Part shown: positions 1-64,000 of the stretch, one piece after another
How the letters are laid out: the number at the start of each line of letters is the position of its first letter
Position numbering within the stretch: position 1 is the first letter of the stretch
NCBI GenBank assembly: GCA_013141455.1
Contig: JABFQW010000021.1
Location: 62,001 to 126,000 of the forward strand
Direction: 5' to 3'
From: Bacteroidales bacterium
Lineage (GTDB): Bacteria; Bacteroidota; Bacteroidia; Bacteroidales; F082
Length of the DNA: 64,000 nt
Notes under the pieces: generated by a model
The model's input: the letters and a program-made list of their open reading frames with translations, nothing else
Told to the model about the DNA's origin: nothing
Databases searched by the model: none
Position numbers and translations under genes: made by a program

Positions 1-476
1 TATACAAATATGCCATTACCATAGGTGGAAACCCACAGGTTATTTTTGTTATCCGTTTGAATATCAGTAACCGATGACTTACAGTCGATTAATAGTCCGG
101 GTACGGATGTTTGTTGTTCATAATATAACAGGTATCCATTCGACAATCCCAGCCACATTTCCTTTGCCCGACAGAAAATAGTTGTTATTTCAATATGTTT
201 CAGGCTATCAGGGAATAACAAAGTGGTATATTGTAAACCATCAAATTTGTAAATACCGCCCTGCGTACCCAAAAGCAGGAATCCATGAGGATCTTCGGCG
301 ATGCTGGTTATTTTTCCACCTTCGATATGGTAATCTGGCTCATACGTCCTGAATACCAAGTCGTTGCTGGCCGATGCAACAGGATAAAATCCGGGCCACA
401 GAAAAAAAATAATCAAGCTTAATTTCAGGTTCACCAATTTCAGTTTATGCTTACACTTCGATCTGGATTTACTCAT
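1..476 (-). CDS. Two-component-regulator-propeller-like sensor, N-terminal part (runs off window)
   Basis: The reading frame starts at the ATG at 476-474, which overlaps the stop of the upstream YceI-like gene (ATGA overlap), and stays open to the window edge. It has a basic N-terminus, a hydrophobic signal segment (LSLIIFFLWPGF) ending near residue 36, and then propeller-blade motifs: I-T-S-I-A-E-D-P-H-G-F-L-L-L-G-T and D-N-K-N-N-L-W-V-S-T. Such blades are typical of the periplasmic sensor part of Bacteroidetes hybrid two-component systems and of LuxR/TPR-type sensors. The output domain lies outside the window, so the regulatory class is unknown. It is probably last in a three-gene minus-strand operon. 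Confidence 0.75.
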   Translation of the reverse strand, partial: MSKSRSKCKHKLKLVNLKLSLIIFFLWPGFYPVASASNDLVFRTYEPDYHIEGGKITSIAEDPHGFLLLGTQGGIYKFDGLQYTTLLFPDSLKHIEITTIFCRAKEMWLGLSNGYLLYYEQQTSVPGLLIDCKSSVTDIQTDNKNNLWVSTYGNGIFV

Positions 477-1045
477 TTAACAGCTTCATTTACCAATATC
501 GCCTCAATAACAACATTGATTTCAGGTGCAATCTTTTTCGAAACAACTTTTGGGATCCGCATATGATGATCGTCCAACAACACCGGAAATATACTATTAA
601 CAATGAGGGAATTGTCTTTATACAATATCTTAACCTTGACGATTCGTTCTTTTTTTACACCATGTAAATCGAGTATGCCTTTTGCCCTGACCATTTGCTC
701 GGTACCATGCTGCTGATTTAAGGGTTCGATGATTTTACCGCTAAATGTAGTTCGCGGGTATTTGTCCGACTCCATATAATTTTCATGAAAATGTTCCTGC
801 TGCAAAGGGCTGTTAAAGCCTTCGAAAGTTGCGTTATTCAGGATAAAAATGAATGTTTGTTTTTCAATATCGACAGCGCCCTGTAACTTATCTGACCCGG
901 CTTTTATCAATTCGAGCGGAGCATCAGATGTAAACGAAACGTTGGCCGTTTCGGTTAGATAGATATGCTGTTGCGCTATGACAATATTAGCTGCCAATAC
1001 AAATAAAACGGAAGAATAAAAACGAATGCGACGATAAACTTTCAT
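473..1045 (-). CDS. YceI-like periplasmic protein
   Basis: A secreted protein of about 190 residues. The start is taken at the second Met (1045), because MKVYRR followed by a hydrophobic stretch ending in IVIAQQ is a clean signal peptide; an in-frame Met six codons earlier is possible. The mature part has the YceI-like pattern of alternating beta strands, with a block F-H-E-N-Y-M-E-S-D-K-Y-P-R-T-T-F-S-G equivalent to the family's 'M..KYP..F.s' region and a later G-I-L-D-L-H-G-V-K-K. YceI proteins are lipocalin-like and bind isoprenoid or lipid ligands; no substrate can be assigned here. Its stop overlaps the propeller sensor start by four bases. Confidence 0.75.
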   Translation of the reverse strand: MKVYRRIRFYSSVLFVLAANIVIAQQHIYLTETANVSFTSDAPLELIKAGSDKLQGAVDIEKQTFIFILNNATFEGFNSPLQQEHFHENYMESDKYPRTTFSGKIIEPLNQQHGTEQMVRAKGILDLHGVKKERIVKVKILYKDNSLIVNSIFPVLLDDHHMRIPKVVSKKIAPEINVVIEAILVNEAVK

Positions 1046-1072
1046 GCAAGATGGATTAACCAACCAGAAATG

Positions 1073-1357
1073 TTACAACAATGAAAATAATAATATCAAT
1101 CCCAAAATTACACCTAATAATGATGAAAAGAGCAATTGAAACCGTCCAAAATACAATTGTTTTATTAACATTGAGGTAATCCATTGAAACAACACCATGA
1201 CAGTCACATATAAAGCAAAAGCAATCCAGTTTCCGGGACTATTCATCCATTTCAGATTATAGTAACCCTCATCGATATAGAAAAGAATATTTGTCAGAAG
1301 TATTGCAATAATCAACTTTACTCCTAAGGCCTTCACACTGTGCAAATCATCGGTCAT
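1073..1357 (-). CDS. Small integral membrane protein, unknown function
   Basis: 94 residues with three probable transmembrane segments (about residues 13-28, 43-62 and 72-94) and short charged loops. I recognise no family. It sits 27 bases upstream of the YceI-like gene on the same strand and is probably cotranscribed with it and with the propeller sensor. The strongly hydrophobic pattern with lysine/arginine-rich inner loops supports a real gene, but nothing visible indicates a role. Confidence 0.55.
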   Translation of the reverse strand: MTDDLHSVKALGVKLIIAILLTNILFYIDEGYYNLKWMNSPGNWIAFALYVTVMVLFQWITSMLIKQLYFGRFQLLFSSLLGVILGLILLFSLL

Positions 1358-1517
1358 AACGGGCTTATTTGGGATACAAACGTCAATTTTTGTATTAAAT
1401 TTTACGGACAGACGAACCCCAAAATACTCATCCCGCCATATCTGCCTGATGGCAAACAGGTTTATGGGATATATTTGGAATCTTACAGCCCATTGTTATT
1501 CATAAACATAAAGTAAC

Positions 1518-2585
1518 TTAATTCATTCCTGACAACTCAATATCAATAAACACCGGATTATGGTCGCTGAATTCGAAACCAAGATCAACGGTAATCACCT
1601 TGTTCAATTTGATATTGGGCGAAAGCACAAAAAAATCGATGGTGGTGGCTCCGGTTTTTCCTTTCACGTAAGCCTCATCAAGATGACGGTTACTCGGGGC
1701 ATCATTATCTGATACGATTTGCCAGTCGCCCGGCATAAAGCCTTTTTTTATTTTTACATCGGCTGCGATGAATTTATGACCGTTGTAATCCGCCGCAGGC
1801 TCGAAATCATACGGGTTCATATTCCAGTCGCCACCTGCGATTACGTAATTACCCGAAAGATATTCGGTCATCATCAGGTTGCGGATCACTGCCAGCTCTT
1901 TTTCCATCAGGGCCTGATCTTTCACAAATGCCGAATTGTGCGTGTTGATCACAATCAGTTCTTTGCCATTAATAGTTGGTACACGCGTTTCGATGAAACA
2001 ACGGTCGAGTAAAAACAAACTTTGGGGCCATTTCTCAATCGCCGGATAGGCATGTCGGCGGCAAAGTGTTGGTGTGTAAACACTCAGCAATAAAAGTCCG
2101 CCCTCCACCTCACCCATCGGGCTGGTGACAGGAACCGGCACAAATGGAACTTTATAATTGGTCGCAAACACGGTATTGTAACGGGGCATTTCCGTTTGAA
2201 TGATTTCTGGTTCATTTTTCCAATACGAGCGTTTTGCCTTTTTATCAACTTCCTGTAACAGCCAGATATCGATGGATTCATTTTTTTTGAGGATATTCAA
2301 AATTCCCGCCAGATTAGCAGAAGTTTGTTTCTCCGTGTCCTTAGTTTTTTTTCCACCATCATAAAAAAAATCCATTCCACTGCCAAGTCCTGCATAACCA
2401 ATATTCCAGGTGGCTAAATGCATACGGCTACTCTGTATGTGACTATTAGGCTGCAATTGATTCACCTGTATCGGCTCAACTTTTGGCGGGGCGTAGTCGG
2501 ATATGCTTATCCAGATTACGAAACCTGTTATTAACAATAAAACTGAAACTACAAGAATAAGCAACCCCATGATCATTTTTTTCAT
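1518..2585 (-). CDS. Endonuclease/exonuclease/phosphatase family protein, membrane anchored
   Basis: 355 residues. An N-terminal membrane anchor (about residues 4-28) is followed by an EEP-superfamily domain. Visible motifs are LATWNIGYAG (metal-binding Asn), WLLQEVDKK (catalytic Glu), an N-T-H-N-S-A block, VIAGGDWNMNPYDF (catalytic Asp/Asn pair) and the C-terminal SDHNPVFIDI (catalytic Asp-His). All core residues of the family are present, so it should be an active Mg-dependent phosphodiesterase or phosphatase. Whether the substrate is nucleic acid, phosphoinositide or sphingomyelin cannot be told. It is divergently transcribed from the small membrane protein at 2794. Confidence 0.85.
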   Translation of the reverse strand: MKKMIMGLLILVVSVLLLITGFVIWISISDYAPPKVEPIQVNQLQPNSHIQSSRMHLATWNIGYAGLGSGMDFFYDGGKKTKDTEKQTSANLAGILNILKKNESIDIWLLQEVDKKAKRSYWKNEPEIIQTEMPRYNTVFATNYKVPFVPVPVTSPMGEVEGGLLLLSVYTPTLCRRHAYPAIEKWPQSLFLLDRCFIETRVPTINGKELIVINTHNSAFVKDQALMEKELAVIRNLMMTEYLSGNYVIAGGDWNMNPYDFEPAADYNGHKFIAADVKIKKGFMPGDWQIVSDNDAPSNRHLDEAYVKGKTGATTIDFFVLSPNIKLNKVITVDLGFEFSDHNPVFIDIELSGMN

Positions 2586-2793
2586 TTCGGATAAATTACG
2601 ATTACTGCTATGCGTGGCAAAGATAACCGAAGTAAAAAATATTTGGAACCTGATAAATAAAGAATCAGAAACTATCAGAACTAATACAGCAAATTATTAC
2701 TTTTATATTCAGTTATGGCTGCATTTTAAAGCGTTTTTTATCTAAAAAATTCACTGTAATTCATTATAATAATACGATTAAAACTGGTAAATC

Positions 2794-2979
2794 ATGAAAT
2801 CAAACATGCAACAAGGAGCACAATCAGGCGCCGTTTACGGTTTAGGACTAATCGGTGCTGCCGTTTATTTTATTTCACATGCCGCCGGTTTCTGGATGGG
2901 TGTGTTGGGATTTTTAAAAGCATTGGTTTGGCCCGCGTTTCTTATATTTGAGGCGTTTAAGTTTTTAGCACAACAGTAA
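2794..2979 (+). CDS. Small hydrophobic protein
   Basis: 61 residues. A short polar N-terminus rich in Gln, Gly and Ala precedes two hydrophobic stretches (about residues 15-33 and 37-56), so it is probably a two-helix membrane protein or hairpin. It lies six bases upstream of the threonine aldolase start and is likely cotranscribed with it. I do not recognise a family. The compact ORF directly abutting a well-supported gene favours real coding over chance. Confidence 0.55.
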   Translation: MKSNMQQGAQSGAVYGLGLIGAAVYFISHAAGFWMGVLGFLKALVWPAFLIFEAFKFLAQQ

Positions 2980-2985
2980 ATCAGG

Positions 2986-4026
2986 ATGAAAGAAAATATT
3001 CGCAAAAGTTTTGCAAGCGACAATTGGTCAGGCGCTTCACCGGAGGTTATGAAAGCGCTTTTCGACATCAATATAGGTCATCATCCGGCTTATGGTGAAA
3101 ATGACACATTGATGGAAACCGCCCGGAAAAAGTTCAGGGATATTTTCGGTAACGAATCACTAACCTTCTTTGTTTACAACGGAACCGGAGCCAATGTATT
3201 GGCAGTCAGGCAACTGTTGCGACCCTGGGAGGCTGTGGTGGCAGCCCATTCGGCCCATCTGAACGAAGATGAAGGTGGTGCGCCCGAAGCACTCACCGGT
3301 AGTAAAATCCTGTCCGTTGAAACCGGAAATGGAAAAATTAAACCAGAACAAATACAAGCTTTTTTAAACAGCATCGGTTTTCAGCATCATGTGCAACCAC
3401 GATTGATTTCTATTTCACAAACAACCGAAATGGGCACTGTTTACAGCATCGGTGAGATACGTCAACTCGCTGAATTTGCCCATTCAAACAATATGTTGTT
3501 GCATGTAGATGGTGCCCGGATCTCTAATGCTGCCGTTGCTTTGAACTGTAGTTTCACCGAAATGATTTGTGATACCGGCGTTGATGTTTTGTCGTTTGGT
3601 GGCACCAAAAACGGATTGATGTTTGGTGAAGCGGTGGTTTTTCTAAATAAAAATATCGCTTCCGGATTTGAATACAATCGTAAGCAGGCAATGCAGTTAG
3701 CAAGTAAAATGCGGTTTATCATCGCCCAGTTTATTGCCTATCTCGAAAATGATCTTTGGAAACGCAATGCCACAAATGCCAATGCAATGGCTCAACTTTT
3801 AGGTGCTCAACTTAGCAGATTACCTGGTTTTTCGCTGAGTCGTGCCGTGGAAGCCAATGGCGTTTTTGCCATTCTACCGCCCGAAATCATCGAAAAATTG
3901 CAGGCTGAGTATTTTTTCCACGTCTGGAACGAACAAAAAAATGAGGTAAGGTTGATGTGTTCCTTTGATACAACGGAGCAGGATATTGAAGGCTTTGTAA
4001 GTGCAGCCAGACGATTGGCAGTTTAG
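2986..4026 (+). CDS. ltaE: Low-specificity L-threonine aldolase (beta-eliminating lyase family)
   Basis: 346 residues, the family's normal length. A PLP fold-type I enzyme that cleaves L-threonine/L-allo-threonine to glycine and acetaldehyde. The N-terminus FASDNWSGASPEVM matches the family's opening 'sDn.tgp.pevm'. HVDGARISNAAVAL holds the PLP-pairing Asp, and FGGTKNGLMFGEAVVF carries the Schiff-base lysine. The next metabolic genes are transaldolase (4164) and, far downstream, kbl, another threonine/glycine enzyme. It follows a 61-residue hydrophobic protein by six bases. Confidence 0.9.
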   Translation: MKENIRKSFASDNWSGASPEVMKALFDINIGHHPAYGENDTLMETARKKFRDIFGNESLTFFVYNGTGANVLAVRQLLRPWEAVVAAHSAHLNEDEGGAPEALTGSKILSVETGNGKIKPEQIQAFLNSIGFQHHVQPRLISISQTTEMGTVYSIGEIRQLAEFAHSNNMLLHVDGARISNAAVALNCSFTEMICDTGVDVLSFGGTKNGLMFGEAVVFLNKNIASGFEYNRKQAMQLASKMRFIIAQFIAYLENDLWKRNATNANAMAQLLGAQLSRLPGFSLSRAVEANGVFAILPPEIIEKLQAEYFFHVWNEQKNEVRLMCSFDTTEQDIEGFVSAARRLAV

Positions 4027-4131
4027 GTAATCAGCCTGGCACGCAGAAGGCGATGGGCAGAACAACTTCCCGCCCAGTATTAAAAACTTCCAGTTCATCA
4101 TGGTTCACTTTCGAAGGAGGTTCATTTTAAC

Positions 4132-4139
4132 TACCTTTG
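4132..4139 (+). promoter_or_regulatory. Bacteroidetes -7 element (TACCTTTG) upstream of transaldolase
   Basis: TACCTTTG matches the Bacteroidetes sigma consensus TAnnTTTG. It lies about 25 bases before the ATG at 4164, with TTTC about 19 bases upstream as a weak -33 element. It also argues against the TTG at 4158 as the start codon. Confidence 0.55.
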
Positions 4140-4163
4140 TAACTTAATTCAAACACCTTGATC

Positions 4164-5120
4164 ATGAACACCTTAGAGCAATTAAAACAATTCACCCGTG
4201 TTGTGGCTGATACCGGCGATTTCGAATCGATTAATCAATACAAGCCCATCGATGCCACCACCAATCCAAGCCTGATATTTGCCTCGGCGCAGGATCCAAA
4301 ATACCGGCACCTGATGGAAGAAGCAATTCAGTTTGCCAGGATAGCAGCGGGTGAAAAAAATCTGAGGCTCGGATTGTGTCTGGATCGGTTATCGGTTAAT
4401 TTCGGTCTCGAGATTTTAAAAATCGTTCCCGGACGTGTTTCAACCGAAGTGGATGCCCGTTTATCGTTCGACACAAAGGCCACCATCACCAAAGCCCGGC
4501 ATTTGATTGCCATGTATGAAGCAGCTGGTATTGATCGCAAACGGATTTTGATAAAAGTTGCTGCCACCTGGGAAGGCATCAAAGCCGCCGAAGTGATCGA
4601 AAAGGAAGGTATCCACACCAATCTCACGCTGTTGTTCAGCAAAGCACAGGCCATCGCCTGCGCCGAATCGGGGATAACCCTGATTTCACCTTTTGTAGGT
4701 AGAATTATGGACTGGTACAAAGCCAGCCGTAAGGTGGATCATATTGATCCTAAGGGAGATCCGGGTGTTGTTTCGGTGACTGAGATTTACAATTATTATA
4801 AAAAATTCGGTTATGCGACCGAAGTAATGGGTGCCAGTTTCCGTAACACAGGCGAAATAATCGAGTTAGCCGGTTGCGATTTACTCACAATTGCGCCGTC
4901 ACTACTTTCAGAACTCGAAAAGTCGGAGTCACTACTCACATTGAAACTCGACGCTTCAAAAGCAACTGCAATGCCAATAGAAAAGATTTCGATGGATGAA
5001 AAGACCTTCCGCTGGATGATGAACGAAGATGCCATGGCAACCGAAAAACTCGCCGAAGGCATACGCAAATTCGCCGCCGACTTAGTGAAATTGGAGGAGA
5101 TGATTAAGAAAGAGTTGTAA
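4164..5120 (+). CDS. tal: Transaldolase
   Basis: 318 residues from the ATG at 4164; an in-frame TTG two codons upstream is less likely. Class I transaldolase of the non-oxidative pentose phosphate pathway, transferring a dihydroxyacetone unit between sugar phosphates. Visible features are [13 protein letters not shown] (substrate-binding TTNPSL), [24 protein letters not shown] with the Schiff-base lysine, THLTLLF-like [12 protein letters not shown], and [12 protein letters not shown]. Length and motifs match the TalB subfamily (about 317 residues). It is monocistronic with its own promoter and would take up xylulose 5-phosphate flux from the xyl operon in this window. Confidence 0.96.
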
Positions 5121-5154
5121 GATTTATTGTTGTTTTTTAACAGCCGACCTGCCA

Positions 5155-5405
5155 GGCGGCAGACCGGGGGCCCGCGAAGTAAATGCAAAGAACCGCTGAG
5201 AAAAGGTTCACGCAACGGTCGCTGAGTAAACTCGCGGCGGACGCGGCCTTATCCTTGGCGACCTCCGCGTGAAAGAAAAAAATTCAAACAAATCCGCCTG
5301 GCGGCGGACAGGGAGCCGTTGAGATGTTTATTCGGGTTGTATAACGGCTCTGCGGCCCTCCGCGAATCCCGCTAAATGCGGGACCGCGAACTCTGCGGTT
5401 AAATT
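5155..5405 (+). repeat. Intergenic repeat family A, copy 1 (left of the ATPase gene)
   Basis: A G+C-rich stretch containing 'aaaaggttcacgcaacgg', 'gctgagtaaactcgcggc' and 'gcgacctccgcgtgaaa', then 'gcgaactctgcggtt'. The same word order recurs at 7037-7240 and partly at 7264-7340, in the same orientation. Open frames inside it are repeat artefacts. The rest of the 5121-5617 gap holds no gene I can support. Confidence 0.7.
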
Positions 5406-5617
5406 TTCAATGATTTCTGTTAACGTAACGACATTGAGATATAAATGTTGTATCCCCTCCGAAAAGCAAAATATTGCCACAATCTCGTCATGCACGCAAT
5501 GACGAGACAAAAACACCAAATTTCACCAATGGTAAAACACTGATTGTGAGTGTTTGGAGTATTTTGGAGATTTGGAATATTCGTGGCATTTCCTTCTTTA
5601 ACAGTTTTCGGAGTAGC

Positions 5618-6871
5618 TCAATCTTGTAACAGCCATTTCCAAACCGGCATAACTTTTATTTCTCCGGCAATAGTTGTCGGCAAATCATCATCATACACAA
5701 GCAACTGTAAATCTGTTATATTATATTTGCCCTTAACCTCAAGTAATCCATTAATTTCTCTTTCAATATTTTCGTGATTAATCAAATATGAAACTTGTAT
5801 CGCTTGCGTAAGCTGGGTTCCCTGCATGACAATAAAATCACATTCGTTTTTCCCTGAGTAATAGAAAAATTCAAGTTTTCGTCGCTTTAGTTCGATAAAT
5901 ACAATATTTTCGAGTATCCTGCCTTTATTTTCCGAAAAATTAAACCCTATCCTGTTAATCAAGCCCGGATCAATTGAAAATGCTTTCCGGGAGTTCATCA
6001 TCTGTTTTTTTATGGAAAAATCGAACTTGTGAAGGTAAAAAAACAGATAGGATTGATTGTAAAACCCAAGATAATCCTTAATCGTACTAAGGCTCTTTAT
6101 TCCTGTTATTTTTTGCAGTGTAGCATAAGAGAATAGTTTTGAAGTATTTGCGAAAAAATAAATCGCCATTTGCCGCAATTCGTCAACCTGGCTCAACCTA
6201 TAGCGGGCAATAATATCCCTATATAAAATATCCTGAAAATATTGATTTAACAAATCAAGATTATTTTCTTTTACTACCAACGGGAAGCCGCCTTGTTTCA
6301 TGTATTGATCAAAAGCGCCGACAATCTGTGATTTTTTAGCAGATGTAAGTATGTTTAAATCATAGTTGATGTCTTTAAAAAGCAATATCTCTTTAAACGA
6401 AAACGGCAATAATTCTATGTTTAGGTTTCGCCCGGTAAGGGATGTTGCGATTTCGGAACTTAGTAGTTTTGCATTTGATCCGGTAATAAAAACTTTGATA
6501 TCTTGCTCATAAACACGATTTATAAACTTCTCCCAGTTTTTAACGTTTTGGATTTCATCAAAAAACAGGGTAGGGTTTTTACCGTATATCTCACGATGGA
6601 TACTTAACAATTTATCCAGCATATCTGTTTCAGCCACAACGCGTTCGTCATCGAAATTAAAATAGCAATACTCGCTCTCTGCTAATGCCATTTTTTGTTT
6701 AATCAAAAACAGCAAGGATGATTTGCCACAGCGCCTTACCCCTGTAATTACAATTACTTGTTTGGAAGCGATGTAATGATCAAGGTTAATATCCCTGAAA
6801 ATCAGATTTTTTTTGTTCTCAAAAACTTCTTTTTGATCAAATAAAATTTCTTTAATCCGGTCTTTATTCAT
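5618..6871 (-). CDS. AAA-type ATPase with DUF4143-like C-terminal domain
   Basis: 417 residues. The N-terminal ATPase carries Walker A GVRRCGKSSLL (about residues 41-51), Walker B TLFFDEIQNV (about 99-108), and FITGSNAKLLSSEI as the sensor region. The C-terminal half has KNECDFIV, resembling the nuclease-like E/D-x-D motif found in this family. These 'ATP-binding protein' families are abundant, often horizontally acquired, and of poorly defined cellular role. It stands alone, and copies of a direct repeat lie on both sides, suggesting insertion. Two TATATTTG-like -7 elements lie just upstream (6874-6881 and 6904-6911, minus strand). Confidence 0.85.
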   Translation of the reverse strand: MNKDRIKEILFDQKEVFENKKNLIFRDINLDHYIASKQVIVITGVRRCGKSSLLFLIKQKMALAESEYCYFNFDDERVVAETDMLDKLLSIHREIYGKNPTLFFDEIQNVKNWEKFINRVYEQDIKVFITGSNAKLLSSEIATSLTGRNLNIELLPFSFKEILLFKDINYDLNILTSAKKSQIVGAFDQYMKQGGFPLVVKENNLDLLNQYFQDILYRDIIARYRLSQVDELRQMAIYFFANTSKLFSYATLQKITGIKSLSTIKDYLGFYNQSYLFFYLHKFDFSIKKQMMNSRKAFSIDPGLINRIGFNFSENKGRILENIVFIELKRRKLEFFYYSGKNECDFIVMQGTQLTQAIQVSYLINHENIEREINGLLEVKGKYNITDLQLLVYDDDLPTTIAGEIKVMPVWKWLLQD

Positions 6872-7036
6872 AACAAATATATTTTTTATTCTCTATCAAC
6901 AAACAAATATACAACATATTGTTTGTTTGTAAAGAATAATTCAAGATTAAATCCGTTGGTCATTAGCACGATTTAAAAGATAGTTGTTATTCAATATTGA
7001 GTCTGCTCCTTTAAGTCTAATAACAAATAAATTAAC

Positions 7037-7240
7037 CGCAGACCTGCCTGGCGGTGGACAGTAATTCACCGGAAAAAAGTTCACGCAACGGGCGCCAGAT
7101 AAGCTCGCAGCGGACGCGGCGTTATTCGTTGCGACCTTCGCGTGATAATAATACAGACAAAATACCACGGTGGTTTACATCGGGATTGTATCTCACTCTG
7201 CGGTGCTGCGAAAAAACTTAGCGAACTCAGCGGTTTTTTT
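7037..7240 (+). repeat. Intergenic repeat family A, copy 2 (right of the ATPase gene)
   Basis: Direct repeat of 5201-5402. It shares 'gttcacgcaacgg', 'ctcgcagcggacgcggc', 'ttgcgaccttcgcgtga', 'attgtatctcactctgcgg' and 'gcgaactcagcggtt', and begins with the 'gcctggcggtggaca' word also seen at 5150. No gene is supported here. Confidence 0.7.
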
Positions 7241-7263
7241 ATTATAACTACAAGCCTATCTTT

Positions 7264-7340
7264 TGACGGACAGTAATTCACCGGGAAAAGGTTCACGCAA
7301 CGGACGCTGAGTAAACTCGCAGCGGATGCGGCGGTTATTT
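7264..7340 (+). repeat. Intergenic repeat family A, partial copy 3
   Basis: Contains 'ggacagtaattcaccggg', 'aaaaggttcacgcaacgg' and 'gctgagtaaactcgcagc', in the same orientation as copies 1 and 2, then ends. The remaining sequence up to galT (7341-7666) is A+T-rich and holds no supportable gene. Confidence 0.65.
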
Positions 7341-7666
7341 TTTTTTAACCGTGATGTGCCCTAAACCGTTTTTATGTAATCGGTTTCTACAGAAGTTACG
7401 GTTTCCATTATTTATTACCCACTTCTGTTCCGGTTTAATTTTATCGCTGACAAGGATTCAATCAAAAAAAATTAATTTTGAATTAAAAATTCACATAATT
7501 CGATCTCAAAGAGAATATGTTGCCTGTTACAATGCCTTAAAAATCAATTGTGAACATTAAATTATTGAGGTGTTGAATGTCCTTTAATAAAAACAAAGGC
7601 TTGCCCGGCGACTGTTAACAGCATGGATGGGAAATATATAAATAATTATCAACAAGAAATTACATC

Positions 7667-8728
7667 ATGAAAAATGACCTTTTTCCCGAATACTCTCACA
7701 GGCGATTTAATACCCTAACCGGAGAATGGGTGTTGGTTTCGCCACACAGGTCGAAACGCCCATGGCAGGGACAGGTTGAAAAAAACAATCCGGAGCAACG
7801 ACCTGCGTATGACCCAACATGTTATCTGTGTCCGGATAATATAAGAGCAGGTGGCAATAAAAACCCTGATTACAAAAACACCTTTGTTTTTACCAATGAT
7901 TTCAGTGCATTGCTCGAAGATTCACCTATTCAGAAAACAAATGAAGAGGATATTTTTATTACAGAAAATCAATCGGGAATTTGTCGTGTCATGTGTTTTT
8001 CGCCCCGTCATGATTTAACCATTCCCGAAATGGAAGTTAGCGATATAAGAAAAGTGATTGATGCGTGGCAGGAAGAATATACTATTTTAAGTAAAAATGA
8101 GCATATAAATTACATCCAGATTTTTGAAAACAAAGGGAGCATCATGGGATGCAGTAACTCGCATCCGCATGGACAAATTTGGTCGCAGAACTCCATTCCC
8201 AACGAACCAAATAAAGAGTGCGAAACGCAAAAAACCTATTTTACAAAACATAAAAGAACACTGCTGGGCGACTATCTTCATTTAGAATTACAAAAAAAAG
8301 AAAGGCTGATACTCGAAAATAATGACTTTGTTGTATTGGTTCCATTTTGGGCAACATGGCCGTTTGAAACGATGATAATCAGCAAAAAACCGATCCAACA
8401 TATTGGTTTGCTTAGCGATGAAGAGAAGGATTCATTTGCCGATATCTATAAAAAAATTACCGTGCTATATGATAACTTATTTGAGATTTCATTTCCATAT
8501 TCTGCCGGGATACATCAGGCTCCAACCGATGGAAATGAGTATCCAGAATGGCATTTGCACATGCATTTTTATCCACCATTGTTACGCTCGGCAACAATAA
8601 AAAAATTCATGGTTGGTTATGAAATGCTGGGTGAACCACAACGCGATTTTACACCTGAAGCAAGTGCCAAACGCCTCAGAGAATTACCATTAATCCATTA
8701 TAAAAACAACGAAAAAAAAGAATTTTAG
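7667..8728 (+). CDS. galT: Galactose-1-phosphate uridylyltransferase
   Basis: 353 residues. Exchanges UMP between UDP-glucose and galactose 1-phosphate in the Leloir pathway. The N-terminal half has the zinc-site CYLCPDNIRAGG and the substrate segment RRFNTLTGEWVLVSPHR. The active-site motif CSNSHPHGQIW contains the nucleophilic His of HPH, and WHLHMHFYPP closes the C-terminal HIT-like half. Length fits the class I enzyme (about 345-350). It is first in a five-position operon: galT, decayed galE, galK, galM, transporter. Its 3' end overlaps the galE remnant in another frame. No regulator gene is adjacent. Confidence 0.96.
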   Translation: MKNDLFPEYSHRRFNTLTGEWVLVSPHRSKRPWQGQVEKNNPEQRPAYDPTCYLCPDNIRAGGNKNPDYKNTFVFTNDFSALLEDSPIQKTNEEDIFITENQSGICRVMCFSPRHDLTIPEMEVSDIRKVIDAWQEEYTILSKNEHINYIQIFENKGSIMGCSNSHPHGQIWSQNSIPNEPNKECETQKTYFTKHKRTLLGDYLHLELQKKERLILENNDFVVLVPFWATWPFETMIISKKPIQHIGLLSDEEKDSFADIYKKITVLYDNLFEISFPYSAGIHQAPTDGNEYPEWHLHMHFYPPLLRSATIKKFMVGYEMLGEPQRDFTPEASAKRLRELPLIHYKNNEKKEF

Positions 8729-9096
8729 TAACATCCGGCGCCGGATTTATTGGCTCACAACCCATCGTTTAATTGGTTTTTGCCGGGTAAGATGTGGTAA
8801 TTGTTGATAAGTTATGAAACGCATCACTATCAGCTATTGATAATATTGAAATAATTAATAGATTTATACCTGTTTTTAAAAAGCCCGGTCTTTGTAATAA
8901 CTAACAAATAGACAAGGTGTTTGAAAAATACAACGATTTGATTGGTGATATTCAAGTGGTTGATTTAGTTAAGCGCTTAAAAAAATTTGGCTGGAAAGCA
9001 GAAAAAATTGAACGGTTGAGATGATGCTTTTTGCATGGAATTGGGCAATTAATGGTTACACATAAAGACGGTCTCTTTTTAAAGAAAATAAATTGA
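8716..9096 (+). pseudogene. galE: Decayed UDP-glucose 4-epimerase (galE) remnant, possibly chimeric
   Basis: One frame without any shift reads ILVTSGAGFIGSQPIV, stop, LVFAG, stop, DVVIVDKL, stop, NASLSAIDNIEI and onward to IDKVFEKYNDL. This is the N-terminus of GalE: the Rossmann GxxGxxG plus the 'DNLSNAS' region. In-frame stops are at 8770, 8788, 8815, 8902 and 9022, and the initiator ATG is absent. After about codon 70 the frame continues with GDIQVVDLVKRLKK, FGWKAEKIERLR and GIGQLMVTHKDGLFLKK, which I do not recognise as epimerase, ending at the TGA at 9094. It occupies the place expected for galE between galT and galK. Confidence 0.85.
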
Positions 9097-9101
9097 ATAA
9101 A

Positions 9102-10385
9102 ATGGTTGCAATAAAAAAGCTGATTGAAAAACTCGAAAATTCAAAAATTGAAACTCTAAAAGAATTATATGGGTCGTCTGTTGAAGTTCTTGAGGAGCAG
9201 TCGCAAAGATATCTTGCGTTACTTATTGACTTTCAAACACATTTCAAACAGGATGAAGCAGCGTTTTTTAGTTCGCCCGGACGTACCGAAATTGGCGGAA
9301 ATCATACTGACCACAATTTCGGTCGTGTGTTAGCCGGAGCAGTAAATATGGACAATATAGCTGTGGCAGCTAAAAACAATTCAAATATAATACGTATAAA
9401 ATCAGTTGGTTATCCTCAGTTTGAGGTTGACCTGGCTAAGCTTTTACCATCAGAAGAAGAAAAATATACCTCAGTAGCGCTGGTCAGAGGTATTAGCGCA
9501 CGCCTGCACGAAAAAGGATTTCACATTGGAGGATTTGATGCCTGTATTGATGGTCGTGTGCCCAAAGGTTCAGGAATTAGTTCGTCAGCCTGCTTTGAAG
9601 TGTTAATAGGCGCCATCATCAGTCATCTTTTTAATAATGGCACACTCGATCCTGTCGAAAATGCGCTTATCGGACAATATGCTGAAAATGTTTATTTTAT
9701 GAAACCTTGTGGTTTGATGGATCAAACGGCATGTTCAGTGGGTGGACTGGTTACGATCGATTTCAAAGATCCGGCAAACCCAATCGTGAAAAAAGTGAAC
9801 TTTGATTTCACAAAAACAGGCTTTGCATTGGTAATTACAGATACAAAAGGAGATCATTCAAACTTAAATGAAGAATATGCTGCACTTCCTACCGAAATGA
9901 AAGCGGTGGCAAAAGCGCTTGGAAAAGAAGTACAGCGCCAGATTACGATGGATGAAATTATTGAGGCAATACCTTCAATCCGGAAAATTGTTTCAGACCG
10001 TGGTATTTTAAGAGCAATTCATTTTCAGGGTGATAATCAACGCGTTGTAGATCAGGTTGCTGCGCTTGAAACAGATGATTTTGCTTCTTTTTTAAAAATG
10101 GTTATCGAATCGGGTAACAGTTCCTATATGTATAATCAAAACATCTATGCAACAAATAATGTGCATGAACAGGGGGTTTCGATCGGACTTGCACTAAGCG
10201 AACATATTTTAAAGGGAAAAGGAGCATGGCGTGTGCATGGCGGCGGTTTTGCAGGTACAATTCAGGCATTTGTTCCTCATGATTTATTGGATAAATATAT
10301 ACATACACTTGAACATGTATTTGGTAAAGGATCGTGTTACAATTTGAATATACGTAACCAGGGTGCCATTCAGGTTGAGTTATAA
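9102..10385 (+). CDS. galK: Galactokinase
   Basis: 427 residues from the ATG at 9102; a TTG three codons earlier overlaps the stop of the galE remnant. GHMP-superfamily kinase phosphorylating galactose at C1 with ATP. Motif 1 is FSSPGRTEIGGNHTDHNFG, motif 2 PKGSGISSSACFEV (phosphate loop), motif 3 VHGGGFAGTIQAFV. PCGLMDQTACS carries the catalytic Asp. It is longer than E. coli GalK (382 residues) because of an N-terminal helical extension of about 40 residues, which I believe is common in Bacteroidetes homologues. It lies in the gal operon, 20 bases before galM. Confidence 0.95.
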   Translation: MVAIKKLIEKLENSKIETLKELYGSSVEVLEEQSQRYLALLIDFQTHFKQDEAAFFSSPGRTEIGGNHTDHNFGRVLAGAVNMDNIAVAAKNNSNIIRIKSVGYPQFEVDLAKLLPSEEEKYTSVALVRGISARLHEKGFHIGGFDACIDGRVPKGSGISSSACFEVLIGAIISHLFNNGTLDPVENALIGQYAENVYFMKPCGLMDQTACSVGGLVTIDFKDPANPIVKKVNFDFTKTGFALVITDTKGDHSNLNEEYAALPTEMKAVAKALGKEVQRQITMDEIIEAIPSIRKIVSDRGILRAIHFQGDNQRVVDQVAALETDDFASFLKMVIESGNSSYMYNQNIYATNNVHEQGVSIGLALSEHILKGKGAWRVHGGGFAGTIQAFVPHDLLDKYIHTLEHVFGKGSCYNLNIRNQGAIQVEL

Positions 10386-10405
10386 TGTAAGCAGGTATTA
10401 AATGT

Positions 10406-11461
10406 ATGAGATTAGCGGATAAAAATAAGTTTGTTACAAATTTTAATGATAAAGCTACAACGCTTGTAACCATTAAGAACACGAAGGGAATGCATGTTCA
10501 GATAACAAATTTTGGCGCAAAAATAGTGACCATATTTGTGCCCGATAAACATGGCATTTATGCTGATGTAGTATTGGGCTATGATTCAATACAAGAGTAT
10601 ATTCATGGACAACCTTATTTTGGAGCCGTGTGTGGACGTTATGCCAATCGTATCGCCAACGGACAGTTTTCGATCGATGGCAATAGATTTCAATTGGCAA
10701 CCAATAATGGTCCGAATGCGCTGCATGGCGGGCCCGAAGGATTTCATGCCAGGGTTTGGGATATACTATCAGTTTCGGATGATCAGATAACATTACAGTA
10801 TTTATCGGCAGATGGCGAAGAAGGATATCCCGGCAGGCTTACGGTAAATGTCATATATTCTGTTACCGGTCAGAATGAATTAAAGATAGAATATAGCGCT
10901 ACATCGGATAAGGATACCATCATCAATCTCACGAGTCATTCATTTTTCAATTTGGCTGGTGAAGGCAATGGTGATGTATTACATCATGAAATATTGATAC
11001 ATGCCGATGCCTTTACGTCGGTTAACGAAGTGCAGATACCAACAGGTGAATTACGTTCAGTTAAAGGAACAGCAATGGATTTTACGAAATCGACTGTGAT
11101 TGCTGCTGGAATAAATGCTGATGATGATCAAATCCGGTATGGAAAAGGATATGATCATAATTGGGTTCTCAATAAAAAACCCGGTGAGCTTGGTTTAGCG
11201 GCTGTTTGTTATGAGCCTGTATCGGGAAGGGTGATGGAAGTCCGAACCGATCAGCCTGGCTTACAGTTATATACAGGCAATTGGCTTGATGGAAGCGATA
11301 AAGGTAAAGATGGAAAAGTGTATGGATTTCGTTCGGCATTATGCCTCGAAGCACAAAAGTTTCCTGATTCTCCGAATAAATCTGAATTCCCGTCAGCATT
11401 GCTCAAACATGGCGATATTTTTAAACACCTTTGCATATATAAATTTTCTACTAAACAATAA
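10406..11461 (+). CDS. galM: Aldose 1-epimerase (galactose mutarotase)
   Basis: 351 residues. Interconverts alpha and beta anomers so that GalK receives alpha-galactose. GalM hallmarks are visible: GRYANRIANGQFSIDG, NNGPNALHGGPEGFH, LTSHSFFNLAG with the catalytic His, KGYDHNWVL, and the catalytic Glu in CLEAQKFPDSPN. There is no signal peptide, so it is cytoplasmic. It lies between galK and the transporter with gaps of 20 and 12 bases, consistent with one transcript. Confidence 0.94.
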   Translation: MRLADKNKFVTNFNDKATTLVTIKNTKGMHVQITNFGAKIVTIFVPDKHGIYADVVLGYDSIQEYIHGQPYFGAVCGRYANRIANGQFSIDGNRFQLATNNGPNALHGGPEGFHARVWDILSVSDDQITLQYLSADGEEGYPGRLTVNVIYSVTGQNELKIEYSATSDKDTIINLTSHSFFNLAGEGNGDVLHHEILIHADAFTSVNEVQIPTGELRSVKGTAMDFTKSTVIAAGINADDDQIRYGKGYDHNWVLNKKPGELGLAAVCYEPVSGRVMEVRTDQPGLQLYTGNWLDGSDKGKDGKVYGFRSALCLEAQKFPDSPNKSEFPSALLKHGDIFKHLCIYKFSTKQ

Positions 11462-11473
11462 TAATTTAAAACT

Positions 11474-12775
11474 ATGTCAGAACAAAACAAAAGACCCAAT
11501 TACGCATTGCCAATAACAATGATGTTTGCGCTATACTTTATGATAGCGTTTGTAACAAACCTGCAAACTCCATTTGCTAATGTTGTAAAAGAACAGTTTC
11601 AACTTGCCAACTGGCAATCGTTACTCGGTAATTTAGCCAACTTTATTGCTTATGCCGTGATGGGGATACCCGCAGGATTATTATTACAAAAACAAGGTTA
11701 TAAACGAACAGCGCTAACGGCTGTAGTTTTAGGTTTTGCCGGTGTTTCAATTACTTTATATGCAGGATATATCGGTAATTTTGCCGTATATCTTTCCGGT
11801 GCATTTATCTCAGGTTTTTCGATGTGTATGCTTAATACTGTCGTTAATCCTATGTTAAACAGTTTAGGTTCGAATGAGAAAAAGGGGAATCAATTAAATA
11901 TGTTTGGGGGTGTATTTAATTCGACCGGCGGAACGATTGCTCCGATTTTTGCCGGTATTTTGGTTGGCCAGATTGCAAATCCTCGCATTTCGGATGTCAG
12001 CCCTGCTTTATATGTTGCCATGTCCATTTTTGCATTAACTTTTATCGTGCTTTCATTTGTTCAACTCCCTGAACTTCATAAGATTAAAGAAGCCGTTAAA
12101 GTGAAAGACAGCCATAGCGCATTATCGTTCACGCATTTCAAATTAGGTATGATTGCAATATTTATTTACGTTGGTGTTGAAGTTGGTATTCAGGCCATCG
12201 CTTATCTTTACATGACATCAGCCACCAATCCCGCTTCAGGACCTGCCGGCATGGGCATGAACGCCGGTGTTGTTGGTACAATCGTTGGCACCTATTGGTT
12301 GTTAATGTTGGCTGGTCGTTTATTGGGTGGTGTTATTGCCGGTAAGGTATCGAGTAAAACCATGTTATCAACAGCCTCAGTTATCGGAGTCGTACTTGTT
12401 TTAATTGCCATGTTTGTTCCTACTACCATGATTAGCTTTCCGGCTTTCAATTCTCAATTATCGATAAGTTTACAACAGGTACCGCTTAATGTTGTATTTC
12501 TTATACTTTGTGGATTATGCACATCGGTCATGTGGTCGAGCATATTCAATTTAGCCACTTCCGGATTAGGAAAATATACAGCGATGGCTTCCGGCATATT
12601 TATGGTAATGGTTTGTGGGGGTGGTATTTTACCTGCATTACAAGGTTATGTGGCCGACAAAACCAGCTATATGGCCAGTTACTGGGTTATAATCATTGGT
12701 ATTGCCTATATGTTTTACTATGCTGTTGCAGGAAGTAAGAATGTAAACAAAGATATTAAGGTTGATGTTGGGTGA
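11474..12775 (+). CDS. Sugar:H+ symporter, FucP/GluP-type MFS transporter
   Basis: 433 residues with about 12 hydrophobic segments. The start FALYFMIAFVTNLQTPFANVVKEQF resembles the FHS (fucose/glucose/galactose) family: an early transmembrane helix and a 'P.l...f' turn. It also has GIPAGLLLQKQGYKRTAL (loop 2-3), NMFGGVFNSTGGTIAP and MWSSIFNLATSGLGKYTAMASG, which are typical of that family. Its place at the end of the gal operon suggests galactose or glucose/galactose uptake. A hairpin follows at 12792-12832. Confidence 0.85.
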   Translation: MSEQNKRPNYALPITMMFALYFMIAFVTNLQTPFANVVKEQFQLANWQSLLGNLANFIAYAVMGIPAGLLLQKQGYKRTALTAVVLGFAGVSITLYAGYIGNFAVYLSGAFISGFSMCMLNTVVNPMLNSLGSNEKKGNQLNMFGGVFNSTGGTIAPIFAGILVGQIANPRISDVSPALYVAMSIFALTFIVLSFVQLPELHKIKEAVKVKDSHSALSFTHFKLGMIAIFIYVGVEVGIQAIAYLYMTSATNPASGPAGMGMNAGVVGTIVGTYWLLMLAGRLLGGVIAGKVSSKTMLSTASVIGVVLVLIAMFVPTTMISFPAFNSQLSISLQQVPLNVVFLILCGLCTSVMWSSIFNLATSGLGKYTAMASGIFMVMVCGGGILPALQGYVADKTSYMASYWVIIIGIAYMFYYAVAGSKNVNKDIKVDVG

Positions 12776-12791
12776 GTTGAACTGCCTGATT

Positions 12792-12832
12792 GTATCATCC
12801 CCTTCAACCTGACCGGGAAAAGGGGTTGATAC
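12792..12832 (+). terminator. Hairpin after the gal operon
   Basis: Inverted repeat: 'gtatcatcccctt' pairs with 'aaggggttgatac' around a loop of about 15 bases, 17 bases after the transporter stop. There is no clear T-tract, so termination is inferred from position only. Confidence 0.45.
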
Positions 12833-12920
12833 ACTCAAACAAAGATGTTATCGGTAACCTCAAACCGACAAAAGAACTTATATCGGACAAAAAGAACTTT
12901 ACAAAACAACAAAAAACACA

Positions 12921-13394
12921 ATGACTTTCAAGTCTTTTATATTGACAACTATTGTGTTGTTCTTTTCAATGGTTGACATTAAATCTCAAAACGCATGCCC
13001 AGTTAACTTTGGTGACAAGCAATTGGAAAGTGCAAAACGAGACATAAAAAATTGGAACGGAAAAATAATAGCTTGTGATGTTGAAGTAATTCAAGTTGAA
13101 AAGGGGTATGTGGATAAGCCATACTATAAAGTGAAACTTGAAGATGGCGGACAATTTTGGGTTGGCTCATTGGTGACAAGTGGTTATGAAAAAACTGGTG
13201 CAAAACTTAGACTTTTAGGTTACCTTTCATTATTCGAGAAAGACGACATTGGAAATAAATTTAACAAAGATGGCTTTCATATTTTAGCATTTGTTGTTAT
13301 TGACCTTGCGACAAAAAAGATGGCAATGCATCCAGGCACAGAAAAACAAGTAGAAGAATGGATAAATGGAATCGTTCCAACTGGACAAAAATAA
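12921..13394 (+). CDS. Secreted protein of unknown function
   Basis: 157 residues. Residues 1-22 form a signal peptide (hydrophobic ILTTIVLFFSMVDI, then KSQ). The mature part starts near NACPVNFG and has alternating strands (KIIACDVEVIQVEKGY, YYKVKLEDGGQFWVGSL, GAKLRLLGYLS) that suggest an OB-like or small beta-barrel domain; this fold guess is weak. Two cysteines remain after processing. I recognise no family. Base composition is more A+T-rich than the gal operon, and it opens the accessory island between gal and xyl. Confidence 0.6.
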   Translation: MTFKSFILTTIVLFFSMVDIKSQNACPVNFGDKQLESAKRDIKNWNGKIIACDVEVIQVEKGYVDKPYYKVKLEDGGQFWVGSLVTSGYEKTGAKLRLLGYLSLFEKDDIGNKFNKDGFHILAFVVIDLATKKMAMHPGTEKQVEEWINGIVPTGQK

Positions 13395-13504
13395 CTTTAT
13401 AAAAACCTGGCACATCAAATGACAGGAAGAAAGGCTACCAATAAAATCGCGTATAATATTGAGGATTTGTCGGTTATCCAAGTGAATCGCTTCGTTCAAA
13501 TTTC

Positions 13505-13545
13505 AGTAACGGCCGACAGGTAAATCCGCGCCAACGGGGGAAGTG
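13505..13545 (+). repeat. Solitary REP-like half element
   Basis: 'gtaaatccgcgccaacgggg' repeats the right end of the MITE copies ending at 13975 and 15862. No left arm is nearby, so this is a solo or decayed end. The surrounding stretch 13395-13673 holds no supportable gene. Confidence 0.5.
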
Positions 13546-13673
13546 AACGGTTACGTATATGAAACATTTGGCATTTCGAAGCACTTTTCTGGCAAACTGC
13601 TACAAAGTTTATTGGTTGTAACACCCTTTAAATTAGCATAGTGGCTAAGTTTATTCTGGAATATTCAGAATAG

Positions 13674-13811
13674 TTATAATTTCTTTTTTGCTTTTAATCC
13701 TTGTAAATGTGACTCAGGATTAAAATCATAAGCAATTCCGCTTTCTGTCCCTTCCTGAATAGCTTCTCTTAATGCAATAATTCTGTTTTCATCTTCTTCC
13801 AGCAGTCTTAA
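13674..13811 (-). pseudogene. ParD-like antitoxin C-terminal remnant
   Basis: On the minus strand, reading towards 13674, the frame gives RLLEEDENRIIALREAIQEG, then T-E-S-G-I-A-Y-D-F-N-P-E-S-H-L-Q-G-L-K and a lysine-rich tail. This is characteristic of the C-terminal toxin-binding half of ParD/CopG-type antitoxins ('LLEEDE.RI.ALR.AI.EG..SG'). Upstream the frame hits a stop at 13812-13814, exactly next to the left end of the MITE at 13815. The N-terminal ribbon-helix-helix part is gone, and I found no ParE toxin beside it. Confidence 0.7.
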
Positions 13812-13814
13812 TCA

Positions 13815-13975
13815 CCCTGCTGGCATGGATTTGCAATCCGTGCCATTCAAAAACATATTCTTGCATTTCATATTCTTACAAAAATATCAAATAAAGCAGT
13901 TTCGCTGGCAAAAAAATGGAACAGGCAGGTTTATTTATTATGCGGCACGGATTGCAAATCCGCGCCAGCGGTGGG
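13815..13975. mobile_element. MITE/REP-like element, copy 1
   Basis: 161 bp with near-perfect terminal inverted repeats. The left end 'gctggcatggatttgcaa' plus 'tccgtgcc' pairs with the right end 'ggcacggattgcaaatcc' plus 'gcgccagc'. The A+T-rich interior ('caaataaagcagtttcgctg', 'ggaacaggcaggtttattta') is about 95% identical by eye to the copy at 15666-15862. No ORF is present. The subterminal palindromes resemble REP/BIME sequences mobilised by RAYT transposases, but no transposase is in the window. Confidence 0.8.
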
Positions 13976-14011
13976 CTACCAGCAAATGTGCTTGATAAAG
14001 AAGCGTTGGTA

Positions 14012-15091
14012 TTAAATGTCCCATCCCTTTCTTTTTGCTTTTGGTTCCATAAAATTATTTTCCTCAGCCCATTTTTTTAGAAGTTCAATTCTTGCTTTCA
14101 TTTCATTGTCAAATTCCTCTATTCCAAATGATTTTAATTGTTTTTCTTGATCATCTAACCATGACGTAAATCCTTCACCATTTTTAATGAACATTTTTTC
14201 TAAGTTGATTATTTGTTCTTCAACTTGTTCTTCTGTCATATCAGGTAATGCATTGATTTCTTGAATAGTCCTTTGTGTTGTCGGGTCTTCTTTGGCTATA
14301 AGTTTAATATCTTCTATATACTTGTCTGGCAATATTGCAGCAATTTTATCAAAATTATATTCTTCTAAACCTCCAAAACTGGGAATGTCTATTCCGAATT
14401 TTTTATTGTAGTCAAACCGAACAACCGAAATTGGATATTTCAAAAGGTGCAGTGTGCAAATCAAAGAAATTATATCAGCATAAGATTTTAACCATTTTGA
14501 TATTAATTCCGCTTCAAAAGTTTGAGAATTGTTTTTTAATATTCCCATTTGGTTAGAGTGTTTTGCACCTTTGGCATGAACGTAATCATGAAGATAGCCG
14601 AAATTTTTATGGACTGTTTCTATATTATGTTTTTCGTTAAATTTTCTAATGTTATCATTTTGCAGAATTATTTTCCAAATAGTTTTAGCAAAGGGTGTAT
14701 CGGCTTCTCTATTTTCTTTTGCATGTAACCACTCTGCTACTGCATTATGTCCGTCATCATTTATGTTGAAATAAACAGATAACATTCCCAATTCTAAACC
14801 GCCTCTCAGAGAAACAAAAGCCTGTTTGTAAAGACCAAAACATATTTGTGTAAATGATACCTGAAGTTCTTCCCAAGAATCATTAAATGGGAAATAATGC
14901 CCTGACCAAAAGTTTTCAGAATTTTGAGGAATAATCATTCCAACAGTATGGTAAATCCAACCTAATTCCTCAATTCGTTTTTTAATTTCCGGATTTTCTT
15001 CAAAAAACTTTTCTGTTTCCTTATAAACTTCTATGCTTTTATCAGGCTCGTATATGTAAGTGCTAAATTTCATATACTTCTTTCTAATCAT
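14012..15091 (-). CDS. Unknown protein, second gene of a MITE-bracketed pair (HEPN-like all-helical?)
   Basis: 359 residues, predominantly helical, no signal or membrane segment. The central part has L-R-G-G-L-E-L-G-M-L-S-V-Y-F, then a D-T-P-F-A-K-T-I-W segment and Y-L-H-D-Y-V-H-A-K-G. These recall uncharacterised HEPN-like families in which an Arg-Glu helix and a 'Y..vH..G' helix face each other; this is my inference from pattern. The C-terminus is a charged coiled coil (about residues 275-345) ending in KAKRKGWDI. An alternative Met start seven codons in (15073) would remove the 8-base overlap with the upstream gene. Defence or toxin-antitoxin function is possible but unproven. Confidence 0.7.
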   Translation of the reverse strand: MIRKKYMKFSTYIYEPDKSIEVYKETEKFFEENPEIKKRIEELGWIYHTVGMIIPQNSENFWSGHYFPFNDSWEELQVSFTQICFGLYKQAFVSLRGGLELGMLSVYFNINDDGHNAVAEWLHAKENREADTPFAKTIWKIILQNDNIRKFNEKHNIETVHKNFGYLHDYVHAKGAKHSNQMGILKNNSQTFEAELISKWLKSYADIISLICTLHLLKYPISVVRFDYNKKFGIDIPSFGGLEEYNFDKIAAILPDKYIEDIKLIAKEDPTTQRTIQEINALPDMTEEQVEEQIINLEKMFIKNGEGFTSWLDDQEKQLKSFGIEEFDNEMKARIELLKKWAEENNFMEPKAKRKGWDI

Positions 15092-15611
15092 TTCTTGACC
15101 AGATAAATTCTCTCCATTCCGTCACATAATCTTTTATTTTAAACAAATCCCAATCTTCATTGAGTAATGTAAGACCTTGAAATATTGGTGAACTATCAAG
15201 ATAAAATACATTTTCATAATCAAGTTTGAAATAATCTAAGATTTCTTTTGTCCCTTTATACGTTACTCCTTCTTCTTTATGTTTGATATAATTAGCAAGA
15301 CCAATTATGAGTTCAATTTTTGATTTTTCATTGCTATTTTGATGTAGTTCAATTTTATAATATGTTTCCTTTTCTTTTAAGCTATCGCAGAAATCCTTAA
15401 TACTTCCATTTATGTAGTTTTGAAATGCAATAAATGCAAGACCATAAATTGGCTCACTTTCATCCAAAAAAAAGTCTCTGTCATACCAATAAATTTCATT
15501 CACCTGATTTTTTAGCACTGTAATAGTTTCGGATAAGCCTCTGATTGTTAGATCTAAACTTACAGCCCTATAGTCATGCCTCAAATAATGCGTTTTGGCA
15601 GTTTTATCCAT
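15084..15611 (-). CDS. Unknown helical protein, first gene of a MITE-bracketed pair
   Basis: 175 residues, cytoplasmic, mostly helical, very A+T-rich. It contains F-Q-N-Y-I-N-G-S-I-K-D-F and, near residue 105, L-I-I-G-L-A-N-Y-I-K-H-K-E. The N-x-x-K-H pattern on a helix occurs in several HEPN-like families, but the catalytic R-x4-6-H is not evident. Its stop overlaps the start of the 359-residue gene by 8 bases, so the two are translationally coupled. The pair is bracketed by two copies of one MITE. I do not recognise the family. Confidence 0.7.
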   Translation of the reverse strand: MDKTAKTHYLRHDYRAVSLDLTIRGLSETITVLKNQVNEIYWYDRDFFLDESEPIYGLAFIAFQNYINGSIKDFCDSLKEKETYYKIELHQNSNEKSKIELIIGLANYIKHKEEGVTYKGTKEILDYFKLDYENVFYLDSSPIFQGLTLLNEDWDLFKIKDYVTEWREFIWSRND

Positions 15612-15665
15612 TAGTTTTTAATCAATTTGTATTTTGTCAATTTCCTTCATTAATCTATCCGTTTC

Positions 15666-15862
15666 CCCCTGCTGGCGCGGATTTGCAATCTATGCCATGC
15701 AAAAACATATCCTTGCATTTCATATCCTTACAAAAATATCAAATAAAGCAGTTTCGCTGGCAAAAAGAATGGAACAGGCAGGTTTATTTATTATACGGCA
15801 TGGATTATTCGCCTCACTCATGAGAACGCTACACTTAATCGTAAATCCGCGCCAACGTGGGG
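15666..15862. mobile_element. MITE/REP-like element, copy 2 (right arm interrupted)
   Basis: The left end 'gctggcgcggatttgcaatc' and the interior match copy 1 closely. The right arm is split: 'ggcatggatt' is followed by about 33 unrelated bases starting 'attcgcctcactcatgag', and then 'aaatccgcgccaacg' completes the arm. It lies in the same orientation as copy 1. Just before its left end, the minus strand reads ETDRLMKEIDKIQID and a stop, perhaps another gene tail cut by the element. Confidence 0.75.
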
Positions 15863-15880
15863 ATGTGTTTTTTTGAGCAT

Positions 15881-16025
15881 AGGCTGTTCTTTTTATCTTT
15901 TTTACTCACTGCAAAATTACCGCTGTCGTTTCTTTCATAGTCTCGTTGGTATCTGTCTGGTAGCATCATCTCATTCAAACCTGAAATGCTCATCGAAATG
16001 TTATCAGCAATGTTAACGTTTATAT
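15881..16025 (+). repeat. 145-bp direct repeat, left copy (flanks abiE)
   Basis: Near-identical to 18068-18214. Shared words include 'gcaaaattaccgctgtcg', 'tagcatcatctcattcaa', 'tgctcatcgaaatgttat' and 'cagcaatgttaacgttta'. It lies immediately before a REP-like half element (16028-16044, 'cctgctggcgcggatttt'). Confidence 0.8.
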
Positions 16026-16101
16026 GCACCTGCTGGCGCGGATTTTAAAGCGGTATTGGTTTTATTGTCGGCGTAATGTACTGTTGAACGTCCCATAAAT
16101 C

Positions 16102-17169
16102 CTACTTTGTTTCTAATTCGTAGATTTTATACCAATAAAAGAAGGCTTCCGGATTGGACTTTTTCAAACGGTTTAGTTTTGTATTCATTGGTTCGGCAAT
16201 AAGCCAGTCTTTCATTTGTAATTGGTTACTATATTTTTCAATAGTTTTGTAATCATGTTTTATTAGAGTTGCCACATAAGCAGCTTTTGAAGCATGGGTG
16301 ATTGCCTTTTCTATATGATAGCTTTCGGTGAAAATAAATCTTGAAACACGCTGAATGCCTTGTTGTAGTTGATCAAAATCGCCTTTCCCATCAGCACCCC
16401 TGGTTACGATGCATAAAGAGGTTTGATAAATATCTTCCAAAACGTCTTTGGCAGAAAGGTTATTCATTTCCTTATACTCAAGTTCTGTTTTTGCAAACTT
16501 TTTAAATGTAGTTTTAATATTTTCTATGTCGGTCACATTATCAAACAGATTGCCAATATCATATAACTGTTTAATGATTTCCATACTCATGCTATCCTTA
16601 CCCTTAAAATATGGAATCCCAGCAGTATTTGGGGCAAAAGCCGTTAATTTATCGCCTGTAATATCTTCTAAACATGCAGACTTAACGGTTAATGGAGATT
16701 CTTTTTCAGGTAAAAATGAAGACTGTATTTTGAGTTCAACCAAATTCTTGTATTGTACTTCTACAAAAAGGATATCAAGCAATACATATTCTTCGACATT
16801 GCTTGTTTTATGTAAAGGAGTATAATAATATTTGAAGTGAGTTTTATCAATTTTCGAATTTGTATTTCGCTGCTGAAATTCTTTTCTAAGAAAGCCTTGT
16901 TCTGAAGCTACTCCATCAAGTAATTCTTCCAATTTTTCAGGTTTTCCAGGCATTATAATATCAATGTCTATCGATAACCTTTTTGATGAATTCAAATGCA
17001 ACATTAATGCTGTACCGCCCTTAAAAACAAAAGAGAGTTTTTGTTTCACTAATCCTTCTAATAGCAAAAGGGCACGAATAACCTTTTCAACCAATATTTT
17101 ATCGGCATTTCGATTCTCTTTAGAAACCTTAGTTATCCAGTCTAACGTAATTTTATCAATATCAATCAT
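16102..17169 (-). CDS. abiEii: AbiEii/AbiGii-type nucleotidyltransferase toxin
   Basis: 355 residues. Motif I is FVFKGGTALMLHLNSSKR followed by LSIDIDIIM (GG-T/S ... D-x-D), the DNA polymerase beta-type nucleotidyltransferase core of AbiEii toxins; SACLEDITGDKLTAFAPNTAGI carries the family's later K-x-x-A block. Proteins of this family are type IV toxin-antitoxin toxins that give phage abortive infection, some by blocking tRNA 3' ends. It is preceded by the AbiEi-like antitoxin with a 21-base gap. A palindromic box (17182-17204) lies 13 bases upstream of the ATG, overlapping the antitoxin's stop. Confidence 0.85.
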   Translation of the reverse strand: MIDIDKITLDWITKVSKENRNADKILVEKVIRALLLLEGLVKQKLSFVFKGGTALMLHLNSSKRLSIDIDIIMPGKPEKLEELLDGVASEQGFLRKEFQQRNTNSKIDKTHFKYYYTPLHKTSNVEEYVLLDILFVEVQYKNLVELKIQSSFLPEKESPLTVKSACLEDITGDKLTAFAPNTAGIPYFKGKDSMSMEIIKQLYDIGNLFDNVTDIENIKTTFKKFAKTELEYKEMNNLSAKDVLEDIYQTSLCIVTRGADGKGDFDQLQQGIQRVSRFIFTESYHIEKAITHASKAAYVATLIKHDYKTIEKYSNQLQMKDWLIAEPMNTKLNRLKKSNPEAFFYWYKIYELETK

Positions 17170-17181
17170 ATTCTATAAATT

Positions 17182-17204
17182 GGCAGCATATCAACTTTGC
17201 TGCC
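17182..17204. promoter_or_regulatory. Palindromic box 1, before abiEii
   Basis: Perfect 7-bp inverted repeat GGCAGCA-N9-TGCTGCC. On the minus strand it is followed by AATTTATAG, as in box 2 at 17983-18005. It spans the abiEi stop codon and ends 13 bases before the abiEii ATG. Confidence 0.75.
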
Positions 17205-17943
17205 GTAAATTAGAAATTGAACTTAAGTATTCACGAAAGCTTTCTTTTTTTCTTCGTCTATTGGCATATCGAGTCATACGACTCTCATTTACAGTGTATT
17301 TTTTTAATGCTTCCTGAAAAATAGTTCTCATTTCAGAACCTTGTTGAGCAGCAAATATTACAGCATCACAAAAAATATCAACTAACATTTTTTCAATTGT
17401 GGGCGAGTTGATTCTGTTTATTGTTTGTAATGGAGCTTCTGAAACCAGAGACTTTACGATAAAAGTTTCTTTTTCATCAGGTAAGTATTTTTCAAATAAA
17501 TCCTTTGTAGGCTCAATAAACACAGAAAATTTATGCTCTTTTAAATAAAAAAAAACCGATTGTGCAGCTTCTTTTTCCACCTCAATAAGTATGTAGAATC
17601 GCCCCGGCTGATGAATCATAAATTCATTTAAAGAAGAGGTATTCCAAATGCATATTCTCAAATATGGAAATTCTTTTTTTAGCTTTGAGTAAACTGATTT
17701 TATTTTAGAAGATATTTCCGGTACATAAACCCTGTTTTTACCAATTGCAAATCTACCTCTTCCAATCCTATTCAAAACGCCAGATTGCACCAAATTATAA
17801 ACTCTCCAATTTATTGTAGTTGTTTTTACTTCCGGTTCCCTTTGTAAATAAAACTTTACAATATCAGATGTTTCAAAGCTTTCTTTGTCTTTGAAAAAAT
17901 CTTTAAGTTGTTCAATATTTAATTTATCTGTTGCGATAGTTAT
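17191..17943 (-). CDS. abiEi: AbiEi-like antitoxin/autoregulator; no standard start codon at its apparent 5' end
   Basis: The frame is open and plainly coding from about 17943 (T-I-A-T-D-K-L-N-I-E-Q-L-K-D-F-F...) through a winged-helix segment (T-S-D-I-V-K-F-Y-L ... T-I-N-W-R-V-Y-N-L-V-Q-S-G-V-L) and R-I-G-R-G-R-F-A-I, to 17191: 250 codons. No ATG, GTG or TTG occurs in the first 50 codons. The first codon after the upstream stop region that could serve is ATA at 17943-17941; TTG-GTG at 17793 would delete the winged helix. Either a rare start is used or the start has mutated. The antitoxin binds its own promoter in characterised systems. It is followed by the toxin gene. Confidence 0.75.
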   Translation of the reverse strand: MTIATDKLNIEQLKDFFKDKESFETSDIVKFYLQREPEVKTTTINWRVYNLVQSGVLNRIGRGRFAIGKNRVYVPEISSKIKSVYSKLKKEFPYLRICIWNTSSLNEFMIHQPGRFYILIEVEKEAAQSVFFYLKEHKFSVFIEPTKDLFEKYLPDEKETFIVKSLVSEAPLQTINRINSPTIEKMLVDIFCDAVIFAAQQGSEMRTIFQEALKKYTVNESRMTRYANRRRKKESFREYLSSISNLRQQS

Positions 17944-17957
17944 AAAAGATTAGAATA

Positions 17958-17965
17958 CAAATATA
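17958..17965 (-). promoter_or_regulatory. -7 element (TATATTTG) for the abiE operon
   Basis: Minus-strand TATATTTG fits TAnnTTTG. TTTG within the right arm of palindromic box 2 lies 22 bases upstream as a possible -33. Transcription would begin only about 10 bases before the coding frame. Confidence 0.55.
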
Positions 17966-17982
17966 ATAAAAAACTATAAATT

Positions 17983-18005
17983 GGCAGCAAAATAAATATG
18001 CTGCC
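17983..18005. promoter_or_regulatory. Palindromic box 2, abiE promoter
   Basis: GGCAGCA-N9-TGCTGCC followed by AATTTATAG on the minus strand: the same arms, spacer length and flank as box 1. It overlaps the presumed -33 element of abiEi, consistent with an autorepressor site. Confidence 0.75.
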
Positions 18006-18067
18006 GAAATATAGCATCGGTGTGTAAGCAAAATTGCAGCTCTTTTGTAAGCTTTGATTTTGAACGT

Positions 18068-18214
18068 TGGCTGTCCATTTTATCTTTTATTTTCTCATTG
18101 CAAAATTACCGCTGTCGTTTCTTTCTTAGTTTTGTTGGTAACTGCCTGATAGCATCATCTCATTCAAACGGTAAATGCTCATCGAAATGTTATCAGCAAT
18201 GTTAACGTTTATAT
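18068..18214 (+). repeat. 145-bp direct repeat, right copy (flanks abiE)
   Basis: Same orientation as 15881-16025, with about 15 scattered differences by eye. The pair encloses the abiE genes and one REP-like half element. The xyl control region begins a few bases after this copy. Confidence 0.8.
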
Positions 18215-18221
18215 CCCCTTA

Positions 18222-18257
18222 ATGGCCAGATAATACTATTTTATGGCCAGATAATAC
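18222..18257 (+). promoter_or_regulatory. 21-bp-spaced direct repeat upstream of xylB (AraC-type operator candidate)
   Basis: 'atggccagataatac' occurs at 18222-18236 and again at 18243-18257, a period of exactly 21 bp (two helical turns). That is the spacing at which AraC-family dimers bind direct half-sites. It lies 48-83 bases before the xylB ATG, and the operon's last gene encodes an AraC-family regulator. Confidence 0.6.
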
Positions 18258-18304
18258 CACTTCAATCGCTTTTTTGTGCGTTATTTTGTAACAAATTACT
18301 ATGC

Positions 18305-19792
18305 ATGATCACACTTGGTATTGATATCGGCAGTTCATCCATCAAAGTATCGTTGTTCGATACCCGGATTGGGAAAAGTATTGCCAGTGTTTCATATCCG
18401 CCCGTTGAAATGGAAATCATTTCTGTGAGGCACTATTGGGCAGAGCAGGACCCGGAACTGTGGATGCAACATCTCCACCAGGCGGTGGATCTATTAAAAA
18501 ACGGTTATCGGGAGGCTTTAAAAGAGGTTGCGGCTATCGGCATTACCTATCAGATGCACGGATTAGTACTGGTTGACAAACAGGGTAAGCCGATTCGAAA
18601 TGCCATTATTTGGTGCGACAGCCGTGCCGTTGACATCGGAAAAAAAGCATTCGGAGATTTAGGAAGCGAATTTTGCCTGAGCCACCTGTTAAACTCTCCG
18701 GGCAACTTTACAGCCTCCAAATTAAAATGGGTAAAAGAGTTTGAACCTGAAGCGTATCAACGCATCCACAAAATCATGCTGCCCGGCGACTATGTCGCTT
18801 TCAGGCTCACCAATCAAATTGCCACCACTGCCTCGGGTCTGTCAGAAGGTATTTTTTGGGATTTTGAAAGGAACACCATATCCGAAGATATATTACACTA
18901 TTACGGTTTTCAGCAGGATATCCTCCCCGAAATAGTGGAAACATTCGCTGTTCAGGGTCGACTGACAGAAGAAATGGCAACGAAACTTGGCATGTCAGCT
19001 TCGACACCGGTTACTTACAGAGCCGGAGATCAGCCCAATAATGCCTTTTCGCTCAAGGTACTGAATCCGGGAGAAGTTGCTGCCACTGCCGGAACATCGG
19101 GCGTGGTTTACGGTGTTACGGAAAATAAGAAATTTGATCCGCTTTCCAGGGTGAATACCTTTCTTCATGTCAATAACACAGCTCAACAACCCAGCTTAGG
19201 GATTTTGCTTTGCCTCAATTCGGTAGGAATCCTGAATTCATGGGCCAAACAACAGTTTTTCAGCAGCGAAATAAGCTACGATACCATGAATCGAATGGCA
19301 TCAGAGGTACCCGAAGGGTCCGAAGGATTGTTCATATTACCCTTTGGCAACGGAGCCGAACGAATGCTTGAAAACAAGAACATCGGCGCTTCCATCCACG
19401 GTCTCAATCTCATAAAGCACCGCAAAGGACATTTTTTAAGAGCCTTGCAGGAAAGCATCGCTTTTGCATTTAATTACGGCATCGGTATGATGCAACCCTT
19501 AGGTCTCGATCTCACAGTAATAAGGGCAGGCAAAGCAAATATGTTTTTAAGCCCGCTGTTTGCTGCCACACTCTCCAATCTGTCAGGCGCTAAAATAGAG
19601 CTCTACAACACCGACGGTGCCGAAGGTGCTGCCAGGGGTGCCGCCATCGGTGCAGGATTTTATGCCAGTCCCAGTGAAGCCTTTGATAATTTACAGGTAC
19701 TTGAGACTTTCGTTCCCGACCGGCATAGCCGCATTGGTGAATACTATCAGCAATGGAAAGAGGTGCTGGAAAACACCCTTCAATCAAAATAA
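18305..19792 (+). CDS. xylB: Xylulokinase
   Basis: 495 residues. FGGY-family kinase phosphorylating D-xylulose to xylulose 5-phosphate. GIDIGSSSIKVSLFD is the N-terminal phosphate loop, ITYQMHGLVLVD and IIWCDSRA fit the substrate region with its Met-His, and LPGDYVAFRLT, YRAGDQPNNAF (catalytic Asp) and TAGTSGVVYG follow. IRAGKANMFLSPLFA lies in the C-terminal ATP-binding part. It heads the xyl operon; the gap to xylA is 21 bases. The start ATG at 18305 follows another ATG (18301) out of frame. Confidence 0.95.
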   Translation: MITLGIDIGSSSIKVSLFDTRIGKSIASVSYPPVEMEIISVRHYWAEQDPELWMQHLHQAVDLLKNGYREALKEVAAIGITYQMHGLVLVDKQGKPIRNAIIWCDSRAVDIGKKAFGDLGSEFCLSHLLNSPGNFTASKLKWVKEFEPEAYQRIHKIMLPGDYVAFRLTNQIATTASGLSEGIFWDFERNTISEDILHYYGFQQDILPEIVETFAVQGRLTEEMATKLGMSASTPVTYRAGDQPNNAFSLKVLNPGEVAATAGTSGVVYGVTENKKFDPLSRVNTFLHVNNTAQQPSLGILLCLNSVGILNSWAKQQFFSSEISYDTMNRMASEVPEGSEGLFILPFGNGAERMLENKNIGASIHGLNLIKHRKGHFLRALQESIAFAFNYGIGMMQPLGLDLTVIRAGKANMFLSPLFAATLSNLSGAKIELYNTDGAEGAARGAAIGAGFYASPSEAFDNLQVLETFVPDRHSRIGEYYQQWKEVLENTLQSK

Positions 19793-19813
19793 AAACTTAA
19801 AAAAGACAAGAAT

Positions 19814-21127
19814 ATGAGCACTGAAAATTTCAAAGGAATCAATCAGATTCAGTTTGAAGGTTCCGAAACCAGAAATCCTTTAGCTTTTCGTTTTTATCAG
19901 CCCGACAGAATTGTTGGCGGAAAACCCATGAAAGAACATTTGAAATTTGCCATGGCATGGTGGCATACCTTATGCGCCAGCGGAAGTGATCCGTTTGGAC
20001 ATGGAACATTTGTTCACTCCTGGGATCAAATCAGCGATCCCATCGCGAAAGGCAAAGCCAGGATGGATGCCGGCTTTGAATTCATGGAAAAGTGCGGCAT
20101 CAATTATTATTGTTTTCATGATTTTGACCTTGTTGAGGAAGGAAAAAGTATTTTGGAATCAGAAAGCAGGTTGCAAAAAATGGTTGAATATGCCAAAAAC
20201 AAACAGGCAGAAACCGGAAAACAACTACTTTGGGGAACGGCCAACCTTTTTTCTCATCCCCGGTATATGAACGGGGCGTCAACCAATCCCGATTTTAATG
20301 TAGTAGCCTATGCCGCCACACAGGTAAAAAATGCGATTGATGCAACCGTTGCACTTGGTGGCACGAATTATGTTTTCTGGGGTGGACGCGAAGGATACCT
20401 TTCACTGCTCAATACCAATATGCAAAAGGAATTGGATCACCTGGCACGATTTCTCGAAATGGCTAAAGATTACGGACGGAGGAACGGTTTTACAGGTACT
20501 TTCCTCATCGAACCAAAACCAATGGAGCCCTCCAAACATCAGTATGATTTTGATGCGGACACCGTGGTTGGCTTTCTCAGGCATTACGGTTTGGATCAGG
20601 ATTTTAAACTGAATATTGAAGTAAATCATGCAACACTGGCAGGCCATACTTTTCAGCACGACTTGCAGGTTGCGGCCAACGCCGGTATGTTGGGATCGAT
20701 TGACGCCAATCGCGGTGACTATCAAAACGGCTGGGACACCGATCAGTTTCCGGTAAATCTTTTTGAACTTACCGAAGCCATGCTCGTCATTCTCGAATCA
20801 GGCGGGATTCAAACCGGGGGGATTAACTTTGATGCCAAAATCAGAAGAAACTCCACCGATCCTCAGGATTTATTTATTGCGCATATTGGTGGAATGGACG
20901 CTTTTGCACGTGCATTGATCGCTGCCGATAACATCATGCAGAAATCTGATTATATGAAATTGAGGAGAGACAGGTACAGCAGCTTCGCTTCAGCCAAAGG
21001 GCTCGATTTTGAAAATGACAAACTGAGTCTGGAGGATCTACGCAACATAGCGATCGCCACTGGTGAGCCAACACAGATCAGTGGAAAACAGGAGTTGTTC
21101 GAATTGATCATCAACACATATCTCTAA
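19814..21127 (+). CDS. xylA: Xylose isomerase, class II (long)
   Basis: 437 residues, the length of class II enzymes. Converts D-xylose to D-xylulose with two divalent metals in a TIM barrel. [13 protein letters not shown] holds the catalytic His and Asp pair, [17 protein letters not shown] the metal-1 Glu and catalytic Lys, [17 protein letters not shown] and [20 protein letters not shown] further metal ligands, and [16 protein letters not shown] the last Asp. It sits between xylB and the transporter with gaps of 21 and 10 bases. Confidence 0.97.
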
Positions 21128-21137
21128 AACGCAAAGA

Positions 21138-22541
21138 ATGGTAAAGTCAACGGAAAATATGCCGGTAAAAGTTGGGGTTAATCTCTATCTGGCGGTCATT
21201 ACATTTACAGCAACCCTGGGTGGTTTACTCTTTGGATATGATACCGCGGTGATTTCGGGTGCCGAAAAATCGGTACAGGCCTATTTGATCGAGAGCCAGG
21301 GATTAAGCACGCTTGTTCACGGCCTCACCATATCAAGTGCTTTGATAGGATGTATTATCGGAGGTGCCATCAGCGGTTATTTCGCCTCACTCTTTGGACG
21401 AAAAAAGTCGCTGATCATTGCAGCAGTCTTATTTTTTTTATCGGCTCTTGGATCTGCTTATCCTGAATTTTTGTTTTTCGAAAAAGACAAGGTCAGCATG
21501 GGTTTGTTGTATATGTTCAATTTCTACCGAATTATTGGAGGCATAGGCGTTGGAATAGCCTCGGCCATTGTTCCCATGTATATTGGCGAAGTTTCTCCCG
21601 CCCATATCCGTGGCCGGCTTGTATCGCTCAACCAGTTTGCCATCATTTTTGGGATGTTGGTGGTTTATTTCGTGAACTGGGGCATTGCCAATGGAAATAG
21701 TCTGGAATGGGTTAACGATATCGGTTGGAGATATATGTTTCTTTCTGAAGCCATTCCGGCCGGATTGTTTGGTGTTTTATTGTTCATGATCCCTGAATCG
21801 CCCAGATATCTGACGCTGAAGAAAAAAGACAACGAAGCACTTCATATTTTAACACGTATCAACGGCGCTGAAAAAGGCCTTGAAATACTTCACGACATTA
21901 AAGGAACCATTGAGCATCACTCAGGCAAGCTGTTTTCCTATGGAAAAATCGTTATTGTCATCGGGATATTGCTTTCGGTATTTCAGCAGTTTGTGGGCAT
22001 CAATGTGGCGCTCTATTTTGCACCACGCATTTTCGAGAGTATGGGAGCTGCCAAAGATGCGTCGATGCTGCAAACCGTTGTAATGGGATTAGTGAATGTG
22101 ATCTTTACAGTTGTTGCTATTCTAACTGTGGACAATCTGGGCAGAAAAATACTGTTGCTGATCGGTTCGGTTGGCATGGCCATCGGTATGTTTGCTATTT
22201 CGGGGCTGGCTTATTTTGAAATCATCGGAACGGGAACATTGGTATTTATCATTATTTATACTGCTTCGTTTATGATGTCGTGGGGGCCGGTTACCTGGGT
22301 GTTGATCTCGGAGATTTTCCCCAATAAAATACGGGGTCAGGCCGTGGCAGTGGCCGTGATGGCACAGTGGGCAGCCAACTACCTGATTTCATCAACCTAT
22401 CCGTCAATGATGGAAAATAGCGGTGCTTTAACCTATGGCTTTTACGGTGCGATGAGTCTGATATCTTTCTTCTTTGTATGGAAAATGGTACCTGAAACCA
22501 AAGGCAAATCTTTGGAGGAGATTGAACATATCTGGAAATAA
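21138..22541 (+). CDS. xylE: Xylose:H+ symporter, MFS sugar porter family
   Basis: 467 residues with 12 transmembrane segments. Sugar-porter signatures are GGLLFGYDTAVISG (TM1), G-R-K-K-S-L-I in loop 2-3, MYIGEVSPAHIRGRLVSLNQ, PESPRYL after TM6, QQFVGINVALYFAPRIF (sugar site of TM7), LGRKILL, and PETKGKSLEEIEHIWK at the end. XylE of E. coli (491 residues) has the same layout. The operon context makes xylose the likely substrate. Confidence 0.93.
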   Translation: MVKSTENMPVKVGVNLYLAVITFTATLGGLLFGYDTAVISGAEKSVQAYLIESQGLSTLVHGLTISSALIGCIIGGAISGYFASLFGRKKSLIIAAVLFFLSALGSAYPEFLFFEKDKVSMGLLYMFNFYRIIGGIGVGIASAIVPMYIGEVSPAHIRGRLVSLNQFAIIFGMLVVYFVNWGIANGNSLEWVNDIGWRYMFLSEAIPAGLFGVLLFMIPESPRYLTLKKKDNEALHILTRINGAEKGLEILHDIKGTIEHHSGKLFSYGKIVIVIGILLSVFQQFVGINVALYFAPRIFESMGAAKDASMLQTVVMGLVNVIFTVVAILTVDNLGRKILLLIGSVGMAIGMFAISGLAYFEIIGTGTLVFIIIYTASFMMSWGPVTWVLISEIFPNKIRGQAVAVAVMAQWAANYLISSTYPSMMENSGALTYGFYGAMSLISFFFVWKMVPETKGKSLEEIEHIWK

Positions 22542-22695
22542 TGAGATTGAATTTTTTCTGAATTGGTTAGTGAAGCGTGATTTGGCAGTCCTTATGGTCT
22601 GCCATTCATATTTTAACATGTCAATTTATGCATGTCTTACGAATAACCCAAATAGATTCACGAATTATATGGCAAAGTCGTTTCGTTTTCTCACG

Positions 22696-22721
22696 CTGAC
22701 AGGACCTACGGACGCTGTCAG
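22696..22721 (+). terminator. Hairpin between xylE and the AraC gene
   Basis: CTGACAG ... CTGTCAG, a 7-bp stem with a 12-base loop, about 155 bases after the transporter stop. No T-tract. The rest of the 22542-22823 gap shows nothing else I can support. Confidence 0.3.
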
Positions 22722-22823
22722 GTTAACAAGACCATTCAGCGTCAATAGACCTGAAAGCGTCGAAAATAGATTTACTAACCAAACGACATTGAATTATATA
22801 GTAATATTACATCACATTATCTT

Positions 22824-23726
22824 ATGGCTGAAATGACTGAAAAAGCTTTGGGACAAAATTATTTTAAAAATGAAGGTTGCCCCATTAACCTCAGCAGGGT
22901 TGACCGCCGTCATAATCTCACCCACGCTTACGATTTAACTGAAACTGAGCACTTTCACGATTTTATCGAATTGGTTTTTATTCTAAATGGCCAGGGTACC
23001 CAGGTTCTGGAAGGAAACGAATATTTAGTTTCGGCAGGCGATGTATTCGTATTGCAAGGGAATCAACGCCATTATTTTAAGGATTCTGGCTCAGTAGAAA
23101 TCGTCAATCTGATGTTCGACGGCCTAAATAACCCAACTATTATTACCGACAAAGTGAAACAACTGGATGGGTATAAAGCATTGTTTATATTGGAGCCGCA
23201 ATACAGGTCGAATTATCATTTTAAAAACATGCTACACCTTACCCGCGACGAGCTTGCCACCATCGAGGTAATTTTAAACACCATGTTTGCCGAGCAAAAT
23301 CAAAAAATGGCGGGTTATGAGATCATTCTTGTCAATCGTCTCGAAGAGTTGATCATCCTGCTTTCGAGGCAATATTCCAGTATAAAAACAACAAAAGCCA
23401 AAGCCCTGGTCCGCATTGGCAAGGTGATCGACTATTTAGAAAACAACTTTCGCGAAAACATTTATATCGAAATGCTCTCCGAAATAGCCTTTATGTCGAA
23501 ACGCAATTTCATGCGTACTTTTCATGGAGCAGTTGGCTCATCACCCATTAATTACCTGAAACAGGTGCGTTTACAAAAAGCCAGGGCCTTGTTGCGGGAA
23601 AGCAATCTTCAGGTTGACGAAATCTCTTCCGCCTGCGGATTTGCCGACAGTAATTATTTTATCAAATGCTTCCGTCAGGCCTACGGTACAACGCCGAATA
23701 AATTCAGAACGCGGTTTAAACAGTAG
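22824..23726 (+). CDS. AraC-family transcriptional regulator, probable xyl regulator
   Basis: 300 residues. The N-terminal cupin sensor (about residues 25-120) has HFHDFIELVFILNGQGTQ and the GDVFVLQGNQRHYF turn. The C-terminal double helix-turn-helix (about 195-297) has FRENIYIEMLSEIAFMSKRNF and the second helix VDEISSACGFADSNYFIKCF, then RQAYGTTPNKFRTRF. It lies 283 bases after the xylose symporter on the same strand. The 21-bp direct repeat before xylB fits an AraC-type site, so xylose-responsive activation of the operon is a reasonable inference. Confidence 0.88.
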   Translation: MAEMTEKALGQNYFKNEGCPINLSRVDRRHNLTHAYDLTETEHFHDFIELVFILNGQGTQVLEGNEYLVSAGDVFVLQGNQRHYFKDSGSVEIVNLMFDGLNNPTIITDKVKQLDGYKALFILEPQYRSNYHFKNMLHLTRDELATIEVILNTMFAEQNQKMAGYEIILVNRLEELIILLSRQYSSIKTTKAKALVRIGKVIDYLENNFRENIYIEMLSEIAFMSKRNFMRTFHGAVGSSPINYLKQVRLQKARALLRESNLQVDEISSACGFADSNYFIKCFRQAYGTTPNKFRTRFKQ

Positions 23727-23770
23727 TTTTTGTTTCAGTATTGTTGGCCGGTGGTTTTTTCAAGTTGCAA

Positions 23771-25507
23771 TTACCTCACAAACGACCAGCTTTTAAACGT
23801 GCACCAGTTATAGGCATAGCCACCTGGTCCGCTACCTGGTTCGTTGCTGTTTTCGACCAGTCCCGCCGCGCTGAATGCTTCATCCGCGACAAGGTTCGTA
23901 CTCGCGATCACGCGTCCGTTGGCGTCCACCGAAAATGAACCGTCCACAAAATTAGTTGTAGAAATATGCGAACCATTCGGAAACTCAACGTTTATCGCCA
24001 TACCCATTTGTGATACCGATCCGAAAGCTGCAGGCAAAAATGCCATACTGAGGGTGGCCACAGGTACGATGGGTGATGTTGCCCCAAAAGCGGGATCGCT
24101 GCAGGTGGCGCTCGTTACGCTCAACAATTGCGGGTAACCGGGCACAGAGGCTGTTGAAACAAGCGTAATATTGAATGTAAAGCTCTTGTTAACAATCGTT
24201 GGCGGATCCGATTCGTTCGGTACCCTTGCCGTATAATAAAAAGTCCCACTCCATACACCGTCGTATTTGTTGTCGAATCCCCCGTTGCCCGCACAGATGC
24301 TGTAAAGCTGAGCCACCGTCGGGAGTGTACCGTTGTTTTCGGTCTGGTATGTCCACAGCTTTGACATAATCACCGAAAGACTGACGTCGATAGCCGCGTT
24401 TTTCAATAATTCATGTGTTTGTCCCACCAGATTTGCGATAAATGGCGTCGAAAATGAATTTCCTGAACGGGTGCAAACCGAGTTTGGCATTTGAATATGA
24501 CAAGCTGGTGCACTCACCACATTGGCCGTTCCCGGATCGACATATCCAAGATTACAGCCATTGGCTCCTTCCTGCGATTCAACGAAATAAAGATGCTCCC
24601 AGATGGGTGAGTTTCCAAAGTCATTTTGATAGAGCTGTTCAAAATCGTCAGTTTCGTTTGTTTTGGCATCCGCACCTGACATCAAAATGATGGCATTATC
24701 CAAGATATGCGGGTTTTGTTTTTCAACGGCCTGTAACAGATAACAAAAACGTTTGTGATACCAATAATTATCGAGTGCAACATAATCATCACCACCCATC
24801 GAAATATTGATGATGATGGGTTGGTTATGGTCGTAGGCATAATTCAGGAGTTCGAGTATCTTCTGCATCGATTTGTACGTATCGGCGCCGGCTGTTGGTG
24901 TTTCAGGATTATACACCGTAACATCGTTGACGTTTGCACTTACACCTCCGGCAGCAGCAAGATCACCAACTGCATCCTTATGCAATATATTTTCGCTGCA
25001 TCCCATATCAGCCGAAACATCGATGGTTTGCACCAGACTGTTCTTATCTCCGGTTACCGATACACGTCCGCACTGGTCTAAGTAGCCTTTCGCATGAACG
25101 ATGTCATTCGGAAAAGCATCTACCACGTAGGAACTCTCATACATAGCTGCCAGAAATGCATCCGTGCCGGCAACATCAATGGTTGCAAGAAATAAGCCTG
25201 CATTGGGAACCTGGGCGATGATTGTTCCATCGTTTTGTGAAACCAATTGGGTCAGTTGTGCCGCAGTGGCATCAGTTGTTAGTATAACAAACTGTCCGGG
25301 AAAAACGGAATCACTTGTCGTTGAACCATTTTCCCTTGTAAAAGTCAGTTTGTCAGGTGCAGGATAGGCCGTTGTATGATCAAATGAATCCGCGAGCAAA
25401 CCAGATGGATTTTCATTCCCATCTTTCTTATTGCAAGCGGACAAAACGAAAAGTATAAGACCAACTGTGATCATCAGATAAACCGGGATGAAGCGTGAAG
25501 TTTTCAT
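23771..25507 (-). CDS. Subtilase-like (S8) surface lipoprotein
   Basis: 578 residues. A lipoprotein signal peptide ends in LFVLSAC (lipobox Cys at about residue 25). Residues 65-140 look like an inhibitor I9-type propeptide (F-V-I-L-T-T-D-A-T-A ... I-I-A-Q-V-P-N-A-G-L). The protease-like region has IIINISMGG (oxyanion-side strand) and SGNSFSTPFIANLVG, matching the S8 'GTSMATPhvAG' with Ser. The Asp and His assignments are unclear: HKDAVGDLAAAGGV may stand for HGTHVAG, and the Asp region is shortened. About 150 C-terminal residues are a beta-rich module. Activity is uncertain. Confidence 0.7.
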   Translation of the reverse strand: MKTSRFIPVYLMITVGLILFVLSACNKKDGNENPSGLLADSFDHTTAYPAPDKLTFTRENGSTTSDSVFPGQFVILTTDATAAQLTQLVSQNDGTIIAQVPNAGLFLATIDVAGTDAFLAAMYESSYVVDAFPNDIVHAKGYLDQCGRVSVTGDKNSLVQTIDVSADMGCSENILHKDAVGDLAAAGGVSANVNDVTVYNPETPTAGADTYKSMQKILELLNYAYDHNQPIIINISMGGDDYVALDNYWYHKRFCYLLQAVEKQNPHILDNAIILMSGADAKTNETDDFEQLYQNDFGNSPIWEHLYFVESQEGANGCNLGYVDPGTANVVSAPACHIQMPNSVCTRSGNSFSTPFIANLVGQTHELLKNAAIDVSLSVIMSKLWTYQTENNGTLPTVAQLYSICAGNGGFDNKYDGVWSGTFYYTARVPNESDPPTIVNKSFTFNITLVSTASVPGYPQLLSVTSATCSDPAFGATSPIVPVATLSMAFLPAAFGSVSQMGMAINVEFPNGSHISTTNFVDGSFSVDANGRVIASTNLVADEAFSAAGLVENSNEPGSGPGGYAYNWCTFKSWSFVR

Positions 25508-25831
25508 TTGGAGAAGTTTATTAAGAACGTTCTAAATATTTTCCTTTTTGACTTATTGACAGATCATCTGTTTTTTGACACACCGGGAACTGATTTACCC
25601 TTCAAAAAGATTCAGGTTTATGAGATTCACTCTGATAACAGAATCATACAAATTATATCAAGCATGTAAAGATAGTCTAAAAAAAGGCATTTCCAAGATT
25701 GATTTACCAGCTTCGATAAATCATTCCTGATCAGAAAATAAAACGCCGGTTTCCCTTATATTACCCACCATCTTCGTACATTTACACCCAAAAATTATTA
25801 AAATTTTGTCCTATAATCCTTAAACTTTCGA
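25508..25831. other. Intergenic region between the subtilase-like gene and kbl
   Basis: 324 bases of A+T-rich sequence separating two divergent genes. The only signal I see is TACATTTA at 25777-25784, a possible -7 element for kbl. No gene or repeat is supported. Confidence 0.5.
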
Positions 25832-27028
25832 ATGAATATGTACGGTAAACTTCAACAACACCTGCAACAAGAATTAAACGGCATCCGTGAGGCCGGACTT
25901 TACAAAAACGAGCGAATCATTGCCAGTCCGCAAAGCGCTGAGATTCAACTCACATCCGGACAAAAAGTATTGAACTTCTGTGCCAACAACTACTTAGGTC
26001 TTTCCGATCATCCTGCATTGATCGAAGCCGCCAAGGAAGCTTTGGATAGTCATGGTTTCGGTATGTCGTCGGTACGATTTATTTGCGGGACACAGGATCT
26101 GCACAAAACGCTCGAACAAAAAATTGCCAGTTTCTTCGGAACCGAAGACACCATCCTGTATGCAGCGGCTTTTGATGCCAACGGGGGTGTGTTTGAACCG
26201 CTTTTCGGCGAAGAAGATGCCATCATCTCCGACTCGCTGAACCACGCTTCCATCATCGACGGGGTCAGGCTGAGTAAAGCAGTGCGTTACCGTTATGCCA
26301 ATGCCGATATGACCGACCTCGAAGAACAACTCAAAGCCGCGCAGGCCCAACGCTTCAGGATCATCGTAACCGATGGCGTTTTCTCCATGGACGGCAATGT
26401 GGCCCCGATGGATAAGATCAACGAACTGGCAAAGAAATACGATGCGCTCATCATGGTTGACGAATGTCATTCGGCAGGTGTTGTGGGCGAAACAGGACGT
26501 GGCGTAACAGAATTATTTAATATCCGTGGAGAAGTGGATATCATCACCGGCACGCTTGGAAAAGCTTTTGGAGGCGCTATCGGCGGTTTCACCACCGGAA
26601 GAAAAGAGATTATCGAGTTGTTACGCCAGCGTTCACGGCCTTATTTGTTCTCAAACTCCTTGCCACCGGTGGTGGTAAATGCCGGCATCCGAATGTTTGA
26701 TATGATGAACGAGACTTCTGAGCTTCAGGATAAACTGCATGCAAACACGGCTTATTTCCTCTCGAAAATGACAGCAGCCGGATTTGATATCAAACCAACC
26801 AAATCGGCTATCTGTGCCGTGATGTTGTACGATGCCAAACTATCGCAGGATGTGGCAGCCGAGTTACTGAAAGAAGGAATTTATGTGATCGGTTTCTATT
26901 TCCCGGTTGTCCCGAAAGGACAGGCACGTATCAGGGTTCAGCTTTCGGCAGCCCACGAAATGGAACATCTCGACAAAGCCATTGCCGCTTTCATAAAAGT
27001 TGGTAAAAAGCTTGGCGTGATTAAGTAA
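25832..27028 (+). CDS. kbl: Glycine C-acetyltransferase (2-amino-3-ketobutyrate CoA ligase)
   Basis: 398 residues, equal to E. coli Kbl. PLP-dependent alpha-oxoamine synthase that cleaves 2-amino-3-ketobutyrate with CoA to glycine and acetyl-CoA. VLNFCANNYLGLSDHPAL is the family start, SSVRFICGTQDLHKTLE the substrate region, VDECHSAGVVG the PLP-ring Asp and His, and TGTLGKAFGGAIGGF holds the Schiff-base Lys. Length and motifs separate it from KBL-like 8-amino-7-oxononanoate synthases only weakly; the C-terminal YFPVVPKGQARIRVQLSAAH fits Kbl. No threonine dehydrogenase gene is adjacent. Confidence 0.92.
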   Translation: MNMYGKLQQHLQQELNGIREAGLYKNERIIASPQSAEIQLTSGQKVLNFCANNYLGLSDHPALIEAAKEALDSHGFGMSSVRFICGTQDLHKTLEQKIASFFGTEDTILYAAAFDANGGVFEPLFGEEDAIISDSLNHASIIDGVRLSKAVRYRYANADMTDLEEQLKAAQAQRFRIIVTDGVFSMDGNVAPMDKINELAKKYDALIMVDECHSAGVVGETGRGVTELFNIRGEVDIITGTLGKAFGGAIGGFTTGRKEIIELLRQRSRPYLFSNSLPPVVVNAGIRMFDMMNETSELQDKLHANTAYFLSKMTAAGFDIKPTKSAICAVMLYDAKLSQDVAAELLKEGIYVIGFYFPVVPKGQARIRVQLSAAHEMEHLDKAIAAFIKVGKKLGVIK

Positions 27029-27194
27029 ATCGAACTTACAAAGAGTTTTTTTATAGGTCGGGAGACCGAAGACGGAAGACCGAAGTTCGATTATACCAAT
27101 TGAAATCGGGTCAATACTAAACTGAAATTTTGCATACTAAAATCCAGTATTTTTATTTTTACTTCCGACTTCTGTCTTCCGGCCTCAGTTACAT

Positions 27195-27202
27195 TAACTT
27201 TG
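27195..27202 (+). promoter_or_regulatory. -7 element (TAACTTTG) upstream of acpS
   Basis: Fits TAnnTTTG and ends 16 bases before the acpS ATG. No clear TTTG -33 element is seen. Confidence 0.5.
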
Positions 27203-27218
27203 TCATTTACACAATACC

Positions 27219-27593
27219 ATGATCTACGGCATAGGCACTGACATCATCGAGGTAGGACGGATGCAAAAGCATCTGGAGAACAATGATGCCCTGAAAAACA
27301 AACTTTTCACGGTACTGGAGCAGGAATATGCCGAAAAACGCGCAACAATTTATCAGCATTATGCTGCCCGGTTTGCAGCAAAAGAAGCGTTCTTCAAGGC
27401 GCTGGGCACAGGGTACCGCTTTGGCATGGCATTTCATGAGATTGAGGTGGAGAATGATGAGCTGGGAAAACCGGTCATTAACCTGCACGGGAAAGTGAAA
27501 GAGTATATCGAAAAACAAGGGATTACTTCCATTCATCTTTCAATTTCACATGTGAAGGAGATGGCCAGCGCGTTTGTGATACTCGAGAAATAG
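27219..27593 (+). CDS. acpS: Holo-[acyl-carrier-protein] synthase
   Basis: 124 residues, typical length. Transfers the 4'-phosphopantetheine arm of CoA to apo-ACP. GIGTDIIEVGRM carries the Mg-binding Asp, RFAAKEAFFKALG the Mg-binding Glu and CoA-binding Lys, and HLSISHVKEMASAFVIL the C-terminal strand. It has its own promoter-like element and is followed by repeat-rich sequence. Confidence 0.95.
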   Translation: MIYGIGTDIIEVGRMQKHLENNDALKNKLFTVLEQEYAEKRATIYQHYAARFAAKEAFFKALGTGYRFGMAFHEIEVENDELGKPVINLHGKVKEYIEKQGITSIHLSISHVKEMASAFVILEK

Positions 27594-27598
27594 GTTCT

Positions 27599-27690
27599 CG
27601 CTTAGTTTTATTGCTCGCAAAGGCGCGGAGACGCAAAGTTTTTTGTATTTTTTATTGCGGCTTGGCGTCTTGGCGAGAAATTAACTCCTG
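27599..27690 (+). repeat. Intergenic 'ttgcg/ttggcg' repeat family B, copy between acpS and the GxxExxY gene
   Basis: Contains 'gctcgcaaaggcgcggag', 'acgcaaag' and, after an A+T-rich gap, 'gcggcttggcgtcttggc' plus 'gagaaattaactc'. The words recur many times at 28284-28500 and at 37840-37980. Confidence 0.65.
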
Positions 27691-27747
27691 GCATGGCGAG
27701 CGATGTTATTTTTTCGCAAAGTTTATTAACTCCTTACTATTGATCCT

Positions 27748-28125
27748 ATGACTGAAAATGAAATTGCAACCATCATTGTCGATGTAAGTTACCACATTCA
27801 TACAAGTTTGGGCGCAGGACTGTTTGAATCTGTGTATGAAGAGATTCTCTATTATGAACTTACTGAAAGAGGTTTGAATGTTGAAAAGCAAAAGGCAGTA
27901 CCGGTTTTCTGGAAAGGTATGAAAATCGATATTGGTTTCCGTGCTGACCTGATCGTTGAGAACAAAGTGATTATCGAAATTAAATCGGTCGAAACCCTCG
28001 CACCGGTTCATAAAAAACAACTCCTGACCTATCTGAAACTAACTGATCTGAAATTAGGGATACTGATAAATTTCAACGAAGCTCTTATAAAAAATGGGAT
28101 TACCAGAATAGTAAATAATTTGTAA
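27748..28125 (+). CDS. GxxExxY protein
   Basis: 125 residues. GLFESVYEEIL carries the name-giving G-x-x-E-x-x-Y (about residues 24-30), preceded by H-T-S-L-G-A-G; later F-R-A-D-L-I-V-E-N-K-V-I-I-E-I-K-S-V resembles a PD-(D/E)xK nuclease core (D ... E-x-K). These small proteins are widespread in Bacteroidetes and often sit in repeat-rich or mobile contexts; biological function is unknown. Family B repeats lie on both sides. Confidence 0.88.
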   Translation: MTENEIATIIVDVSYHIHTSLGAGLFESVYEEILYYELTERGLNVEKQKAVPVFWKGMKIDIGFRADLIVENKVIIEIKSVETLAPVHKKQLLTYLKLTDLKLGILINFNEALIKNGITRIVNNL

Positions 28126-28283
28126 GTGATTGAAGTTGAAAGGCTAAAGTTGAAAGTATAAAGGCTAAAGTATCAAGGGACGTTGGTAAGATTACTTGAT
28201 CATACTGAAAGGTTTTTCGTAAAAAATCTGAACACAACGCTGCTCCACTTACTGCACACCATGGAGGTTGGGTGAAAAAAAAA

Positions 28284-28500
28284 TCTCGCAAAGTCGCCAA
28301 GCCGCAAATTTTTTTTTGCATTTTCCTTGGCGGCTTTGCGTCTTTGCGAGAATGATTTACTTCGCGACTTAGCGTCTTTGCGAGAAATAAACTCTGCGGC
28401 TTGGCGCCTTGGCGAGAAAGATTTACTTCGCGTCTTGGCGCCTTTGCGAGAAATTAACTTTGCGAGAGAAAAACTTTGCGATCTTTGCGGTTTGATTTTT
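28284..28500 (+). repeat. Intergenic repeat family B, clustered copies with a long inverted repeat
   Basis: 28284-28351 is an imperfect hairpin: 'tctcgcaaagtcgccaag' and onward pairs with the sequence ending 'gcgtctttgcgaga'. It is followed by at least three further units of the form 'acttcgcg(a/t)cttagcg' and 'cctttgcgagaaat'. An open frame through 28327-28566 is only a by-product of the repeats. Confidence 0.7.
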
Positions 28501-28511
28501 AAAAATCACCC

Positions 28512-29375
28512 ATGGAAAATACCCGTTCAAATATACTCATGCGCAAACCCGAATGGCTCAAGATGAAGGTGCCTGCCGGTAAAACATATCTTTCTGTCAG
28601 AGAAATAGTTGACGATCATAAATTGCATACCATCTGCACCAGCGGTCATTGTCCGAATATGCATGAATGCTGGGGACGCGGTACCGCCACCCTGATGATT
28701 CTTGGTGATATCTGCACCCGTTCGTGTGGTTTTTGTAATGTAAAGACCGGACGTCCCTTGCCCGTCGATCAGGGAGAACCAGAGCGTGTAGCAGATTCGG
28801 TTCGTTTGATGAAACTGAAGCATGTCGTACTCACTTCTGTCGATCGGGATGATCTGAAAGATGGTGGCGCAGAGATTTGGGCCCGGACGATTCAGGCAAT
28901 CAAACTGGTTAATCCGGGAACAACAATCGAAACACTGATACCCGATTTTGACGCAAAAGAAGAACTGATACTTCAGGTTGTAAATGCAGGTCCTGAGGTG
29001 ATATCGCACAATGTGGAAACCGTCCGGCGGATCACACCCTGGGTTCGAAGCCGCGCCAAATATGACAAAAGCCTGAAAGTACTCGAAACCATTGCCAAAG
29101 CAGGCGTCCGTGCCAAATCGGGGGTGATGCTGGGTTTGGGCGAAACAAAGGAAGAGGTGCTCGAAACGATGGCCGATCTGTTGAAAGCCGGGGTTAGTAT
29201 CATGACGATTGGCCAGTATCTGCAACCTACCAGAAATCATCTACCTGTGGTCGAATATATTACACCCGAAATGTTTGCTTTTTATGAAACAGAAGGCCTG
29301 AAGATGGGCTTCAGGCATGTCGAAAGCGGACCATTGGTACGCAGTTCTTACAGGGCCGAAAAACATTTGTTATAA
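28512..29375 (+). CDS. lipA: Lipoyl synthase
   Basis: 287 residues. Radical SAM enzyme inserting two sulfurs at C6 and C8 of the octanoyl chain on lipoyl domains. The radical SAM cluster motif is CTRSCGFCNV, the auxiliary cluster cysteines are in CTSGHCPNMHEC, and the C-terminal RSSYRAEKH carries the conserved Ser ligand (R-S-S-Y). WARTIQAIK, GLGETKEEV and QYLQPTRNHLPV are also typical. It is followed two bases later by lipB, an obvious operon. Confidence 0.97.
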   Translation: MENTRSNILMRKPEWLKMKVPAGKTYLSVREIVDDHKLHTICTSGHCPNMHECWGRGTATLMILGDICTRSCGFCNVKTGRPLPVDQGEPERVADSVRLMKLKHVVLTSVDRDDLKDGGAEIWARTIQAIKLVNPGTTIETLIPDFDAKEELILQVVNAGPEVISHNVETVRRITPWVRSRAKYDKSLKVLETIAKAGVRAKSGVMLGLGETKEEVLETMADLLKAGVSIMTIGQYLQPTRNHLPVVEYITPEMFAFYETEGLKMGFRHVESGPLVRSSYRAEKHLL

Positions 29376-29377
29376 TC

Positions 29378-30076
29378 ATGCAAAAAATTATTGTCAGTGA
29401 TCTGGGGCTGATGGCTTACGAAACAGCCTGGAATTATCAGGAAGAGCGGTTAAATGAAGTTATTGCCTCAAAGAAAGAACTAAAATCAGACTCACATTCA
29501 GGCTATTTTTTTTTAGTTGAGCATCCGCATGTTTTTACGTTGGGGAATAGTGGCAAGTCGGACAACCTCTTAGTGAATGAAGATTTTTTAAAATCGAAAG
29601 GGGCAACTTTTTATAAAACCAACCGTGGTGGCGACATCACCTATCACGGACCAGGTCAGATTGTCGGTTATCCGATCATCAATCTCGAAGCCTTTGGCCT
29701 TGGTGTAAGGGAATATATATTTCGTTTGGAAGAGGTAATCATTTCTGTATTAAAGCATTACGATATTCATGCCACCCGTCTCGATGGGGCAACCGGTGTG
29801 TGGCTCGATGCAGAGTCCTTGTCTGATTCACGGAAGATCTGCGCGATGGGTGTTCGGGTGAGCAGGTCGGTTACCATGCATGGTTTTGCTTTCAATGTGA
29901 ATACCGATCTCGATTTCTATCAGTTGATTAATCCATGTGGGTTCACCGATCGCGGCGTTACCTCGTTGAAGAAGGAACTGGGAAGGGAGATTGATATGAC
30001 GGAAGTCAAAAACCTGGTGATAGAAAAATTTGCCATGACTTTCGGTTGCGAAATAATACAACTTAACGCATCATAA
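29378..30076 (+). CDS. lipB: Octanoyl-[ACP]:protein octanoyltransferase
   Basis: 232 residues. Moves octanoyl groups from ACP to lipoyl domains, the step before LipA. GGDITYHGPGQIVGYPI contains the conserved RGG...HGPGQ segment, KICAMGVRVSRSVTMHGFAFNV the catalytic-lysine region, and NPCGFTDRGVTSL the catalytic Cys. HVFTLGNSGKSDNLL fits the N-terminal H-x-x-T-x-G motif. It begins two bases after lipA. Confidence 0.96.
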   Translation: MQKIIVSDLGLMAYETAWNYQEERLNEVIASKKELKSDSHSGYFFLVEHPHVFTLGNSGKSDNLLVNEDFLKSKGATFYKTNRGGDITYHGPGQIVGYPIINLEAFGLGVREYIFRLEEVIISVLKHYDIHATRLDGATGVWLDAESLSDSRKICAMGVRVSRSVTMHGFAFNVNTDLDFYQLINPCGFTDRGVTSLKKELGREIDMTEVKNLVIEKFAMTFGCEIIQLNAS

Positions 30077-30096
30077 TCTTGGCGTTCGCAGGATAT

Positions 30097-31218
30097 CTAA
30101 ACAAACAGTTTTTTGAAGCACCTCCTGCGTTTATGCTGTATATGTTCGAAGTTTTTCCAATTGGCAATAACTTTGGCATTCGTCTCAAAAATGCCTGTTG
30201 TCTCAATGTATTTCAGATGGTGGGCCACCATCTCGGCCTGTAACTCAGCCTGAAGCAACACAATGGCTCCGGTGGCGTGATATTCCTTTTTGATACCGGT
30301 AAGCATCTGATCCATCGTATCGCCACTATTGCCTTTTTTTGCCTTCAGGATATGAAACAATCCAAACGGGAAAAGCTTACCACCAGACTTTTGCATAGCA
30401 ACCGACAGACTGGGTAAGCCAACAGCGAAACCAATGATTTCGCCATTCATCCGGGCCATTTTCACGAAACGCGGATTCAGTACCGGCATGTATTTGCCGG
30501 AATAGAAATTGATCATTTTCTCGTCCATCGGCGCAACAAAGGGCAGAACATCAAATGCATCGTTCAGAATCTCAAATAGTTTGGGAGCATAGGGCGTCAG
30601 CTCTTTTGTGGTGTTAAAATGCATCACTTCAATATTATGACGCTTCCGAACAATTTCGGCTCCCCGGATGCCTTTCTCCAGTGCGGCACCCTCAACGGTC
30701 AATCTGAATTCGATCCAGTCAATTTCTTTTTCGTAACCAAACGATTCAACAATACCCTGATAATACGGCTGGTGATACACCGATGCGATAGAAGCAAGAT
30801 GATCGAAACCCTCGATAAGCATTCCCTGAAGGTCGAGGTTCGAGAATCCAAGTGGCCCGTAAACGCCGCTCATCCCCTGGTCTTTCAGCCACTCTTCGGC
30901 TGCAAAAAAGAGTTTTTCGGCGACTTCACGGTCATTGATACACTCGAATCGTGTGAAGCGGCCCATATTTTCATTTCGGAAAGCGTTGTAAAGTTTGTTT
31001 ACAATAGCACCGATTCTGCCAACAACGATACCACCCTGTTTCACAATCCAGAATTTTGCATCACAAAAATCGAAGGCTGGATTGGTTGCGCTTTGCAGCA
31101 TTTTCAATTCATCATTGATCATGGGCGGCACCCAGTTCGGATTGCCCTTGTAGAGCCGGAACGGAAGTTTTACAAATTCCCTGTAGTCCTTTTTGCTAAC
31201 TAATTCAATGATTTCCAT
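30097..31218 (-). CDS. GNAT-like acyltransferase family protein
   Basis: 373 residues, cytoplasmic. The N-terminal 'F..LPF.LYKGNPNWVPPM' opening and VVGRIGAIVNKLYN resemble large GNAT-related proteins common in Bacteroidetes and sometimes misnamed. The middle has GVYGPLGFSNLDLQGMLIEGF, and a second acetyltransferase-like segment contains MNGEIIGFAVGLPSLS. A pair of GNAT folds is likely. The acyl acceptor is unknown. It is convergent with lipB (20-base gap) and lies downstream of the cvpA-mla cluster on the same strand. Confidence 0.7.
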   Translation of the reverse strand: MEIIELVSKKDYREFVKLPFRLYKGNPNWVPPMINDELKMLQSATNPAFDFCDAKFWIVKQGGIVVGRIGAIVNKLYNAFRNENMGRFTRFECINDREVAEKLFFAAEEWLKDQGMSGVYGPLGFSNLDLQGMLIEGFDHLASIASVYHQPYYQGIVESFGYEKEIDWIEFRLTVEGAALEKGIRGAEIVRKRHNIEVMHFNTTKELTPYAPKLFEILNDAFDVLPFVAPMDEKMINFYSGKYMPVLNPRFVKMARMNGEIIGFAVGLPSLSVAMQKSGGKLFPFGLFHILKAKKGNSGDTMDQMLTGIKKEYHATGAIVLLQAELQAEMVAHHLKYIETTGIFETNAKVIANWKNFEHIQHKRRRCFKKLFV

Positions 31219-31361
31219 GATCTGAGATATAATAAATTATACGTATCATCGGCCTGCGACATTATTTTAAAAATCTGATGGGTGAATATCCTGTATTATT
31301 TGTCATTTCGTTTCAGCAGGCTCAATACAACACTTTAAAAACTTTGCAAACCTTTACCTTC

Positions 31362-31892
31362 CTAAATCGTTCCTTTGTCCTCGTCTTCCATCAGTTTCTG
31401 ATTCAATTCTCTTAAAAAATCAAGATGTTGGTAGAAGAATGGCACCACTGATTCGATAGTCAGATACAATTTCGAATTCTCCTTTGCTTCCTTTTTAATC
31501 CATTTATCCGAAAGATGAAAATAATTCAATATCATGATAAATATACTCAAAATGAAAACACCTTTCAAAACACCGAATACAGCGCCGGCAATCTTATTGA
31601 AGATACCAAGCAGCAGTATATCGACAAATTTTTCCACGATTTTACCAACCACACTCACCAGCACAACAACTAGCATAAACGTTAATACAAAGGCAATCAT
31701 CGAAAGATACTTCGTATAAATGGAGAAGGTTACCTGAAGAAACTCGGTCATGAAATCGGAGAAATACATGGCAACATAGATGCCAAGCACCAAAGCAACC
31801 AATGAAGTGAGCGAGACAATAAATCCTTTCCGGAAGCCGCTGATAGCCGATAGAACAAGAAGGATGATGATGATAATGTCGAGAAAATTCAT
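31362..31892 (-). CDS. CvpA family membrane protein
   Basis: 176 residues with four transmembrane helices and the family start FLDIIIIILLVLSAISGFRKGFI. GIYVAMYFSDF and A-G-A-V-F-G-V-L-K-G-V-F are characteristic of CvpA/colicin V production proteins. It begins two bases after the mlaF-like stop and may belong to that transcript. Its role in this context is unknown. Confidence 0.85.
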   Translation of the reverse strand: MNFLDIIIIILLVLSAISGFRKGFIVSLTSLVALVLGIYVAMYFSDFMTEFLQVTFSIYTKYLSMIAFVLTFMLVVVLVSVVGKIVEKFVDILLLGIFNKIAGAVFGVLKGVFILSIFIMILNYFHLSDKWIKKEAKENSKLYLTIESVVPFFYQHLDFLRELNQKLMEDEDKGTI

Positions 31893-31893
31893 A

Positions 31894-32643
31894 TTATTTC
31901 TTTTTCAAACGTCGTGTAAGTTCTGTTGAGAATACAAAATCCTGTAATTCGGGATTATCGGTTTCCAGTATCGAGGTTTTGTCGCCCTCCCACCAGAGTT
32001 GACCCTTATAAAGAAAGCTAATTTTTTGTCCGATCTGTAACACCGAATTCATATCGTGCGTGTTTACAACGGTTGTGATGTCGTATTCTTCGGTTATTTC
32101 GCTGATCAGAGCATCGATTACCTCAGCAGTTTTAGGATCGAGCCCCGAGTTGGGTTCGTCACAAAAAAGATAGCTCGGACTGTTCGAGATGGCCCTTGCT
32201 ATGGCCACACGTTTCATCATACCGCCACTTATTTCGGAAGGAAAAAGTTTGTTCACATTCTCCAGGTTCACCCTATTCAAACAAAAATTTACCCTTTCAA
32301 GCTTCTCTTCCAGGGTTTTGTTGGTAAACATATTCAGCGGGAACATCACATTTTGCTCCACATTGAACGAATCGAACAAGGCACCACCCTGAAACAACAC
32401 ACCCATTTCTTTACGGATATCTGTCTTTTTTTTCTCGCTGATGGTCGAAAATGGTCTGTTGTCAAAATTAATGACACCACTCTCCGGCATCTCCAAACCA
32501 ATACAACATTTCATCAGAACAGTTTTCCCAGAGCCACTTTGACCAATGATCAGATTTGTTTTCCCTTTTTCGAAAACGGTATTGATGTTATTGAGAACCA
32601 ACTTATTGTTGAATGACTTACTCATGTTTTTTACTTCGATCAT
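31894..32643 (-). CDS. mlaF: MlaF-like ABC transporter ATP-binding protein
   Basis: 249 residues. Walker A GQSGSGKTV, Q-loop LFQGGALFDSF, signature SGGMMKRVAIARA, Walker B YLFCDEPNSGLDP and switch His in VVNTHDMNSV. LFQGGALFDS is the MlaF-type Q-loop. It powers retrograde phospholipid (or related lipid) transport with the MlaE permease, whose gene overlaps its start by four bases. Confidence 0.9.
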   Translation of the reverse strand: MIEVKNMSKSFNNKLVLNNINTVFEKGKTNLIIGQSGSGKTVLMKCCIGLEMPESGVINFDNRPFSTISEKKKTDIRKEMGVLFQGGALFDSFNVEQNVMFPLNMFTNKTLEEKLERVNFCLNRVNLENVNKLFPSEISGGMMKRVAIARAISNSPSYLFCDEPNSGLDPKTAEVIDALISEITEEYDITTVVNTHDMNSVLQIGQKISFLYKGQLWWEGDKTSILETDNPELQDFVFSTELTRRLKKK

Positions 32644-33374
32644 ACCAGCAGCATTTGGGTGAGAATCAAATCGAAAAAGATGATGATGATACTGCTGTAA
32701 ACCACTGCTTTTGTGCTGGCTTTACCAACTTCAACCGAGCCACCTTCCAGCGTATAACCTAAGAATCCCGAAACAGAGGAGATGATCAAGGCAAAAACAA
32801 GCGTTTTGATGATGGCGTATGTTATGGTGAATGGTTCGAACCATCCCTGAATCCCTTCGATATAATCTGCCGATGCCACAAGATTTGTGATAACGCAGGC
32901 AAACCAACCACCGCTTATTCCCAGGCCGATACTAAAAATAATAAGCAAAGGATTGAATAACATACTGGCTGTTATCTTCGGAAGTATCAGGTAGTTAGCC
33001 GGGTTTACCCCCATCACCCTGAGTGCATCAATCTGTTGCGTGACACGCATCGTCCCTATTTCAGATGCAATACGCGAACCAGCCTTCCCGGCCAATATCA
33101 GGCTGATGATCGTGGGCGAAAACTCGAGTACCATCATCTGACGGGTAGTAAATCCTACCATGGTCAATGGGATAAGCGGTGAATCAATATTATAGGCTGT
33201 TTGAATAGCTACAATGGCACCCGAAAAAACGGAGATGATCGCGACAATACCAATCGAATCGACACCAAGTCCGATAAATTCAATCATCAACTGTCGCCTG
33301 AAAACTGAATATTTATCCGGTCGTTTGAATGTTTCAAACATCAATATTAAATATTCGCCTAACAACTTTAGCAT
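32640..33374 (-). CDS. mlaE: MlaE-like ABC transporter permease
   Basis: About 245 residues from the Met at 33374 (MLKLLGEYL), matching the usual MlaE length. An open frame continues 56 codons upstream to 33542, but that part runs through an inverted intergenic repeat and has no MlaE character. Visible family features are FRRQLMIEFIGLGVDSIGIV, MVGFTTRQMMVLEFSPTI and GKAGSRIASEIGTMRVTQQI (the conserved EIGTM..TEQ-like segment), then RVMGVNPANYLILP. Five or six transmembrane helices. Its partner MlaD-type MCE protein is not in the window. Confidence 0.9.
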   Translation of the reverse strand: MLKLLGEYLILMFETFKRPDKYSVFRRQLMIEFIGLGVDSIGIVAIISVFSGAIVAIQTAYNIDSPLIPLTMVGFTTRQMMVLEFSPTIISLILAGKAGSRIASEIGTMRVTQQIDALRVMGVNPANYLILPKITASMLFNPLLIIFSIGLGISGGWFACVITNLVASADYIEGIQGWFEPFTITYAIIKTLVFALIISSVSGFLGYTLEGGSVEVGKASTKAVVYSSIIIIFFDLILTQMLLV

Positions 33375-33488
33375 AAAGGTTCGCTGTAATTTAGAGGATA
33401 AAAGTACGAATAATTGGATCAAATGCTGATGATCCGGCGAAAGTTTAATAAACTGTCCAAAAATTTTAAAATGAGTTTTATTTAGATA

Positions 33489-33595
33489 AAAACTCGTTTT
33501 TTTAGTCACATTGAGCGGAGTCGAAATGCTCCTTTTATTCATTAAAACGAGTTTTTTGGTAGTTTAAGTGGGCTTCGACTTCGCTCAGCCTGACA
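33489..33595. repeat. Inverted intergenic repeat upstream of mlaE
   Basis: 'aaaactcgtttt' (33489) pairs with 'aaaacgagtttt' (33543 on), and 'ttgagcggagtcgaaatgc' partly with 'gggcttcgacttcgctcag'. Such 'cgacttcgctcag' words are frequent intergenic repeats in Bacteroidetes. No gene supported from 33375 to 33863 apart from this. Confidence 0.55.
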
Positions 33596-33863
33596 AATGA
33601 TTAAGATATTCAACTATCAATTATAAATTTAGACTGTCATTAAGCATGAACCAATGTAAATATTACGTGATAAGGAATACAAAACCGGAATTCAACTTGT
33701 TCAGGCCGATCCGGCCGGTTTCAATTTCTTGTCCGTTAACAGGGTTTCGATGATCACAACAGCCATTGTAAAATTCTAATAATCTGAGAATCAAATACTA
33801 CATTTTGTTTTTCAAAGATGGTCATTAAGTTACCACCTAAATATTTACTTTTACCGTGAAAAT

Positions 33864-34070
33864 ATGTTCGAAAAAGTGGTGAATAAAAGGTGGTTTTCGT
33901 TAGCTATGGTTGTTCTGTTTAGTTTCGCCTTGTTGTCGTGTTCAAGTCTGAAACAACCTGTCAGACCTGATCAGAAAATGCATCGTAAAAAACGCCATTG
34001 CGACTGTCCGGAATGGTCATTTAAGTTGAATGAATTTGATAACCGAACCCTTCATGAAGCAATCGGATAA
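33864..34070 (+). CDS. Small lipoprotein
   Basis: 68 residues. The signal peptide ends at a lipobox LLSC (Cys at about residue 26), leaving a mature peptide of about 42 residues that is rich in Lys and Arg and contains RHCDCPEW. No family recognised. TACTTTTA at 33846-33853 may be its -7 element. The last 17 bases overlap the SprT-like start, so the two genes are coupled. Confidence 0.7.
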   Translation: MFEKVVNKRWFSLAMVVLFSFALLSCSSLKQPVRPDQKMHRKKRHCDCPEWSFKLNEFDNRTLHEAIG

Positions 34071-34731
34071 AGATATACTTCGTAAATATCTTCCTGATGG
34101 CGCAGTCGATAGTGTGTCGGCGGCCATTGTTGACCACAAAATTGCCTTTCGCATCTCGCGGCCCCGGGCAACCAAATTAGGTGACTATCGTGCCGCTATG
34201 AATGGTTTTCCGCACCGGATATCGGTCAATCAAAATCTGAATCCTTATAGTTTCCTGATCACTTTTGTTCATGAGCTGGCACATCTTATCGTGTTCGAAC
34301 GCTATGGACGAAAAGTTATGCCGCACGGCCTGGAATGGAAACAGGTTTATCATAGCCTGATGCAACCGTATTTCGAAAAGGAAATTTTCCCCGATGATCT
34401 CAAAATGGTGTTGAGCAGGTCGGTACAACATGCGAAAGCAACCGATGGTTCTGATGTTGAACTGACACGTATCTTAAAATCCTACAATACCCGGCAAACT
34501 GATCCCAACGAGGTTGAACTCACCCAGATCGCCGATGGCAGCTATTTCAGGATTGCTGATGGCAGGGTTTTTCAGAAACTGCATGTACAACGAAAAAGAT
34601 ACAAATGCGCTTGTCTGGCATCAAAAAGGTTGTATCTTTTCAGTCCGATTGCCGGTGTGAAACCGGTTACGGATGAAGAAATGAAGAATTTTTTGAATTT
34701 CATAATTCTCAATAAAACAAGAAGAAGATGA
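34054..34731 (+). CDS. SprT-like zinc metalloprotein
   Basis: 225 residues from the Met at 34054; an in-frame Met eight codons earlier (34030) is possible. The zinc protease motif is FVHELAHLIVFERYG (H-E-x-x-H), followed by M-P-H-G-L-E-W-K, the SprT family's distal G-x-x-W segment. The C-terminal region has two Cys in KRYKCACLASKR, fewer than the four of SprT zinc ribbons. SprT-like proteins are related to the DNA-protein crosslink protease SPRTN; the bacterial role is unclear. It overlaps manC by four bases. Confidence 0.85.
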   Translation: MKQSDKDILRKYLPDGAVDSVSAAIVDHKIAFRISRPRATKLGDYRAAMNGFPHRISVNQNLNPYSFLITFVHELAHLIVFERYGRKVMPHGLEWKQVYHSLMQPYFEKEIFPDDLKMVLSRSVQHAKATDGSDVELTRILKSYNTRQTDPNEVELTQIADGSYFRIADGRVFQKLHVQRKRYKCACLASKRLYLFSPIAGVKPVTDEEMKNFLNFIILNKTRRR

Positions 34732-35825
34732 AACAAACGAATCACAATTACTGTGTAATCATGGCTGGTGGTGTTGGCGCCCGGTTTTGGCCTATGAGCA
34801 CAACATCGCGTCCGAAGCAGTTTATCGACGTGTTGGGAATAGGTAAAACCCTGTTACAGATGACTTTTGACCGTGTAGCAAAAATCTGCCCCGAAAGTCA
34901 GATTTATATCGTTACCAATACGATCTATCGTGATCAGGTGCTTGCACAATTACCCGCCATAAAAGGCGAACAGGTTTTGTGTGAACCGGCCCGGCGGAAT
35001 ACCGCTCCCTGCATTGCCTACGCAAATCAGGTTATCATGCAAAAAGATCCTGACGCAGTGATTGTTGTTGCGCCATCGGACCATATTATTCTGAACGAAG
35101 CTGAGTTTACCCAAAATATTGGTGATGCAATGAAAGTAGCTCAGCAAAACGAATGGCTCATAACACTCGGCATCGTGCCAAGTCGTCCCGACACAGGATA
35201 TGGTTATATCCAGTTTCGCGAAGGCGAAGTATTGGCCGACATGCCTAAAATGAAGATAGTGAAAACCTTCACCGAAAAACCAAACCTCGAAATTGCTGTT
35301 TCATTCCTCGAGAGTGGCGACTTTTTGTGGAACTCAGGCATCTTTATCTGGTCGTTAAAATCGATCAATTCAGCCTTCGAGAAACATCTGCCGGAGGTAA
35401 ATGAACTTTTTAAAGATGGCGCCGCAGTTTATGGAACCGACGAAGAAGAAGCGTTTATCAACCAAACCTATTCGGTTTGCCGGAACATTTCGATTGACTA
35501 CGGCGTGATGGAAAAAGCAGACAATGTGTATGTTATGTCGGTCGATTTTGGATGGAGCGATCTGGGTACCTGGGGCTCGCTCTACGATATCCGAAAAAAA
35601 GATGATAACCGTAACACAGTTGTTGGAAACAACGTACTGTCTTACGATTCATTCGGTTGCATTGTGAATATGCCTAAGGATAAATTAGTTGTGATGCAGG
35701 GACTTACCGATTATATTGTTGTGGAAGAAGACCATGCACTGCTCATTTGCCGCAAAGAGGATGAACAACAAATCAGGCAGTTTGTTAACGATATTAAAGT
35801 CGAAAAGGGAGAACGCTTTATTTAA
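34728..35825 (+). CDS. manC: Mannose-1-phosphate guanylyltransferase
   Basis: 365 residues. Makes GDP-mannose from GTP and mannose 1-phosphate. VIMAGGVGARFWPMST and RPKQFIDVLG are the nucleotidyltransferase loop, RNTAPCIAYA and VVAPSDHII follow, and FTEKPNLEIA and NSGIFIWSL are typical. MEKADNVYVMSVDFGWSDLGTWGSLY marks the ManC C-terminal beta helix. It has no fused phosphomannose isomerase domain, unlike the longer bifunctional forms (about 480). Confidence 0.93.
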   Translation: MKQTNHNYCVIMAGGVGARFWPMSTTSRPKQFIDVLGIGKTLLQMTFDRVAKICPESQIYIVTNTIYRDQVLAQLPAIKGEQVLCEPARRNTAPCIAYANQVIMQKDPDAVIVVAPSDHIILNEAEFTQNIGDAMKVAQQNEWLITLGIVPSRPDTGYGYIQFREGEVLADMPKMKIVKTFTEKPNLEIAVSFLESGDFLWNSGIFIWSLKSINSAFEKHLPEVNELFKDGAAVYGTDEEEAFINQTYSVCRNISIDYGVMEKADNVYVMSVDFGWSDLGTWGSLYDIRKKDDNRNTVVGNNVLSYDSFGCIVNMPKDKLVVMQGLTDYIVVEEDHALLICRKEDEQQIRQFVNDIKVEKGERFI

Positions 35826-35845
35826 ACATTACTATCTGGCATCAC

Positions 35846-35922
35846 GTTGATTTCCATTGTAATGCGGTACTGCAAAAACAGTACTGCGTTAGCAGAATTT
35901 GATTCAACTTATGGAAATCAAC
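35846..35922 (+). other. Nested stem-loop between manC and the secreted pectate-lyase-like gene
   Basis: The outer stem GTTGATTTCCAT (35846-35857) pairs perfectly with ATGGAAATCAAC (35911-35922). An inner hairpin GCGGTACTG (35864-35872) pairs with CAGTACTGC (35879-35887), one G-T wobble. No T-tract. It could be an mRNA 3' structure or terminator. Confidence 0.5.
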
Positions 35923-35985
35923 TACGCCTGTGTCGTACGCTCTGCCTGGCAAATGACTTAATTTTGACTTTCAAATTCAATCGTC

Positions 35986-37791
35986 ATGAAATCGCTTCTG
36001 ACTTTCGTTGTGTTTTTTGCTTCTATCGAACTATTCAGTCAGGTAATTCTAACCGACAGGCATCCCGATTGGCGGTTAATTGCGGAAAACGTTATTTTTA
36101 ATGAACCCGCGACAATTGTAAACGCGAAAGATTTTGGCGCTATTGGAGATGGCCAAACAGACGATTTTGATGCGATTACCAATGCAATCGCTTCGTTAAA
36201 TGGTAAATTAGGCATGATTTATTTACCATCGGGTAATTATTTAATAAACAGTACTTTATATATTCCAGACAGCACCATCCTCCAGGGAAACACCTCCGAT
36301 TCAACAACACTCACTTTCGACTTAAACCAACAAGCCATCGACTGTATTTCGGTTTCAAAGGGTCAAGGTTCCCGATTCGCCCCGGTTGATCTGATCGGCC
36401 CGATGGGCAGTAACTGGTTTACGATGGATGATATTTCAGGATTCACGACGAATGATTATATCGAACTCAGAGAAACGAACGGCTCGTGGGATGTGGTTCC
36501 GATCGATTGGGCTGAGAATTCAGTTGGTCAGATCACGCAGGTTGAAGCCATTTCAGGCGATACGGTTTTTTTAAAAAGTCCGTTTCGTATCGGTTTCGAA
36601 ATGGAACTACAACCGGAAGTCCGAAAAATTACTCCCGTGGTAAATGCAGGCGTGATGTGTTTAAAAATAAAAAGAGCGGACAGCCCTGCTGAAGGCGCCG
36701 GTTCGAATATCGTATTCAATTATGCCGCGCATTGCATGGTGAATGGAGTGGAGAGCGACACGAGTGTTGGAAGCCATATTTCTATAAATATGGGGGCAAA
36801 TATTTTAATTTCAGGCTGTTATATACATCATGCTTTTACGTATGACGGAACTGGGACGCGTGGTTATGGTGTTACCCTGAGCCAGCACAGCAGCGAATGT
36901 TTGGTGGAAAATAATATATTCAAGCACCTGCGACACGCGATGATGGTGAAAACCGGATCGAATGGTAATATTTTCGCCTATAATTTTTCCATTGAACCAT
37001 ACCGAAGTGAAACCATCCACGATTTCTCAGGTGATATCTCAATGCATGGTCATTTCGCATTCGCCAATCTGTTCGAAGGTAACATCGTGCAGAATATCAT
37101 TATCGATCATTACTGGGGACCATCGGGCCCGTTTAATACGCTATTTCGAAACCGTGCTGAGTTATATGGCATATATATGACATCCAGTAATTTACTCGAA
37201 ACGAACAGGCAGAATTTTGTCGGCAATGAGGTAACCAAACCAAATTATCCTTACGGACAATATGTTTTAACCGGGACCGACCATTTCGAATTTGGGAATA
37301 ATATTGATGGAACGATCATCCCGGCCGGAACGGATAACCTTTCTGATTCGAGTTATTTTCTGAACAACAAACCCGCTTACTGGAAACCGAACCAGCCCTG
37401 GCCATCGGTTGGCATTCCAAACGTGCTCAATACCGGCAGCATTCCTGCCCGTGATCGATATATTTCGGGTGAACAACTTACCCACTGCGGGCCCGACAGC
37501 ACTTCAACGAACATCCTTACACCTGTATCCGTTTCTCCGGCCATCGAAATATGGCCCAATCCGGCCAATGACATCCTGAATATCCGATTCAACAATCACC
37601 ATGGGAAGGAGGTTCGTATTACATTATTCTCAATGACAGGCATCTTAGTCTGGAACGAATTTTATCCTGTTACCGATGGAATGAATCACGCGACCATCAG
37701 TCTGCCTTACATAGTTATGCCCGGAACCTATTTGTTAAAAATTGAATCTGAAACCCATTCAGTTTTTAAAAAGCTTTGTATTGTACGGTAA
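35986..37791 (+). CDS. Secreted pectate-lyase-3-like beta-helix protein with T9SS sorting domain
   Basis: 601 residues. The signal peptide covers residues 1-19 (LLTFVVFFASIELFSQ). KDFGAIGDGQTDDFDAITNAI and YLPSGNYLINSTL are the classic start of Pectate_lyase_3 right-handed beta helices; parallel-helix segments continue to about residue 460. The last 80 residues, from IEIWPNPANDILNIRF to YLLKIESETHSVFKKLCIV, form a T9SS type A sorting domain, so the protein is exported and probably surface anchored or released. Substrate unknown; the fold includes polysaccharide lyases and non-enzymatic proteins. Confidence 0.85.
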   Translation: MKSLLTFVVFFASIELFSQVILTDRHPDWRLIAENVIFNEPATIVNAKDFGAIGDGQTDDFDAITNAIASLNGKLGMIYLPSGNYLINSTLYIPDSTILQGNTSDSTTLTFDLNQQAIDCISVSKGQGSRFAPVDLIGPMGSNWFTMDDISGFTTNDYIELRETNGSWDVVPIDWAENSVGQITQVEAISGDTVFLKSPFRIGFEMELQPEVRKITPVVNAGVMCLKIKRADSPAEGAGSNIVFNYAAHCMVNGVESDTSVGSHISINMGANILISGCYIHHAFTYDGTGTRGYGVTLSQHSSECLVENNIFKHLRHAMMVKTGSNGNIFAYNFSIEPYRSETIHDFSGDISMHGHFAFANLFEGNIVQNIIIDHYWGPSGPFNTLFRNRAELYGIYMTSSNLLETNRQNFVGNEVTKPNYPYGQYVLTGTDHFEFGNNIDGTIIPAGTDNLSDSSYFLNNKPAYWKPNQPWPSVGIPNVLNTGSIPARDRYISGEQLTHCGPDSTSTNILTPVSVSPAIEIWPNPANDILNIRFNNHHGKEVRITLFSMTGILVWNEFYPVTDGMNHATISLPYIVMPGTYLLKIESETHSVFKKLCIVR

Positions 37792-37839
37792 AATAAACCA
37801 GTATTGGCCTAGCCTGTATTATTCACAAAAATATCTCGC

Positions 37840-37982
37840 AAATCTGCTAAGTCGCAGTGTATATGTATTTGGGTGAAAATTAATGAAAAAATAAATTTTG
37901 TATTCTTATCATTAAACTGTTGCAATTCAGAACTTTGCGCCTTTGCGCCCCTGTCAGCCGCCAGGCAGGTTTGCGAGAGGAA
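37840..37982 (+). repeat. Intergenic repeat family B fragments
   Basis: 'atctcgcaaatctgctaag' at the left and 'aactttgcgcctttgcgc' with 'ggtttgcgagagg' at the right are family B words, with 'gtcagccgccaggcagg' inserted (compare 5150 and 7040). Confidence 0.55.
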
Positions 37983-38001
37983 TTAGTAAGCTTAGTATAA
38001 G

Positions 38002-38009
38002 TACTTTTG
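38002..38009 (+). promoter_or_regulatory. -7 element (TACTTTTG) upstream of the FNR-like gene
   Basis: Fits TAnnTTTG exactly and ends 16 bases before the ATG at 38025. It makes the in-frame TTG at 38007 an unlikely start. Confidence 0.55.
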
Positions 38010-38024
38010 CAAAAAACAGATTTT

Positions 38025-38705
38025 ATGGATGTTGGTTTGTCGAATTTTATGAAAAGTATCCGGTTGGTTGAGGTTAAGATTGATTCGTTAACCGAAATCA
38101 GTGAGAATGTATTTGTTTTAAGCTTCAAACGCCTGTTCGATTTTTTACCCGGACAGGTGGTCGCAATCACAACCGGACATAATCTTCCGCCCCGTTTATA
38201 CAGTATTTGCAGCGGATCGGAAGAAGCCCGGATTTCGATACTTTTTAATGTGAAACCCGAAGGCGAACTGACACCCCGTTTGGCGAAACTCAAGACCGGT
38301 GATGCCATCATGGTTTCGGCTCCTTTCGGCGCGTTTTTGGGGGACGACAAACCGGCCTGGTGGATCGCCTCAGGAACAGGCGTAGCGCCATACCGTTCGA
38401 TGGCCCGTTCGGGAATTGGTCATCGTAACATGCTAATACATGGTGGAAGAACCACATGTTCGTTTTATTTTTCGGATGAGCTAAAGCAGTTATTCTCTGA
38501 TCGTTATATTCGTTGTTGCTCACAGGAAAGCGGTGATGGTATGTATCATGGACGGCTGACGCAATGGCTTAAAGATAGGAGTACGTTGCCTGAAAACACC
38601 AATTTCTACCTCTGCGGAAGCTCCGAAATGGTGGTTGAGGTGAGAGATATCCTGCTTGGTAAGGGGATTGAGATTGAAAAGATAATGTCGGAGATTTATT
38701 TTTAG
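38025..38705 (+). CDS. Ferredoxin/flavodoxin-NADP+ reductase-like oxidoreductase
   Basis: About 226 residues from the ATG at 38025; a Met at 38049 (MKSIRLVEV) is an alternative. The FAD domain has the PPRLYSICSGSEEA R-x-Y-S motif. The NAD(P) domain has IASGTGVAPYRSM (GTGxAP), RNMLIHGGRT and FYLCGSSEMVVEVRDILL (C-G-S/P). The C-terminus EKIMSEIYF ends in Tyr-Phe, like FNR-type aromatic ends. FAD-dependent electron transfer between NAD(P)H and a ferredoxin, flavodoxin or other acceptor is expected; the partner is unknown. Confidence 0.85.
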   Translation: MDVGLSNFMKSIRLVEVKIDSLTEISENVFVLSFKRLFDFLPGQVVAITTGHNLPPRLYSICSGSEEARISILFNVKPEGELTPRLAKLKTGDAIMVSAPFGAFLGDDKPAWWIASGTGVAPYRSMARSGIGHRNMLIHGGRTTCSFYFSDELKQLFSDRYIRCCSQESGDGMYHGRLTQWLKDRSTLPENTNFYLCGSSEMVVEVRDILLGKGIEIEKIMSEIYF

Positions 38706-38928
38706 AGAATATTCAACCTATGTCCGCAAAAGCAAGTATTTAGAACATACTGTAAAAACGGGCTAACCGATTCCATTGGCCCGACAAAGTTTTCTCTTTT
38801 TACGGAATCAGACGCCTGAGCTTAACATCTGTCATTATTTTTAAAACATTACCATTGGTATTCCAATATTATCGAAATTTGGAGTGAATTGCAACAGTAA
38901 TGGGTTCGCTATCCAAATGGATTTTTCG

Positions 38929-38961
38929 TTTGTAATCCTGCTTTCAACAGGCATAATTTTG
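38929..38961 (+). promoter_or_regulatory. Promoter for the CotH/lamin-tail gene
   Basis: TTTG at 38929-38932 and TAATTTTG at 38954-38961 with a 21-base spacer fit the Bacteroidetes -33/-7 consensus. The ATG follows 26 bases later. The remaining 38706-38928 stretch shows no gene. Confidence 0.65.
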
Positions 38962-38987
38962 ATCTGAAATTTAAAAACCGGTAAACC

Positions 38988-41984
38988 ATGAAAAGTATCA
39001 GACAGAACATTCAGTCAAGTATTAAAGGTATTTTACTAATCCTGCTGGTAAATTTTGCCAGTCATTTTGCCAGCGCACAGGTTGTGATTAACGAATATTC
39101 CGTTTCTAACCTTTCGTCATTTCAGGATAACTATCAAAAATATGAAGATTGGTTCGAATTAAAAAATACGGGCAGCGAGGCAGTTTTGCTGGGCGGATAT
39201 TTTCTGAGTGACGATCCCGGCAATCCGATGAAATTTACCATTCCGGCAGGTATCACTATTCAAGCGGGGGGATTTTACCGGGTTTGGGCCTCGGGTCGCG
39301 ATGAGGTGATATTTAACCATCTGCATACAAATTTCAAACTCTCTCAAACAAAAGATAACCCTGAATATATCGTGTTATCGACTCCCGATGGAACCATTAC
39401 CGATCAGGTGCAGCTCAATAAAACCATGAAAGAACATTCGCGTGGCAGATCGCTGACCGATAGTGAACAATGGGTCGTGTTTACAAACCCGACACCTGGC
39501 AGTTCAAACGGTAGTCTTGCCTACACTGATTATGCGCCGAAACCGGTTATGAGTCAGCCGGCAGGTTTTTATACCGGTTCAATTACACTTGAATTAACCG
39601 CACCCGATCCTGATCTTGAAATTCGCTACACGACAAATGGTAGTGAACCTACGCCAGCATCCACACTGTATTCAGAACCCATCACTATCTCTCAGAATAC
39701 CATTGTTAACGCGCGTTGTTACAGCGACGATCCGGCCGTGTTACCGGGCTGGATCGAATTCGACAGCTATTTTATCGATACAGAACATACCCTGGCAGTC
39801 GTTTCAGTTTCAGCAGCAACACTCGACAACCTTCTCAATGGTGACCAGTATCTTGTTCCGTTTGGCACCTTTGAATATTTCAATAAAAACGGCATCCGGA
39901 CCACTTTTGGTTATGGTGAGTTCAACGAACATGGTCAGGACTCATGGGTACATCCCCAACGAAGCATCGATTACATCACCCGCGACGAATGTGGCTACAA
40001 CTACGCCATCCGCGACACACTCATCAGTATTACTGAACGTAATGAGTTTCAGCGTATCATCCTGCGCGCTGCCGGTGACGACAATTATCCGGGTATTGAT
40101 TCGAGCGCATTGCTCAGGGATATGTTTGTTCAGAACACAGCCCAGATCAACGGAATGCACCTCGATGTGCGGAAAGGTGAGAAATGCGTGATGTACGTCA
40201 ATGGCGTATTCTGGGGCGTTTATGGCATCCGTGAAAAAGTAAATGACCACGATTTCACCGATCTTTATTACGGACAGGATAAATACCACCTGTATTTCCT
40301 GATGCTTTGGGGAGGCAGTTGGGCCGAATATGGAGGACAGGAAGCCTGGGACGATTGGAACGATCTGCACGATTTTATCAAATTCAACGATATGGGCATC
40401 CAGGAGAACTTCGAATATGTTAAGACCCGTTTCGATTACAAAAGCCTGGCCGATTATATCATCATTAATTCCTTTGTCGTTTGTTCCGACTGGATCAACT
40501 GGAACGTAGGCTGGTGGCGTGGAACAAACACCGAAGGTGGACACCAGAAATGGGGATATATCCTTTGGGACGAAGATGCAACCTTCAATCATTATGTTAA
40601 TTACACAGGTATTCCAAGCACCCTGCCCACGGTTTCACCCTGCTTCCCGCACGATCTGATGAACGATCCTGAGGAACATATACTGTTACTCAACCAACTG
40701 AGGGAAAATCCAGAATTTAATCAATATTATATTTCACGATATATCGACCTGTATAACAGTACCTTCAAGCCCGAAAACATGATCGCCTACCTAAATGAGA
40801 TAGCTGCGAAAATGAGTCCCGAGATGCCACGCCACATCATGCGTTGGGGAGGCAGTATGCTTGAATGGGAACACAATGTACAGAAAATCAGAAACTTCAT
40901 TACTGACCGTTATGCTTATCTGCCCGATGGACTGGAATCCTGTTTCGATCTGAACGGGCAATATACCTTCTATGTTCAGGTTGAACCTCCAGGCACCGGT
41001 ACTATCGAACTGAACTCGTTGCTGTTAGAATCGTTCCCATGGCAGGGAACCTATTTTGGAGGGCTGAACGTTAACCTGAAGGCAATACCGGCTGATGCCA
41101 ACATCGAATTTGATTACTGGGAGTTATCGAACCACACGGTAACGCCCGATATTTATGCACAGGAGGTACAGTTTGTTCCTGAGACGAATGATAATATCAT
41201 CGCGCATTTCAAATATAAAACCTATGCCGACAGTCTGGTAATCAACGAAATAAATTATAATTCGGCCGATAATTTCAACCCTGGCGACTGGGTGGAAGTA
41301 TATAACCCGCATCCATACACGCTGGACATAAGCGGTTGGGTGTTTAAGGATGAAGATGATAGTCATAGCTACGCTTTCCCCGAAGGCACGGTTATCGAAG
41401 CAAACGGTTATCTGGTTATTTGTGCCGATGGTGTTGCTTTTTCGGAACTTTTTCCAGAAGTGGACAATTATATCGGCGATACCGGCTTTGGATTAAGCAG
41501 TGGTGGTGAGTTGATCAGGATATATAATGCATCCGCAACCTTGATTGATCAACTTACTTTTGATGACACGGCACCCTGGCCAACAGAACCCGATGGTAAC
41601 GGCCCTACCCTGGAGTTGATGAAACCATCGTTGGACAATGCACTCGCCGAAAGCTGGATGGCCCATCCGCTGCATGGCACACCCGGATCGGAAAACAGTC
41701 AGCTCGTCGATATTCACGAAAACGATGCCCGGGATAATGCTTTTCTGCTGCAAATTATCCCCAATCCTGTTAAGACTACCGCGGTTATTACTATTATTGG
41801 CGGTAAAACCACAAGCGCCGATCAGCTTTACCTGACAAATATGTTTGGTTATACGGTGTGCAGTTACCCCCTATCGGAAGGTAATAGTTTCCGGATCAGT
41901 CTCGAAGGATTATCATCGGGCGTGTATGTGCTTCATTACCGTAATGCCGATGGCCGAACGGCGCAACGAAAATTAGTGCATTAG
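38988..41984 (+). CDS. Secreted CotH-kinase-like protein with two lamin-tail domains and T9SS sorting domain
   Basis: 998 residues. Signal peptide to about residue 31 (ASHFASAQ). First lamin-tail domain about 32-150 (VVINEYSVSNL ... YEDWFELKNTG). A chitobiase-like beta module lies at about 190-255 (EIRYTTNGSEPTPAST). The CotH-like kinase domain is about 260-650: IILRAAGDDNYPG, LLRDMFVQN, VYGIREKVNDHDF, WGYILWDEDATFN (a D-x-D-like metal site). Second lamin-tail domain about 740-850 (LVINEINYNSADNFNPGDWVEVYNP). The C-terminal T9SS domain runs from IIPNPVKTTAVITI to the end. CotH enzymes phosphorylate proteins in spores; the target here is unknown. Confidence 0.88.
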   Translation: MKSIRQNIQSSIKGILLILLVNFASHFASAQVVINEYSVSNLSSFQDNYQKYEDWFELKNTGSEAVLLGGYFLSDDPGNPMKFTIPAGITIQAGGFYRVWASGRDEVIFNHLHTNFKLSQTKDNPEYIVLSTPDGTITDQVQLNKTMKEHSRGRSLTDSEQWVVFTNPTPGSSNGSLAYTDYAPKPVMSQPAGFYTGSITLELTAPDPDLEIRYTTNGSEPTPASTLYSEPITISQNTIVNARCYSDDPAVLPGWIEFDSYFIDTEHTLAVVSVSAATLDNLLNGDQYLVPFGTFEYFNKNGIRTTFGYGEFNEHGQDSWVHPQRSIDYITRDECGYNYAIRDTLISITERNEFQRIILRAAGDDNYPGIDSSALLRDMFVQNTAQINGMHLDVRKGEKCVMYVNGVFWGVYGIREKVNDHDFTDLYYGQDKYHLYFLMLWGGSWAEYGGQEAWDDWNDLHDFIKFNDMGIQENFEYVKTRFDYKSLADYIIINSFVVCSDWINWNVGWWRGTNTEGGHQKWGYILWDEDATFNHYVNYTGIPSTLPTVSPCFPHDLMNDPEEHILLLNQLRENPEFNQYYISRYIDLYNSTFKPENMIAYLNEIAAKMSPEMPRHIMRWGGSMLEWEHNVQKIRNFITDRYAYLPDGLESCFDLNGQYTFYVQVEPPGTGTIELNSLLLESFPWQGTYFGGLNVNLKAIPADANIEFDYWELSNHTVTPDIYAQEVQFVPETNDNIIAHFKYKTYADSLVINEINYNSADNFNPGDWVEVYNPHPYTLDISGWVFKDEDDSHSYAFPEGTVIEANGYLVICADGVAFSELFPEVDNYIGDTGFGLSSGGELIRIYNASATLIDQLTFDDTAPWPTEPDGNGPTLELMKPSLDNALAESWMAHPLHGTPGSENSQLVDIHENDARDNAFLLQIIPNPVKTTAVITIIGGKTTSADQLYLTNMFGYTVCSYPLSEGNSFRISLEGLSSGVYVLHYRNADGRTAQRKLVH

Positions 41985-42444
41985 ATTAATTACTTATGTT
42001 TCACACAAAGGGCTAACGATTTTAATGTAATGTATTAATATATAATATGTTACAATTTTTATATTTGAAATTCAAATCTCTTTATGATCCTTTGTGCCTT
42101 CTTTGTGACACTTTGTGTAACAGTTTTTAGCTATACCACAAAAGGCACTAAGAAGACACAAAGCGATGCAGTGAGCTTGCCAAACTGTACCGCAAAGGAC
42201 TAAATAGTATTTATACTTCGCTATGGATCAATTACATACCTACATCTACAATATATGCGCAACATAAGTAATTGGTGCTTGGAGATATTGGATTCGAAAT
42301 GTTGAATTCCGAAAGGAAGACCATGATTTTTTATCCATTGGAAATCAATTATTTGTACTGATTAACAAGTCATTACGACTTTAGTATCTGCTCCAATCGA
42401 AAAAATGCCGACCTTTGCCACGAATTTACCTGTACGACAATACC
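41985..42444. other. Intergenic region before rlmN with an inverted family B-like repeat
   Basis: 460 bases without a gene. At 42088-42165 'cctttgtgccttctttgtg' and 'cacaaaaggcactaagaag' plus 'acacaaag' form an imperfect inverted repeat, related in style to family B words. GACCTTTG at 42410-42417 is a weak -7 candidate for rlmN. Confidence 0.5.
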
Positions 42445-43485
42445 ATGGAGAAAGAAATATTATTCGGCAAAACACCTGACGAACTGAAAGAGGTAAGTCT
42501 GAAATTAGGTTTACCAAATTTTACCGCCAAACAAATCAGCGAATGGCTTTATAAAAACAATGCCCGTTCGTTCGAACAAATGACGAATTTATCGAAGAAG
42601 GCACGCCTACTTCTCGAAGAGCAATATGAAGTGGGTGTGACCGATTTCAGCAAGGTTCAGGCTTCGACCGATGGTACAAAAAAATACCTTTTTCCGACGC
42701 AGAATAATCGTTTTATTGAGTCAGCCTATATACCGGATGCACATAGGGCTACCTTGTGTGTTTCGTCGCAGGTGGGTTGTAAGATGGGTTGTTTGTTTTG
42801 CATGACCGGGAAACAAGGATTTCAGGCACAACTTTCGGCAGGTGAAATTATTAACCAGATCATGAGCTTGCCCGAAAGGGAGAGTTTGACCAATATCGTG
42901 TATATGGGCATGGGCGAGCCATTCGACAATCTTGAACATGTCATGCGAAGTCTTGAGATCATGACTTCGGAATGGGGATTGGGGATGAGTCCGCGACGCA
43001 TCACCGTTTCAACGATCGGTGTGATTCCGGCCATGAAACATTTCCTCGAAAATTCGGATTGCAATTTAGCCGTGAGCATGCACACGCCGTTTCATGAAGA
43101 ACGCCGTAAACTCATGCCGATTGAGAATGTTTATCCGATTGCTGAGGTAATTAAGACGTTGCGAAGTTTCGACTTTGGCAAACAGCGCCGTATTTCGTTC
43201 GAATACATCATGTTTGCCGGTATCAACGACACACCCGAACATGTAAAAGAGCTGGCGCGCCTGCTCAATGGTATGCGTTGCCGCATCAACCTGATTCGTT
43301 TTCATCCTATTCCATCCACACCACTGCGTAGCTCGAACGATGCCACCATCGAAGATTTCAGACTGGCCTTGCTCGACAAAGGCATACGCACCACCGTTCG
43401 TGCTTCGCGTGGCCTCGATATTTTTGCCGCCTGCGGACTGCTGTCAACCAAGGAATTGGTGAATATGCAATCACCTGATTTCTAA
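42445..43485 (+). CDS. rlmN: Dual-specificity rRNA/tRNA adenine C2 methyltransferase RlmN
   Basis: 346 residues from the ATG at 42445; a TTG ten codons earlier is less likely. Radical SAM enzyme methylating A2503 of 23S rRNA and A37 of some tRNAs. CKMGCLFCMTGKQG is the cluster motif (C-x3-C-x2-C), YMGMGEPFDNLE and RRITVSTIGVIP follow, SDCNLAVSMHTPFHEERRKLMPI is typical, and FAACGLLSTKE near the end holds the methyl-carrier Cys. The last codons read NMQSPDF, unlike the KQQALDF of the two displaced 3'-end copies downstream at 45631-45837 and 51170-51253. Confidence 0.97.
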   Translation: MEKEILFGKTPDELKEVSLKLGLPNFTAKQISEWLYKNNARSFEQMTNLSKKARLLLEEQYEVGVTDFSKVQASTDGTKKYLFPTQNNRFIESAYIPDAHRATLCVSSQVGCKMGCLFCMTGKQGFQAQLSAGEIINQIMSLPERESLTNIVYMGMGEPFDNLEHVMRSLEIMTSEWGLGMSPRRITVSTIGVIPAMKHFLENSDCNLAVSMHTPFHEERRKLMPIENVYPIAEVIKTLRSFDFGKQRRISFEYIMFAGINDTPEHVKELARLLNGMRCRINLIRFHPIPSTPLRSSNDATIEDFRLALLDKGIRTTVRASRGLDIFAACGLLSTKELVNMQSPDF

Positions 43486-43538
43486 TACTGTTTTAGATTA
43501 TCAGATACGGTTTATGAATTTGCACCAGCAGGTACTAT

Positions 43539-45335
43539 TTACAAATGGTATAATCTGGTAATATAGTTTCCTTTTGGATGTTTCAATTTCAGAATGTATG
43601 TTCCACTTTTTAAAGTGGAAACATCTATTTTTGAATTGTTCTTTATTTTTTCACTGAACAATAGTACACCCTGAATAGAATAAATTTCTATATAGATATT
43701 TTCATCAGATTCCAAGGAGCTACTAATGGACACCATTGAGCTGGCTGGATTTGGTGAAACACTAAATGAAAAAATGTCATTATTAAGTTCTGTTACATTT
43801 GTTGGCTCTAACCTGATGAGAATGGTATCGGTGTTTGAGCAACCATAATAATCCGTTACCAAAACAGATATTTGAATGGAATCAGCTGTAATGGAGCTGT
43901 CGTTTGTAAAAACTAAACTAGGATGAGTCCAAGCGTCTATATTCCACAAATATTGTGAGTAGCCATATCCTGGAGTAAGCAATATTGATTCACCCTTAGC
44001 CAAAATAGTATCGTTGCCCAGGTAAAAATGAGGCAACGGATTAATAGAAACGAATACCGTATCAATATATTGATTGCTATATCGATCGGTTACCTGTAAC
44101 ACATATTGTCCTGAGTCGGTTACAGTAATGGATGGTTCTACACTACCATTCGACCATAAATAGGTCTGGTAATCAGCAAATGGAAAGAGTTTAATAGAGT
44201 CTCCGGCACAAAATGATTGATGGTCACTGAAAAATACGTTTGATCTATAAATATATATAGAATCCTCAAATACAGGATTGGAATATAAATAATAATTCTC
44301 CTGATCGTAAATTTTTCTTCCACCCATATTATTGTCAAAATCAGATCGGCTGAAGAAGGTGTTAATCAATTTCATATGACCTGAAATGGTATCAATTTCA
44401 AAAAATGCAATCTCTCCTTCTGAGCTGACTAAAAAAGCCTTGTGATTAGGCGATAGAGTCATTGAATTTGGATTTCTTAAGTTTGGATAACCAAATTCAT
44501 GTGTTTGGATGATTGAAAGAGAATCGGTCAAAGGATCAACAACCAACACTACTGCCGCTCCCGATCCCATCGAATTGGTAATTGTGTATAGGAATCGGTT
44601 ATCGAAACTTACCATGGATTCCTGGGCAAAGGTTAAAGACTGATTTTGGTAGTTTGAACCCCGGATTTCCTGCATAAATGTTAAAAGTCCGGTAACAGGA
44701 TCTCTATAAAAAGAGGAAATGCCATGCCCTCCTGTGGCATAAATGAAATGATTATCAGGACTTAAAGCACAAGAAACCTCATTAGAAAACCCTTCAACAT
44801 GATTCAAATCGGAATACTCTTCAATCAATTCGAGCTGTCCTGTGATGGTATCACGGCTATATAAAAAAATATCATCCCTGACCGAATTATACATAAACTG
44901 GCCATCCCGGCTTAAAACCAAACAATTATTAGTGTTATTGATGTTTGAGGGACTTTCCCATTTTTGATAGGTCAGGGTAGGAGTTAACAATCCCGTAGCT
45001 ACATTCACCTCAAAAACACCAATATATTCTCTAAACCCAAGATATAAGAAACCGGAATCGGCACTGATTGCCATGGAATAAGCCCAATAAATATCTGTCC
45101 CGTCATTTGTTTGTTCAATGGTCGAAATAAGCGTTAGATCACCAGTTGATACATTTCTTTCATATACTTGAAAATGATTATCGGTTGCCTCATAACAAAA
45201 TCTGTTATCAGGACTGATGATCATGTTATAAGGATATTTCAAATCTGAGTTAATGCTTTTGTAATAACTCATCTGAGCAAATCCTAACTGAAATATTCCA
45301 ATAAAGATTATGAGGATTATGTTGTTTTTTTTCAT
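43539..45335 (-). CDS. Secreted lactonase-like beta-propeller protein with T9SS sorting domain
   Basis: 598 residues. Signal peptide to about residue 20 (IIFIGIFQLGFAQ). Residues 30-375 form a seven-blade-type propeller with blades like M-I-S-P-D-N-R-F-C-Y, A-L-S-P-D-N-H-F-I-Y-A-T-G and M-T-L-S-P-N-H-K-A-F, resembling 6-phosphogluconolactonase-like (YVTN/lactonase) repeats. Residues 380-500 look like PKD/SprB-type modules (D-S-I-K-L-F-P-F, Y-L-W-S-N-G-S). The C-terminal sorting domain is FSVSPNPASSMVSISS to the end. It is inverted relative to rlmN, 53 bases after it, and lies between two copies of the rlmN 3' end. Composition is A+T-richer than rlmN. Confidence 0.85.
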   Translation of the reverse strand: MKKNNIILIIFIGIFQLGFAQMSYYKSINSDLKYPYNMIISPDNRFCYEATDNHFQVYERNVSTGDLTLISTIEQTNDGTDIYWAYSMAISADSGFLYLGFREYIGVFEVNVATGLLTPTLTYQKWESPSNINNTNNCLVLSRDGQFMYNSVRDDIFLYSRDTITGQLELIEEYSDLNHVEGFSNEVSCALSPDNHFIYATGGHGISSFYRDPVTGLLTFMQEIRGSNYQNQSLTFAQESMVSFDNRFLYTITNSMGSGAAVVLVVDPLTDSLSIIQTHEFGYPNLRNPNSMTLSPNHKAFLVSSEGEIAFFEIDTISGHMKLINTFFSRSDFDNNMGGRKIYDQENYYLYSNPVFEDSIYIYRSNVFFSDHQSFCAGDSIKLFPFADYQTYLWSNGSVEPSITVTDSGQYVLQVTDRYSNQYIDTVFVSINPLPHFYLGNDTILAKGESILLTPGYGYSQYLWNIDAWTHPSLVFTNDSSITADSIQISVLVTDYYGCSNTDTILIRLEPTNVTELNNDIFSFSVSPNPASSMVSISSSLESDENIYIEIYSIQGVLLFSEKIKNNSKIDVSTLKSGTYILKLKHPKGNYITRLYHL

Positions 45336-45600
45336 TTTGAATGAATTTTTGTGGTTTCGATTTATTATTGTACTAAATTATAAAAAAACTAATCCCCTGA
45401 GTTCGATATAGGAAATTTTATAAAAATGTAAAACATAAAGGATCGATTTAGCAACTTTGAGTAAAATCCTGAGCAATTAACAGATAGTAGTATTAAGCGT
45501 ATTGAGATTTTGTTCCTTTTTCGAATGAGTTCTCTAAAAATAATTTTAATGCTTTAGTAGAAGAGAATAAACGGGTAAGGAAAATAATAATTCACAATCC
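45336..45600. other. Spacer between the propeller gene and rlmN tail copy 2
   Basis: 265 A+T-rich bases with no supported gene. It contains the presumed promoter of the minus-strand propeller gene, but no clear consensus is seen. Confidence 0.4.
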
Positions 45601-45630
45601 ATGAGGCGTTTCGTTGCTTGGCATCAGCGC

Positions 45631-45837
45631 TCCCGTATCAACCTGATTCGTTTTCATCCAATTCCATCCACACCACTGCGTAGCTCGAACGATGCCACCA
45701 TCGAAGATTTCAGACTGGCTTTGCTCGACAAAGGCATACGCACCACCGTTCGTGCTTCGCGCGGTCTCGATATTTTTGCCGCCTGTGGACTCCTATCAAC
45801 CAAAGAATTAGTGAAACAACAGGCATTGGATTTTTGA
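45631..45837 (+). pseudogene. rlmN: Displaced rlmN 3' end, copy 2
   Basis: 68 codons aligned with rlmN from RINLIRFHPIPSTPLRSS to the stop, including the FAACGLLSTKE methyl-carrier segment. Relative to intact rlmN I count ten nucleotide differences before the last six codons, all synonymous (for example cct/cca, ggc/ggt, tgc/tgt, ctg/cta). The tail reads KQQALDF instead of NMQSPDF. An ATG at 45601 opens the frame ten codons earlier, but that part is unrelated to rlmN. Homology starts abruptly at the CGT/CGC Arg codon. Confidence 0.9.
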
Positions 45838-46204
45838 GCGGAGGATTTGTCGGGGACAGGATTTTTAATTCCCCTTTTGGTGTATTTTGGAGTCGCCCAA
45901 AAATAACGGGATCTGAATTATGAACGATGAAGTTGCAAACACCGAACGGAGCGCTTCTCCCGAATGCTATCAGGAGGGTTGCCGATACTCGGGACAAGCT
46001 GGGCCGACCACATAACTAAATCCAAAGCCAGCATGCCCATGCTTTGCCCGGGAACTGATACATTTTTATGAAGCCAAAACCATTCCCAATAAATCGCTGA
46101 TTAAGAAGATACTATTTGAATTCTGATGTAAAGTTGATGGTGTTGCCATCAATAACAATGATTTTTAAAGTACCTTTAGTGCCTGTTCTAAATTAGCAGA
46201 AGAG
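45838..46204. other. Spacer after rlmN tail copy 2
   Basis: 367 bases without a supportable gene. TACCTTTA near 46170 may be the -7 element of the TPR-HTH gene. Confidence 0.45.
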
Positions 46205-47584
46205 GTGTATATAAGGATATTATTAATTTACTTTTTTAGTTTTCTGGTTATTACGGGAAGTTATGCAAATGAAGAGCCTGAATCCCTCAAGATTAGGGTT
46301 ACGAAAAACGGTGTGCTTTTTCGTGAAAACCTTGATCTGGCTTATCTTGATATACAACCACTCCTTTTGGAGGCTCTGCAGGCAAAGGATAGTCTATCAG
46401 AACTCATACTTTTTGAAAGGAAGTGCAGGTATTTTTATACAAAAAGCCAATATGACAGCTTGAATGAAACCTCCGTTTTCCTTTTGGAACAGGCAACCCG
46501 CTACAAGAACAATTATTTTCAAGCGATGGGCCATATGTTTCAGGCGGAGGGATTTTCTGTGAATAGTTTGTATGACCGTGCCATAGGAAGTCTGACACAA
46601 GCTTATAATATTCTGAGTAAGGACAAGAGCGGAGATGCGATTATTTTTTTCGCGAAAGCTAATGTGTTGAACAGTTTTGCAAATGTTTATAATGATAATG
46701 GTGAACCGGAAAAGGCAGTTGAAAAGATTAAAGAAGTGATTGGGAGCTATAATTCTTTAAAAAACAAAGAGGATATCAATCGTTTCCAATACTTGAATTA
46801 CAGTAATCTCTCAGGTGTATATACGATGTTTGATATGGATTCGGCAGAGTATTATGCCAAAAAGTCAATAGAAATTAAACCTTCAGATGTGGTAGAAGAC
46901 AAGGCGATGATGATGAATTATTATGCGTTGGGCAAAGCGTTTAAATCGAGAAATGATTATTCCAGCGCAGCAAGTTACTATCACAAAGCAATAGCGGCAG
47001 GTGTTAAAAGTGGTACTTCGCTAAATCTGACTGAAATTTACAACAGTCTCATAGATATTTACGAGAAAGAAGGGAATAAAGACAGTGTGTTGTTGTATGT
47101 GAATAAACTCAAAGAAATGGAGTTGAACATCCTTCAGAGTAAATACAATTCACTCCAAAAGACTGTCATCAGTGGGGAGAAAAAAACATCACCTGTGTGG
47201 ATTATCTTTCTGGTAGCAATGATGAGTTTAATCATCTTTTATCTTTGGAGAAAACTCGCACGGAAAAAGCTTGTTGCTGAGTCTGTTTCAAATGAAGCAT
47301 ACAATTCTTTGATCCAATTATTAAAAGACAACGATACTGGCTTTTACTTTGCTTTTGAGCAGGTTTTCCCTGACTTTTCAGAAAAACTGCTTGTAATAAA
47401 CCCGGTTTTAGCAAAAACTGAAATTGAGTTTTGTTTCCTGCTAAAGCTTAAACTTACAACAAAAGAAATAGCTCAACTTACGTTTCTTGAGCCACGGACG
47501 GTCCAAAACAAGAAACATAGGATAAGAAAACGTTTAGATATTCCTTCCTCAGCCGATATTTATGTCTGGCTGGATTCCATATAG
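46205..47584 (+). CDS. TPR-containing membrane regulator with LuxR-like C-terminal HTH
   Basis: 459 residues from a GTG start; no ATG fits. An N-terminal signal (IRILLIYFFSFLVITGSYA) is followed by a TPR-like helical domain in the periplasm (about residues 40-310; A-S-Y-Y-H-K-A-I-A-A-G and Y-N-S-L-I-D-I-Y-E-K-E-G repeats), one transmembrane helix (about 325-345, PVWIIFLVAMMSLIIFYLW), and a C-terminal DNA-binding segment (TTKEIAQLTFLEPRTVQNKK, HRIRKRL). The layout is a one-component sensor common in Bacteroidetes. It precedes the Big2 secreted protein by 161 bases on the same strand and may control it. Confidence 0.8.
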   Translation: MYIRILLIYFFSFLVITGSYANEEPESLKIRVTKNGVLFRENLDLAYLDIQPLLLEALQAKDSLSELILFERKCRYFYTKSQYDSLNETSVFLLEQATRYKNNYFQAMGHMFQAEGFSVNSLYDRAIGSLTQAYNILSKDKSGDAIIFFAKANVLNSFANVYNDNGEPEKAVEKIKEVIGSYNSLKNKEDINRFQYLNYSNLSGVYTMFDMDSAEYYAKKSIEIKPSDVVEDKAMMMNYYALGKAFKSRNDYSSAASYYHKAIAAGVKSGTSLNLTEIYNSLIDIYEKEGNKDSVLLYVNKLKEMELNILQSKYNSLQKTVISGEKKTSPVWIIFLVAMMSLIIFYLWRKLARKKLVAESVSNEAYNSLIQLLKDNDTGFYFAFEQVFPDFSEKLLVINPVLAKTEIEFCFLLKLKLTTKEIAQLTFLEPRTVQNKKHRIRKRLDIPSSADIYVWLDSI

Positions 47585-47745
47585 TTCTTCGTAAGTTTCA
47601 GAAAATCAGTATTGAGTATCTGTTGTGTAGCCTTTTTATTTAAGACGGTAACTCATGATGTAGGGATTAATCGATTGCTGAAAGAATTGTCAATTACATT
47701 TGGCAAGCTTTTTTCGGCCAATGTTAAATCTCTAACTAAAACTAA

Positions 47746-50700
47746 ATGAAAAGAAGAATTACAATCGTATTTTTGGCATGTTTGCTTGCATTTCTGAACA
47801 TAAATCTGCATGCACAAGTGTGGGAACCTGTTGGAAATCCCGATGGAATTTCATTGGGGGGTGTCGGCCGCTTAACACTTGTAAACGATTTTGAGGATAA
47901 TTTAGTAGTTGGGTATTATGATGCAAGTGTGGAAAAAGCCTCCGTACAGAAATATGATGGAACGAACTGGTCATATCTTGGTCAAGCCGGAATGACGCCC
48001 AGTTATGCGACTTATAATTCATTGGCCGTAGATAATGTGGGAATCCCTTACTTCACAAATCAGGCAGCTTATCCGGAAGCTGGCTTAGAAGTTAGAAAAT
48101 TTGAAAATGGTGTCTGGGTGGACTTGCCTAATGCGGCTGATCAGATTATTAATTTTCAATCTTCTGCATTTTCTGCAGATAACACTCTCTTTGTAGTAAC
48201 AGGGGAGAACTCAGGCACTGTTAAAAAGTTTGTAAATGGGACCTGGGAACAAGTAGGCACTTCCAACTTTTTGAATGATACTCCATTCTATTTGGATATG
48301 GCAATTGCAAATAATGGCAAAATATACATTAGCTTCAATAACAATGGATTTGTTCATGTTTTTGAAAACAATGTAAACGCATCTATAACTGATGAATGGC
48401 TCCCTGTTGGCGGCATCACTGATATTGCTCCGGCCCCCGCTACTGAGAATTATAACTCTTCTCTGGCTGTAGATGGCAATAGCAATCTTTTTCTTGCTTA
48501 TGCCTCCTCTTATAACCAAGGTCAAAAATTAAATGTTAAAAAATTCGACGGTACTGAATGGAGTCAGTTAGGCAATGCACAATTTTCGCCAAACGCTGTT
48601 CAGTATGTTAGTATCGCAATTGGGGCAAATAACATTGTTTATGTTGTGGCCAGTAACTGGGCAGAAGAGGATTTTGGCAGAAACTATGTCATGTTTTATA
48701 ATGATGCCACCGATTTGTGGGAGCAGGCAGGTACAGGTTGGGCTTCAATGGGAGAGGCTAGTTTTAATTCTTTGGAGGTTAATAGTAATGGCAATCTTTT
48801 CCTGGCATTTTCGGATTCTTATATAGATAAATTGTCTGTGAAAATGTTAAATCTGGATATAGTTGCTGCCGAAAGTGTTGAAATAAGCACCGAAGGAGGA
48901 GTGCCGGCTGAAATTACAGAGGATAATGGAACACTACAGTTAATAGCTACCGTATTACCCGAAAATGCAAGCCAAAGTGTAGTTTGGAATATTGAGTCAG
49001 GAGAAACTTTTGCTACTGTTGATGAAAATGGCCTAGTAACAGCTACTACATCAAATGCTGTTGTTACTATAAGAGCTTTTTCTACGCAAAACGAATCGAT
49101 ATTCGACACTTTTGATGTTACTATTACCAATCAAAACAGTGATATTGAAGCGCAAGAAATTGTATTAACGACTGAAAACAATGTGTTTTCTGATATTTTA
49201 TCGATAGGAGGTACTTTACAATTGATCTCAACTATTACTCCGGCTGAAGCCGACCAATATGTAATATGGACAGTTGAAGAAGGGTCTGACATCGTTAGCG
49301 TAAACTCCGAAGGATTAGTTACCTCTCTTTCTGAAGGATATGCCATCATTAGGGCTACATGCACAGAAAATGCAACCCTATATGATGAAATGAGAATTAA
49401 TGTTTGGGAAAGCGGTTGTTCTCAGGGCAATGAATCCATGGTTTTTGGAGACGGTTATACAATTAGTAATGGTTTTAAGGTAGCTGATGACTTCATTGTT
49501 GAAGAGGGGATGAGATTCTCTGTAGGGACCATTAGAATGAATATTCTGATTGATCCAGATGTTGATATTACCTCTGTTGACCTTCATTTTTTGAAGAATG
49601 ATGTGGATCGTCCGGGTGAGGAAATAACGGTCATCTATAACATTACACCAACTTATCAGAGATTTATAGCAGACTTCGATTTTGTACAACAGTATGAAAT
49701 AGAGCTGGATTTAGATGAGACGATCATGTTTGAACAGGGAACTTATTGGTTATCGCCTGTTGCGACATCATCAAATGGAAGTGATGTGTATTGGGACGCG
49801 ACTGTTTATGGAAATATTGGCTATGGCTTTTATTCTGATAGTGACGACGGTCATGGATGGAGAGGTAATGGTGGAATGGATGCTGTATTTGAAATTACCG
49901 GAAACTGCACTCAGATGCCGGTGGTTGTTAATACTGCCAACGGAGAGGATACCGAAATCTATGTTGAAGAGGAATTACAGCTTGAAGCGCAGGTAAATGA
50001 ACCAGATGTTTCTCAAGATGTAATCTGGTCAGTAGAATCCGGATCTCAATTTGCTACGGTTGATGAAAACGGATTGGTTATTGGAATAGCTGTGGGTGTT
50101 GTTGTGGTGAGGGCTACCTCTGTTGATGACAATTCACTTTTTGGTGAAATAGAAATAAGTGTAATTGATCCCAATACTTGTGGAGTCTCAGTTCCGTCGA
50201 ATAATTTGGAAAATGGGTATCTGTTTGGTAGCATTCGTTTGGCGGTGGATATTATTGTTGAAGAAGGTTATACTTTTACTATTACCTCAGTTGAACCTAC
50301 GGTTATAGACTTGGCAACGGAGTTTACATTTTTGTTTTACAAGGATGAAGACGGGTTTCCGGGAGATACTGTGACAGCAACAACAACAGGTACCATAACA
50401 CATAACACAACAACAGGCATGAATTTTCTTTATTATTTCCATCGCTATCATATTGAACTGGATACACCTGTTATTCTGGAGGAAGGAATTTATTGGATGG
50501 AGATAGTAACAAATGCTATTGGATGGGAATCAACATCTGTAAGTGTTATTGGCCATCCGGGAGTATTTAACAATCCTGATACCGGAGGAGAATGGCAATA
50601 TTCTTCAAATGGATCGGAATATGTTTATAATGTAAATGGACTCTGTGAATTAGTGACTTCTATTCCGAACAACAGCCTTTCTGAAGATAATGATATCATG

Positions 50701-50922
50701 GTTTTTCCAAACCCTTCTGATGATCATATTACCCTTAAAATCAATAATATCCACGAAAGATCAATAGAAGTTAATATTTTCGATTCCTTAGGTCGAATAG
50801 TAATGAACAGCAACTTTAATCAGGAAACAGATCTCGATATCAGTAGCTTACCTAGTGGTATTTATTATATTAAAATCTTTAGTGAAGAGATAAATGAAAT
50901 ACGAAAAATAATAGTGAATTAA
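47746..50922 (+). CDS. Secreted propeller/Big2 protein with T9SS sorting domain
   Basis: 1058 residues. Signal peptide to about residue 23 (ACLLAFLNINLHAQ). Residues 25-370 have blade-like repeats of the form K-Y-D-G-T-N-W-S-Y-L-G and K-F-D-G-T-E-W-S-Q-L-G. Three bacterial Ig-like group 2 domains follow (about 375-455, 465-550 and 722-800), each with 'GTLQLIATV.PE', 'VVWNIESG..FATVDENGLV' and 'V.IRA.S' strands. Between and after them are two jelly-roll-like modules (D-V-D-R-P-G-E-E; D-G-F-P-G-D-T-V). The C-terminal domain, IMVFPNPSDDHITLKI to the end, is T9SS type A. It lies between two displaced rlmN 3' ends. Confidence 0.87.
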   Translation: MKRRITIVFLACLLAFLNINLHAQVWEPVGNPDGISLGGVGRLTLVNDFEDNLVVGYYDASVEKASVQKYDGTNWSYLGQAGMTPSYATYNSLAVDNVGIPYFTNQAAYPEAGLEVRKFENGVWVDLPNAADQIINFQSSAFSADNTLFVVTGENSGTVKKFVNGTWEQVGTSNFLNDTPFYLDMAIANNGKIYISFNNNGFVHVFENNVNASITDEWLPVGGITDIAPAPATENYNSSLAVDGNSNLFLAYASSYNQGQKLNVKKFDGTEWSQLGNAQFSPNAVQYVSIAIGANNIVYVVASNWAEEDFGRNYVMFYNDATDLWEQAGTGWASMGEASFNSLEVNSNGNLFLAFSDSYIDKLSVKMLNLDIVAAESVEISTEGGVPAEITEDNGTLQLIATVLPENASQSVVWNIESGETFATVDENGLVTATTSNAVVTIRAFSTQNESIFDTFDVTITNQNSDIEAQEIVLTTENNVFSDILSIGGTLQLISTITPAEADQYVIWTVEEGSDIVSVNSEGLVTSLSEGYAIIRATCTENATLYDEMRINVWESGCSQGNESMVFGDGYTISNGFKVADDFIVEEGMRFSVGTIRMNILIDPDVDITSVDLHFLKNDVDRPGEEITVIYNITPTYQRFIADFDFVQQYEIELDLDETIMFEQGTYWLSPVATSSNGSDVYWDATVYGNIGYGFYSDSDDGHGWRGNGGMDAVFEITGNCTQMPVVVNTANGEDTEIYVEEELQLEAQVNEPDVSQDVIWSVESGSQFATVDENGLVIGIAVGVVVVRATSVDDNSLFGEIEISVIDPNTCGVSVPSNNLENGYLFGSIRLAVDIIVEEGYTFTITSVEPTVIDLATEFTFLFYKDEDGFPGDTVTATTTGTITHNTTTGMNFLYYFHRYHIELDTPVILEEGIYWMEIVTNAIGWESTSVSVIGHPGVFNNPDTGGEWQYSSNGSEYVYNVNGLCELVTSIPNNSLSEDNDIMVFPNPSDDHITLKINNIHERSIEVNIFDSLGRIVMNSNFNQETDLDISSLPSGIYYIKIFSEEINEIRKIIVN

Positions 50923-51071
50923 ACCCAAATTAATCAGTAGGAGGCTAATAAAAGCCGAACTATCTGATTTAGTTGGGATAACCCCGACATAGAGTTTGTT
51001 TGAAGCATGATAAATCATGCTGAATTACAAACTCTTAGTCGATTACGCATTTTCAATGCGTAATTTGGGTT
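50922..51071 (+). ncRNA. Cloverleaf-like structured element after the Big2 gene (candidate RNA or DNA structure)
   Basis: The outer arms AACCCAAATTA (50922-50932) and TAATTTGGGTT (51061-51071) are complementary. Inside are ATCAGTAG/CTATCTGAT (50933-50940/50960-50968) capped by GGCT/AGCC, GTTGGG/CCCGAC (50972-50977/50983-50988), AGAGTTTGT/ACAAACTCT (50991-50999/51027-51035) with an inner GCATGA/TCATGC, and ATTACGCATT/AATGCGTAAT (51042-51051/51055-51064), which shares four bases with the outer arm. Not a tRNA. Function unknown. Confidence 0.5.
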
Positions 51072-51100
51072 AAATTAATCATGACAAAGAACATTGATTT

Positions 51101-51130
51101 AGCCGGCATTTAAGTATGCCGGCTTTTTTT
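51101..51130 (+). terminator. Intrinsic terminator
   Basis: AGCCGGCAT pairs perfectly with ATGCCGGCT around a 6-base loop, directly followed by seven T. It ends the Big2 transcription unit, or the structured RNA upstream of it. Confidence 0.85.
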
Positions 51131-51169
51131 ATGTAAACAATTTCTGAGATTTCATTCTTGTGCATGGGT

Positions 51170-51253
51170 ACTTCGCGCGATGTCGATATTTTTACCGCTT
51201 GCGGATTGCTTTCAACCAAAGAATTGGTGAAACAACAGGCATTGGATTTTTAG
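51170..51253 (+). pseudogene. rlmN: Displaced rlmN 3' end, copy 3 (28 codons)
   Basis: In frame it reads TSRDVDIFTACGLLSTKELV and then KQQALDF, stop, against RlmN A-S-R-G-L-D-I-F-A-A-C-G. It has four amino acid changes in the first nine codons, so it has drifted more than copy 2. It shares the KQQALDF ending with copy 2, including the same bases 'gtgaaacaacaggcattgg'. It begins 40 bases after the terminator at 51101-51130. Confidence 0.88.
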
Positions 51254-51363
51254 GTTAAGATCTGATTTAGCCCCTTGCATCCGTGTCATGATTAACAAAA
51301 ATTAAACTTTGATTATCAGCCTTTTCAAATCTTCGACTTACCTTCGCATCACATTCTGAAGCA

Positions 51364-51999
51364 TTGCGTTACATAATTGTTTTATACATTCTTTTTGGCA
51401 GTATCACTTTTGTTTCGGCCCAGGAAACGAAGTATATGCAGGGTCGTGTGTTCTCTGCCGACAGCCTGAAAGAATTAGCCGATGTTCACATTATCAGTAA
51501 ATTAGCCCTGCGTGGCACCATCAGCCTACCCGATGGTACCTTTTATATTAACTCGGCACCCAATGATTCATTGCTGTTCAGCATGCTTGGTTTTGAACGC
51601 AAAATCGTGCTCATCACCGAACAAATGTTGTTGAATGGCGAACGTATTTCGGTCTCGCTCGAAAGAGATACCATTTTGATGCAGGAAGTGGTGATCCGTT
51701 CCTTTTACGATTACCAGACATTTAAATATATGGTCGTTAACATGAAGCCACTGAAGCCTGTCAATCTGGAAACGATGGACAGCGAACTCAGGACAAGTCT
51801 TGAAGAGGTGCGTTCCTATCCGGCCTCGGCGGGTGGTCCCATTCAGGCTGCCTACGACTATTTCAACGATATGGCACGCCTGCAGCGGCGCATGGAGCAT
51901 AACCGCAGATTGTATAATGAACAATTGATTCTCGAGGGGAAAATAACCGACACCATCCCTGCCTTGCCGCAGCATCTGATCGAAAAATACAGGAAATAA
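51364..51999 (+). CDS. Secreted protein with carboxypeptidase-regulatory-like domain
   Basis: 211 residues from a TTG start, the only start that leaves a full signal peptide (IIVLYILFGSITFVSAQ). Residues 24-100 are a CarboxypepD_reg-like beta sandwich: M-Q-G-R-V-F-S-A-D-S-L, V-H-I-I-S-K, G-T-I-S-L-P-D-G-T-F-Y-I, S-L-L-F-S-M-L-G-F-E. The C-terminal half is helical and charged. Such proteins are common in Bacteroidetes envelopes; function unknown. It is probably the original neighbour of rlmN before the cassettes arrived. It is convergent with purL (8-base gap). Confidence 0.8.
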   Translation: MRYIIVLYILFGSITFVSAQETKYMQGRVFSADSLKELADVHIISKLALRGTISLPDGTFYINSAPNDSLLFSMLGFERKIVLITEQMLLNGERISVSLERDTILMQEVVIRSFYDYQTFKYMVVNMKPLKPVNLETMDSELRTSLEEVRSYPASAGGPIQAAYDYFNDMARLQRRMEHNRRLYNEQLILEGKITDTIPALPQHLIEKYRK

Positions 52000-52007
52000 G
52001 TTTCTGT

Positions 52008-55000
52008 TTACTTATGTGCGATCCAGTTACGGGCATTCACAAAAGCTTCAATCCACGGCGATACCTCATCATTTTTTCGGTCACCAGGGTAATGTGCCCA
52101 TTGCCAGGGTAAAATTGATCTTTCGGGATGTGGCATCATGGCCAGATGACGTCCGTCGTTTGAGCAGATTCCCGCAGTAGCCCAGTCGCTTCCGTTTGGA
52201 TTGGCCGGATATTGCTCATGAGCGAAAGTCATCACGATATTGTATTTGTCGCGATACATCGGGAAACTGAATTTTCCTTCACCATGCGCCACCCAAACGC
52301 CTAAGTGTTTACCGACCAGACTGCCAAGCATGATGCTTTTGTTATCTTCGATTTCAACACTCAGGAAAGCCGATTCAAACTTACCCGATTCGTTATGGTG
52401 CATCACCGGTTTCTCAGGATGATCGGGATAAATGAGACCAAGCTCCATCATCAACTGGCAACCGTTGCAAACACCCAGACTGAGCGTATCATGACGGGCA
52501 TAAAATGTATCAAGCGCTGACTTGGCTTTTTCATTATAAAGGAATGCACCGGCCCAGCCTTTGGCCGAACCCAATACGTCTGAATTCGAAAAACCACCAA
52601 CAAACACGATCATCTTCACATCCGAAAGGTCCTCACGGCCGCTGATCAAATCGGTCATATGAATGTCTTTCACATCAAAACCGGCCAGATAAAGGGCATA
52701 CGCCATCTCACGGTCGCCGTTTACACCTTTTTCGCGGATGATAGCCGCATTGATGCCGGTTCGTTCGCGTCGTTTGAAATCGATCCCATATTGCGATGCC
52801 TTTCCGGTGAAACTTTTACTGAAACTGAAACTCAGATCCTGATGTTTATAATTTTTATACCGTTCAAGTGCTTTCTTCTCACCACATTGTTTCTTGTCGA
52901 GCAGATACGACGATTTGAACCAGGTATCGCGCATGGTATCAATATCGATGCTGTATTTTTCGTTTTCGTGCAGTATAGTCAGGGTACGCGATTCGGCAGG
53001 TTTCGCGATTGATACGAAACTCACACCGGCATCAGAAAGTATTTTCCGGGCTTTTCCGTCAGTTTTTACCTGTATAATTACGGATGGTTTTTCGCTGAAA
53101 AGGATACTGAAGATGTCGTAGCGTTTGCACGAGGTGAGATCAACGATTAGGCCATGATCACAATTCGCGAATGTCATTTCGAGCAGACAGGTTATCATGC
53201 CACCGGCTGAAATATCATGTCCGGCCAACACCAATTCTTCCTGAATAAGGGTTTGTAAGGTGTTGAATGTGAGCGCGAAATAATCGGTGTCTTTCACATC
53301 AGGCGCTGTTTTTCCGATCTTATTCAATACCTGGGCAAAGCTGCTGCCACCCAACAGAAAATCGTCGCACGAGAAATCGAGATATAACAATTCGGTCTCC
53401 ATATCGGGTTTAAGAACCGGTGTAACTGCTTTCCGCAGATCGGTTGTTTCGCCGACAGCAGTAACGATAACGGTTCCGGGCGAAAGTACTTTTTTACCGT
53501 CCGGATATTTCTGGGTCATCGAGAGTGAATCTTTTCCGGTGGGAACGTTGATGCCGAGTTCGATACAGAAATCGCTTAATGCCCTGACGGCCTTGTATAA
53601 ACGGTTATTTTCGCCTTCGTTACGTGCAGGCCACATCCAGTTGGCACTCAGCGAGATACCTTTTATTCCATCATCAATAGGTGTCCAGACAATATTGGTG
53701 AGCGCCTCGGCAACCGACAACCTGGAGGCAATCCGTGAGTCGATCAATCCTGCTACCGGTGCATGACCAATGGCTGTTGCAATACCGTGCACACCCTGAT
53801 AGTCGATAGCGGTGATTCCGAGATTGTTTAACGGAAGCTGTATGGGCCCGGCACATTGCTGCATGGCAACACGGCCGGTAACTGAACGGTCAACCTTGTT
53901 GGTAAGCCAGTCTTTGCATGCCACCGATTCGAGTTGTAACACCTGACCGATGTAGTAAATGAGGTTATCCTTATCGTAACTCAGTTCCTCGAATTTATAT
54001 TTTTTATGCTCGTCTTCCAGTATGGTTTTGGGCGCTTTACCAAAGAAATGTTCTAATTTCAGATCGATTGGGTTGGTACCGCTGCTACGCACAAACCGTA
54101 ACTTCATTTCATCGGTCACTTTACCGACTTCATATATCGGGGCACGCTCACGTTCTGCTGTTCTGCGTAATAAGGCAAGATGGTCAGGGTGAATTACCAG
54201 GCCCATTCTTTCCTGTGATTCGTTGCCGATGATTTCCTTGTCGGATAGCGTTTGATCGCCGACAGGCAGTTTTGAAATATCGATTGTTCCGCCTGTTTTT
54301 TCAACTAATTCCGACAAACAGTTGAGATGTCCGCCTGCGCCGTGGTCATGAATAGAAACAATTGGGTTTGTTTGTGCTTCCGACATGGCTCTGATCACAT
54401 TGGCGACACGTTTTTGCATTTCGGGATTGGCACGTTGCACGGCGTTCAATTCAATGGCGTTGCTAAACTGACCGGTATCAACACTCGAAACAGCTCCCCC
54501 ACCCATCCCGATCCGGTAATTGTCGCCGCCAAGCAACACGATCAAATCATCTTTATGAGGGACTTCCTTATGGCTGTCTTCACGCCGGGCATAGCCAACA
54601 CCGCCCGCAAGCATGATCACCTTATCGAATCCAAAAGCAGGACCTTCGTCATGTTCAAAAGTAAGCAGACTGCCATTGATTAGAGGCTGACCAAATTTGT
54701 TTCCAAAATCGGAAGCTCCGTTCGATGCTTTGATAAGTATTTCGGCGGGCGAATGATAGAGCCAATCGCGCTCCGGATTATTTTGTTCCCAGCTCCGGTT
54801 ATTTTCGGTTCTCGGGTAGGAAGTCATATAAACTGCCGTTCCTGTGAGGGGGACGCTCCCTTTACCACCAGCCAGACGGTCACGTATCTCACCGCCGCTA
54901 CCTGTTGAAGCGCCATTGAAAGGTTCAACCGTGGTTGGGAAATTGTGTGTTTCAGCTTTTATCGAGATGATTGTATCAATATCGGTTACTGTAAAAAAAT

Positions 55001-55691
55001 CAGCTTTATCCTGATGAAGTGGTGCAAACTGTTCAGCCTGCGGTCCCGAAATGAAGGCAACATTGTCTTTGTATGCCGAAACGAGTTTGTTAGGATTTAA
55101 TTCAGATGTTTTTCGGATAAGTTGGAACAACGTTTCGGGCATGGGTTTGCCATCGATGATAAATGTACCGTTAAATATTTTATGGCGACAATGTTCCGAA
55201 TTAACCTGTGCGAATCCATACACCTCGCTATCAGTAAGTTTACGACCTATTTTCTGGCTGATATCTTCGAGGTAATCAATTTCGTCGGGGCTGAGCGCCA
55301 GACCTTCCTGTTTGTCGTATTGTTTGAGATCATCAATAAATCGAATCGCTTCAGGTTTGTGATCAATATCGAATAATTTTTGATCGAGATTGATATACAG
55401 GGATTTCAGCATTGGGTCGAAAATCTTGTCGTCGCTTGTTACTTTGCTGAATTCTTCCATACGGACGATGCCCGTTATGCCCATGTTTTGTGTTATTTCA
55501 ACGGCATTTGTGCTCCAGGGTGTGACCATCTCTTTGCGTGGCCCGATATAGTTTCCGGTTACAAGCGGTTCAGAAATCACATGAGCGTCTCCCAATAGCC
55601 AGTTAAGTTTTTGAAAAACTACAGGAGATTGTTGGATTTGTGATTGAACGGCTATAATTCGATTTTTGGAGGCTTGTATGAAGTATATCAT
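52008..55691 (-). CDS. purL: Phosphoribosylformylglycinamidine synthase, single-chain
   Basis: 1227 residues, the long form with fused PurS-like, PurL and glutaminase parts. Converts FGAR, glutamine and ATP to FGAM in purine synthesis. [14 protein letters not shown] and [27 protein letters not shown] are the N-terminal ATP and substrate motifs; [17 protein letters not shown] comes from the second half. The class I glutamine amidotransferase has [14 protein letters not shown] with the nucleophile Cys and [12 protein letters not shown] with His and Glu. Full length and intact. Confidence 0.97.
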
Positions 55692-55871
55692 TTGGTTTGC
55701 TTTTTGCTCGTTGACTTCAAAAAATGCGACGCGGCAAAGGTAACAATTGTATGAAATTACACAGTGGTATTTCCGATTTTCGTTGAACAGAATTTTTGGT
55801 TAGGTTTTGAGAGCTGAATGTTGTGACCCGAAAATTAATGAATTGAAAAATAAGTCATTAAGCGGATATGA

Positions 55872-56801
55872 TCAAAGATCTTTTACCGAAACACCATATA
55901 CTTCATTTGAACTGTCATCGCCAAGTGGCTCAACATGCACCAAAACATCGTAAATATTTGGAATCTGTGCCTTGATTTTATCTTCAACTTCGTGGGTGAT
56001 GGCATGTGCCTTATCGAGTGAAAGTGAACCATCAACCTCAATATCGAGATCAATGACAAAAAAGTGAGCGATTTTACGGGCCCTGATACGGTGCGGGTTA
56101 TGGGCGCCGGCAATTTGCGCAACAGCCTCAGTAATTGATTTATAAATGGCCGGATCGTCGATACGATCCATCAGGTTCTGACTCGATTGAATGATAATCC
56201 GGACAGCTACGAACATAATCCATCCGCTCACAGCAAGGGCGGTGATAGAATCGAGTACAGGCAACTGAAATATATGGGTAAAAACTAAGCCAAGCAACAC
56301 CGAACTTGAAATGACCACGTCACTTTGCATATTACGCGCATTGGCTTTAAGCATTTCACTGTCGGCTTTCTTACCAACCTTATTGAGGTAATAAGCCAAT
56401 AGTTGTTTTCCGGCAATGGATATAATAACAACGATTACTGCCAACAAAGAAGGAACTTCTGATCTGTCGCCTTGTATGAGACCATGAACAGTTGATATAG
56501 CCAATTGTGCACCGGCAAAGAAAATGATAAAGGCGAGTAGTTTTGAAGCAACGGTATCGGCTTTTTCATACCCGTATGGATATTTCATATCGGGTGGTTT
56601 TGATATGAAACGTGCGGTAATCAGGGTAATAAGTGAGGTAATAATATCGCTTGCCGAATCCACTCCATCGGCCACAAGGGCCATGCTGCCCGAAATGAAA
56701 CCAGCTACGATTTTGGTGACTGATAACAGGGCATTTCCAAAAATACTGTTCCATGAAGCCCGTATTATACGCTGCTCCCGCGATTTGGTTTGTACCGTCA
56801 T
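55872..56801 (-). CDS. Cation diffusion facilitator (CDF) metal transporter
   Basis: 309 residues with six transmembrane helices. LVADGVDSASDIITSLITL carries the TM2 metal-site Asp pair (D-x3-D), and the TM5 site lies in LDSITALAVSGWIMFVAVRI. The cytoplasmic domain has A-R-K-I-A-H-F-F-V-I-D-L-D-I-E-V-D-G-S-L-S and VHVEPLGDD, like FieF/ZitB. It exports divalent cations (Zn, Fe, Co or Mn; specificity unknown). It lies between purL and the phosphate pair on the same strand, with no shared operon evidence. Confidence 0.9.
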   Translation of the reverse strand: MTVQTKSREQRIIRASWNSIFGNALLSVTKIVAGFISGSMALVADGVDSASDIITSLITLITARFISKPPDMKYPYGYEKADTVASKLLAFIIFFAGAQLAISTVHGLIQGDRSEVPSLLAVIVVIISIAGKQLLAYYLNKVGKKADSEMLKANARNMQSDVVISSSVLLGLVFTHIFQLPVLDSITALAVSGWIMFVAVRIIIQSSQNLMDRIDDPAIYKSITEAVAQIAGAHNPHRIRARKIAHFFVIDLDIEVDGSLSLDKAHAITHEVEDKIKAQIPNIYDVLVHVEPLGDDSSNEVYGVSVKDL

Positions 56802-56884
56802 GTATTTTCAGATTTACAACAAAGATAGAAATGAAATCGGGTCAAAGTACAAAATTCGGGATAAAACAACTCCCAAAGATTCGA

Positions 56885-57535
56885 TCAGGCAAGTTTCACC
56901 ATGATGGTCCGGATGACGTCAGAAACATCCTCGGCCTTGTCAACTGATTTCTCGAGTGACATATGAATCTCCTTGATCTTGATTAATTCGACAGTATCTT
57001 TTTCCTCTTCAAAAAGTACCGAGATGGCCAGATTATATACATGATCGGCCTTGTTTTCCAGCAAATTGATTTCGTCACAGGCATTCATGATCCGATCTCT
57101 GTTTTTGCCTGGATTACTCAAACCATTCACGGCGATTTCTATTTGTAAGGCGACCAGACCAATGATTTCGGCAACCTGATACATTTCAGGTGTGAGCGCT
57201 TTAGGTTTATAAAGCCGTATGCGCTGACTTGCGGCATTAATATTATCCAGCACATCATCAACGGAAGAAGCCAAAGCATGAATGTCTTCACGGTCGAAAG
57301 GTGTGATGAACGATTTATTGAGTTGTGTAAATATTTTATCTGTTACCCTGTCGCCTTCTTTTTCGGTGGCTTTTATCCTGGCAATAAACGCATCCCGGTC
57401 GTCGATATCTGTTGTCGAAATAAGGTCTTTCAACAGCTCCGATCCTTTGATCAGGATATCGGCATCTTCTTTAAAAAGTGGAAAAAAAGCTGTTTCTTTT
57501 GGCACAAAGTACTTTAATAAATCGTCGAGTTTCAT
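56885..57535 (-). CDS. DUF47/PhoU-like protein, partner of the phosphate transporter
   Basis: 216 residues, helical. F-V-P-K-E-T-A-F-F-P-L-F at the start and E-K-E-G-D-R-V-T-D-K-I, P-F-D-R-E-D-I-H-A-L-A-S-S-V-D-D-V-L-D are hallmark segments of DUF47/PhoU-like (Pit accessory) proteins, including the metal-binding E-x3-D and D-x3-D pairs. These proteins are coded next to PiT transporters, as here (58 bases upstream), and are thought to regulate them. Confidence 0.93.
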   Translation of the reverse strand: MKLDDLLKYFVPKETAFFPLFKEDADILIKGSELLKDLISTTDIDDRDAFIARIKATEKEGDRVTDKIFTQLNKSFITPFDREDIHALASSVDDVLDNINAASQRIRLYKPKALTPEMYQVAEIIGLVALQIEIAVNGLSNPGKNRDRIMNACDEINLLENKADHVYNLAISVLFEEEKDTVELIKIKEIHMSLEKSVDKAEDVSDVIRTIMVKLA

Positions 57536-57593
57536 ATCCTAAGTTTTTGGTATTTCAATCAATTAAAACGCTATAATCATTGCAAACATTCAA

Positions 57594-58580
57594 TTAAAAT
57601 AAAAGGGTAATGCCATAATAAACAACACCGCTGATAACGGCCGAAACCGGGATGGTGAGTATCCATGCCCAGAAGATATTCGTTGTTACACCCCATTTCA
57701 CGGCAGAAACTCCTTTGCGGGCACCTGCGCCAATGATTGCACCGGTGATGGTGTGTGTGGTGCTTACCGGCACACCAAATGCGGTTGCACCAAACAAGGT
57801 GATTGCTCCAGCCGTTTCGGCACAAAATCCTTCAAATGGTTTTAACTTGGTGATTTTCTGTCCCATCGTCTTCACGATTCGCCAGCCACCAAATAGAGTC
57901 CCCAGCGCGATGGCCGAGTGACACGAAAGCACAATCCACAGTGCGATCTCCGAGTTTTTGGCTGCATGTCCGGTAACGATTAACGCGACCCAGATGATCC
58001 CCATCGATTTCTGGGCATCGTTACCACCATGTCCCAAACTGAAGGCCGATGCCGAAAGTAATTGAAACCGCCGGAAATGCTTATCTACCTTCGATGGGGA
58101 GAAATTACGAAAGAGGTACAATACAATCGCTGAAATGAAAAAAGAGATGATCATCCCCAGCACTGGTGATATGAAAATGAAAGCAACAATTTTCCATACA
58201 CCTGATGCAATCACCGAACCAAATCCAGCTTTCGCGACGGCTGCACCAACCAACCCACCGACAAGGGTGTGCGATGAACTTGACGGGAAACCCCACCACC
58301 ATGTTAATAAATTCCAGGTAATCGCTGCGATTAAGCCGGCGAAAATTACCTGCAAATTGATGATACCAGGGTCAACAATTCCTTTACCAATCGTAGTTGC
58401 TACCGAAAGCGGGAACACTACAAAAGCAATGAAATTGAAAAAAGCTGCCAGTAATACTGCTGTGAAAGGCGATAACACCTTGGTGGAAACAACCGTTGCA
58501 ATTGAATTTGCCGAATCGTGAAACCCGTTTATAAAATCGAAAATCAGAACAGCAGCGATAACAATGTATAAAAACTCCAT
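57594..58580 (-). CDS. pit: PiT-family inorganic phosphate transporter
   Basis: 328 residues, about ten transmembrane helices. The duplicated signatures are FINGFHDSANSIATVVSTK (GFHDxANxxAT) and SLGHGGNDAQKSMGI. Pore-loop motifs are FPSSSSHTLVGGLVGAAV and VPVSTTHTITGAIIGAG. Low-affinity phosphate:cation symport, with its DUF47 partner downstream. Shorter than E. coli PitA (499) and typical of the short bacterial forms. Confidence 0.94.
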   Translation of the reverse strand: MEFLYIVIAAVLIFDFINGFHDSANSIATVVSTKVLSPFTAVLLAAFFNFIAFVVFPLSVATTIGKGIVDPGIINLQVIFAGLIAAITWNLLTWWWGFPSSSSHTLVGGLVGAAVAKAGFGSVIASGVWKIVAFIFISPVLGMIISFFISAIVLYLFRNFSPSKVDKHFRRFQLLSASAFSLGHGGNDAQKSMGIIWVALIVTGHAAKNSEIALWIVLSCHSAIALGTLFGGWRIVKTMGQKITKLKPFEGFCAETAGAITLFGATAFGVPVSTTHTITGAIIGAGARKGVSAVKWGVTTNIFWAWILTIPVSAVISGVVYYGITLLF

Positions 58581-58757
58581 ATCCAGGATTTAAAAGGAAT
58601 GCAAATTTAGTGTTACTAAATCAAGTTTAATTCAATTTAATATTAAGAAATTGTTAAGTCGTTGTTTTATATTGATTTCAAGCTATAATGCGTTGTAAAT
58701 CAAGGCATGTATAATAATTATTTTTTTATTTGACGTGAATGGCCCGAAATAAATTTT

Positions 58758-58765
58758 TACCTTTA
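58758..58765 (+). promoter_or_regulatory. -7-like element (TACCTTTA) directly before the TPR-AraC gene
   Basis: Ends four bases before the ATG at 58770. If used, transcription would begin at or within the start codon, giving a leaderless message. TTTG at 58729-58732 is 25 bases upstream, longer than the usual spacer. Confidence 0.35.
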
Positions 58766-58769
58766 TAGC

Positions 58770-60773
58770 ATGTTAAAACAAGTATTATTTCGCTACTGGT
58801 TTTTACTTTTTAACCTCTCAATCGTTCAACTTTCGCAGGCCCAAACGATCAACGAAAGAAGTGACAAGGCGTATGCCGGTCTGATGCATGCGGATGATAA
58901 GGATTCTGTTATCCTGCTGAATGAATTGGTGTTATATCGTTTGAACGATTCGTTACCCCGGGCGAAACAATTGGCATACCAGGCAGTTAAAACCGCTGAA
59001 CGGATCAACAACAAACCATTATTTGCCGAATCGCTCATCAACCTGAGTTCGGTTTACATGGCTTCATCACAATTCGATTCGGCCCGAATAGCGTTGGAAC
59101 AAGCCGGAAAAATATCCGGATCATTGTCCTCAGCCGCAACTTCCGGAAAATATTACCTGAACCTTGGCCGGCTTGCCTACAAACAAAAGGAATACAAGGA
59201 AGCGATTAACTTCTTGAATAAGGCGGTCATTGTTTCGGAAAAAGAGGATAATCATATCCTTTCGGGGAGCGCTTATCTGTACCTTGCCAATTGTTGCAGA
59301 CAACTGAACCGGAAACAGGAATTTATTGATTTCCTGAATAAGTCAGATTTTCATTTCCAAAAAAGTAACGACCCCGTGCAGTCAGGCCCTTTTCTTATTT
59401 CATTGGGTATCCATTTTTCAGATATGGGTATGATCGAAAAGGCAAGCGAAACCTTCGTCAGCGCGATACATGCCTGTGAAATAACGGCTGACAGCCTCTA
59501 TCTCGGGTACTTATATTGCAATATTGCAGGTATTCTGAATAATAAGCCATCCGATATAAATTCGGAAGATTACCTTTTAACGGCGCTCAGGATTTTCAGA
59601 AACCTTAAAAACGACCGTGCTATTGGCTATGCCCTGAACGGGATCGGATTACGGTATTTTTCGGGAAAAGAATACGAAAAAGCGCTGCTTTATTTTACCG
59701 AAGCCGCACCGTTGAAAGAGAAATCGCTTGACTGGCAGGGTGCCTGCTTTGTGTATTGTAATATAACCGAACTTCATATTGCTCTGAAACAGCCTGATAA
59801 AGCAACACTCACCATTCAATCAGCTGATTCGGCATGTAAATCGGCCGGTGATAAACTTTCACTTGCTGTTTTTTTGCAGTCAAAAGGCAGGTACCTGATG
59901 GCCAATCAATCGTTTGAGCAGGCGCTCGATTGCTTCGAAAATAGTATTGTGGCTGCGCGTGAAATATTGAATCAGAATATCGTTTCCGAGAATCTGCTCG
60001 CTATTTCTGAACTCTATGAGGCTAAAGGAAACCATTCAGTTGCCCTCGAATATTATAAATTATACACGGCAGGTAAAGATTCGGTATTGGGTGAATCGAT
60101 GACGCAGTCGATGGCGGCACTAAAAATGAGGTATGAAGACGAAAAAAATAAAACTCAGTTAACAGCCTCCAACAATAATAAAATGACATCAGAAACAGGG
60201 AGGTATTATATTTTCGGGAATAGTGCAATTATCTTCATTCTCCTGTTGGTTTCGTTGTATTTCTTTTTCAGGTTAAAAGGAAAAGCTACAACAGGTTTCA
60301 GGTCATTATTGAATATGAATGATCGGAACGATGGTATTATCGACCAAAGCAAATCAGAGTTTTCTCAGATAAGTCCTGACAAAGCCACGAAACCTATGCC
60401 AACCAAAGAGATGCGGAACGAAATTTGGTTACAGCTTACCGATTTGATGGAGATTGAAAAGATATATCTCGAAAATGACCTGTCATTAGCCGAACTTTCA
60501 CATAAATTAAACACAAATACCACCTATTTATCGAAAGTAATCAATATGGTCACGCATCAAAACTTCTGCAATTACCTGAATCATTATCGCATTGATGAGG
60601 CTTGCAGGTTACTTTCGGAACCCCAAAATCACCATCTTACCATCGAAGGAATAGCACAGATGGTCGGTTTTAAATCGAAAAGTGCATTCAACAACGCCTT
60701 TAAAAAAAACATGCACATCACCCCTTCCGAATTTCTTGTTTTACAAAGTATTGAGGAAGAGCAACTCGCGTGA
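58770..60773 (+). CDS. TPR-containing one-component regulator with AraC-type HTH
   Basis: 667 residues. A signal peptide (FLLFNLSIVQLSQAQ) precedes a TPR domain of about 420 residues in the periplasm, with repeats such as Y-L-N-L-G-R-L-A-Y-K-Q-K-E-Y-K-E-A and A-L-N-G-I-G-L-R-Y-F. One transmembrane helix is near residues 485-505 (YYIFGNSAIIFILLLVSLYFF). The cytoplasmic C-terminal AraC double helix-turn-helix (about 560-660) has LSLAELSHKLNTNTTYLSKV and IEGIAQMVGFKSKSAFNNAF, then F-K-K-N-M-H-I-T-P-S-E-F. Ligand and targets unknown. Confidence 0.85.
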   Translation: MLKQVLFRYWFLLFNLSIVQLSQAQTINERSDKAYAGLMHADDKDSVILLNELVLYRLNDSLPRAKQLAYQAVKTAERINNKPLFAESLINLSSVYMASSQFDSARIALEQAGKISGSLSSAATSGKYYLNLGRLAYKQKEYKEAINFLNKAVIVSEKEDNHILSGSAYLYLANCCRQLNRKQEFIDFLNKSDFHFQKSNDPVQSGPFLISLGIHFSDMGMIEKASETFVSAIHACEITADSLYLGYLYCNIAGILNNKPSDINSEDYLLTALRIFRNLKNDRAIGYALNGIGLRYFSGKEYEKALLYFTEAAPLKEKSLDWQGACFVYCNITELHIALKQPDKATLTIQSADSACKSAGDKLSLAVFLQSKGRYLMANQSFEQALDCFENSIVAAREILNQNIVSENLLAISELYEAKGNHSVALEYYKLYTAGKDSVLGESMTQSMAALKMRYEDEKNKTQLTASNNNKMTSETGRYYIFGNSAIIFILLLVSLYFFFRLKGKATTGFRSLLNMNDRNDGIIDQSKSEFSQISPDKATKPMPTKEMRNEIWLQLTDLMEIEKIYLENDLSLAELSHKLNTNTTYLSKVINMVTHQNFCNYLNHYRIDEACRLLSEPQNHHLTIEGIAQMVGFKSKSAFNNAFKKNMHITPSEFLVLQSIEEEQLA

Positions 60774-60971
60774 CCTGAATTGTAAATCGCACATATTCAA
60801 ACTTTTGCATTGTGTTTTGATTTATAAATCCATACAACTTCCATTTGCAATACTCATTTTGACCGGCATACATTTGCGCTGTGCAAGAGGAAGAGATTCC
60901 CATCAGGCACTTCATTCATGAATTTATTTTTTATCAATTCAATTAATCAATAAAATTTAAAACCTAATCAA

Positions 60972-61337
60972 ATGGCTGAAGAAAAAGTATTTTTAGATGA
61001 ACGCGGAATTAAAGTTACCAGCGCCCGCTTTATTTCGTTGGGTAAAACCCACTCAATTGCCGGCGTTACCGAAGTAAGCACCTTTATTCACCGCCCCGAA
61101 CGGAAGTATCCGATAATTGTTGCGGCAATTGGTATCATTTTACTTCTGTTTAAAGTCTATGTTTTTGGCGTTGTATTGATTGCCGCGGGCGTTGCCTGGT
61201 GGATCATACAGAAAAACGAGTATTCGGTAATGTTATCATCGGCTTCAGGCAACTCAGATGCTTTTCGCGACAAGGATGAAGCCTTTATCGATCGGGTTGT
61301 GGCAGCGTTGAACGACGCCATTGTACACCGCGGATAG
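60972..61337 (+). CDS. Small membrane protein of the DUF6232-like type
   Basis: 121 residues. The N-terminal strand region F-L-D-E-R-G-I-K-V-T-S-A-R-F-I and Y-x-I-A-G-V-T-like S-I-A-G-V-T-E-V-S-T precede two adjacent transmembrane helices (about residues 46-82), then a short cytoplasmic part S-V-M-L-S-S-A-S-G. This is the pattern of DUF6232 proteins, which have no known function. It is followed by a terminator-like hairpin. Confidence 0.7.
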   Translation: MAEEKVFLDERGIKVTSARFISLGKTHSIAGVTEVSTFIHRPERKYPIIVAAIGIILLLFKVYVFGVVLIAAGVAWWIIQKNEYSVMLSSASGNSDAFRDKDEAFIDRVVAALNDAIVHRG

Positions 61338-61359
61338 GTTTTCCAATTAGATTTTTACC

Positions 61360-61392
61360 AGACAGGATTTCCGGTAATTACCGGGCCTGTCT
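61360..61392 (+). terminator. Hairpin after the DUF6232-like gene
   Basis: AGACAGG (61360-61366) pairs with CCTGTCT (61386-61392), and the interior holds the palindrome CCGGTAATTACCGG. No T-tract. Confidence 0.5.
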
Positions 61393-61476
61393 GCTTTCCG
61401 GCAATTTGTTACTGTGTGATTGCCAGTTGTTTTATTGTCTCATTTGAAACTGTTATCATTAAAATATTTTGTTACT

Positions 61477-63090
61477 ATGAAAACAACCAGGACAATCTCG
61501 GTTTTGCTGGCGTTCATCATTTTCTCCTGTTTATCCGGTTCCAACCTTCAGGCAAAAGATAATCCGGCCGGGCTGAAAGCATCCTACCCCTTAAATGGTT
61601 CAGGCAACAATGCTTTAGCCGGTCCGAAAGCAACCATACTAAAGGGTAAAGTGGTCGCCGGATATGACGGTAAACCGAACGGAGCTTACTTTTTTGATTT
61701 TGGAAAACATTATAGCAAGTCGCTGCATAACATTACGATACCTGTAAATGTGAATACCAAAATGTATCCGAAACTCAGTATGGGCTGTTGGGTAAAGGCG
61801 GCATTCAGTATGCAGCGGATGTTTGTGTTGGGTAATGGAACCGACTCGCGAAACCGCTGTATTATAGCCGATTATCACGATGATCAGTTTCGCTGGGGAT
61901 TGTTATGTGGTAGCGATGGCGTTCTTTGGGGGCCGCCGGTGGTTGATGAATGGGTATTTGTGATGGCATTGTATGATGCCAAAGCGCAGGAAGCCCGGCT
62001 GATTGTGAATGATCAGGTTTTTGCATCGCGGTCAACAGCCGGTGACGGCGAAGAAAAGATTTTTGTCGGGGCGCTGATTGGCGCCATCGACGACATCAAC
62101 ATATTCGATCAGGTACTCACTCAACCAGAAATTGAATCTCTTTCGGGTAAGTCTATCACGAAAAACCTTGATAAGCTTGCGATTCAGGATAAGTACGCGT
62201 ATAAAGATCGACTCGAAAAGGAGAAAGAAAACAAAATACAGGCCGGTGATGTGTTTGTTGTGGATACGAAAGAGTTGCAGGTAAAAAGCACAAACGATGA
62301 AGCCGGCAATGTGGCGGCCATCCTGACAACCGGTGACAGCATCCGTGTGTTGGATAAATTAGAAAAAGACTGGTATAAAATTTCATTCAAAGATAGCATG
62401 ACGGGATTTGTCAGGCGATCGGCGATTCTAGACCATGCCTATCCGAAAGGAAGTAATGTGTTATGGTTTCGCGTTTCACAATGGCTGAAAAGCATATTCG
62501 ACTTTACAAAACTGAATTCGTGGATTATGGTGGCGGTCTTCACTATTATCCTGTTCATCATCGTTCGCTATTATACTTCCCTCGATCAGGCATTGCTTCG
62601 TTTGCACCATAAACGCGACGCTTATGCTGATGGTGGCTCAAAGAGTGAACCGGACTGGCCACGACGCAAAAACTTCCTTCACACTATTTATCCGGTCGAA
62701 TGGTTTCCTCCTTATCCGATATTTACAGGAATGATTCTCGGAGCCACCATTTTTATCGCTGCATTTTGGGATGCGCATGAGATGGAATGGTTTTTCAATG
62801 ACGGTTTTAATCTGTTGCCTGCCGGATACGACCGACCGATACATTGGTTTCTTTATCTCTCATGCATCATCAATGTGATCGTCACCCTGAGCTGGATTCT
62901 AGAGAGTTTTGTGCTTGGCGGTCCGTTTGTAGGCTTGCTCAGAATTTTTATCTTACTGATTTTGAATGTGATGTCGTTGCTTGTCACCTTCTTCCTGCTC
63001 GCACTCATTCTTATTATCACCATTGCAATCTTCGGACTTCGGGCGTTGGGAAGCATGGGAAATACCCGCAAGGTGTATTATTACAAATAA
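61477..63090 (+). CDS. LamG-SH3 membrane protein
   Basis: 537 residues from the ATG at 61477, which starts the signal peptide (KTTRTISVLLAFIIFSCLSG); an open frame 19 codons longer is not needed. Residues about 35-235 are a LamG/concanavalin-like domain (K-A-S-Y-P-L-N-G-S-G-N-N-A, W-V-K-A-A-F-S, I-D-D-I-N-I-F-D-Q-V-L). Residues about 250-325 form a bacterial SH3-like domain (L-Q-V-K-S-T-N-D-E-A-G, W-Y-K-I-S-F-K-D-S-M-T-G-F-V-R-R-S-A-I-L). The C-terminal 190 residues carry four or five transmembrane helices. Function unknown; it may be a surface sensor. The partial repeat/TPR gene begins 40 bases later. Confidence 0.75.
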   Translation: MKTTRTISVLLAFIIFSCLSGSNLQAKDNPAGLKASYPLNGSGNNALAGPKATILKGKVVAGYDGKPNGAYFFDFGKHYSKSLHNITIPVNVNTKMYPKLSMGCWVKAAFSMQRMFVLGNGTDSRNRCIIADYHDDQFRWGLLCGSDGVLWGPPVVDEWVFVMALYDAKAQEARLIVNDQVFASRSTAGDGEEKIFVGALIGAIDDINIFDQVLTQPEIESLSGKSITKNLDKLAIQDKYAYKDRLEKEKENKIQAGDVFVVDTKELQVKSTNDEAGNVAAILTTGDSIRVLDKLEKDWYKISFKDSMTGFVRRSAILDHAYPKGSNVLWFRVSQWLKSIFDFTKLNSWIMVAVFTIILFIIVRYYTSLDQALLRLHHKRDAYADGGSKSEPDWPRRKNFLHTIYPVEWFPPYPIFTGMILGATIFIAAFWDAHEMEWFFNDGFNLLPAGYDRPIHWFLYLSCIINVIVTLSWILESFVLGGPFVGLLRIFILLILNVMSLLVTFFLLALILIITIAIFGLRALGSMGNTRKVYYYK

Positions 63091-63130
63091 ATCGAAAATT
63101 TCATACTGACGGCACAATTAACTTTCTGAA

Positions 63131-64000
63131 ATGCGCATCGACCGTTTTTATTTTTCACCTACGTTTCCCGACAAGGAAATCAACAGTTGCTGGAATGAGG
63201 GTCATCCTGTAACGGCTGTGGCCTATGGAAACGGTCAATGGGTGTTGGCCGCCGCCAGCCAAAGTCAGCTCGATGGTCAGCAATGGAATACGCTTGGAGA
63301 GTTTCCTTCGGAAGTTATCAAGGAAGGCTGGAATTCGGGTAAAGACATCAGCTGGATTACTTATGGAAACGGCATGTGGGTTGTTATCATGGGTGAAAAC
63401 TCCGGATATACCGATCAGATCTGGCGGACAAGCAGCCATTTTCCTGAAAAGGAAATTAAACTCGCCATAAAAGATGGCTATTTGATTACGCACCTCGTCT
63501 TTGGTGATAACCGCTGGGTGGTGGTGATGTCGAAAGGAACCGGATTCACGGCACAGGAGAGCGCCTGTTTTACGCAATTTCCAAAATCGGCTATCGAAAA
63601 AGGCTGGAATGATGGTTTCGATATCACTTCGATCACCTATGCAAACGGAAACTGGGGTCTCGTATTGTCGAAGGGAACCGGTTTTGGTAGTCAGCAATGG
63701 ATCACCGATGCCGGGTTTCCGGTCAACGATGTGAACGAGAAAATCCGGGAAGGTTACAGCATTACACATATTTCTTTTGGAGCAGGGATGTGGGTGGTGG
63801 TGATGTCGGTGATTGAAAGTGAGGAAGATAACAATGACAGTCAATCTGAGGAAACTTCACAGAATCAGCAAATTGATCCTGAAGCAGAACGGTTGGCAGA
63901 AAAAGCTACGAAATACTTTGAGAAAGAAGAATACGACAAGGCCATTCTTCAGTACAAGAAAGCGCTTGCCATCGAACCCAACTATCTGGATGCTCTGGCC
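63131..64000 (+). CDS. Tryptophan-rich repeat protein fused to TPRs, N-terminal part (runs off window)
   Basis: At least 290 residues from the ATG at 63131, no signal peptide. Five repeats of about 40-45 residues follow the pattern 'GW..G.DIT.ITY.NG.W..V.SKGTGF..Q.W......FP...I...': G-W-N-S-G-K-D-I-S-W-I-T-Y-G-N-G-M-W, then G-W-N-D-G-F-D-I-T-S-I-T-Y-A-N-G. I associate this pattern with DUF7477-type domains, at low certainty. An acidic linker (about 225-250) leads to a TPR unit (E-K-E-E-Y-D-K-A-I-L-Q-Y-K-K-A-L-A-I-E-P-N-Y). Open to the window end. Confidence 0.75.
   Translation, partial: MRIDRFYFSPTFPDKEINSCWNEGHPVTAVAYGNGQWVLAAASQSQLDGQQWNTLGEFPSEVIKEGWNSGKDISWITYGNGMWVVIMGENSGYTDQIWRTSSHFPEKEIKLAIKDGYLITHLVFGDNRWVVVMSKGTGFTAQESACFTQFPKSAIEKGWNDGFDITSITYANGNWGLVLSKGTGFGSQQWITDAGFPVNDVNEKIREGYSITHISFGAGMWVVVMSVIESEEDNNDSQSEETSQNQQIDPEAERLAEKATKYFEKEEYDKAILQYKKALAIEPNYLDALA

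Follow-up and report, generated by a model that had tools for sequence, protein, structure and literature searches.

Two displaced copies of the rlmN 3′ end in the window

The window, by which we mean the whole stretch of 64,000 nucleotides that was analysed, sits on a 136-kb contig of a Bacteroidales draft genome in 154 contigs (G000). It contains an intact rlmN gene that is followed by two copies of its own 3′ end, with one insert before each copy:

42415–43485, plus strand: intact rlmN (TIGR00048 equivalog, 357 bits), ending in NMQSPDF
43275–43485, plus strand: copy 1, the current rlmN tail, 94% identical to copy 2 over 189 nt
43486–45626, no strand: insert 1, GC 34%, absent from G001, G002 and G003
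43539–45335, minus strand: 598-aa propeller (Lactonase) protein with a T9SS C-terminal sorting domain (PF10282, PF18962, TIGR04183)
45627–45837, plus strand: copy 2, a displaced tail of 211 nt (~69 codons) found by self-comparison, ending in KQQALDF
45838–51167, no strand: insert 2, GC 38%, absent from G002 and G003 except for its first 17 nt
45838–45854, plus strand: the 17 nt after the copy 2 stop, GCGGAGGATTTGTCGGG, common to the sequence 3′ of rlmN in G003
46205–47584, plus strand: 459-aa TPR protein (weak Pfam TPR matches, below cut-off) with a putative C-terminal HTH
47746–50922, plus strand: 1058-aa Big_2 protein with a T9SS sorting domain (PF02368, PF18962, TIGR04183)
50917–51077, plus strand: 161-nt structured dispersed repeat, MITE-like, near the right end of insert 2
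51168–51253, plus strand: copy 3, a displaced tail of 86 nt (28 codons) found by self-comparison, ending in KQQALDF
51364–51999, plus strand: native right-hand neighbour, secreted, CarbopepD_reg_2; directly after rlmN in G002 and after a displaced tail in G003
52008–55691, minus strand: native flank purL (phosphoribosylformylglycinamidine synthase; NF003672, 1429 bits), syntenic in G002 and G003

The first-pass annotation of this DNA had described the two downstream copies, and comparison of the window with itself confirms them, at lengths 2–4 nt greater than first given. Specifically, positions 43275–43463 match 45627–45815 (94% over 189 nt, E 8e-78), positions 45752–45835 match 51168–51251 (88% over 84 nt, E 2e-23), all three copies lie on the plus strand, and the rlmN repeats of the window are 84–94% identical. 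Beyond these tails, the window holds no second copy of any part of rlmN. The rlmN reading frame is left intact at the insertion site, and the likelier start of the gene is the ATG at 42445, where the alignment to the congener G003 begins. Copy 1 contains the AACGLLS motif, whose cysteine we take to be the methyl carrier from what is known of E. coli RlmN.

The endings of the current and displaced tails are as first reported, and copies 1 and 2 have different sequences over their final 7 codons. In the window's rlmN these codons are unlike those of its congeners and resemble the rlmN end of another relative (locus L052, ending in KMQSPDF), with which they have ATGCAATCACC in common. Copy 3 is presumably the oldest displaced tail; it differs from copy 2 at 12 positions, 4 of them amino-acid changes, which is consistent with greater age.

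The propeller gene, inverted, is the sole gene between copies 1 and 2. It is not found in the congeners, has no close homologue among 119 relatives, and was not found on the viral contigs or plasmids searched. Pfam and TIGR04183 matches bear out the assignment of this gene and of the Big_2 gene as T9SS-secreted cargo, whereas of the proposed TPR-HTH regulator only the TPR part is matched, and weakly, the HTH having been read from the sequence. A domain search with Pfam and TIGR models detected no transposase domain in any of the three cargo genes. The inserts have a GC content of 34–38%, compared with ~46% for rlmN, the gene at 51364 and purL.

Empty and occupied sites in related genomes

The annotation had proposed looking for a strain whose rlmN ends in KQQALDF and is followed directly by the gene at 51364. 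The congener G002 is such a strain: its rlmN, ending in KQQALDF, is followed by the orthologue of the 51364 gene and then by purL, and its alignment to the window is unbroken from position 51185 to 57000. The congener G003, in which the site is split over two contigs, is occupied by different DNA. Its rlmN also ends in KQQALDF, the 17 nt past its stop codon match those after copy 2 of the window, and other cargo (a 547-aa secreted protein) then runs up to the contig end. On the second contig a 14-codon displaced tail (STKELVQQQVLNF) adjoins the orthologue of the 51364 gene, and upstream of this tail are genes for secreted proteins, at least two of which have T9SS sorting domains. The site is thus empty in G002 and holds different inserts in the window and in G003; the inserts lie between the body of the gene and its old end.

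Displaced rlmN tails in other lineages

We scanned 90 rlmN loci with a profile of the tail and surveyed 393 genomes of the order and 396 of the class. The profile scan revealed further displaced tails at loci L108 and L109 only (genomes G942 and G943), and the controls, 741 kb of reverse-strand and 655 kb of upstream sequence, gave no match, so that chance is excluded. At both loci rlmN is followed by a single inverted gene for a 394-aa secreted protein and then by a displaced tail of 36 codons; the two cassettes are 96–100% identical from just past the rlmN stop, and the rlmN genes themselves are 82–98% identical. Within the G943 genus, G963 has the same junction, G949 has a separate displaced tail (15 matching codons) 4.3 kb downstream, with a caspase-domain gene among the genes ahead of it, and the displaced tail of G944 is decayed. 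In this genus 16 different genes stand directly behind rlmN among 21 genomes.

In another family, rlmN of G269 is followed by one gene for a 274-aa lipoprotein-like protein and then by a displaced tail of ~26 codons, after which comes a gene that we read as rnhB. A displaced tail of 47 codons also occurs in G083, which belongs to the window's family and to a different genus; it adjoins a nucleotidyltransferase-like pair and is not on the contig that carries rlmN. Displaced rlmN tails are uncommon but independent, and the same anatomy with other cargo occurs in at least three more lineages (G942/G943/G963 together with G949; G269; and G083). The earlier proposals that DNA had entered the end of rlmN repeatedly, pushing the old tail downstream each time, and that other rlmN loci should carry tail fragments with different cargo, are both supported by G003, L108/L109, G269, G949, G963 and G083, and the former also by the empty site in G002.

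Few genomes in the class-wide survey have two tail matches. Among the three genomes followed up, G859 proved to be a contig overlap, and the matches in G632 and G750 lie inside RlmN-size open reading frames on other contigs; none of the three has a displaced tail. Simple overlap between contigs explains the contig-end matches in G859 and G221, and G031 is a case of a contig break.

The accretion of T9SS cargo behind rlmN that the annotation had described holds only for the window's genus, where such cargo dominates (the window and G003). Other lineages have other secreted proteins or caspase-type genes at this position. What makes the hotspot is therefore the end of rlmN and not T9SS, the T9SS cargo being specific to the window's genus.

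Insertion at the rlmN end

The locus is probably best read as the product of homology-driven insertion of DNA that carries an rlmN 3′ segment. The 3′ end of rlmN would be a recurrent insertion point, and the incoming DNA would consist of the 3′ segment of a working rlmN allele from another lineage, followed by cargo. Recombination with the resident rlmN inside the shared 3′ sequence would then yield a complete rlmN with a new end, followed by the cargo and by the old 3′ end of the resident as a fragment. At least two such events would account for the window: a first one bringing the TPR and Big_2 genes and leaving copy 3 as the old end, and a later one bringing the propeller gene and leaving copy 2. 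Each could have been a single crossover with a circle carrying ~80–210 nt of rlmN, or could have combined homology on the rlmN side with illegitimate joining at the far end. Any point within the 189 nt of homology could be the site of the crossover, the last 7 codons being the only clearly foreign part, so that the cysteine codon proposed in the annotation to arrive with each insert may have come with the incoming DNA or may be the resident one. We infer the order of the two insertions, together with RecA dependence, the form of the donor (circular or linear) and the route of uptake.

The displaced tails begin at variable points, about −210, −84, −42, −105, −53 and −81 nt, all within the last ~210 nt of a gene of ~1070 nt. 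No recombinase was detected in 1.9 Mb around 120 rlmN loci by a motif scan or by phmmer with a XerC query (run with a control), and none of these loci has a tyrosine or serine recombinase nearby; the tyrosine recombinases of G000 are all on contigs other than that of the window. The first-pass annotation had likewise seen no integrase or transposase gene. The variable boundaries and the lack of a detected recombinase lead us to prefer a homology-driven join.

The main alternative, which we consider possible and clearly less probable than homology-driven insertion, is that the inserts are integrase-dependent islands of the IME or CIME type that use the rlmN 3′ end as attB, their integrase having been lost or acting in trans, so that the displaced tails would be attR sites. 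Conserved genes classically serve as attB sites at their 3′ ends, and CIMEs accrete without an integrase of their own, as the inserts here would have done. The target gene is restored and G002 carries the empty site, as expected of an island. The displaced tails are, moreover, clustered near the gene end, with three well-preserved independent boundaries (−81, −84 and −105) within 25 nt of one another; an integrase would give the same pattern, and this counts against the homology model. An actinomycete element, AICE03 of Streptomyces RLB3-6, is inserted in a gene of the same family, rlmN, and differs from the inserts described here in encoding its own integrase and excisionase and in being bounded by an 11-nt direct repeat (PMC9513070). 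Against integrase-dependent islands, however, stand the lack of any recombinase detected in the elements, at their borders or near the 120 loci, and boundaries that differ from event to event. In addition, the repeats extend over up to 189 nt at 84–94% identity, most of their differences being synonymous, and contain no short exact core at a fixed position.

We prefer homologous recombination to an integrase acting in trans. The occupied sites show a homologous side in rlmN and variable right-hand boundaries. Searches of phages, plasmids and viral contigs turned up no donor molecule, which also counts against the homology model. The rlmN-tail matches on these are all below 60% identity, most of those that are annotated are labelled rlmN, and none of the contigs could be confirmed as viral. 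We suggest, tentatively, that Bacteroidales harbour enzyme-free mobile cassettes that would move between species by means of a short, fully functional rlmN 3′ segment serving as a portable homology arm. The rlmN of any relative could take up such a cassette without loss of function, and the displaced tail would let it leave by the same route.

Divergence of current and displaced tails

Comparison of current with displaced tails indicated that they differ mostly at synonymous positions, for which the expected share is about a quarter. In the window all 10 differences in the 180-nt core are synonymous (P 5e-6 against random substitution), and the corresponding counts are 7/7 in G942, 8/8 in G949, 14/17 in G963, 6/9 in G943 and 3/6 in G269; the comparison of copy 1 with copy 3 was left out of these counts. 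With G003 as the reference, 8 of 12 differences in the window arose on the copy-2 side, and 7 of those 8 are synonymous. The current and displaced tails therefore diverged in working genes, as two alleles that were later joined by recombination, and did not arise by duplication in place.

Duplication in place, whether as a long target-site duplication or as a tandem duplication later split by cargo, would have produced identical copies of which one then decayed, and we regard it as improbable. Direct repeats do lie on both sides of the inserts, and decay is seen in copy 3 and in the tail of G944. A decaying copy should, however, gain mostly amino-acid changes, contrary to the counts for the window, G942, G949 and G963 and to those on the copy-2 side, and the final 7 codons of copy 1 are a different sequence from those of copy 2. 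Nor do the inserts resemble a composite transposon or a target-site duplication, there being no transposase domain in the cargo and the repeats having diverged synonymously.

We also considered whether tails in the G943 genus had been swapped in from distant donors and rejected this, as the rlmN tail there shows no greater phylogenetic incongruence than the gene's other 90-nt windows, a result that counts against the homology model too.

Comparison with known systems

SCCmec in rlmH (orfX) and e14 and phage 21 in icd have their own recombinase and a fixed core, and the icd elements bring a long copy of the end of icd that differs mostly at synonymous positions. The likeness to the rlmN locus is that a conserved gene is entered at its 3′ end by DNA that brings a working replacement end; the difference is that at rlmN no recombinase was found and the boundaries vary.

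C-terminal displacement at rhs loci, for which a single crossover with a circle has been proposed (Jackson et al. 2009, PMC2935791), resembles the rlmN locus in that new DNA enters between the gene body and the old end, and the earlier 3′ ends remain downstream in their order, each behind a stretch homologous to the gene itself, as is the case for copies 2 and 3 and for the tails of G003, L108/L109, G949 and G269. In rhs, however, the variable part is a toxin tip and the repeated part is identical, whereas at rlmN the variable part consists of separate cargo genes and the repeated part is 84–94% identical. Because rlmN encodes a housekeeping enzyme and cannot lose a working end, its tail is swapped for an equivalent one; the new end is homologous to the old, and copy 1 is unlike copy 2 in its last 7 codons only. 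The T6SS effector arrays of V. cholerae, for which sequential displacement by homology-facilitated illegitimate recombination has been proposed (PMC5361080), likewise show repeated insertions beside a homology anchor, each moving the earlier 3′ ends and genes further downstream. In those arrays the effector module's own upstream part serves as the anchor and immunity genes are retained, whereas the rlmN anchor is unrelated to the function of the cargo.

Gene-end displacement, so far proposed for polymorphic toxin loci, would thus also build hotspots beside an ordinary RNA-modifying enzyme while keeping the enzyme intact. The displaced tails would form an ordered record of insertion from which the direction and order of gene gain can be read, and the repeats permit a clear test of whether integrase-less Bacteroidales islands move by homologous recombination. 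The tail test can be applied to any conserved gene and may reveal further integrase-free hotspots.

The 161-nt repeat and other features of the window

The 161-nt repeat at 50917–51077 folds strongly (z-score −10) and has complementary ends, and an Rfam search with it gave nothing above threshold. It is present in more than 20 further copies in G000, adjoining unrelated genes, and may contribute to the right-hand join of insert 2. Its fold and ends would suit an attC site, and thus integron-type cassettes inserted by IntI, a reading that we consider very unlikely. The copies are dispersed beside unrelated housekeeping genes and form no attC array with IntI, the recombinase gene nearest to a copy is XerC-like with EF-Tu close by (L150), the two inserts together hold a single copy, and the rlmN tails are left unexplained. 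Least credible of all is an assembly or binning artefact: the window's genome and most of the genomes involved are metagenome assemblies or many-contig drafts, and the G003 site lies on two contigs, yet independent assemblies (L108, L109, L180 and L170) show the same anatomy in sequence that is related without being the same, the copies differ by 6–16% and so are neither collapsed nor duplicated reads, and the composition of the cargo differs from that of the flanks.

Two more repeat pairs at 13812–18214 were considered as instances of the same phenomenon and kept apart, as they are dispersed elements in the congeners. To the left of rlmN, a gene encoding a 998-aa protein (38988–41984) is likewise missing from G002 and G003.

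Gene content on either side of rlmN

Directly upstream of rlmN lies a 998-aa secreted-type gene (window 38988-41984) that is missing in both congeners compared (G002 and G003), which indicates that DNA has also been gained to the left of rlmN; no copy of a gene end is visible at this gained DNA. In the genus of G943, another Bacteroidales group, a changing set of genes lies downstream of rlmN, between it and a conserved block (loci L179-L198), with orientation towards rlmN in nearly all cases. These genes include HsdS/HsdM, RhuM-like, caspase, GMC-oxidoreductase-like and DUF2235-like genes, several of the names in the set having been assigned by eye only. In G083, a genome of the same family as that of the window, a 47-codon rlmN tail (L171, contig C50) adjoins a nucleotidyltransferase/HEPN-like gene pair that is possibly carried by an insert; rlmN itself is on a different contig.

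Dispersed repeats and further cassettes in the window

Besides its copy at 50917-51077, a strongly folding dispersed repeat of 161 nt occurs over 20 more times in the window's genome, at 71-96% identity, and once in G001. Two further small cassettes are bracketed by direct repeats:

13812-13953 and 15664-15806: repeat pair A, ~150 nt, 92% identity
14012-15611: cassette inside pair A, uncharacterised gene pair
15871-16025 and 18058-18214: repeat pair B, ~150 nt, 88% identity
16102-17793: cassette inside pair B, AbiEii toxin and DUF6577 gene

The repeats of both pairs (13812-18214) are dispersed in congeners, and a REP-like palindrome is present in pair A.

Follow-up and report, generated by a model that had tools for sequence, protein, structure and literature searches.

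In rhs and cdiA a new 3' end is inserted, the displaced C-terminal tip is left downstream and the swapped end alters function, unlike at the rlmN locus described here, where the function of the enzyme was presumably kept. In the icd gene of E. coli, which harbors prophage e14 or the lambdoid phage 21, the housekeeping gene is kept intact and its old 3' end is displaced, as in rlmN; in the case of e14 the incoming DNA supplies the alternative 3' end, and the old end of 163 bp is stranded at the far side (PMC6379469). e14 is, however, a prophage that encodes an integrase and crosses over at a fixed point, whereas neither feature was found at the rlmN locus; there, each insert consists of one or two cargo genes, and the length of the stranded end differs between cases. 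In a laboratory system, a plasmid circle with the lacZ 3' end integrated by a single crossover and the recipient remained Lac+; a sub-class of the integrants, obtained with circles missing part of the lacZ end, had sequenced duplications of 109-950 bp (PMC3240628). Such Campbell-type integration leaves the gene intact, with a second copy of the 3' end, lacking the 5' part, beyond the insert, which is also the layout at rlmN, but the rlmN case is natural and repeated, with diverged (congeneric) ends. Tandem accretion of CIMEs (PMC5704250) likewise produces several att-like gene ends which separate recombinase-less inserts; in contrast to CIMEs, no related ICE or IME, integrase or defined att core was found at rlmN.

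The rlmN locus fits the recombination-driven hotspots next to core genes (PMC5635113), with which it shares the turnover of cargo without recognizable mobile elements, whereas at rlmN stranded gene ends still mark the joins. Insertions by homologous recombination are usually unmarked, which makes integrase-less hotspots hard to explain; stranded ends of conserved genes date and order the insertions, locate the crossover and can be searched for systematically. rlmN provides a concrete, recurrent example in Bacteroidales, its stranded tails being a readable record. Events of this kind (ordinary horizontal gene acquisition) are known, and rlmN offers a clear, recurrent instance; in a literature search of incomplete coverage, rlmN was not found described as an insertion site of this type in Bacteroidota.

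The window (the whole stretch of 64,000 nucleotides that was analyzed) belongs to a 4.39-Mb assembly (95% complete) and contains the end of rlmN in three copies. The gene itself (42445-43485, plus strand, 346 aa, Pfam Radical_SAM and RlmN_N) is intact; its body is of the type of the genus, whereas the last ~7 codons (about 43463-43485, VNMQSPDF*) are of the type of another genus. Copy 1 (43276-43485, plus strand, delimited by alignment to copy 2) is the current functional end. It is separated from copy 2 by a single minus-strand gene (43539-45335), the cargo of insertion 2, encoding a 598-aa secreted beta-propeller protein with a T9SS C-terminal sorting domain (Pfam Lactonase, Por_Secre_tail). 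Copy 2 (45627-45837, plus strand) is an rlmN 3' end without the 5' part, stranded by insertion 2; its tail KQQALDF* is genus-type, and it is followed by a 17-bp flank, GCGGAGGATTTGTCGGG (45838-45854, plus strand). Two genes, the cargo of insertion 1, lie between copies 2 and 3, both on the plus strand: one for a 459-aa protein (46205-47584) with weak TPR matches below the cut-off and a C-terminus which, by eye, we take to be LuxR-like, and one for a 1058-aa Big_2 domain protein with a T9SS sorting domain (47746-50922, Pfam). Copy 3 (51168-51253, plus strand), the oldest stranded end, comprises the last 86 bp of rlmN, is decayed (88% identity to copy 2, 84% to copy 1) and precedes a CarboxypepD_reg-like gene (51364-51999, plus strand, 211 aa), identified by Pfam and by its position in the sister species G015 as the original downstream neighbor of rlmN. 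The conserved right flank is purL (52008-55691, minus strand), named from its translation and from synteny with G015 and a second sister species, G014. The gaps between the copies (2.1 and 5.3 kb) are filled by AT-rich genes, with a G+C content of 35% (beta-propeller), 36% (459-aa gene) and 38% (Big_2 gene), compared to 46% for rlmN, the CarboxypepD_reg-like neighbor and purL.

The order of the insertions can be read from the sister species of the same genus. The site is empty in G015, where rlmN (ending in KQQALDF*) is followed by a CarboxypepD_reg-like gene (210 aa) and purL, i.e., by the genes located behind copy 3 in the window. In G014 a decayed rlmN tail of 43 bp, orthologous to copy 3, precedes the same CarboxypepD_reg-like neighbor, while the intact rlmN is located on a different contig from this stranded tail and has other cargo downstream; it ends in KQQALDF* and continues with GCGGAGGATTTGTCGGG, the same 17 bp as after copy 2. 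The empty site in G015 and the remnant in G014 imply that the first displacement was common to G014 and that insertion 1 stranded copy 3, which is the original end of rlmN. The working rlmN of G014 shares the tail and the 17-bp flank of copy 2, which marks the latter as a former working end, stranded later by the insertion of the propeller gene; the newest end is the one now on rlmN (copy 1). Foreign genes have been inserted directly behind rlmN at least twice, each time giving the gene a new tail, and the tandem rlmN ends bound the inserts with the newest beside the intact gene (copies 1-3, compared with G015 and G014). The earlier note, made from the letters of the window, had implied a single import event; the import itself is supported, but the number of nested events is at least two, the third copy at 51168-51253 having been overlooked.

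The insert behind the rlmN of G014 (L123, G014:C113) encodes several T9SS-sorted proteins unlike the cargo in the window, which indicates a turnover of the inserted genes from species to species. A contig (L131, G016:C93) of G016, the fourth genome of the genus, stops at 12637, at the start of the old downstream neighbor of rlmN, and no rlmN end was found, as if an unresolved repeat were located at the break.

Regarding copies 1 and 2, the ungapped homology covers 210 bp (43276-43485 and 45628-45837). Over 60 codons (43282-43461) there are 10 differences, all of them at third positions and all synonymous, which reproduces the count of ten synonymous-only differences over about 60 codons in the earlier note, a pattern far beyond chance. 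Two further changes lie at the upstream edge, a synonymous one at 43276 and a nonsynonymous one (Cys to Ser) at 43279/45631. The block of changed codons reported at the extreme C-terminus is real and starts at 43462 (N/K, M/Q, S/A and P/L in copy 1/copy 2), with TAA and TGA, respectively, as stop codons. NG86 estimates over 62 codons were 0.24 for dS and 0.008 for dN (omega 0.03), and the neutral chance of at least 11 synonymous changes among 12 was 4e-6 to 3e-5, depending on kappa. This dN/dS check, which the earlier note had proposed, indicates that the divergence of the segments was not that between a working gene and a fragment in decay. The predominance of synonymous differences implies that both segments spent most of the time since their separation inside working rlmN genes, which rules out a duplicate decayed in place; as both bodies are congeneric, the synonymous differences alone cannot tell which copy came from outside.

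At the genus level, the proposal that one end came from another lineage held for the last ~7 codons of copy 1, which look foreign; the 60-codon bodies are both congeneric. Within the last 27 nt, copy 1 differs at 3 positions from L093, a member of another genus of the same family, at 7 from G014 and at 9 from G015 (identities of 24/27 nt to L093 and 20/27 to G014), whereas copy 2 has 4 mismatches to each congener. At the sites diagnostic for G014 versus L093, the body of copy 1 is G014-like (53:3) and its tail is not (2:6; Fisher 2.9e-5), with the switch in affinity between 43456 and 43465, so that the tail is the part of the gene affiliating with another lineage; the identical test on 19 other ends gave 2.3e-3 at best. 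Copy 2 is G014-like throughout at these sites (body 50:3), and because of this a one-step import from the genus of the copy 1 tail was rejected. An imported end at rlmN is supported, with only the extreme tail of copy 1 apparently foreign at the genus level.

The body of copy 1 shows 94% identity to both G014 and copy 2. In a tree of the 60 codons, which does not single out the imported copy, copy 1 was placed beside G014 with weak support, and a clade of copies 1 and 2 was not rejected (AU p 0.355). Third-position differences to G014 were fewer in the copy 1 body than in the rest of rlmN (Fisher p 0.015 for the preset boundary 43276), and a free breakpoint scan of third positions against G014 peaked at 43279 (permutation p 0.13). 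A conflict between the 5' and 3' parts of rlmN, as expected in the earlier note, is suggested by these values and no more than hinted at. The observation that was to speak against import, a recent within-genome pair, did not emerge, copy 1 being equally near to G014 (path 0.062) and to copy 2 (0.061).

Among the rlmN genes located in fetched loci with enough downstream sequence (75 in total), four are accompanied by a stranded copy of the 3' end, compared with 2 of 892 other ORFs, both weak cases (p 4e-4); the four include the locus in the window and two representatives (L035 and L037) of one shared event. In the isolate Draconibacterium sediminis (L043), rlmN precedes an Omp85 gene, behind which an rlmN end is stranded, whereas D. 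orientale (L033) has no stranded end at the corresponding site and thus provides an empty site with the same flanks, as G015 does for the window. In Maribellus, a gene 66% identical to this Omp85 cargo is found 2.7 kb downstream of rlmN, as would be expected of donor DNA that is a stretch of chromosome including rlmN and a neighbor; regarding a donor-type arrangement for L043, this is suggestive. Misassembly is an unlikely source of the copies, given that an orthologous remnant is present in G014, which was assembled independently, and that the D. sediminis sequence comes from an isolate. L035 and L037 (Prolixibacteraceae group) have a stranded rlmN end and a 389-aa cargo gene in common. This gene (2696-3865 in L035, 11032-12201 in L037; no Pfam match) is 99.5% identical between the two species, the rlmN genes of which show 92% identity, suggesting a recent transfer of the cargo.

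A further stranded end (156 bp, 97%) occurs in G044 on a separate contig (L132, G044:C50), where it adjoins what we take, by eye, to be the C-terminal end of an IS110-family transposase. A scan of 393 genomes of the order for extra rlmN ends yielded no clear case beyond those known and G044, and stranded rlmN ends are accordingly uncommon in the order. Two matches were obtained in 20 genomes, most of them due to a second rlmN-like gene; the match in G218 appears to reflect a contig break and that in G017 a disrupted gene, and both were rejected as stranded ends.

The reading we put forward, with about an even chance of being right, is that genes were acquired horizontally at the 3' end of rlmN at least twice, by integration of the single-crossover type, and that the locus preserves these events in nested order. 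The incoming DNA would have carried one or two AT-rich cargo genes together with a piece of rlmN reaching to its 3' terminus. Recombination with the resident gene by a single crossover, or by another one-sided homologous exchange of equivalent effect, inside the conserved end of rlmN would leave rlmN whole with the tail of the donor, the cargo behind it and the old, 5'-less 3' end stranded beyond the cargo, and repeated events at the newest end would produce the nested order. The newest event accordingly lies beside rlmN and copy 3, the oldest stranded end, beside the original neighbor. The congeneric body of copy 2 together with the foreign tail of copy 1 would call for a last donor with a mixed (mosaic) end or for one additional exchange. 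We infer RecA-type homology within rlmN, with no recombinase, as the anchor, and a congener already carrying the foreign-type tail as the last donor; the route by which the DNA entered the cell would likewise be a matter of inference. A strict single crossover predicts a site near 43457-43464; the hint from the breakpoint scan is for 43279, and the data favor neither decisively.

The same layout would arise by homology-facilitated illegitimate recombination, i.e., from a linear donor which was homologous at rlmN and was joined non-homologously at its far side inside the old rlmN end, provided that this joint does not lie upstream of the crossover. The process is known from natural transformation (PMC3240628), and the scan peak at 43279 coincides with the start of the repeat; deletions of about 1 kb are usual in that process (PMC3240628), however, whereas the flanking gene is intact here, and every joint would have to lie in the final 210 bp of rlmN, so that we regard this account as possible but rather improbable. 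Site-specific integration is doubtful to a slightly greater degree. It would make the rlmN 3' end an attachment site for tyrosine-recombinase elements which later lost the enzyme (CIME-like accretion), and it can draw on the architecture and order of events, which equal a tandem accretion, on the established nature of CIME accretion (PMC5704250), on the 163-bp icd end left stranded by e14 in E. coli (PMC6379469) and on a Streptomyces AICE which integrates in rlmN (PMC9513070). Against this, a search directed at tyrosine recombinases found no such ORF or remnant of an integrase in any insert, in the window or in about 100 rlmN loci, and the four clear integrase genes of the genome are all on contigs other than that of rlmN. 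The stranded ends start 43 to 210 bp from the stop codon, with 5' limits which differ between cases, share no motif by eye and define no constant att core or crossover point; the inserts carry only one or two cargo genes. As neither a recombinase nor a constant att core was found, the locus cannot be classed among the known integrative elements; it works like a gene-end-swapping integration.

Tandem duplication in place, or slippage, of the rlmN end followed by decay of copy 2 would agree with both bodies being genus-type and 94% identical to each other. It is nevertheless highly improbable: 11 of the 12 body differences are synonymous (P about 1e-5), and a dN/dS of 0.03 is at odds with the neutral pattern expected in a non-functional copy. 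The copies are, moreover, 2.1 and 5.3 kb apart with AT-rich genes in between, copy 1 has a foreign tail and is as near to G014 as to copy 2, and the site is empty in G015. The preference of the earlier note for import over slippage or tandem duplication is thus borne out by the synonymous pattern, the copy 1 tail and the empty site. Just as little credence is given to copy 2 being a translated small protein maintained by selection. The corresponding 78-aa ORF (from 45601) is intact with an ATG and its changes are synonymous-only, but it lacks the catalytic core, selection before stranding accounts for the pattern, and the decay of copy 3 and of the remnant in G014 implies that stranded ends are not kept.

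A wider version of the single-crossover reading, which we consider speculative and improbable, is that the rlmN 3' end serves as a standing acquisition site in Bacteroidales, small recombinase-less cassettes (an rlmN end plus one or two genes for surface or secreted proteins) moving between species by rlmN recombination alone, with the housekeeping gene as the mobility module. Among 173 genomes of the family and 393 of the order, no full-length relative of the beta-propeller protein was found, nor a donor genome with the cargo of the window next to rlmN. Viral collections searched for mobile rlmN ends contained no viral relative. Plasmid and phage matches to a 76-aa query cover at least 71% of it at less than 60% identity; those with an annotation are rlmN-type methyltransferase genes, and the matches were rejected as mobile rlmN ends.

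Just past the stop codon of copy 2, at 45841-45853, lies GAGGATTTGTCGG, an insert-edge motif absent from the other rlmN ends outside the genus, with one further occurrence in the window (13461-13473; 0.07 expected at up to one mismatch). Two pairs of intergenic direct repeats of 140-160 bp, 13812-13953/15664-15806 (92%) and 15871-16025/18058-18214 (88%), flank two adjoining minus-strand cassettes. The former pair contains GGCGCGGATTTGCAATCCG-like palindromes, and the cassette bracketed by the latter (15871-18214 region) resembles, by eye, an AbiEi/AbiEii pair.
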